Source: a virus. From it: DNA of 25,756 nt. The DNA lies in IMG/VR virus record IMGVR_UViG_3300008952_000270, positions 1-25,756 of that record; one strand, written 5' to 3'. The notes beneath the pieces were generated by a model. It saw nothing but the letters and a program-made list of their open reading frames with translations. It ran no database searches and was not told the DNA's origin. How positions within the stretch are numbered: the stretch's first letter is position 1; each line of letters opens with the position of its first letter. Both the position numbers and the translations under genes were made by a program. Of this stretch, positions 1 through 25,756 are shown one piece after another.

Positions 1-756
1 CTGTGCACCAAGTATATGGGAGATATCCGCAGCGATAAATTTTTAAAAGGCAATAACGTTTGGAAAAACTTTAAGCCTGAATATATCTTTCACTGTGCTG
101 CTATGCCAAGCGTGCAATGGAGTGTGAACAACCCGTCCTTATCTTTGTCTCATAATGTGTTTGGAACATCACGGTTGCTAGAGTTCGCTAAATCGGTAAA
201 TGCAAAGAGAGTGATTTTTTCTAGTTCAGCGGCCGTGTATGGTAATAATGACAGACCTTGTAGTCCTTATGGCGCTCACAAACTAATGTCCGAGATAGAA
301 TGTAGAGTATACTCGGAGCTATATGGTATAGACACCGTATGTTTGCGTTATTTTAATGTGTTCTCAAAAGATCAGCAATACGGTGGCCCTTATTCTACTG
401 TCATATCGGCTTGGAACTATGCTGTTCGTAATCGAAAAACACTACTTGTTAATGGCGATGGCGAACAATCCCGTGATTTTATTCATGTAAGCGATATTGT
501 GGATTGTAATATTTTTTGTATGAATGAAGATACTAATTTTAACGGCCGCCATTACGATGTTGGGACCGGCAAACAAACCTCTTTGAACCATATAAAAGAA
601 GTCATATCTTCACTACAAGACTGTGAATGGTATTATAATAAAGAAAGAGAGGGCGACATTAGAGCGTCCATGGCCGATATAAGCCCACTTAAAGAGTTGG
701 GATGGTCGCCCAAAACAAACATTACAAAGTGCATACATACTATATTCGGAGGATAA
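1..756 (+). CDS. NAD-dependent sugar-nucleotide epimerase/dehydratase, 5' truncated by window edge
   Basis: This is a short-chain dehydrogenase/reductase of the extended type, which acts on nucleotide-activated sugars with bound NAD(P). The frame is open from base 1, so the real start and the N-terminal Gly-rich Rossmann loop lie upstream; the first in-frame ATG at 16 falls inside the conserved GDIRSD stretch and is not the start. Visible family marks are the FHCAAMPSVQ block, the FSSSAAVYG strand (about bases 214-243), the catalytic Tyr-x3-Lys as YGAHK (268-282), the LRYFNVF block, and the RDFIHVSDIVD block typical of UDP-glucose 4-epimerase-like enzymes. It ends 3 bases before the next ATG, so it is probably co-transcribed with the late genes. 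Phages use such enzymes for capsule, lipopolysaccharide or virion glycan chemistry. The exact substrate cannot be told; the family assignment is firm. Confidence 0.9.
   Translation: MCTKYMGDIRSDKFLKGNNVWKNFKPEYIFHCAAMPSVQWSVNNPSLSLSHNVFGTSRLLEFAKSVNAKRVIFSSSAAVYGNNDRPCSPYGAHKLMSEIECRVYSELYGIDTVCLRYFNVFSKDQQYGGPYSTVISAWNYAVRNRKTLLVNGDGEQSRDFIHVSDIVDCNIFCMNEDTNFNGRHYDVGTGKQTSLNHIKEVISSLQDCEWYYNKEREGDIRASMADISPLKELGWSPKTNITKCIHTIFGG
747..753 (+). promoter_or_regulatory. Strong ribosome binding site before the 80-residue gene
   Basis: The sequence CGGAGGA lies 6 bases before the ATG at 760, inside the last codons of the epimerase gene. It is one of the best Shine-Dalgarno matches in the window and supports the start at 760. 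Confidence 0.6.
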
Positions 757-759
757 AAA

Positions 760-1002
760 ATGCAAACTGAAAATAAACAAACAGAAACCGTTGAACATGA
801 ACTTTCTACTCAAGCCTTGGGCTCCATCATGATGGCGCTGCAAGAATGCTTACTGAATCAGCTGGACATTGTACCTATTCTAAAGGGATTCAAATTGGCC
901 GAATCGGAACAAGGACTTGTAGTATTAAATCCGCCGACAGTAAGATTTACTGATAATTCCGAGATTACCAACGAAGACTTGGAAAATATGGCCACTAAAT
1001 AA
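760..1002 (+). CDS. Small conserved-looking phage protein of unknown function
   Basis: An 80-residue acidic protein with no signal peptide, membrane segment or metal motif. Residues about 12-45 look helical (ALGSIMMALQECLLNQ region), followed by a short strand-like block around GLVVLNPPTV and an acidic tail. The start is supported by a strong Shine-Dalgarno sequence 6 bases upstream. The stop TAA overlaps the next ATG as TAATG, so the two genes are probably translationally coupled. It sits in the small-gene block leading to the late sigma factor, so a regulatory or assembly role is possible, but nothing in the sequence shows one. I do not recognise a named family. The reading frame is credible because of its spacing, its ribosome site and the lack of a better frame here. 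Confidence 0.75.
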   Translation: MQTENKQTETVEHELSTQALGSIMMALQECLLNQLDIVPILKGFKLAESEQGLVVLNPPTVRFTDNSEITNEDLENMATK

Positions 1003-1265
1003 TGCCTCGCTATCTTTACGCGTGCAATGAATGTTTAATAACTGGTTCCTTTTTTCACTCCCTAAACGAGGGTATTGAAGATTGCGCTGAGTGTGCGACC
1101 ACCGGCTCAATGCAAAAAATGTTGTCAGTGCCGAATATTCAGAAGGCCGAAATCCCCACAACCAACAGCGTGGGCGCCCTCACGCGTGAATATATCGAAT
1201 TAAATAGAGAGATCTTAAAAGAAGAGCGCACAAAAACACTGGAGCTAGACAATGAGCAAACTTGA
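1002..1265 (+). CDS. FmdB-type zinc ribbon protein
   Basis: An 87-residue protein that opens with the FmdB/CxxC_CXXC_SSSS pattern: MPRYLYACNEC, then a His in the F-H position, then EDCAEC and a GSMQKMLS block. Cys8, Cys11, Cys28 and Cys31 form two CxxC knuckles expected to bind one zinc ion. The C-terminal third is charged and helical (EYIELNREILKEERTK). FmdB-like ribbons are common in bacteria and in T4-like phages of water habitats; their biochemical role is unsettled, and regulation or nucleic-acid contact is usually proposed. The ATG overlaps the upstream stop by one base, and the 3' end overlaps the next gene by 14 bases. The fold assignment is firm and the function is not. Proximity to the late sigma factor makes a transcription-linked role reasonable but unproven. 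Confidence 0.8.
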   Translation: MPRYLYACNECLITGSFFHSLNEGIEDCAECATTGSMQKMLSVPNIQKAEIPTTNSVGALTREYIELNREILKEERTKTLELDNEQT

Positions 1266-1611
1266 ACTAATACTATCAGCAATTCTTACGCTTTCTGTGG
1301 TGTTTAACATCTTTATATTTATATATGCCCGGGAAGCTATTATAAAATTGGTTTCCATATCTGAAGAACTGGGTGATCTTCAGACAATGACGGACGCTTT
1401 CTCAAACCACGTTGCAAGTGTTTATAGCTTGGAAATGTTTTATGGAGATGCCACATTGCAGGGACTTTTACAACACGCCGAATCTTTTAATGAACAGCTT
1501 GAAACTTTTGAGTATATCTATTCGTTAACCGAAGACACAAAAGTTGCAGAGGAGAATGATACAGCAGATGAAGAGCAGGAAATAGATGACAATAAAAAAG
1601 AAGAAACTTAA
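1252..1611 (+). CDS. Single-pass membrane protein with acidic C-terminal tail
   Basis: A 119-residue protein with one strongly hydrophobic N-terminal segment, about residues 4-25 (LELILSAILTLSVVFNIFIF region), followed by a basic Arg/Lys flank. This predicts either a membrane anchor or an uncleaved signal sequence. The middle is helical and the last 25 residues are almost all Glu, Asp, Asn and Lys. A GGAG lies 7 bases before the ATG. The gene begins inside the zinc-ribbon gene (14-base overlap), and its last 26 bases are also the start of the late sigma gene. I do not recognise a named family. A holin or spanin role is conceivable from the topology, but there is no lysis neighbour here, so I make no such claim. 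Confidence 0.7.
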   Translation: MSKLELILSAILTLSVVFNIFIFIYAREAIIKLVSISEELGDLQTMTDAFSNHVASVYSLEMFYGDATLQGLLQHAESFNEQLETFEYIYSLTEDTKVAEENDTADEEQEIDDNKKEET

Positions 1612-2296
1612 ACCCGTTAGAAAAAGAAAGAAAAATCATTACTTTACTCAAGAACATGAAGATGCAATAATTCAATATTCCAATTCTTTATGTATACGAG
1701 AACGAACAGAATTATATGTAAGATGGATCCAACCAGCCTTTTCTGAAATGGTGGACAAAATCGTATTTACATATAAATTTACTAATTTGCCCAATTGCGA
1801 TTCTCTTAGAGATGAATGCAAGATTTGGCTAATGACCATATTGGATAAATATGATCCAAGCAAGGGTTCGAAAGCCTTTTCTTATTTTTCGGTAATTACA
1901 AAGAATTGGTTTATCCACAAAGTTAAACGCCAACAGAAGCGAAATTTACGAGAAGTAGATTATGAAAACATATCTAAGTCTCATGAAGAAGAGTTTTTAT
2001 CCACAGATATCTCTTATATTAGTGTCCGCGAGCAAGATGAATTCTGGTCTCATTTTTATCAAGAATTACGCTCTTGGGATGAAAGTTCGATGAAGGAGAA
2101 TGATCTCAAAGTTTTCAAAGCTATAATAATCTTGTTTGAGTCTAAAGATGATATAGAAATTTTTAACAAAAAAGCTATTTATTTATATCTTAGGGAGATA
2201 ACCGGCTTAAATACCAAGCAAATTGTTAATTCCTTAAAGAAGTTTAGAAAGAAGTATTTTCTTTTTAAAGTTGAATGGGATAGCGGAGACTTATGA
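1586..2296 (+). CDS. 55: T4 gp55-type late transcription sigma factor
   Basis: A 236-residue protein matching the minimal phage late sigma factor, which replaces the host sigma on RNA polymerase and recognises a -10-like late promoter. After a very basic N-terminus (residues 1-17), the HYFTQEHEDAIIQY block and the region around residues 74-112, with KYDPSKGSKAFSYF (88-101) followed by an aromatic-basic helix, form the sigma region 2-like core typical of gp55 proteins in T4-like marine phages. The rest is helical. In T4 the C-terminus of gp55 binds the sliding clamp; here the tail ends VEWDSGDL and I cannot see a clear clamp motif. AGCAGGA at 1574-1580 supports the ATG at 1586 despite the 26-base overlap upstream. 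It overlaps the next gene by 4 bases (ATGA). The DNA is very AT-rich relative to the structural genes. Confidence 0.85.
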   Translation: MTIKKKKLKPVRKRKKNHYFTQEHEDAIIQYSNSLCIRERTELYVRWIQPAFSEMVDKIVFTYKFTNLPNCDSLRDECKIWLMTILDKYDPSKGSKAFSYFSVITKNWFIHKVKRQQKRNLREVDYENISKSHEEEFLSTDISYISVREQDEFWSHFYQELRSWDESSMKENDLKVFKAIIILFESKDDIEIFNKKAIYLYLREITGLNTKQIVNSLKKFRKKYFLFKVEWDSGDL

Positions 2297-2583
2297 GTAA
2301 GAAAGATTTAGATTTATTAATCAACGAAGCTTTGGATAATATCCGTAGCGATAGAAAATCTGCAAGAGAATTTCTCAACGAGATTGCCAATCAGATTGCC
2401 AATGACGCTGAACAAAATAAATATTTAAGTCCTGTGGCCGCCAAACATATCGAAACTTTGCAGCGCTCCAATGAACAACTTGTAAAGCTTATAGGTATTC
2501 GACAAAAGGGCCAATCCCATTCTGTTGCTTTATCTGAAGAAGATAAAAATAGTTTATTTGATTTAATACAGGAGGAAAATTAA
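2293..2583 (+). CDS. Small helical protein coupled to the late sigma gene
   Basis: A 96-residue, almost wholly helical, charged protein without cysteines or membrane segments. The middle (residues about 45-70: AAKHIETLQRSNEQLVKLIGI region) has coiled-coil character, and the C-terminus ends NSLFDLIQEEN. It begins within the sigma gene through ATGA overlap and stops in TAATG with the amidase gene, so it is translated with both. Two readings are open. The helical oligomer-like core resembles small terminase subunits of T4-like phages. Alternatively, the hydrophobic-acidic C-terminus resembles the sliding-clamp-binding tails of T4 gp33 and gp55, which would suit a late-transcription co-activator next to gp55. 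Neither can be settled by eye, so I leave the function open. Confidence 0.65.
   Translation: MSKKDLDLLINEALDNIRSDRKSAREFLNEIANQIANDAEQNKYLSPVAAKHIETLQRSNEQLVKLIGIRQKGQSHSVALSEEDKNSLFDLIQEEN
2572..2577 (+). promoter_or_regulatory. Ribosome binding site for the amidase-hub gene
   Basis: AGGAGG lies 5 bases before the ATG at 2583, within the last codons of the upstream gene. It is a near-perfect Shine-Dalgarno sequence and fixes the start used for the 495-residue protein. Confidence 0.6.
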
Positions 2584-4070
2584 TGGGATCCCGCGATAGA
2601 ACTTATAGGCCCGGCCTATTTAGCACGCCCCGAGCCGCATTGGGCGCCTGGGCACAAAGTATTCGAGACAGTCTTTCTTACGATACCTTATCGAAGGTAG
2701 AGTCTTTGCACGTAAAAGTATTAACACGTCCAATGCCACTTGATATTGAAATGGCCGACTCTATTCTTAATGGGCCCCAGCTTCGTGCTGATGCCGAAGA
2801 GGCGGTCATAGCAGCAGCGGAAGCAAGAGCCGCCTCAACCAGTGGCGAGGCCACCACAGCAGAATCGGCCGAATTGGATGCCGCGGTAGAGGATATGTTC
2901 GAGACCTACGGAGGTGATGGCGAAGCGGCCCGGGCAGAAATCGAGTCCGCACGACAAGAAGAGCGCGCCCTGGCGGCAGTAGAACTAGAAATGGAAGCCT
3001 TGAGAACTCAATTGCAATCAGGAAACTTTGGTGGCGGCCGGTTCTATTTTAAAGGAAGAGTAGAGATGGTAGGTCTCGATGGTTCCAAAACAATGAGCAA
3101 CTATCACAATATCATTCCAGATCCCTGCAATCTTCCCATTACTGCAAATCCCAAGCAAATAATTCGAATTTTAAGTGCTTATCCTACTTTTGTTTCGCAA
3201 TCTGGCTATGAAGGCAAGATGCCGATGGTGGGAGAAGTGGTTAAAGTTACCATGCACCGCGGCGACTTCGCTCAAAATGGCCAGTGGAACGAATTCGATA
3301 CCCTGTCTAAAGTGGAGCTTGATACAGGCGCCACAACACTGCCAAGTGAAGGGGAGTGCAGTTCTTTAAAAAACCTTTTTGAATACGGAGAGGGAGACAA
3401 TAACGTTGATTCTACCCTTGGCCAGCCAGCTGATGCGCCAGATATAGAAGTTAGCATGTCGGGAGTAGATTTACATCATAATTCACAACCATCGCCTGAT
3501 ACTACAATAGATGAATTTCCGTTTCCTGTGGTTAATATGCTTGACGCACCATTAGGAAGAATAATTAGAAGTAGGGCCCGTGATTGGATCGGCATTGTTA
3601 TACATTATAGCGCCGGCTGGACCGGCGAGAGCGCCATTAGAACTCTTGGTGGACGCGGCCTTTCATATCATTTTATAATCGAGAGAAACGGTGAAATATG
3701 GCAATGTGTGAAACTAAAAGATGCGGCTCAACATTGTCGTGGCTATAATGGCAATCACATAGGAATTTCTCTTGTGAATGTGGGATACGAAAGACCGGGC
3801 GTTAACGCTCAAGGCTCCCACGCTACGATAGATCCGTGGTATGAAGATGATGGAACCAACTTTCATAATGGAAATCGCGGGCATACGTGGCAGCCTTATC
3901 CTCAAGAACAACAGAACGCCCTAGTAAGATTGACGAAAGACTTGATAGGCCGCTGGCCCGGTATTCAGCGAGAACACGTTATCACACATGCGATCGCAGA
4001 ACCGGGCCGCAAACTAGATATAGGTCCAGCTATTGATTTAGAGGCTACCCGAGATCGAATATATGGGTAA
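2583..4070 (+). CDS. Baseplate hub-like protein fused to a type 2 N-acetylmuramoyl-L-alanine amidase
   Basis: A 495-residue modular protein. Residues 1-65 are a short N-terminal region. Residues about 70-155 are an Ala/Glu/Arg-rich predicted coiled coil in visibly GC-rich DNA. Residues about 155-250 (FYFKGRVEMVG to the MVGEVVKVTM region) resemble the hub/OB-like segment found in tail lysozyme proteins of aquatic phages. Residues about 325-495 form an Amidase_2/PGRP-type zinc amidase that cuts the amide between N-acetylmuramic acid and L-Ala. Expected zinc ligands are His341 (VIHYSAGW), His469 (THAIAEPGRKLDIGP) and Asp479; Tyr362 and Lys477 match the catalytic pair known from T7 lysozyme. There is no signal peptide. 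With gp25 and gp6 downstream, the likely role is local cell-wall digestion from the tail tip, like T4 gp5 but with different chemistry. A free endolysin is less likely given the long N-terminal part. Confidence 0.85.
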   Translation: MGSRDRTYRPGLFSTPRAALGAWAQSIRDSLSYDTLSKVESLHVKVLTRPMPLDIEMADSILNGPQLRADAEEAVIAAAEARAASTSGEATTAESAELDAAVEDMFETYGGDGEAARAEIESARQEERALAAVELEMEALRTQLQSGNFGGGRFYFKGRVEMVGLDGSKTMSNYHNIIPDPCNLPITANPKQIIRILSAYPTFVSQSGYEGKMPMVGEVVKVTMHRGDFAQNGQWNEFDTLSKVELDTGATTLPSEGECSSLKNLFEYGEGDNNVDSTLGQPADAPDIEVSMSGVDLHHNSQPSPDTTIDEFPFPVVNMLDAPLGRIIRSRARDWIGIVIHYSAGWTGESAIRTLGGRGLSYHFIIERNGEIWQCVKLKDAAQHCRGYNGNHIGISLVNVGYERPGVNAQGSHATIDPWYEDDGTNFHNGNRGHTWQPYPQEQQNALVRLTKDLIGRWPGIQREHVITHAIAEPGRKLDIGPAIDLEATRDRIYG

Positions 4071-4079
4071 AGGATAAAT

Positions 4080-5057
4080 ATGGGAAGAAGAATACTAAGA
4101 TCAAGAAGAGTGGTAAATCACTCCGATGCTTTTGACGCAGCGCAGACCCGCGATGCCTTTAATATTCAAAGCCATATACGCGATCGCGGAATAGACAGCA
4201 TCAATACATTACCACCCCAGTCGGGATTGGCTAACACTCAGACTCCTAATCCTGTATTAAATTATAATGCAACTGAGGCTGAAAAGGTAGTTAAACATCC
4301 CACTGGAAATTCTTATATTGTATTTGGTCGCGATCGCCCAAGTTCCCAAGTGTCTGGGTATGGCTCAGTCGGCGCCCAGCGTTGTGATACAATTGATATG
4401 GTGGTTGGACGCATGGCGGCTGCCCGACAAGGCCGCGGCGCACAACACGGAACTAATGTAGAAAATCATTTTGGGCTTGATGCGGCAAGAATCTATATTA
4501 GCTCAATGACAGACGTTGATGATAATTTTGGTCTGCAAGAATGCAAAATACCAAATGCGATTGCTCGATCGGCTATTGGAATTAAGGCGGATGCTATACG
4601 CGTCATCGGCCGCGGCGGCGTTAAAATTGTGTCTGGTCGTTCGTATGCGTTTACAAACTTTGGTTCTGACGGGGAAACAAATTCGCAGGGAGGAAGACTG
4701 CAGCGCTGCCCTCCCATTGTGTTGAATGCCGGCAATCAAAGTAAAGAATACTTACAAGGAGTATGTCTTGGAGATAATACTGTAAAATGTATTGAAGATT
4801 TATCTGAAATTTTAAATGTATTTCTCGGAGGTATGCTTCGATCACATACCGTAATGAGCGCCATGGCAACCACATTAGGAGTTACGCCAATTCCACATCA
4901 TGCAGCAGCAGGCGCGGCATCCGCAACAGAGTTTTTACGAATTTCTTTAGAAAATCTTTATTCCCTTAAGACACAAGTAGAGACGTGGCATAAAAATTAT
5001 ATGGTAGAATCTGTTTCACCAAGATATATCGTAAGTAACAACGTCTTTACTACTTGA
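4080..5057 (+). CDS. Putative baseplate/tail spike-associated structural protein
   Basis: A 325-residue protein without membrane or signal segments. The centre (about residues 80-240) is rich in Gly, Asn and short beta-like stretches: ENHFGLDAARIYISSMTDVD, then SAIGIKADAIRVIGRGGVKIV and SQGGRLQRCPPIVLNAG. I recognise this order (a DAARIYIS-like strand, then KADxIRVIGRxGVKIV) from uncharacterised structural proteins of marine T4-like phages, where it often lies near the hub. The C-terminal 80 residues are helical. It starts 9 bases after the amidase gene with AAAGGA as ribosome site, and the 2,247-residue gene follows. Position and beta-rich content suggest a central spike or hub partner, comparable in place but not in visible sequence to the T4 gp5 C-terminal needle or gp27. 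The function is inferred. Confidence 0.7.
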   Translation: MGRRILRSRRVVNHSDAFDAAQTRDAFNIQSHIRDRGIDSINTLPPQSGLANTQTPNPVLNYNATEAEKVVKHPTGNSYIVFGRDRPSSQVSGYGSVGAQRCDTIDMVVGRMAAARQGRGAQHGTNVENHFGLDAARIYISSMTDVDDNFGLQECKIPNAIARSAIGIKADAIRVIGRGGVKIVSGRSYAFTNFGSDGETNSQGGRLQRCPPIVLNAGNQSKEYLQGVCLGDNTVKCIEDLSEILNVFLGGMLRSHTVMSAMATTLGVTPIPHHAAAGAASATEFLRISLENLYSLKTQVETWHKNYMVESVSPRYIVSNNVFTT

Positions 5058-5081
5058 AAAAGATATAGTTGAGGAAAACAA

Positions 5082-8000
5082 ATGGCAGAATCCAAATTTT
5101 TGAAGTATCAAGATGGCTTCAGGGCATCCTCCGACAACCTTCACGATTCTTGTGAAGAAACAGAGGTATCTCAGGCAACCTCTTCATGTCCCGGGTGTAT
5201 ACCTAATACCAATTATATAGCGCCAGACTGGAAAAGCCTGGATCGCACGCGGCCATGGTTTAATGAAAGGACGTGTACATATTATATTACGATGGATACT
5301 ACGGAAGTTAAAACTATTCCGTATTCTGGATCTTCAACTGAAGAGAATGAAGACTTCATAAGCTCCTTGTATGCTGAATATACGTCAGCCGCAGCAGATA
5401 ATATGCTTATTGGAATCAATAAGATGTCGGACATCGGCACCCGGGCCCAATTAGAACCCCACCTTAAAGGGGAAAAATACTATTTAGATGCCAACCCGTC
5501 TAGTTTCCTTAAACTTCTTTATTCTATAGACTTTGATACAATGGAATCTTTAGGTATTCCAGCAGTGGATAGCGAAACAGAAGACGAACAAGCTGATATT
5601 GATAATGAAGAGGCCGCCTCCGATGAATCAGTAGAAGATCTTGCGCAATCATCCCATAGTGTAACCTTTGAAGATAACGATTTTATGAATGGGCTGAAAA
5701 GATTGCAAGATGCTTTGTTGTTATATAATAAGCAATACAAACGCCTTCAAGCATTAGATTCTCAAACTTTTATATATGAAAAAGATAAGAGTGTTTTTCC
5801 GCTAATGCAAGTGGCGTTGAATATAACCAAGATTAGAGATGCCGTAGCCACATTTATGGAGAATAAAGGGTATATATTTCCCGCTCAGCCAGCTTTATTT
5901 AGCGGCAAAACTATTCGCGGCGGTCAAGCAAATAAAAAAATAACAAAGCTAACTTTGAGTTTTAAAGGAGATTATCGTTTAAATACTATAGAAGTAGCTT
6001 TTGCAGGCTGTCCCGGAGAAACAGTAACTTATAGAGGAAAGCGCTTGCGGCGCCTAAAGAAAACGCGCGCCCTAAAGAGCACCTCTGCTATGGCTTATAT
6101 TGCGGCCTATCATGATATGATGCCGGATTTAGAGGCTCGCAAGCCAATGTCTTTTATAGACTTTTTAATAAAACATACTTATCCGATCATTGAGTTGAGT
6201 GCCGGCTGGCCCCGCAAAGATCCTAATCTTATTATTGATGGCTTTGAATTTCCTATACGCTGCAGCGCCCTCGGCACGTTTCTGAGTAACCAGAATATCA
6301 CTCTAGGTCAAGATCTTATGGATCAGGAGTTTAGTTTGCGGGACTCCTTAGAGCACACCTTTGAACGAACAACCAATCGTCGTGGCCTCCAGGCGTGGCA
6401 AGAACAGCAAGCTGAATTAGGAACAATCTTTTCGCCTACTCAAATTGATCGAGACTATATTAAGGGTTTGGCAATGACTCAAAGTTCTCTTCGAATTAAT
6501 GTGGATGATCAGACATATTCTGTTTGTGGCCAAGATTTTGATTTAGGATTTATTGATGATCTGAAAGAATTTTTAGATCGACTTAAAGAAGACGGTCTCA
6601 AAGAAATGCTCTTGGAAACCATCCGCAGCTTAATGAAGGGTATAGATTTAAAAACAGCTCTTCCAATAATTGCTGCAGCCGCGCTAGCTGCAATGGGAGT
6701 CGAAGCTTATGGAAGATTATACGAAAGAATGCCCGGCCATATGAGAAATAAGATAGACCAGATTGTAAAACGTAAAATTGCTGAATATAATAGTCATATT
6801 CATGCGCTCGCCCAGGAGCACGGCTACAGGGCCGAATACTACGGCACCGAAATTGTGGAAGCTATGGCCGAAGAAGATGCTACAACAACCCACGGCTTTG
6901 TGGACATCGGTTATATAAATTCACTAGTTGCCGATGATACCAATGGTTTGGAATTTTTTCGTCCGTGGGAGTTGATGCGAGAGCTTAAAGAGCAGGGTGT
7001 AGCCATGGCCAAAGGATCTGCCGCAACCCCAAATTTAAATCCCCAAAAGCTCAAGAATGGCATTACTCTTAATGCTTCCCAAAAAAAAGTTCGAACCTTA
7101 GCTAAAAAATACACAAGCTCCAAAGAGCAGGAAGGGGCCATAGAGAAAGCCAAAGACTCGGCCGCCATAATGGCGTTTTTTATAGAAGCGACACCCGATG
7201 CATTTGCAGGAGATAGTATCTATGATCTTTTAGAATTATTAGATGGTGTTCCTGGCGCCCGTCTCTTGGGCGCATTTTTAAGAGCAGCCGACTTTCCTGA
7301 TACTCCTATATTGAAGGGCGGCTTCTTAGAGTGGATGAACGATAGAACAGCATCACCCATGTTTAGGGGTCAACGAAATCTTAGAATACCGTATACCCAC
7401 AATCCAGCGATGATTAGAGCAAAATTAATGGACTTTACAAGCTTTCTTTTTGAACTCGCGCGCTTGGCGGTGCAAAAGGCAATCATGCTTGCGATCGCAA
7501 AACTAATACAGGTAGCTTGTCAGGCTATCAATAAGGGCCCTAAAGATGCGATCGATACCCTGAAGGGATTGAAGAACTGTAAAGAGGGGTTTAAAGATAG
7601 CTTTTCTAAAATTATAGAAGATGGAATTGTGCGCTACGCAGAACAACCACTACAAGATGCGCAAGATGTTCTGCAACAAGATCAAACACTTGCATGCACT
7701 ACACTAGAAATGTTTCAAAAATTTGGGGGAGGGGCCCCAGCATTAGCCAACCCGGATACAGTTTTTAGCTTTATTGAAGATCTTTCTTGCTCTCTGACTC
7801 GAAAAGAAATGATGAGCGCATTTTTAGGAGATACAAGCGAAAACACCAACCAATTGGTTGAGGCCCTGGTTGATAATCAATATCCCAATTTGTCGGATAC
7901 CTTTAACAACGTTGGATCTCCCGGGAACTTTTTCAAAGCGATGGGCGATACTTTTCCTCCCGAGTTTAGAAACAAGCTTCAAGATTTTGTAGATAGATTA

Positions 8001-11000
8001 GATGATGTTGACGAAATGCCCGCCAACCCTTCTCTTTGTGCCACAGAAGAAGACCTGCGGAATTTTTGTGATCTCCGCGCGCGACTTCTTGATGGGCGAT
8101 CTTCGCGAGAGCAGAGCGATCTAATGTGTGAACAAGCGAATGACGATATACTGCAGGCATTACGAGACGCAGCGAATGCCATGGATGATCCCATGGGGAA
8201 TGCCTTAAGCGATCCTATGGTTTCAGATCCTGGCTGTGATAATGGCTTGTTGCCTTTTGAGCCAGAAGAATTGGTAACTGCCACCGCTATCGCACTAAGC
8301 GGAGAATCGGACAATATCTCCGCGGCCTTTTCGGAGGATATGATGTCCAGTGATTCTGATGCGCCTGGCTTTCTTAACATGGTCTTAAGTGACACAATGG
8401 GTTCCGCCCTTTCGCTGCACCACACATTAGCCGAGAACAGGAGCAATTATGTAAACTTTTATATCGATGGCTTCTTCGATGATGACGATCAGTATGGACA
8501 GTTTCCCGCTACCGTTGCCCCCTGGTTGATAACTCAGCTTAAGAAGATACCCTCGGTTGCTATTTTTGATACTAATAATGAGATTGGAGAAGACAAGGTG
8601 GTTACTAAAACTTATGCTAGCCTAGGTCTTTCTCTGTTCGGAGGAGTCCAGACTGTAGATCTTCCTGATTTTGGGTATAATACAACAGTAGGTATTGACG
8701 TTGAAAATGAAGAAATAACATTTACACGTTTGGCCCGCAAAGCGCAGCCTGACGTTTTATTGCCATTTGAGGATAATAACTTTGGAATGTCCGAACATGT
8801 TGGTGTTAATCCGGCCTATGGATTTACTATAGCCGCCTTTTTTGGAGAGATTGAAGAAAAAACTGAAAATGATTCAACCATTCCAAGAAATATAGAGGGA
8901 GATAATGTAAGAGTGAGAATAATTGATTATAACAATCCCTACGCACTGCAGATTCCTCCGGAGGTAAGTTCCATGGGCAAGATCGGTGCCTCCCAATGGC
9001 TGTTAACTCAAGCATCGGCAGATATAGCTGCCAGCTTGGCAGACGGCTCGGCTTTATCAACGGCGGAATCCTCAACCAATATTGTCGACTACGATTTTGC
9101 CGCATCCCGAGCTTATGAATTCCTTTCAGTCGAAAATACGCTTGATGAGTTTGACTTATCTTCATATCCCCAATGGGCCCTCTCTTTTGAGAGTCCAACT
9201 TCCTATTCCCCTCCTTTAACAATGTTTATGGAGATAGCCCAGATGGCCGGCTTAAGCTTAACAGGTTTCCGCGATAGATTAAAGGGTATTTATGATACTG
9301 TTCAGCAGAATATCTATAATAACATAGCGAATACAATCGCCAGCAACACCGCCGCCTTTACTTATGGTGCCACTTACGATCCTCTTAACGAGGAAATGTT
9401 ATCTTATGTTGTGAAATCTGAACAAACCGACTCAGATGCCGGCACTAACTATTATGATGCAAAGATTAATGGTGAAAAATTGACCGAAGAAAATATGATT
9501 CTGGGAGTAAGCCATGATCAATTTATGAATGGTTCTGAGGCCCGAGTTCTCTACTTGGACCCCGCTCAATATGGCGGAACTTATTTAAAGCCTCCTCTTT
9601 ATATTAAGCCGTTAAAGGTGCAGGGATGGATAGGGCTTTTAGACGTGCTATATCCTATGGGCCCCGGCTGCGGCTCGGGAAGTAATGATGCAATAAACTT
9701 TGAAGATATTATCAAGGAGGCTTCTGAACAATATCGAAATCTCCCCGATGATGAACGATTGTCAGTCGATGAGTGTTCCTTTGAAGTACCCTATAATAAG
9801 CTCCTCACACGACTTGGAACTGTGCAGGCGCAGTCTTGTATTCAGTCTGCTTGTCGGCTATTTGCTGCAGTGCATTTAATAAAAGCCATGGCAACAATTA
9901 CCAAGTTTAAGCCCGATTTTGATAAAATGTATAGCCCCTTATACGCTCAGTTTATTGTGGAAGATATGGAAGAAGTTCTTACTACCCCTACGAGAAATTC
10001 TTTAATTTTTAGAAGTTCCACTAAAGATAATGAATTCTGGTATAAATTTTTAGAATTAACTGTACAGACCTACGGCCGCCTAGTGGACGAAGGCAAGATT
10101 ATAGATCCTCCGTCGCACGTCTTGAACGTTTTAGAAAGATTAAATGAGAAACAGGCCGCCTACAGATATCCCACAGTAAAACAATTTCGTTCTTTACGCC
10201 GCGGCGGAGATCCGCTCGCTAAAAGTGTGACGACAATTGGTCAATACAGAGAAGCAAAGAAAATCGAATTTCTTCACTCCACCTCGGAGGACGCGAAGAT
10301 TGTGGTAGCCGAGATGATTAAAAAAGAATTAAATATTGTAGGAGAGAATATTACCAAAAACTTATCCTCCTTGGATCTTGAGCCGGATTATAATGATGCT
10401 GCTTCTTACTTTTTAACTGAATTATGCCAAAGTAATTTAGAAGCAGCCTTAAACAAGCCGCTTAAAGAAGAGGTAAAAAGTCTACCAACAGAGCCAGGAA
10501 ACAGCTATTACACTCACGGAAATGAGTTTATTATTAGTGAAGGTGACTATGACACCGATTTATACGATGAAAATTATGTAGGCTATTATCATATACATGA
10601 GGGGATTAACGGAATTGAATATATGGTCGGAGAATATCATACGACCGAGGATCATCCGATATTAAAGCCTGTGGCAGGAGAATTGGTAATTCCCATTGGT
10701 GATTTAATTGATTATGAGGGCATGGAAGACTACTCCACCACTCCGTCAGAGTCGCAGCCATTTATCTTAGAAAAATATATCTCCATAAACGGAACCAAGC
10801 ACTCTACATCGGAGGCGATGGAAATTATTAAGAGCAATCCGAGCACCTCCAATATTTCCGATATTTACCCCGGAACCCTAGAAATAATGTACCGCTCTTC
10901 CCTTTTAGATGTTGTTAGTGCTAAAACCTCTGAGGGTCTAGAAGGCGCACTCCCATCTGAAATGTGGGACGAGGCCATCGGTCTCAGTGGAGAATTGGGG

Positions 11001-11825
11001 GTTAGATATGGAATCCAACTATCTTTATTGATTGATGAGAGTAGCGCTCTCGGCGATGTCGGAACTAAAAGCGAAGCAGTAAAGATTGAATTATTGAGTG
11101 TTGAGATGGATGTATTAGATAAAACAATCGGTGAAATAATTCCCTTTGAAGGAGATAGCTATCAGCTGTTATGCATGATAAATAAATTAAAAAAGGACCC
11201 AAAATTCAAGTTAATAACAGATTACGTCTTTCCAGTTAAAAAGCATATTTCTTTGATGGCTATTTATAATAATTTGGCATTCGTTCCATCGATAGGACAG
11301 ATTACGATCAATCCTTTTATCGAAATAGCTCCTTCTGATACTTTTGTAATGCCAGAGGGTGATAATACACCCGGGGTTTCAGTGGCGGTTGATAATAATT
11401 ATGAAGTTACCTATTCCACCAATGACGCGTGGTCTTCTTTATTATACCGTGTTTTAAATACGCCCGCAGTCCGTGCTGCTAAATTCGATAACTGGGAAGT
11501 AGAAATATTAGGAAGAACTAGAGATGTAATTAAAGAGTCTTTGGAGCGCGCCTACAATTCGGCCGACGAAGATTTTAGCACAATGTTGAATAATGCCTTC
11601 GCCCCAGGCCGGAAATTAGGCAGAAGAAACAATCGTTCAAGCCGCCGATCATCGGATGCTAATATGAACAGGCGCGGCCTTTCGGTATCCGCTATTGCTG
11701 CGCTAAAGAACAAATTAAAGCCCGACGCAGCCACAGCCGCAAGCGATATACTATCCAGAACACAGAGAAAACAAACAATAAATAATCCGTTTGATGCTGA
11801 AGGTTCTTTGTGCAAGAAAGGTTAA
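5082..11825 (+). CDS. Giant baseplate/tail structural protein (2,247 residues), function unassigned
   Basis: One uninterrupted frame with GAGGA 6 bases before the ATG. Order of visible regions: an N-terminal four-cysteine block (Cys24, Cys36, Cys39, Cys65, with CPGC and a following PNTNYIAPDW); an acidic linker at about 159-200; a helical region with two hydrophobic stretches at about 523-543 (LPIIAAAALAAMGVEAYG) and 787-818; a long mixed region; a His-containing block at 1826-1860 (YYHIHEG, MVGEYH, DHPIL) that I have seen in other aquatic phage structural proteins; and a basic Arg/Ser/Asn tail from about 2172. Its place immediately before gp25 and gp6 suggests a baseplate wedge or initiator role (T4 gp7 is the largest wedge protein). 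A tape-measure role is an alternative because of length, but the protein is not uniformly helical. I do not recognise a named family for the whole chain. Confidence 0.8.
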   Translation: MAESKFLKYQDGFRASSDNLHDSCEETEVSQATSSCPGCIPNTNYIAPDWKSLDRTRPWFNERTCTYYITMDTTEVKTIPYSGSSTEENEDFISSLYAEYTSAAADNMLIGINKMSDIGTRAQLEPHLKGEKYYLDANPSSFLKLLYSIDFDTMESLGIPAVDSETEDEQADIDNEEAASDESVEDLAQSSHSVTFEDNDFMNGLKRLQDALLLYNKQYKRLQALDSQTFIYEKDKSVFPLMQVALNITKIRDAVATFMENKGYIFPAQPALFSGKTIRGGQANKKITKLTLSFKGDYRLNTIEVAFAGCPGETVTYRGKRLRRLKKTRALKSTSAMAYIAAYHDMMPDLEARKPMSFIDFLIKHTYPIIELSAGWPRKDPNLIIDGFEFPIRCSALGTFLSNQNITLGQDLMDQEFSLRDSLEHTFERTTNRRGLQAWQEQQAELGTIFSPTQIDRDYIKGLAMTQSSLRINVDDQTYSVCGQDFDLGFIDDLKEFLDRLKEDGLKEMLLETIRSLMKGIDLKTALPIIAAAALAAMGVEAYGRLYERMPGHMRNKIDQIVKRKIAEYNSHIHALAQEHGYRAEYYGTEIVEAMAEEDATTTHGFVDIGYINSLVADDTNGLEFFRPWELMRELKEQGVAMAKGSAATPNLNPQKLKNGITLNASQKKVRTLAKKYTSSKEQEGAIEKAKDSAAIMAFFIEATPDAFAGDSIYDLLELLDGVPGARLLGAFLRAADFPDTPILKGGFLEWMNDRTASPMFRGQRNLRIPYTHNPAMIRAKLMDFTSFLFELARLAVQKAIMLAIAKLIQVACQAINKGPKDAIDTLKGLKNCKEGFKDSFSKIIEDGIVRYAEQPLQDAQDVLQQDQTLACTTLEMFQKFGGGAPALANPDTVFSFIEDLSCSLTRKEMMSAFLGDTSENTNQLVEALVDNQYPNLSDTFNNVGSPGNFFKAMGDTFPPEFRNKLQDFVDRLDDVDEMPANPSLCATEEDLRNFCDLRARLLDGRSSREQSDLMCEQANDDILQALRDAANAMDDPMGNALSDPMVSDPGCDNGLLPFEPEELVTATAIALSGESDNISAAFSEDMMSSDSDAPGFLNMVLSDTMGSALSLHHTLAENRSNYVNFYIDGFFDDDDQYGQFPATVAPWLITQLKKIPSVAIFDTNNEIGEDKVVTKTYASLGLSLFGGVQTVDLPDFGYNTTVGIDVENEEITFTRLARKAQPDVLLPFEDNNFGMSEHVGVNPAYGFTIAAFFGEIEEKTENDSTIPRNIEGDNVRVRIIDYNNPYALQIPPEVSSMGKIGASQWLLTQASADIAASLADGSALSTAESSTNIVDYDFAASRAYEFLSVENTLDEFDLSSYPQWALSFESPTSYSPPLTMFMEIAQMAGLSLTGFRDRLKGIYDTVQQNIYNNIANTIASNTAAFTYGATYDPLNEEMLSYVVKSEQTDSDAGTNYYDAKINGEKLTEENMILGVSHDQFMNGSEARVLYLDPAQYGGTYLKPPLYIKPLKVQGWIGLLDVLYPMGPGCGSGSNDAINFEDIIKEASEQYRNLPDDERLSVDECSFEVPYNKLLTRLGTVQAQSCIQSACRLFAAVHLIKAMATITKFKPDFDKMYSPLYAQFIVEDMEEVLTTPTRNSLIFRSSTKDNEFWYKFLELTVQTYGRLVDEGKIIDPPSHVLNVLERLNEKQAAYRYPTVKQFRSLRRGGDPLAKSVTTIGQYREAKKIEFLHSTSEDAKIVVAEMIKKELNIVGENITKNLSSLDLEPDYNDAASYFLTELCQSNLEAALNKPLKEEVKSLPTEPGNSYYTHGNEFIISEGDYDTDLYDENYVGYYHIHEGINGIEYMVGEYHTTEDHPILKPVAGELVIPIGDLIDYEGMEDYSTTPSESQPFILEKYISINGTKHSTSEAMEIIKSNPSTSNISDIYPGTLEIMYRSSLLDVVSAKTSEGLEGALPSEMWDEAIGLSGELGVRYGIQLSLLIDESSALGDVGTKSEAVKIELLSVEMDVLDKTIGEIIPFEGDSYQLLCMINKLKKDPKFKLITDYVFPVKKHISLMAIYNNLAFVPSIGQITINPFIEIAPSDTFVMPEGDNTPGVSVAVDNNYEVTYSTNDAWSSLLYRVLNTPAVRAAKFDNWEVEILGRTRDVIKESLERAYNSADEDFSTMLNNAFAPGRKLGRRNNRSSRRSSDANMNRRGLSVSAIAALKNKLKPDAATAASDILSRTQRKQTINNPFDAEGSLCKKG

Positions 11826-11846
11826 AAATAAAACTGTTTTCTAATT

Positions 11847-11866
11847 AGAAGAGGATCTATGTAATG
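11847..11866 (+). promoter_or_regulatory. Ribosome site and start-stop-start arrangement at gp25
   Basis: AGAAGAGGA (11847-11855) is followed by ATGTAATG. The first ATG (11859) is followed at once by TAA (11862-11864), whose last A begins the ATG of gp25 at 11864. Spacing favours the second ATG (8 bases from GAGGA) over the first (3 bases), so 11864 is taken as the true start. Confidence 0.5.
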
Positions 11867-12229
11867 AAAAAATTAGGCGTTAAACTACCACTCACAAGAG
11901 ATACATCCGATGGATTTACCATGCTGCACAACATAGCGCAGATGTATCGTCAAAACTTAAAGATGCTAATTTTGACCAATCCAGGCGAACGCGTAATGGA
12001 GCCAAATTTTGGAGTAGGGATGAATCGATTCTTGTTTGAATCTTATGGAAGCGCCGTAAGAACTCAGATAGAAGAAAAAATACAGTCGCAAGTAAGCATT
12101 TATATACCAAATATTCAGATCCTATCAATGGATTTCGGAGAAAGCCAGGATGCGGGGATGCTCACTATAAAGATTAAGTATAACATTACCAATTTAGGAA
12201 TGGCAGATTCTCTTGCCATTACTATTTAA
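11864..12229 (+). CDS. 25: Baseplate wedge protein gp25
   Basis: A 121-residue protein of the gp25/W/XkdS family, the small wedge component that links the baseplate to the first sheath ring in contractile tails and in related injection machines. The core block at residues 37-59, with TNPGERVMEPNFGVGMNRFLFE, is the family signature; GERVMEP corresponds to the conserved surface loop. The remainder shows the expected alternating strand-helix pattern ending in strands (ILSMDFGE, LTIKIKYNI). Length fits the family (T4 gp25 is 132 residues). It precedes gp6 by 14 bases, and the two proteins are direct partners in the T4 wedge core. T4 keeps gp25 in a different gene cluster from gp6, so adjacency here is a compact arrangement closer to that of P2-like phages. 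Confidence 0.9.
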   Translation: MKKLGVKLPLTRDTSDGFTMLHNIAQMYRQNLKMLILTNPGERVMEPNFGVGMNRFLFESYGSAVRTQIEEKIQSQVSIYIPNIQILSMDFGESQDAGMLTIKIKYNITNLGMADSLAITI

Positions 12230-12243
12230 AATAGGGGATTTTT

Positions 12244-14040
12244 ATGGCCGATAATGATAAAAAAATCATTCCTATAGATTATACTCACAGAGAGTTTCAG
12301 TCTATACGAGAAGATTTGATGCAAATAGCACAGCGCTATTATCCAGACAACTTTCGTGATTTTAGCGAGGCATCTTTTGGTGCGTTAATGCTCGACGCTG
12401 TTGCCTATGTGGGAGATCAACTTAACTTTTATTTAGATTATAATATAAATGAGTGCTTTTTAGATACTGCTTATGGTGCTGGAAATATTATGCGCCACGG
12501 CCGCGCCCTCGGATATAAACAAACCGGCGCTAGCTCAGTATATGGCGAGGCTGCAATCTATATAATGGTTCCAGCACAAGCATCTGCATTGGGCCCCGAT
12601 CCCTTATATATCCCTATTATGAGAAAGGGTTCTCGATTTGCTAGTTTGAATGGAATGAACTTTATTTTAACTGAGGATGTAGATTTTAATAATCCTTCAA
12701 ACCCTGTTGTGGTCGGGCGCGTTGATGACACAACTGGCGCCCCCTCCCATTACGCAATTAAGGCATATGGAAATGTGGTCTCTGGAAAGTTTGCCACGCG
12801 CCGCATAAAGGTGGGTGGATATCAAAGATATCAACGCGCTAAAGTCTCCAGCCAATCGATCTCAGAAATAATCTCAGTTTATGATGAACAAGGCAATCAG
12901 TATTATGAAGTGGATTATCTTGCACAAGATATGGTTTATCAAGAAATTCCTAATGATAACTATAAGGAGGATAATGTTCCCTCAGTTATAAAGCCGCTGC
13001 TTGTTAGTCGTAAATTTATAGTAGAGCGAAGCACTCAAGGAACTTTTCTACAGTTTGGAAGCGGCGATTCTTCTGAATCAGGAGTAGTAGCCAACCCCCA
13101 ACAAGTGGCGATGAACTTATTTGGAAAAAGCTATGTAACTGATACAACTTTCGATCCTTCGCGCCTATCGAAAGATAGAAGTTATGGAATCGTCCCAACT
13201 AATACAACGTTGATAGTGAGCTATCGCATAGATAATCGTTTTAATAACAATCTTTCATCTGGCGCCCTGACCTCGGTAGTAGATGCCGCCCTGTCATTTA
13301 AAGATCGCGAACAGCTCACGGTTTCAAAAATAGTAGATATTAATGCATCTGTTGAAATAACTAACGAACGACCCATCGTTGGGGTAAATACGCCAACTAA
13401 TACTGCCGAACTCAAGTCGAGAATTATTGATACTTTTCCCACTCAGAATCGTGCTGTAACTCAGGCTGATTATGAGAACATTGCTTTAAGGATGCCCGGC
13501 AAGTTTGGTTCTGTCAAGCGTGTAAGTGTTCAGAAAGACCCAGATTCGCTAAAAAGAAATTTAAATATGTATGTTATTTCGGAAAACAATTTTGGTAAAC
13601 TGACCACAACTAATGCTGTTATAAAACAAAATTTAAAAACATGGCTAAATCAATATAGAATGATCAATGACACAATCGACATTTTAGATCCTTACATAAT
13701 CAACTTAGGAATTGAATTTGTGATAAAAGTATTGCCCACTGCAGACCGAAATGCCGCAATAGCTCAAGCTGTCAGCCGAATAAATCGTAAATTTTCTCGC
13801 GATTATTTTATTGGAGAACATTTTTATATTAGTGACATATATAGCGAACTTAAGCGCTCAAGAGATGTATTAGATGTGGTTAAAGTAAGGTTGATAAGCA
13901 AGTCGGGTGGTCAATATTCATATATAAACTTTTCAATTAATGAAAATCTTTCTCCGGAAGGTGATTATTTGATCTGTCCCAAAAATGCTATTTTTGAGAT
14001 TAAGTATCCTCCCACAGACATCAAAGGTAAGACTAGGTAA
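12244..14040 (+). CDS. 6: Baseplate wedge protein gp6 (baseplate J-like)
   Basis: A 598-residue protein matching T4 gp6 and the baseplate J superfamily, which dimerises to form the inner wedge ring of contractile-tail baseplates. The N-terminus carries the characteristic block with IDYTHREFQSIREDLM, FGALMLDAVAYVGDQLNFYL and a following Asn/Ala-rich helix (residues about 10-95). The C-terminal half has the family block NRAVTQADYENIALRMPGKF (about residues 401-420), followed by the GSVKRVSV strand. The last 30 residues, ENLSPEGDYLICPKNAIFEI with PPTDIKG, match the gp6 C-terminal arm of T4-like phages. Its length is slightly below the 660 residues of T4 gp6. GGGGA lies 5 bases before the ATG. 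Its TAA overlaps the next ATG by one base. Confidence 0.93.
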   Translation: MADNDKKIIPIDYTHREFQSIREDLMQIAQRYYPDNFRDFSEASFGALMLDAVAYVGDQLNFYLDYNINECFLDTAYGAGNIMRHGRALGYKQTGASSVYGEAAIYIMVPAQASALGPDPLYIPIMRKGSRFASLNGMNFILTEDVDFNNPSNPVVVGRVDDTTGAPSHYAIKAYGNVVSGKFATRRIKVGGYQRYQRAKVSSQSISEIISVYDEQGNQYYEVDYLAQDMVYQEIPNDNYKEDNVPSVIKPLLVSRKFIVERSTQGTFLQFGSGDSSESGVVANPQQVAMNLFGKSYVTDTTFDPSRLSKDRSYGIVPTNTTLIVSYRIDNRFNNNLSSGALTSVVDAALSFKDREQLTVSKIVDINASVEITNERPIVGVNTPTNTAELKSRIIDTFPTQNRAVTQADYENIALRMPGKFGSVKRVSVQKDPDSLKRNLNMYVISENNFGKLTTTNAVIKQNLKTWLNQYRMINDTIDILDPYIINLGIEFVIKVLPTADRNAAIAQAVSRINRKFSRDYFIGEHFYISDIYSELKRSRDVLDVVKVRLISKSGGQYSYINFSINENLSPEGDYLICPKNAIFEIKYPPTDIKGKTR

Positions 14041-15572
14041 TGCTCAGAAGATATACTGCTAGCGCTGACACCACAATTGTCAATGCTTGGCCAATGGACG
14101 AGTTGACCACTCGCGCCACTGGATCAAACACGGGACGCGCCGATGTCATGGAAGTGTTCTCTATTTACGGCCGCTTTACTACGAGTTCACAGGAATTATC
14201 GCGCGCCCTCATCAAATTTCCTGTCGATCAGATTTCCTCAGAGCGAACCAGCGGAACTGTGCCCGCTAGCGGAAGCGTGAGTTTTTATTTGCGCCTATAC
14301 AACGCGCCTATCTCACGAACCAATCCTCGCGATTTTCGTATGGTTATTCAGCCGATATTTACCGCTTGGCAAGAGGGCGATGGCCTCGATATCTATAGTT
14401 ACGCGGATATAACCAATGGAAATGTCGGCGCCAACTGGATGAGTGCCTCCGCAACGGTTGGATGGAATTCGGTTTCGGGAGGTGGCGACTGGCTATCAAG
14501 TTCGGCTGATTATAGATATGAGTCTTATTTTGACCGCGGTACTGAGAACATTGAAGTAGATATTACTCCGCTTGTAGAGAGATGGATTAAAGGTGCCGGC
14601 GGAGGCGGAATTGCAAATTATGGCCTTGGAGTTAAATTATCAGCCAGCTATGAAGCATATGCAACTGGCGGCGTAGGGGATGATCAATCTGTTCAGAAAA
14701 ACGTTGGAGGCGCTACGAAGTCTTACTATACTAAGCGCTTCTTTTCAAGAGGCTCTCAATATTGGTTTATGCGCCCCGCGATCGAAGCTCGTTGGGATGA
14801 TGTCGAGCGCGATGACCGCGGAAACTTCTTTTTCAGTAGTTCTCGTGCCCCGGCCGCGGATAATTTAAATACAATTTATTTTTACAACTATCTTCGCGGC
14901 AGGTTGGTGAATCTGCCTGATGTTGATGATGGCACATTACTAATAAGTTTATACTCTGGTTCTACCTATGATACGCATCCTGACACCTCTAAATTGACGC
15001 TCTATGATGGGCAGACAAGTATGACTGGAGGCTGGATTGCTACTGGAGTTTACACCTGTTCTATAGGAATCGTTTCCTCATCTACTAAAACATTGTATGA
15101 TGTGTGGCATTCTGGGGGCACTCAATACTACACGGGATCAATACTGCCTCAGCTATTTGGAGGCGGAAATACCAATGCTAGTCCCAGCTATATCCTTAAC
15201 ATTAGCAATTTAAAAGATAAATATTTTTCCAACGAGACTGCTCGAATGACTTTATATGCGAGAGAAAAATATTGGAGTCCCACTGTCTATACGAGAGTGA
15301 CCACGCCAGCGCCCGTAAGCTCTATTGTGAGCGCATCTTATCGTGTTTATCGAGTTTTAGATGGGTATAGTGCCATTGATTACGGAACAGGTTCTGATTT
15401 TCATACAGGTCTTTCATATGACATCTCTGGAAATTATTTTGATTTAGATATGAGGCTATTGCAGCCCGGCTATGCTTATGGGCTGAAATTTGCATTTTAT
15501 GACGCGCGTCTAAAGTCATGGCAAGAGCAAGATCAGGTATTTAAGTTTAGAGTAGAAGATTATGAGTATTAA
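14040..15572 (+). CDS. Beta-rich virion protein with DNRLRE/CBM96-like N-terminal domain
   Basis: A 510-residue protein coupled to gp6 through TAATG. Residues 1-205 show the DNRLRE/CBM96-like pattern: an opening ADTTI strand, RALIKFPVDQI, a FYLRLYN strand, an FTAWQEGDG block, then IEVDITPLVERWI and NYGLGVKLS. In bacteria this fold is found in extracellular, often carbohydrate-binding or stalk-forming proteins. Residues about 280-390 form a strand-rich middle region (LVNLPDVDDGTLLISLYSG, then GVYTCSIGIV). The C-terminal 120 residues contain REKYWSPTVY, YRVYRVLDGY and LSYDISGNYFDLDMRLLQPG with a closing QVFKFRVED, blocks I recognise from uncharacterised aquatic phage structural proteins. It has no signal peptide. 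It lies between gp6 and the giant LamG protein, so a baseplate-periphery or fibre-connector role is inferred. The exact role is unknown. Confidence 0.75.
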   Translation: MLRRYTASADTTIVNAWPMDELTTRATGSNTGRADVMEVFSIYGRFTTSSQELSRALIKFPVDQISSERTSGTVPASGSVSFYLRLYNAPISRTNPRDFRMVIQPIFTAWQEGDGLDIYSYADITNGNVGANWMSASATVGWNSVSGGGDWLSSSADYRYESYFDRGTENIEVDITPLVERWIKGAGGGGIANYGLGVKLSASYEAYATGGVGDDQSVQKNVGGATKSYYTKRFFSRGSQYWFMRPAIEARWDDVERDDRGNFFFSSSRAPAADNLNTIYFYNYLRGRLVNLPDVDDGTLLISLYSGSTYDTHPDTSKLTLYDGQTSMTGGWIATGVYTCSIGIVSSSTKTLYDVWHSGGTQYYTGSILPQLFGGGNTNASPSYILNISNLKDKYFSNETARMTLYAREKYWSPTVYTRVTTPAPVSSIVSASYRVYRVLDGYSAIDYGTGSDFHTGLSYDISGNYFDLDMRLLQPGYAYGLKFAFYDARLKSWQEQDQVFKFRVEDYEY

Positions 15573-18500
15573 AAAGCTTTTTGAAGCAGGCAATAAAAAT
15601 AAAAACTATAGCGATTTTAAAACCGAAAAAGAAGAATTCGAATCAGTTGAATCGCGAAAAAATGCTGAAGAACTTATTTTAAAACAAAATACGTTTGTCC
15701 CAGACATAAATTATGCAATTCCTGCTGAGTTTGTAAAATATGGCTCCGCTTTCTTATATTATAAAGGTGCCCTTGATCGAATTTCTGATTACTATCCTTA
15801 TGATGGTTCCGCCGCCGAGAAGAACAAATTTTATAATAATCTTCTGGAAGTTGAAAAATATGTTTTCGACAGTCGATATCCGCGCACAAACGGGCATATT
15901 AAATTTAGCTCGGCAGGGTGGGGCTCAAGAACCTCTACCGCGGATGGGTTTGGATTACCGGCAACAACGGAATATATTACAATAAAAGGAGGTCCTCTAA
16001 CCTCTTCGGGCACCAGCATGATCGAGCGTGGCCCCAATCCCTATAATGATGTTTTCAATTATTCGAATGTTTACGATGAGAACATCTATGAGACAGCAGG
16101 CCTTCCTGACGATTATGGCCTAGGAACGCGCCTATCAAATTTAAGATCTAACTTTGATACTGGAGTTACTGTAGAGTTTTGGTTGAAGACTGGCTCGATA
16201 AACTACTCAGCCACAACACAGAAACAAGTTGTCTTTGACATGTGGAATAACTATTCCGCTGCTACTACCAATTACGGCCGTCTAACCATTAGCTTACATA
16301 CTGCATCCGCCGCATCGCCATCCACATCCGCTGGTAATGCGCCCTTTATGTATACTATTCATTCTGGCTCTTCGGGAGGAACCCGGGTCGTAAGAACAAT
16401 TGGAACCGGTTCCGCCGCAACTGCTTCGTTTGGATCGTGGAGTCATTACGCTATGACATTCGCCAATTCTGGTAGTAATTTTGTAGCCAAGCTGTATGTT
16501 AATGGTACATTAAACTCTACTAATGTGCATACCTCCACGACTATGGCGGAGATAAATTCAAAGAATATGATGGCCCGCCTGGGCGCCCTCATTACGACTC
16601 CTTCTGGTTCTACCGCCGCTGCTGGCGCTGGTAAACTTAGCGGCTCCTTAGATGAATTTAGGTTCTGGAAAGAGAGACGCAGCGCAAAACAGATTGCAGA
16701 AAATTATTTTGTGCCCGTAGAAGGAGGAGCAAATAGTGATATTTCTAATACAACGTTAGGTGTTTATTATAAGTTTAATGAAGGTATTACTGGTATCACG
16801 GCAGAAGATGAAGTAGTATTAGATTATGCCGGCCGAATCAGCAATGGACTTTGGACTGGCTATACAGCCACAGCGCGCAGCACAACATCAGCCATTGTAG
16901 AGGCCGGCGCCGCATCAACAGAATATAAAGATCCGATTATTCGCACCACCAACCCGCTCTTCCAGACCTTATCGTCTAGTTTATGTGCGAGTGGTTCCTA
17001 TTACGATTTAAACAATGCTTCACAATTTAAGAATTATGCGCCTTCTTGGGTGATCGAAGAACAAGATAGCTCCGAACATCCAGATTTAGATTTAATGTCA
17101 CATATATGCGGTGCATATTTTGACAAAATATATCAATTAATCAGAGCATTGCCGGATTTCAAGGGACAGCAGTATACATCCGCTTCGTCCACTCCACTAC
17201 CATTTGCTCAACATTTGCCCCAATCTTTAGGTCTTTATACCACCGATCTGTTTATTGACGGCACCATTATGGAGCGTTTGTTAAACAGGACCAACGATTC
17301 GTTATTTCAGAATGACCTACAAGATACTAAAAATCTAATTTACTTAAATCTTTATAACAATTTGGCCAATATCTTTAAGGCTAAAGGAACAGAAAAAGCT
17401 GTTAGAAATGTCCTTCGCTGCTTTTATCTAGATGACTCTCTTTTTCAATTCAGAACCTATGGAAAAAATGTCACATATAAGCTTGAAAATAATCTTCAAG
17501 AACATATTGCACAAGATACTCGTGTCTCTTTTAACTCAGTAAACAATGCTCGCGGTATCGTTTATCAAAAAGCTGATAGCTCAAATGCAAATAGTCGAGG
17601 ACATATTTCTGGAAGCAACAGCGGATCTGCTACAGACTATCAAAGTGCTTATGGTGCTACGATGGAGGCAGACGTCACATTTCCTGTAATAAATACAACT
17701 TACGACAAGCTTCATCGTAATTTTGTTTCGGCATCCCTTTTTGGCCTACATACTGTGAATTCAGCATCAGCCAATTCCATGGATGGTTCTGATACCACTT
17801 TAGTTACCAACAACTACGCCAACTTTCAGGTGCACGCAATTAGAGATGAGCCATTTTCTCGGAATGTATATTTTCGCCTTTCTTCGTCTCACTATCCTTA
17901 CCCGCTGCCTTATTTGACAAGTAGCACTTTCTTTTCCGTATACAATAATGAAAGGTGGAATCTTTCAGTCCGTATCAGGCCTCAGAAATATCCTCTTAGC
18001 ACTTTCGTGTCGGGAGCTAATGCTCCGACTTATGACGTAATTTTCCGCGGCGCAAGCACTCGGATCGGAGCGCTCGATCGACAATTCGAAGTATCTGGAA
18101 CAGTAAACTACACGGTAGGCTCTAATTTCCTAAAGGCCCCTAAGAGAATATATGTAGGCGCCCAGCGCACCAATCTGACGGGCGCCCTGGTTAATCTTTC
18201 AGATGTATATGTTTCCAATACAAAATATTGGAGCCAATATATTGATAATATTTCGCTAGATCAGCACGCGTATGATGCAGACAACAGAGGAGTCTCAGGC
18301 TCTTATAAAAATATATCCCCCATTGGAACCCTTAATGATAATTTTGATTTACTCAGACGGAACACGCTGGCTTTAGATTGGACATATTATAATGTAACGG
18401 CCTCAAACGCGACCGGAAACTTCACTGTGATGGATTTCAGTTCGGGCTCTTCCCTTATTCGAGACAACTATGGGTGGCTAGGAAATATTGTTGGATATCA

Positions 18501-21500
18501 GCACACTGGCTATGGCTATGGCTTTGCCACTTCATCGACCACCGTCTTAGACAATAATGAAATCAATATGTATAAGTTTGTAGATCCCGAAGCTGCAATT
18601 GATTCTTCGATGATCAGTATCCTTTCTGAGGATGATACACTCTATGATATTGTTGAAACTGTGCCGAGTTATGTGAATACATTTGAAAAAAGCATGTATG
18701 GAAATATTTCTGAAGAAATGCTTACGTTCTTGGCCGGTGTGGTTGATTTTAATAATATTATTGGCGAACCGGTAAATCGTTATCGTAGTCGATATAAAGC
18801 AATAGAAAAATTACGTGAAGCCTTCTTCCGACGCGTCACTGAAGTAACTCAAGTTGAAAAGTTTATAAACTATTATAAATGGTTTGATGACGCCCTGTCG
18901 ATTGTTATTGGCCAACTTATGCCAGCTTCAAGCGATTTTATTGAAGATACTTTAAACATAGTCGAATCACATGTGTTGGAGAGAAACAAATATGAGAGTA
19001 AGTTTCCCACTCTAGAAATGGCCGGCACTGATCCTGAAGCAGCTATCGGAGGAATGGCGTCTGCTCCTAGATGGGAGTTTGCTCATTTTCCGCCTTCCGG
19101 CTCCGATCCTTCCGAATGGGTTTCGCCCACAAGAGGTAATCCAGCATTTAATGTGTTTTATTGGAAGAACATGGCAGAGAGGTCTATACCTCCGATCGCA
19201 GTGAAGGGTAATGCCACTATTAATGCTCAGCGAGAAACCATCAGGAAAATAGTGTCCTCTCAACCGCATTTAAGTCGCAGTTTGCCAGTATTTGCAACCG
19301 TAGATGGCACCACTTATACGCGCAATACGTTTGCTAGTCGTAATTCACAAAGATTTTATTCGCTTAAAACCCAGCTTAGCGGAAGCCCTGCTTATGGAGG
19401 GATCCGCGGCGGCGTCAACTTCCCGCCCGGGAAGAAGATTGACTTCACCTATAATGCATTGCGCCCCTATGGGCCCGTTAATCATTCTGGCGGCGTGTTT
19501 GTGCCACAAAATGTATTGATGGCGTTTGCTGAAGATTTCACTGGCCTGCTGAACAATCGAGATCCTAAAGAGCCTAATAAAAAGATAAAGCGCAACGTTA
19601 AAGTGTTGCACGGCCGCAATTATGAGGATGGGCTAGGCTACCAGACCGTTAAGTCCTCAATGGCGTTTCCTTTTAACATTATCAGTTCCTCAGTTAAGAG
19701 CGGATACTTAAAAGAGGTTAGCGATAAAGTTACCGGCAATGTGGCGATTACCAACCTTCACAATGATGTTTATGGGCCTGATATGGAGATTCCACTTCAA
19801 GGACCGTTCACGAACTATGCAGTAGGAGGTCATCAGTCGCGACATATCGGGTTGAACTATAAGAGTGCCACCCGAGAGCTTGATAACTATCGCACACGCC
19901 CCGAAGCTTGGAAACTGCTTTTGGGAACATGCACAGATACAACAAGGATCATAGAAGATTCAGGCGCCATTGGTATGGTTGGTCCTGATTATCCATGGCC
20001 CGAAGCGAATGATGATGGAGCGCGCCCATATCCAATGACAGCTTCGCAGTTGGCAGTTTACTATCGAGGCCTTACAGCGAAACGCCCAGTAAATATTCGC
20101 AACATCCATCACACCACGGGCTCCCCCACTAAGCTTGGCAACTATAATGAGAATTATGAGGTTGTAAGCACTGTGGGCGCATACGCTAACCCGCGCGCTT
20201 TTATTGATAGCCAGCCAACGCTTCCTTCAAACGTATTTCAGTCTAATACTACGAGTTCAATGACTGCTAATACTTGGTTGGATTCTGTGACTCGCTTTGC
20301 TGGCACTAGATCACTCGGAAGAAAACTGTTTGTAGAGCCGTATTACATCGGCAATTACCTCAGAGGAAATGATCCGGTGCTTAACAACAGCAGTGCCGGC
20401 CGCAATAAGAGCGTTATAAGAAGTAGATTTAATTCTCCCGGCGGCCCTGAGACTCACACCCCCGCATATACTGATTTTCGTTCTGATTCTATCTCTGCCT
20501 ATAACTCTTGGAACAATAGAAACCTAAGTGTCATTAAGCCTTCGCAGGGCCCAAGCGGCTCTTGGGAGTCGTTCGATGGAAATCTCCAAACCGGCTCCAT
20601 TCGCGTTAACGATATCCTTAACAAGCCTTATGGTCTGCGTTCTCACTTGGCCCGCCACACGGCAAGATTTGGTCGAGATTCTCTATTCCAAACGGGTACA
20701 ATGTCCGGTCCTGGATACGCCACGCGCCTGCAAGCCCCTGGCGCAACTTACAATCAGCTTCCTGGCTTTCACAAAGTGCACCGTAATAATTTAGCACGGC
20801 TTATCAAACATGATCAAATTCAACAGATTACTGTTGGACCATTGAGCAATACTATTGCGGGCCACTATGTCGAAGGCGCTAATGGAGATAAGGGCCCCGC
20901 GTTAGTTCTCACTTCATCGACAGAAGGTTGGGATGAAGGAACTCAACTTTATCAAGCACTCACTAGTAGCGGATTCACATATTCTGGCTGGCATTATTTT
21001 GCTCCCGGATCGAGTGTTCGCAGATTCTTCAACATGAACAGAACTCAAGCCGGCGCCTTCCCTGGTCTCTCGATAGCTAAGGGCTATAGCTCTTCCCGTC
21101 ATCGGATTATAGTGCTGATGGCAACTGCTAATAGTGATGATAGTTCACGACAGCAAGCTGAATGGCAGGTGACAGGTAATGTTGGAGGAGATCTAACGTC
21201 TGAATCGTGGGTTCATGTGGCTGTGACCTGGACAGGTTCTAATGGCTCACTTACTGCAGCAGAGCCGCTGGTCTATATCAACGGCGTGTCTCATACGGTT
21301 ACAGAAGATACCGCACCCCTTGATTATTATCCTCAAAATTGGCGCGTTATTGAAGATTATAAAGACTTTAGCACTGTTAAGATTTTGGGCAATAACTTCG
21401 TTACTTTCGGCGGAAACCATAGCGATAAAACTTGGAGCTATTCAGGCTCAATAGATGAGGTTTCTATCTGGAAGCGCAAGCTTAATTCAGACGAAGTAAA

Positions 21501-24500
21501 TCAGCTTTATAACGGAGGCACTCCGTGTGATATAACAGGATCCAATGTATATACCCAAAGTTCTTCAGCGGGGCTTTGGGAATGGATCAGGATGGGTGAC
21601 GGAAAGAACGGCTCAAATGCTGTTGATCACACTAATCCGGGAACAAGTGGCACAAGCAACAGGATTACGGGCGAGATAAATAGTATGATTTTCATGCCAA
21701 TTACCCAGAAAACGTTTGGCCAGCAGCTTTCCATTACCGCAAGCTCGCCGGCGGCGACGGCTGGCTGCAGCGTGAAAATCATTGGCCAACGAACAGTTTC
21801 AACATATACTACTGGGGCAGTGTATGACAATTTTAACGTAAAACACCAGATTCCCAGATCATCCAAGCAATATACTTGGATCACGTCCTCAATTGCACCG
21901 GGAAGCAAGATTAAGGCATTTGGATACGCTCCAGCTGATTTTTACTACAGCTCTTCGTTACATGGCCAGCAGGAGTTTATAAACTTTTTATCTGCTAGTG
22001 ATGGGGGAAGCTATTTCCAGACCGCTATTGGTGCAACGAGAAACTATGGCATTGCGCAAGTCGCAGTTAATGCTGATAGCAATCTTGATCAATATTTAGC
22101 CGATAACTTAGTGGGGCTTAGTTACGTTTTTGCTGATCCTGTTGATACTTCCACAAATACGCTAGGTGTTGGTCAAAATATTAGTAACTATTTCAATACT
22201 GGCGCCCTAGGATATTTAGATCAGGTTGTGGCACACGGCAAAGCTATGGGCCTTAATGGGCTATTGCTTAAGCGAGGAAGCGGATATGGATTTAACTCTT
22301 GGAACCAGCTACGACAAGCATACAGCCCTATTCTAAGGCGACAAGCTGCCAATAATCAAGTGGTGGTAAATATGGGCTCGGCACCCAGCACCCCGACAGT
22401 TTTCGAAATGCCGCCAGTGTCAATGAGGGGCCGCACCGGCATTGTCAATTTTGATTTAGTTACTGACGAAAGTGTTACGCCGACATATGCCCTTGAGTGT
22501 GCGTTTACTAATGAGAAGATTTATTATAATTCTACCGCCATGAACGACATGATGGGAATTTCTTTGCTCAACTTTACTACTCCGTTTGAGCAGGCTATAG
22601 AAGTCGCACATGGAACAGATTACTCTACAAACTGGGTTGCATACTCTGAAAATATTTTTCCATCTCAACGCAATGAGTTTTTATCCCGCTCTACACAGCG
22701 CGTTGGTTATGATAATAAATTTTGGAGAACAACTTTAAATGATAGAATGACTGTAGGTGCGGCTTTAAGTAATAGTTGTGGAGTCTGGGATGATCCCGGC
22801 ACTGCTGGTAGTTCAAGAACTCTTAGTCAAAGTTGTTGGCCTCTTGATGCTCCTTATGGCTTCTTGACGCGCTCAAACGCCAACAATTGGAATACGGCAG
22901 AGGCGTTTTTATCCTTCCTTGCCGCCCCAGGTGTAGCAATGGGCAATTTAGCTGTTGCAGGTGGAGAATTACAAAATGGATATTCCAGTTATTTTGCTAA
23001 TTCCGTGTTCGGTGAAGCTATGGGTCCGACCTATCCGACTCAATTGTTGTATCGTCCCGCGGCTCTATATGCAAGAAAGCACCAGCTAACAACCCCCGCA
23101 TCCAATGTGTGTGCTTCGGGAATGCTGATTCCACAAACAGGCGCAATTAATCGTTCCATATTCTTGGCGAAAAATCAATGCAGCGGAACCTTTGCTGGTG
23201 AAGCGGTCTGGCAAACTGGCGAATTGGCCGGAATCGTTAGAAAAAGTGGACCACCCTCTTCTACCACATTATCAAAGGCTTCTCTTAATATAAATCTTTT
23301 TCAAAAATCCGCCAGTGCGCCATGGTATAATGGCTATTCTGACTATAATGCGGATTTAAAATTATTGGCTCGCGGATTTTCAATTGTTCCAGAGTTCAGA
23401 ATTAGTGAACATATCGACGATTATTTAGAAGCTGGCTTGATTGATAATGGAAAAACAGACTCTTTTGAGATTGCAGAAACTGGCATTAACAGCTCGACTG
23501 TAACAAACGGAACTGCTTCTTTCTATCTAGACTACTCTAATTCTGATTTCTTACAAGAATTCTTGCGAGTTAAACAAGAAACTTTGTTGAATGCTAAAGA
23601 GATTAAACTAGTTTGCAGCGCAGCATGCAAGTTTGTGCCATATAAGGGTTTTTATCCTGCAGATCGAACACTGCAATTGGTGGAGCAATTTAAGAAGGAC
23701 TACGCAGATACAATGAATGGTTCTGCTCTGCGCTCTGGATTCGCCGCTCCAAATCTTGAGAAGGCTGGCTCTTCTGATCTTTTTGCTGGCGTATGGGGCG
23801 GTTTCACCAAAATGGCCATGGCTCCATTATTCAACCCAGGTATACTCTACAATAGTATTAAATCTGGATTAGCAGTCGACTGGCCGCTCGTAACACGAGG
23901 CTCAAAATTTCAAAAAGTAGCCTTTGGGCAGACTGGCGAGTTTGATGGAGATAACGCACAAAACTGGGCTATTACATGTAGATCCGGATCATCCGGAGTG
24001 TATCCTCTTTATACTATCGGATCCGACCATACTAATCCTGATAGTTCATATAATCAAGAAATGCTTGGTTTCAATAGAACGTTTTTTGATATGAGAGTTC
24101 CTTTTGAAGGAGTTATAAATCCAGAAAACTATCTCGAAGGCATTAATTTGTTTGATATGGACGCTCATCCTTCCAGTTCTGTGGCTAGTGCCACTGCTTC
24201 TTACGCCGGCGCCCCAGGCGCCTCCTATTCTCGCATGATGCGAAATTTCTTGGGAGCTGTCCCGGAATTTTTCTTAAAAGATAATTCGTTTACAAAACTT
24301 TCTACCCCGGCTATGTTTGATACTCTGACATTCGACGGAAATGAAACTTATATGGCTCGGATAAAACTGTATCGATCTATGACTGGTTCCCGAAACTACA
24401 GCTATGAAAGTGCTTCCGTAAACTATCACTCCGACCTAACAAAGCTATTTACCCCTCTGGGTGCTTGTGGGGTGCAACAGGCAACCGCCGGCGGCGACGA

Positions 24501-25756
24501 TTCTGGGGTTCACTATATCACAGGCTCTTCCTATCCGCTGCCTCAAGATCCTAGAAACGCTCCCGATTATCACGAAAACTTTACGATGTATAGTCGCCCT
24601 ACCGCATTTGGCCCCCCAATGGCCGGCCTCGGCGGCGGCGCTTTATGTCTTTCGGGCGCCCTGTATACCACAAATACGATTTATGACAGCTTTAGCGGCC
24701 ATAATCCTGCATATACGCCCCCTTATTATGACGGTGAGGCGTGGTGTGATCTGATCTTTAGGCCCATAGGCGGCATTAATTATACTTTGGGCATGATCGC
24801 GAGAGAGACTACAGCATCTTATTTACGTTTTGACGCTGGTTATCAAAGCGGGAGCATGACAAGCCGTCAAGCAGCCGGTTCGTGGGCAGGTTGTGGCCCC
24901 CGCACTCCTCTCATCTTCACTCCCAATGCATTCCCTTACACGGCAACCAGTGTTCCGACACTTCCGCGGCGCCCCGCTATTGCTCCTTATAGCGGCGTCA
25001 ACATCAATAAAAATTCCATGCAATTAAGTGCCAGTATAAGGCTAAAAGGTATTGAAAGCGTGTCGTTTGCAGAACAAAATGTATTTGGACAAACGACTGC
25101 AACGCGCAACACCACAGAAGGTTATAAATGGATTATTCAGCCGTGGTTTGAGACTCCTATGTTAAACTTTAATGACACAGGAGTCCGACCTCTTACTAGT
25201 TCAGAACTATCACTGCCGACATTTGCGTCATGTTCGGTACCGCGCGGCATGTGGCATCAGTTTGGAATTATCGAGCCCGATCAGAATAAAGGAATATTCT
25301 TAGAGATTGGTGATATACCTAATAATTGGTTAACCTATAATCATCTTATTATAAATACAGGCAGCGTCTATAACGAATTTGATACTGACGGCTCTTATAC
25401 TATTCCATCTAAAGTAAAATCATTAAGTGATTTAGTTGGATTTAATCAGGGCACTAATAAGGCGCGCCTCGGTGGTCTCAAAGAAAATATCACCATTAAA
25501 GAGGCAATTGTCGCAGTTCCCTATGTAATTGAAACAACCACAGTCACATTGGGAGCCAAGGAGGCAACGTTCGAACGCAAGAAATTTATAACCATCCCTG
25601 AATATCGCTTCGAATCAGCGCTAGCGACGGCTTACGGCAGTGCTGCCGGCGATTCATTGTTGTCGGCTGGTGAATCTATACGCAGACAAATTGAGCTTAT
25701 GCAAAACTATATTATGCCCCCTGAGTTTGATTTTATTACTAATCGCGATTTAGATC
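15562..25756 (+). CDS. Giant LamG-domain baseplate/tail protein, 3' end beyond window (at least 3,398 codons)
   Basis: The ATG overlaps the upstream gene by 11 bases; translation from here has no stop to base 25756. Residues 1-115 are a charged helical head (NKNKNYSDFKTEKEEFESVE, then RISDYYPYDGS). Residues about 200-386 are a clear LamG/concanavalin-A-like sandwich (VTVEFWLKTG, WSHYAMTF, KLYVNGT, GSLDEFRFWKERRSAKQI). Residues about 496-625 hold a tail module with NLANIFKAKGTEKAVRNVLR. Residues about 694-905 look like a weaker LamG domain. Residues 1056-1152 contain PVNRYRSRYKAIEKLREAFF and IVESHVLERNKYESKFPTLE. A second clear LamG domain spans about 1880-1985 (SWVHVAVTW, VYINGV, GSIDEVSIWKRKLNSDEV). 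Residues 2691-2775 hold FVPYKGFYPADRTLQLVEQF and FNPGILYNSIKSGLAVDWP. I recognise several blocks from aquatic phage structural proteins. A host-contacting baseplate or fibre role is inferred. Confidence 0.85.
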   Translation, partial: MSIKKLFEAGNKNKNYSDFKTEKEEFESVESRKNAEELILKQNTFVPDINYAIPAEFVKYGSAFLYYKGALDRISDYYPYDGSAAEKNKFYNNLLEVEKYVFDSRYPRTNGHIKFSSAGWGSRTSTADGFGLPATTEYITIKGGPLTSSGTSMIERGPNPYNDVFNYSNVYDENIYETAGLPDDYGLGTRLSNLRSNFDTGVTVEFWLKTGSINYSATTQKQVVFDMWNNYSAATTNYGRLTISLHTASAASPSTSAGNAPFMYTIHSGSSGGTRVVRTIGTGSAATASFGSWSHYAMTFANSGSNFVAKLYVNGTLNSTNVHTSTTMAEINSKNMMARLGALITTPSGSTAAAGAGKLSGSLDEFRFWKERRSAKQIAENYFVPVEGGANSDISNTTLGVYYKFNEGITGITAEDEVVLDYAGRISNGLWTGYTATARSTTSAIVEAGAASTEYKDPIIRTTNPLFQTLSSSLCASGSYYDLNNASQFKNYAPSWVIEEQDSSEHPDLDLMSHICGAYFDKIYQLIRALPDFKGQQYTSASSTPLPFAQHLPQSLGLYTTDLFIDGTIMERLLNRTNDSLFQNDLQDTKNLIYLNLYNNLANIFKAKGTEKAVRNVLRCFYLDDSLFQFRTYGKNVTYKLENNLQEHIAQDTRVSFNSVNNARGIVYQKADSSNANSRGHISGSNSGSATDYQSAYGATMEADVTFPVINTTYDKLHRNFVSASLFGLHTVNSASANSMDGSDTTLVTNNYANFQVHAIRDEPFSRNVYFRLSSSHYPYPLPYLTSSTFFSVYNNERWNLSVRIRPQKYPLSTFVSGANAPTYDVIFRGASTRIGALDRQFEVSGTVNYTVGSNFLKAPKRIYVGAQRTNLTGALVNLSDVYVSNTKYWSQYIDNISLDQHAYDADNRGVSGSYKNISPIGTLNDNFDLLRRNTLALDWTYYNVTASNATGNFTVMDFSSGSSLIRDNYGWLGNIVGYQHTGYGYGFATSSTTVLDNNEINMYKFVDPEAAIDSSMISILSEDDTLYDIVETVPSYVNTFEKSMYGNISEEMLTFLAGVVDFNNIIGEPVNRYRSRYKAIEKLREAFFRRVTEVTQVEKFINYYKWFDDALSIVIGQLMPASSDFIEDTLNIVESHVLERNKYESKFPTLEMAGTDPEAAIGGMASAPRWEFAHFPPSGSDPSEWVSPTRGNPAFNVFYWKNMAERSIPPIAVKGNATINAQRETIRKIVSSQPHLSRSLPVFATVDGTTYTRNTFASRNSQRFYSLKTQLSGSPAYGGIRGGVNFPPGKKIDFTYNALRPYGPVNHSGGVFVPQNVLMAFAEDFTGLLNNRDPKEPNKKIKRNVKVLHGRNYEDGLGYQTVKSSMAFPFNIISSSVKSGYLKEVSDKVTGNVAITNLHNDVYGPDMEIPLQGPFTNYAVGGHQSRHIGLNYKSATRELDNYRTRPEAWKLLLGTCTDTTRIIEDSGAIGMVGPDYPWPEANDDGARPYPMTASQLAVYYRGLTAKRPVNIRNIHHTTGSPTKLGNYNENYEVVSTVGAYANPRAFIDSQPTLPSNVFQSNTTSSMTANTWLDSVTRFAGTRSLGRKLFVEPYYIGNYLRGNDPVLNNSSAGRNKSVIRSRFNSPGGPETHTPAYTDFRSDSISAYNSWNNRNLSVIKPSQGPSGSWESFDGNLQTGSIRVNDILNKPYGLRSHLARHTARFGRDSLFQTGTMSGPGYATRLQAPGATYNQLPGFHKVHRNNLARLIKHDQIQQITVGPLSNTIAGHYVEGANGDKGPALVLTSSTEGWDEGTQLYQALTSSGFTYSGWHYFAPGSSVRRFFNMNRTQAGAFPGLSIAKGYSSSRHRIIVLMATANSDDSSRQQAEWQVTGNVGGDLTSESWVHVAVTWTGSNGSLTAAEPLVYINGVSHTVTEDTAPLDYYPQNWRVIEDYKDFSTVKILGNNFVTFGGNHSDKTWSYSGSIDEVSIWKRKLNSDEVNQLYNGGTPCDITGSNVYTQSSSAGLWEWIRMGDGKNGSNAVDHTNPGTSGTSNRITGEINSMIFMPITQKTFGQQLSITASSPAATAGCSVKIIGQRTVSTYTTGAVYDNFNVKHQIPRSSKQYTWITSSIAPGSKIKAFGYAPADFYYSSSLHGQQEFINFLSASDGGSYFQTAIGATRNYGIAQVAVNADSNLDQYLADNLVGLSYVFADPVDTSTNTLGVGQNISNYFNTGALGYLDQVVAHGKAMGLNGLLLKRGSGYGFNSWNQLRQAYSPILRRQAANNQVVVNMGSAPSTPTVFEMPPVSMRGRTGIVNFDLVTDESVTPTYALECAFTNEKIYYNSTAMNDMMGISLLNFTTPFEQAIEVAHGTDYSTNWVAYSENIFPSQRNEFLSRSTQRVGYDNKFWRTTLNDRMTVGAALSNSCGVWDDPGTAGSSRTLSQSCWPLDAPYGFLTRSNANNWNTAEAFLSFLAAPGVAMGNLAVAGGELQNGYSSYFANSVFGEAMGPTYPTQLLYRPAALYARKHQLTTPASNVCASGMLIPQTGAINRSIFLAKNQCSGTFAGEAVWQTGELAGIVRKSGPPSSTTLSKASLNINLFQKSASAPWYNGYSDYNADLKLLARGFSIVPEFRISEHIDDYLEAGLIDNGKTDSFEIAETGINSSTVTNGTASFYLDYSNSDFLQEFLRVKQETLLNAKEIKLVCSAACKFVPYKGFYPADRTLQLVEQFKKDYADTMNGSALRSGFAAPNLEKAGSSDLFAGVWGGFTKMAMAPLFNPGILYNSIKSGLAVDWPLVTRGSKFQKVAFGQTGEFDGDNAQNWAITCRSGSSGVYPLYTIGSDHTNPDSSYNQEMLGFNRTFFDMRVPFEGVINPENYLEGINLFDMDAHPSSSVASATASYAGAPGASYSRMMRNFLGAVPEFFLKDNSFTKLSTPAMFDTLTFDGNETYMARIKLYRSMTGSRNYSYESASVNYHSDLTKLFTPLGACGVQQATAGGDDSGVHYITGSSYPLPQDPRNAPDYHENFTMYSRPTAFGPPMAGLGGGALCLSGALYTTNTIYDSFSGHNPAYTPPYYDGEAWCDLIFRPIGGINYTLGMIARETTASYLRFDAGYQSGSMTSRQAAGSWAGCGPRTPLIFTPNAFPYTATSVPTLPRRPAIAPYSGVNINKNSMQLSASIRLKGIESVSFAEQNVFGQTTATRNTTEGYKWIIQPWFETPMLNFNDTGVRPLTSSELSLPTFASCSVPRGMWHQFGIIEPDQNKGIFLEIGDIPNNWLTYNHLIINTGSVYNEFDTDGSYTIPSKVKSLSDLVGFNQGTNKARLGGLKENITIKEAIVAVPYVIETTTVTLGAKEATFERKKFITIPEYRFESALATAYGSAAGDSLLSAGESIRRQIELMQNYIMPPEFDFITNRDLD
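16159..16719 (+). other. LamG/concanavalin-A-like domain 1 in the giant protein
   Basis: This region (residues about 200-386) has the classic order of a laminin-G jelly-roll: an opening strand VTVEFWLKTG, a central SWSHYAMTF strand, a KLYVNGT strand, and the closing GSLDEFRFWKERRSAKQIAE with its helix turn. The next block, LGVYYKFNEG followed by DYAGRISNG, is also typical of tandem LamG-like segments. Such domains often bind glycans. The fold call is confident and the ligand is unknown. Confidence 0.8.
17047..17475 (+). other. Tail/baseplate module with KGT block in the giant protein
   Basis: Residues about 496-638 run WVIEEQDSSEHPDLDLMSHI, a helix containing FDKIYQLIRAL, then YLNLYNNLANIFKAKGTEKA and a final FRTYGKN. 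I recognise the pattern of a helical pair followed by an NNL-x-x-I-x-K-x-KGT block, and then an R-x-YG strand, from long tail or baseplate proteins of several phage groups, including phages of Bacteroidetes. It is probably a structural docking module. The recognition is from memory of sequence patterns, not a search. Confidence 0.5.
20920..21520 (+). other. LamG/concanavalin-A-like domain 2 in the giant protein
   Basis: Residues about 1787-1986 contain SWVHVAVTWTG, a strand ending VYINGVSH, and SGSIDEVSIWKRKLNSDEVN followed by QLYNGG, which is the standard LamG end with its helix. The domain is preceded at residues 1730-1751 by a HKVHRNN block that I have also seen next to LamG segments in aquatic phage proteins. 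Glycan binding is a reasonable inference but unproven. Confidence 0.8.

Follow-up and report, generated by a model that had tools for sequence, protein, structure and literature searches.

The contractile tails studied in most detail use different proteins for the wedge core and for the receptor-binding parts. Within the wedge, gp6 and gp7 of T4 have been equated with gpJ and gpI of P2, with Mup47 and Mup48 of Mu, and with TssF and TssG (PMC6300606). Simple contractile baseplates do without the T4-type periphery of gp8 to gp12 (PMC10457771, PMC10966104). The wedge of XM1 is built from two copies of its gp16 and one of its gp17, with its gp15 and gp12, and this gp17 has 242 residues compared with 1,032 for T4 gp7 (PMC10457771); the baseplate of A-1(L) has five components, one of which is a LysM protein that has been likened to gp53 (PMC10966104).

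We analyzed a 25,756-base viral record, referred to here as the window, that carries gp25 and gp6 genes among a few very large open frames. What it encodes looks like a new variant of the contractile-tail baseplate, with a conserved core extended by two enormous proteins. One of them resembles a fusion, since two separate genes stand in its place in a relative (G004). The window is a fragment, and absence of gene families from the wider genome was therefore tested in relatives instead.

Layout and conservation of the baseplate operon

All of the genes considered here lie on the plus strand. After the end of an epimerase gene and small genes comes a late sigma-factor-like gene (positions 1586 to 2296), found at a constant distance upstream of the baseplate genes in the relatives and in the known phages Mel-JY01, immuto, and LR756508. 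A 495-residue protein (2583 to 4070) with a C-terminal Amidase_2 domain (residues 334 to 481; E 3.9e-21) is, judging from its position, a probable counterpart of the spike or tail lysozyme. The 325-residue protein that follows (4080 to 5057) matched no family; it is conserved, with 36 relatives by BLAST, and is probably spike associated. The next five genes encode a 2,247-residue protein (5082 to 11825), gp25 (11864 to 12229), gp6 (12244 to 14040), a 510-residue protein (14040 to 15572), and what we call the giant protein, a frame that starts at 15562, runs for at least 3,398 residues, and is still open at the window end (25755). The initial annotation had the sizes and coordinates of these genes right, including the exact 2,247 residues of the frame ahead of gp25, and its view of gp25 and gp6 as clear was borne out. 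The sheath initiator gp25 matched PF04965 (GPW_gp25) at E 4.6e-13 (49.2 bits, cutoff 27.2) and a PHROG baseplate wedge family at E 5.2e-18. For gp6, the baseplate wedge family PHROG 6 gave E 3.6e-21 and PHROG 219, which includes T4 gp6, gave E 1.7e-16; Pfam Baseplate_J reached just 16.5 bits, under its cutoff of 21.1.

As had been proposed, the baseplate operon encodes a small number of very large proteins; it is real and is kept across the clade, with near-complete linkage. Searching IMG/VR with gp6 gave 137 relatives, of which 80 were kept. The 510-residue protein's family lies behind gp6 in all 69 relatives with enough downstream sequence, and the giant lies downstream of gp6 in 46 of 46 that are sufficiently long. 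A recognizable relative of the 2,247-residue protein precedes gp25 in 61 of these 69 relatives; the other eight, most of them from a diverged group, have upstream genes that, where complete, encode 1,861 to 2,142 residues with weak or undetectable similarity. A profile search with the 2,247-residue protein itself (328 relatives, 80 kept) found the order of this family, then gp25, then gp6 in 76 of 77 testable relatives. The clade occurs in hundreds of IMG/VR contigs, and its members are uncultured.

The 510-residue protein belongs to a DNRLRE family, as first described: NF033679 was matched by 19 of 26 family members (best E 2e-8), with no match from the window's own copy. It is homologous to proteins of 369 to 420 residues that follow gp6 in known phages. 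Its fixed place beside gp6 suggests that it probably sits on the wedge.

None of the T4 gp7, gp8, gp9, gp10, and gp11 families matched among the window proteins. Beyond the window, six relatives of 131 to 204 kb were searched together with three related phage records, and T4, as the positive control, gave the expected matches. No match to gp7 (phrog_964), gp8, the gp9/gp10 N-domain, or gp11 was obtained in these nine genomes. Likewise, gp12 was not found in the six relatives, unlike the Flavobacterium phage immuto, which has a gp12-like C-terminal match. The family of gp10 gave a marginal match (E ~1e-4) in three of the six; it falls in a frame of 249 to 288 residues distant from the baseplate operon (113810 to 114091 in G002; also G005 and G006). 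Thus, the statement that no gp7 to gp11 lies around gp25 and gp6 holds at the level of family matches, and standard gp7 to gp10 genes did not turn up elsewhere in the relatives, gp10 being marginal. The further statements that gp7 is missing and has been replaced are probably wrong, since the giant carries a gpI/gp7-like motif (see below). As simple contractile baseplates do without gp8 to gp12, their absence is ordinary, as in P2, Mu, XM1, and A-1(L), and therefore nothing needs replacing; T4 is the wrong yardstick for this locus.

Other tail genes lie outside the operon. The contractile sheath family PF17482 scored over its cutoff in all four relatives tested and in the three related phages; LR756508.1 has two sheath-like genes, at 204602 and 208100, within one huge phage record. 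A gp53-like LysM wedge protein of ~113 residues is encoded elsewhere in nine of nine genomes (phrog_7145, E 2e-10 in G001; weak with the T4 family). In G001 (148241 to 148582) and G003 (134736 to 135086), the LysM gene is flanked by a tape-measure-like region and by a protein of 1,109 to 1,324 residues; the latter, without an assigned family, may be the hub.

Domains of the two large proteins

The giant is 3,140 to 4,756 residues long as an open frame in the relatives. The reported LamG domain is present at residues 199 to 379 (16156 to 16698), with a whole-protein score for PF13385 (Laminin_G_3) of 63.7 bits compared with a cutoff of 27.6, and Pfam marks a second lectin-like region at residues ~1,880 to 1,987. 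Between them, residues ~450 to 1,160 are homologous to proteins of 1,265 to 1,400 residues that Mel-JY01, immuto, and LR756508 encode at the corresponding position (hhalign 95 to 97%). An AlphaFold2 model of residues 440 to 1,175 was confident mainly in a beta domain (residues ~650 to 1,004; 17509 to 18573), which gave VIA Z scores of 13 to 16 to pentraxins and related LamG-like domains, and had low confidence in the helical part. The VIA list for this core is filled by the pentraxin/LamG part, leaving gp7 unlisted, and so does not exclude gp7.

The helical stretch (17239 to 17481) contains a KxKGT motif, with KGT at residue 608, that is invariant across 29 sequences; gpI of P2 carries KGT in a matching local context. 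Scans of viral contigs with P2 gpI and Mu gp48 returned mostly near-identical copies of no use for a profile, and the gpI profile was built from 14 sequences of annotated phages. It matched the giant exactly at the KxKGT site, with P 8e-4 and an hhalign probability of 25%, under the Pfam cutoff. Independent matches also came from the giant family and, weakly, from the isolate proteins, and the DNRLRE and 2,247-residue alignments used as controls gave none. Tail_P2_I (PF09684) had no match in the window copy; its best score on a homologue was 12.7 bits, below the cutoff of 20.6, and a match under the cutoff on the LR756508 homologue falls at the same place as the giant's motif. Comparison of T4 gp7 with the giant profile gave nothing (hhalign 0.2%), and searches of PDB sequences with four profiles returned chance-level matches only. 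Because of its position behind gp6, its KGT motif, and its homology to same-slot proteins in known phages, we regard the giant as the probable equivalent of gp7/gpI with lectin-like extensions. The motif, synteny, and profile match are suggestive of this role and not proof of it.

The C-terminal unit of the giant (residues 2,184 to 3,392; 22111 to 25737) has a separate history in one relative. In G004, two adjacent genes encode 2,076 and 1,414 residues, and the product of the second matches this unit (BLAST E 6e-104). At the junction, the stop of the first gene is followed by a ribosome-binding-site-like sequence and, 15 bases past the stop, by a start; a frameshift artefact was judged unlikely given this arrangement. 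In the other 26 matching relatives, the unit lies within open frames of 3,140 to 4,756 residues. Thus, a single gene encodes the giant in most relatives, and G004 uses an adjacent pair. With 26 relatives unsplit and the unit absent from Mel-JY01, immuto, and LR756508, fusion seems a likelier direction than fission, although this direction is inferred and not proven.

The 2,247-residue protein had no Pfam or PHROG family, no relative in 50,697 phage records, and no PDB sequence match; a single-sequence pattern search for close relatives also gave nothing. Its family varies in length, mostly from 2,100 to 2,881 residues. For the core (residues 690 to 1,800), an AlphaFold2 model from 66 sequences reached a pLDDT of 73.5. 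This portion had no Foldseek match in the PDB below E 0.1 and VIA Z scores under 5; Foldseek did match it to two viral BFVD models, A0A516M7H3_2 (E 3.5e-26) and A0A1B1IUZ9 (E 1.5e-5). The protein is linked to gp25 and gp6, and a baseplate role is therefore argued for it: on this gene linkage, it is probably a clade-specific structural component of this baseplate.

The same protein is cysteine rich. In an alignment of 25 sequences, 17 columns of the N-terminal half hold cysteine in at least 90% of members, and the window copy lacks eight of these. Window residues 396, 432, 504, 516, 738, 761, 821, and 850 are not cysteine, though more than 90% of relatives have cysteine there. These eight might have been lost as pairs, as would fit contacts made two by two, for instance in disulphides or metal sites. 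A fully conserved N-terminal C-x11-C-x2-C-x25-C cluster (residues 24, 36, 39, and 65) is possibly a metal site. In several relatives, the 2,247-residue protein has a Y-x-G-x-Y-H-x-H motif (window residue 1832), also seen in a 1,305-residue protein encoded behind the giant in G003 (83022 to 86939).

Readings of the baseplate

We think it reasonably likely that this is the baseplate operon of a contractile-tailed, uncultured phage clade with an ordinary core, and that the third wedge subunit is most likely the giant. The core would consist of the spike, the gp25 sheath initiator, gp6, and a third wedge subunit of the gp7/gpI type. We imagine that residues ~450 to 1,160 of the giant form a heterotrimer like (gp6)2-gp7, linking the wedges to one another, and that its LamG/pentraxin-like domains and long C-terminal part extend outward as lectin-like arms. 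The giant would join wedge core and arms, so wedge and receptor-facing periphery would be one chain. The DNRLRE protein would sit on the wedge, and the 2,247-residue protein would probably contribute to the structure of this baseplate as well. One can envision a bolder version, which we consider rather doubtful: that the single chain of 3,100 to 4,800 residues covalently links host contact to the contraction trigger and that the cysteine-rich protein of ~2,200 residues, with a fold absent from the PDB, makes up a novel ring or collar of the baseplate that no solved contractile machine has.

Other readings of the large proteins have to be weighed against this one. The giant might be only a tail fibre or adhesin, with the gp7-like subunit being the DNRLRE protein or an unrecognized gene and the KGT match due to chance. 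LamG and pentraxin folds are indeed typical of adhesins, the PF09684 match stays below its cutoff, and the gene directly after gp6 encodes the DNRLRE protein rather than the giant. We nonetheless hold this to be unlikely, given that the motif is invariant in 29 sequences and that the gpI profile finds the giant family, and weakly the isolate proteins, with nothing in the DNRLRE or 2,247-residue proteins. The 2,247-residue protein, for its part, could be a tape measure or an internal virion protein that is injected rather than a baseplate component. Its large size, helical parts, and variable length would fit; the 22 cysteines and mixed alpha/beta structure argue against it, and the relatives have a better candidate a few genes from the sheath and tube, a tape-measure-like gene of 868 to 1,028 residues that is Ala-rich and free of cysteine, with clustered hydrophobic segments. 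With the 2,247-residue gene also far from the sheath in the relatives, we rejected it as the tape measure, and the reading as a whole, injected protein included, seems quite unlikely.

Finally, the initial annotation saw the wedge periphery of T4, gp7 to gp11, as merged into a few large proteins, a T4-like baseplate from fewer chains. The absence of those families, the merged state of the giant relative to G004, and a weak match to Pfam Gp10_D3 (E 0.019) in one DNRLRE family member speak for it, and the merging of the giant is the part that stands. However, neither the giant profile nor the 2,247-residue profile showed any similarity to T4 gp7 to gp12. The view that gp8 to gp11 are contained in the large proteins, or replaced by them, is not supported, the more so as simple contractile baseplates lack that periphery, and we regard a merged T4 periphery as improbable.

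If our preferred reading of the giant is true, joining a probable wedge subunit and lectin-like parts in one chain would be another route for linking host recognition to contraction. This clade would also have added to its baseplate a large protein family with a core unmatched in the PDB. Names can also be proposed for dark proteins of very large size, with the giant called a probable gp7/gpI equivalent and the 2,247-residue family a baseplate part specific to the clade. The two-gene state in G004 makes the evolutionary step testable.

Comparison with known contractile tails

The closest layouts are those of the Microcystis phage Mel-JY01, immuto, and the uncultured huge phage LR756508, which share the order of sigma factor, spike-region genes, gp25, gp6, DNRLRE homologue (hhalign 99 to 100%), and giant-core homologue (95 to 97%). 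They differ in that their giant homologue has just 1,265 to 1,400 residues, without the C-terminal unit, and in that a gene of 139 to 223 residues occupies the slot of the 2,247-residue protein. We found nothing useful in the literature on the baseplate of Mel-JY01 or immuto.

Compared with T4, the relatives share gp25, gp6, the contractile sheath, and a gp53-like LysM protein but lack family matches to gp7, gp8, gp9, and gp11, with gp10 marginal. The proposed wedge type is like that of the Anabaena myophage A-1(L) and the Vibrio phage XM1, in which a (gp6)2-gp7-type wedge and a sheath initiator occur without the gp8 to gp12 periphery (PMC10966104, PMC10457771); A-1(L) also has its gp53-compared LysM protein, as do the relatives of the window (PMC10966104). 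No chains of 2,000 to 4,700 residues are described for either phage, and the gp7 counterpart of XM1 is far smaller than the giant. In gene order, the window follows P2 (V-W-J-I-H) and Mu (45-46-47-48-49), each with spike, gp25, gp6, gp7-like protein, and distal protein or fibre in turn, and gpI of P2 shares the KGT motif with the giant. These phages have neither the DNRLRE gene nor the 2,247-residue gene, and gpI and Mu gp48 have merely 176 to 180 residues. The Klebsiella phage ST16-OXA48phi5.4 gives a further example of gpI leading a long protein: a gpI-like domain begins a coding sequence of ~3 kb, much shorter than that of the giant.

Follow-up and report, generated by a model that had tools for sequence, protein, structure and literature searches.

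The question raised by this locus is whether an open reading frame that starts with an ATG at position 15562, runs through 3,398 sense codons with zero stops, and is still open at position 25,756 is a real gene and, if so, what kind of phage protein it encodes. The window, that is, the whole 25,756-bp stretch analyzed here, is the full IMG/VR record G000, so that its edge coincides with the contig edge and the gene is truncated there. A frame that reaches the end of a contig could, in principle, be an assembly artifact or a chance open frame, but we assign next to no probability to this explanation, given that independent metagenomes have yielded full-length colinear homologs on dozens of contigs. 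Arithmetic from the local base composition puts the chance of a stop-free run of this length on the order of 1e-85, and the translation aligns colinearly, from end to end, with complete genes on independent oceanic contigs, the relative L002 showing about 31-61% identity to the window protein in each 150-residue bin. In view of this colinearity, an assembly join or a hidden frameshift within 15562-25756 is, in practice, ruled out, as is chance, and the frame described in the first-pass annotation is reconfirmed. In the alignment, the complete relatives have 140-346 extra residues before the stop, beyond the end of the window, and the missing stop should accordingly lie about 140-350 codons further on; a search of IMG/VR for an exact match of the contig end that would extend the contig returned none.

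Table 1. Features of the giant gene and of the genes immediately upstream (residue numbers refer to the window protein)
Feature	Coordinates	Strand	Evidence and remarks
gp25 (GPW_gp25), baseplate wedge	11864..12229	+	PF04965, 4.6e-13
gp6/gpJ-type baseplate wedge protein	12244..14040	+	PHROG 6, 219; 29.5% identity, full length, to Mel-JY01 gene
510-aa protein between gp6 and giant	14040..15572	+	overlaps start of giant by 11 nt; Mel-JY01 homolog 8.6e-8
Giant gene in the gp7 slot	15562..25755	+	>=3,398 aa; open at contig end; colinear complete relatives
LamG-1 (core), residues 199-379	16156..16698	+	PF13385; present here in nearly all of 43 members
Putative gpI/gp7-type helical module with KGT motif, residues ~455-655, motif ~590-622	16924..17526	+	PF09684 subthreshold, profile-profile match, AF2 helices
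Second concanavalin-A-like beta-sandwich, Pfam-negative, residues ~629-1004	17446..18573	+	AF2, Foldseek
Strongly conserved helical module, residues 1010-1178, end of N-half	18589..19095	+	family alignment
Variable linker; stop and new start here in L006/L007 clade	19096..19458	+	split maps to residue 1179
C-half body, about 2,000-2,200 aa in family	19459..25755	+	family alignments; no relatives outside family
LamG-2 insert cassette at insertion hot spot; domain ~20902-21546	20809..21678	+	PF13385 6.6e-10, Pentaxin 3.3e-5

The genomic context speaks to function. The order gp25-gp6-(510 aa)-giant is that of a contractile-tail baseplate operon, with the three smaller genes immediately 5' of the giant (Table 1), and bears out the baseplate association originally proposed. 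The type of phage is known from relatives, the window itself being too short to show either a capsid or a sheath gene: in five near-complete relatives of 190-196 kb, the T4-type Gp23 capsid protein is above the cut-off in 5/5 (E < 1e-59), and the tail sheath, with E values of 1e-5 to 1e-8, is above it in 2/5. Judging from these genomes, the lineage that carries the giant gene is one of phages with a T4-type capsid and a contractile tail.

The gene belongs to a sizable family. A first scan, with residues ~447-846 as the query, yielded eight relatives; the complete giant gene encodes 3,790-3,791 aa in L002, L003, and L004, 3,164 aa in L005, and 3,248 aa in L008, and two adjacent genes take the place of one in L006 (1,219+2,189 aa) and L007 (1,240+2,177 aa). 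In a second scan, the helical module (residues 1010-1178) served as the query and recovered 293 relatives in IMG/VR, of which the 80 nearest to the query were read; together with the first-scan set, these 80 include 46 complete single-frame genes of 2,947-4,034 aa. The family is missed by PHROGs and NCBIfam, and Pfam detects its LamG domains only. We found no prior description of it in the literature searched (open-access PMC), and the family, its C-terminal half, and the site-hopping pattern of its LamG domains all appear to be undescribed. A likely role can now be given to a family of at least 293 IMG/VR members.

The N-terminal half combines lectin-like and helical modules. PF13385 (LamG) matches the whole protein with 63.7 bits against a cut-off of 27.6 bits, and LamG modules, as the first-pass annotation had them, are found both at residues 199-379 and, when the insert is scanned alone, at ~1799-1980. 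The beta-sandwich at residues ~629-1004 is modeled by AF2 with pLDDT mostly of 75-96 and, in Foldseek, matches lectins, alginate/ulvan lyases, and the evolved-Dit CBM of phage J-1. Between the two lies the helical region of residues ~455-655, with the motif NLYNNLxxIxKSKGTEKAIRNVxRCF; the KGT helical motif (residues ~590-680) recurs in the "baseplate wedge initiator" family that fills the gp7 slot in cyano- and pelagimyophages. When the profile of the window family was aligned with one built from eleven gp7-slot proteins, the KGT motif scored 38.4, compared with a maximum of 18.7 in 293 column shuffles and 19.0 for the reversed profile; no other segment of the giant protein exceeded 21.2. PF09684 (Tail_P2_I/gpI) gives a subthreshold match at 17377-17517; such matches lie inside the giant gene in four records (the window, two relatives of ~190 kb, and the 484-kb LR756508) and remain below the cut-off of 20.6 bits in every record, the best reaching 14.9 bits. 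The more direct searches were silent: there was no match of Pfam PF23786 (Baseplate_wedge) to the window or its relatives, although the same search also missed an annotated member of ACG-2014f, no match of PHROGs to the N-half, nothing in a single-sequence comparison with T4 gp7, and only chance matches when profiles of the gpI-like, helical, and C-terminal regions were searched against PDB sequences. In HTVC008M, Pfam Baseplate_wedge and PHROG 2885 both match the 1,016-aa product of the gene that follows gp6. We infer a gp7-type link of the giant gene, then, from about 70-100 aligned columns in one motif region, plus gene order.

The "helical docking modules" of the initial description are accordingly only partly substantiated: a gpI/gp7-type helical motif does adjoin LamG, but the helices are weakly modeled, the AF2 model of the N-module having a mean pLDDT of 68, with low values across several helices. 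With that motif next to LamG, scaffold and probable receptor-contact modules would be together in a single chain, in agreement with what had been suggested from the letters of the sequence. It seems probable, at roughly 0.7 in our estimate, that the giant frame is a gp7-slot baseplate wedge gene with inserted lectin-type cassettes, from an uncultivated marine phage. The several lectin-like domains and the variable inserts would also fit a giant tail fiber or adhesin, that is, a receptor-binding protein that merely happens to be encoded in the baseplate operon and is not part of the wedge. We consider this unlikely because the KGT module and the helical module that follows it are among the best-conserved regions of the protein, because the relatives from the first scan have one colinear giant gene after gp6 and a gene of 500-650 aa, and because a stand-alone version of the N-half occupies the same slot in the phages immuto and Mel-JY01.

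Giant genes in this slot are not without precedent. T4-like marine cyanophages have, directly downstream of gp25-gp6, genes of 3-7 k aa with the KGT helical motif, among them P-SSM4 gp7 (AAX46881, 7,312 aa), AIX36956 of ACG-2014f (4,225 aa), and Syn1_094 (3,274 aa); annotated coordinates put the occupants of the same slot at ~3,533 aa in S-MbCM7, ~3,495 in ACG-2014e, ~4,067 in Bellamy (gp111), ~3,884 in S-CAM9, and ~4,458 in MED4-213. P-SSM4 gp7 combines Baseplate_wedge and LamG domains in one protein, together with YHYH, so that this kind of gene, giant and mixing LamG with wedge modules, is already known. The statement that the frame greatly exceeds every T4 tail gene in size thus holds for T4 gp7 itself (1,032 aa) but not for T4-like phages in general, as P-SSM4 shows, and any uniqueness of size is contradicted by the 3.3-7.3 k-aa genes that cultured cyanophages have in the same slot. 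The differences are substantial: outside the KGT motif, the cyanophage giants show no significant sequence match to the window protein; the three that were scanned all have YHYH domains; in the window, the 510-aa gene separates gp6 from the giant; and the KGT module comes after the N-terminal LamG in the window but within the first ~250 residues in the cyanophage giants. The giant gene appears to be an undescribed relative of the giants known in this slot in cyanobacterial phages, and giant gp7-slot genes extend beyond cyanophages. The resemblance to P2 gpI and T4 gp7 consists of the order W(gp25)-J(gp6)-I(gp7) and the weak PF09684 match at the KGT motif, P2 gpI, at 176 aa, and T4 gp7 being far smaller. 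S-B05 and S-H68 were considered as sources of orthologs and discarded, since their matches span the LamG insert only.

Homologs of the N-half stand alone in the same slot in the cultured Flavobacterium phage immuto (immuto26A_162, 1,265 aa) and in Microcystis phage Mel-JY01 (WWT39511, 1,336 aa), and the uncultured phage LR756508 has a stand-alone N-half gene of 1,400 aa after a 636-aa and a 420-aa gene. The N-half profile matches the three with E values of 1e-14 to 2e-19, and the KGT and C-terminal helical modules are homologous. The C-half was not detected in these outgroup genomes, which join the tree on long branches, and the fusion step is, for that reason, deduced rather than directly traced. 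In the tree of the N-module, the split genes make up a single clade (100) that falls within the fused relatives, with L104 as its sister (99), followed by L107/L110/L111/L113 (98); by this placement, the split of the L006/L007 clade at residue ~1179 is a secondary fission. Most simply, the two halves would have been fused once, at the root of the marine lineage, and separated once, later on, at the linker. That one clade has the halves as two genes, separated at a variable linker, might alternatively suggest a polyprotein, whose cleavage near residue 1179 would release a wedge protein and another structural protein; we regard this as improbable, somewhat more so than a tail fiber, inasmuch as neither a protease nor a cleavage motif was identified and the fusion has been kept in most members across deep divergence.

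The C-half, of which the last 140 or more residues are absent from the window, has no match among annotated phage records; its model is poor (pLDDT 57) and yielded no Foldseek/PDB match. T4 gp6-gp10 and the tail proteins of HTVC008M were tried as relatives, with no match to any. A survey of pelagimyophages proposed that VrlC stands in for T4 gp7 (PMC7029224), and VrlC was also rejected as the identity of the C-half: its domain DUF4815 (PF16075), present in HTVC008M, phiM19, and ACG-2014f, was found neither in the window nor in any of the relatives searched.

The inserts tell a separate story. When 43 non-redundant members are aligned, the core amounts to about 3,016 columns, and optional stretches of 80-443 aa are inserted at some 15 sites. 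LamG-2 of the window is such an insert (residues ~1781-1995; PF13385 39.8 bits when scanned alone, cut-off 27.6), at a site where 13 of the 43 members have inserts of 146-323 aa. Across phages, LamG inserts occur at seven sites, near window residues 319, 673, 1432, 1485, 1717, 1749, and 2564, the first of these inside LamG-1, where L016, L024, L069, and L080 have a nested LamG. In the LamG tree, whose SH-aLRT support values come from a quick search and in which single joins are not to be pressed, the core LamG-1 domains form one clade (100) and a separate clade of inserts (96) covers five sites. By this topology, LamG-1 is the fixed, vertically inherited part; the inserts, in contrast to it, appear to move between sites and, being found at seven of them in relatives, act like cassettes that can change place on a conserved scaffold of ~3,000 columns. 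A second insert module of ~120 aa, Pfam-negative (..GDTIxLxxTDGT...TAxxIxxAIN...VTVTQ...GNTxIT..), is present at other sites; it occurs as tandem copies in L059 (insert after residue 246) and also in L043, L021, L008, L066, L024, and L011.

How might such a protein work? Under the favored reading, that of a wedge gene with lectin-type inserts, the N-half of ~1,180 aa, composed of the fixed LamG, the gpI/gp7-type KGT helices, the second lectin-like sandwich, and the conserved helical module, would most likely dock onto gp6 and gp25 within the wedge. It would be fused to a structural half of ~2,200 aa, and LamG domains and the ~120-aa module would have been inserted at permissive sites of the scaffold, probably facing outward and adding contacts to host surface glycans. 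Placement in the wedge, outward display, and binding of glycans or a receptor are thus all conjectural attributes of the giant protein. The insertion of carbohydrate-binding domains into baseplate proteins has an established precedent in evolved Dit (PMC6669499), as do promiscuous, movable Ig-like domains on phage structural proteins (PMC9022992), and the pelagimyophage survey found carbohydrate-binding domains, concanavalin A among them, in structural operons (PMC7029224). The Dit and Ig-like cases resemble ours in that binding or adhesive inserts sit in a virion scaffold in some relatives only (PMC6669499, PMC9022992); they differ in involving siphophage Dit or tube, fiber, and capsid proteins, and other domain families. 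LamG cassettes at varied places in one alignable scaffold amount to a natural experiment on how phages gain host-binding modules without breaking the baseplate. More tentatively, and with decidedly less confidence than in the wedge assignment, one could envisage that, in a large oceanic lineage, a gp7-type wedge protein was fused to a new structural protein of ~2,200 aa and the joint chain became a platform for lectin cassettes hopping between permissive sites, with host-surface binding altered through domain insertion in the baseplate, not through swaps of tail fibers. In such a scenario, the new structural protein perhaps replaced VrlC, the domain of which, DUF4815, was not found in genomes of the lineage.

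Several further observations concern the rest of the locus and the possible hosts. Another very long frame, of 2,247 aa, lies at 5082-11825(+), and relatives have a similarly long frame there, cut by the locus ends; its Pfam matches are insignificant, and there was no match in PHROGs, NCBIfam, or phage tblastn. A frame with the conserved helical module (1,559 aa, L118:6956-11635) is present in a 2.8-Mb MAG chromosome labeled WOR-3 (CP070664) and may represent a prophage or a binning or assembly error. Two short contigs (L116, L117) in a metagenome-assembled Maricaulis MAG hold pieces of the giant gene; these could be phage contigs binned with their host or by chance, and so provide a possible host lead. 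The 236-aa protein at 1586-2296(+), with a homolog at the Mel-JY01 locus (L090:3811-4581; E 4e-24) and a marginal Sigma70_r2 match, may be a phage sigma factor that serves late transcription. Finally, the 495-aa protein at 2583-4070(+), 5' of the wedge genes, has an Amidase_2 domain at its C-terminus and is possibly a tail-associated cell-wall enzyme.
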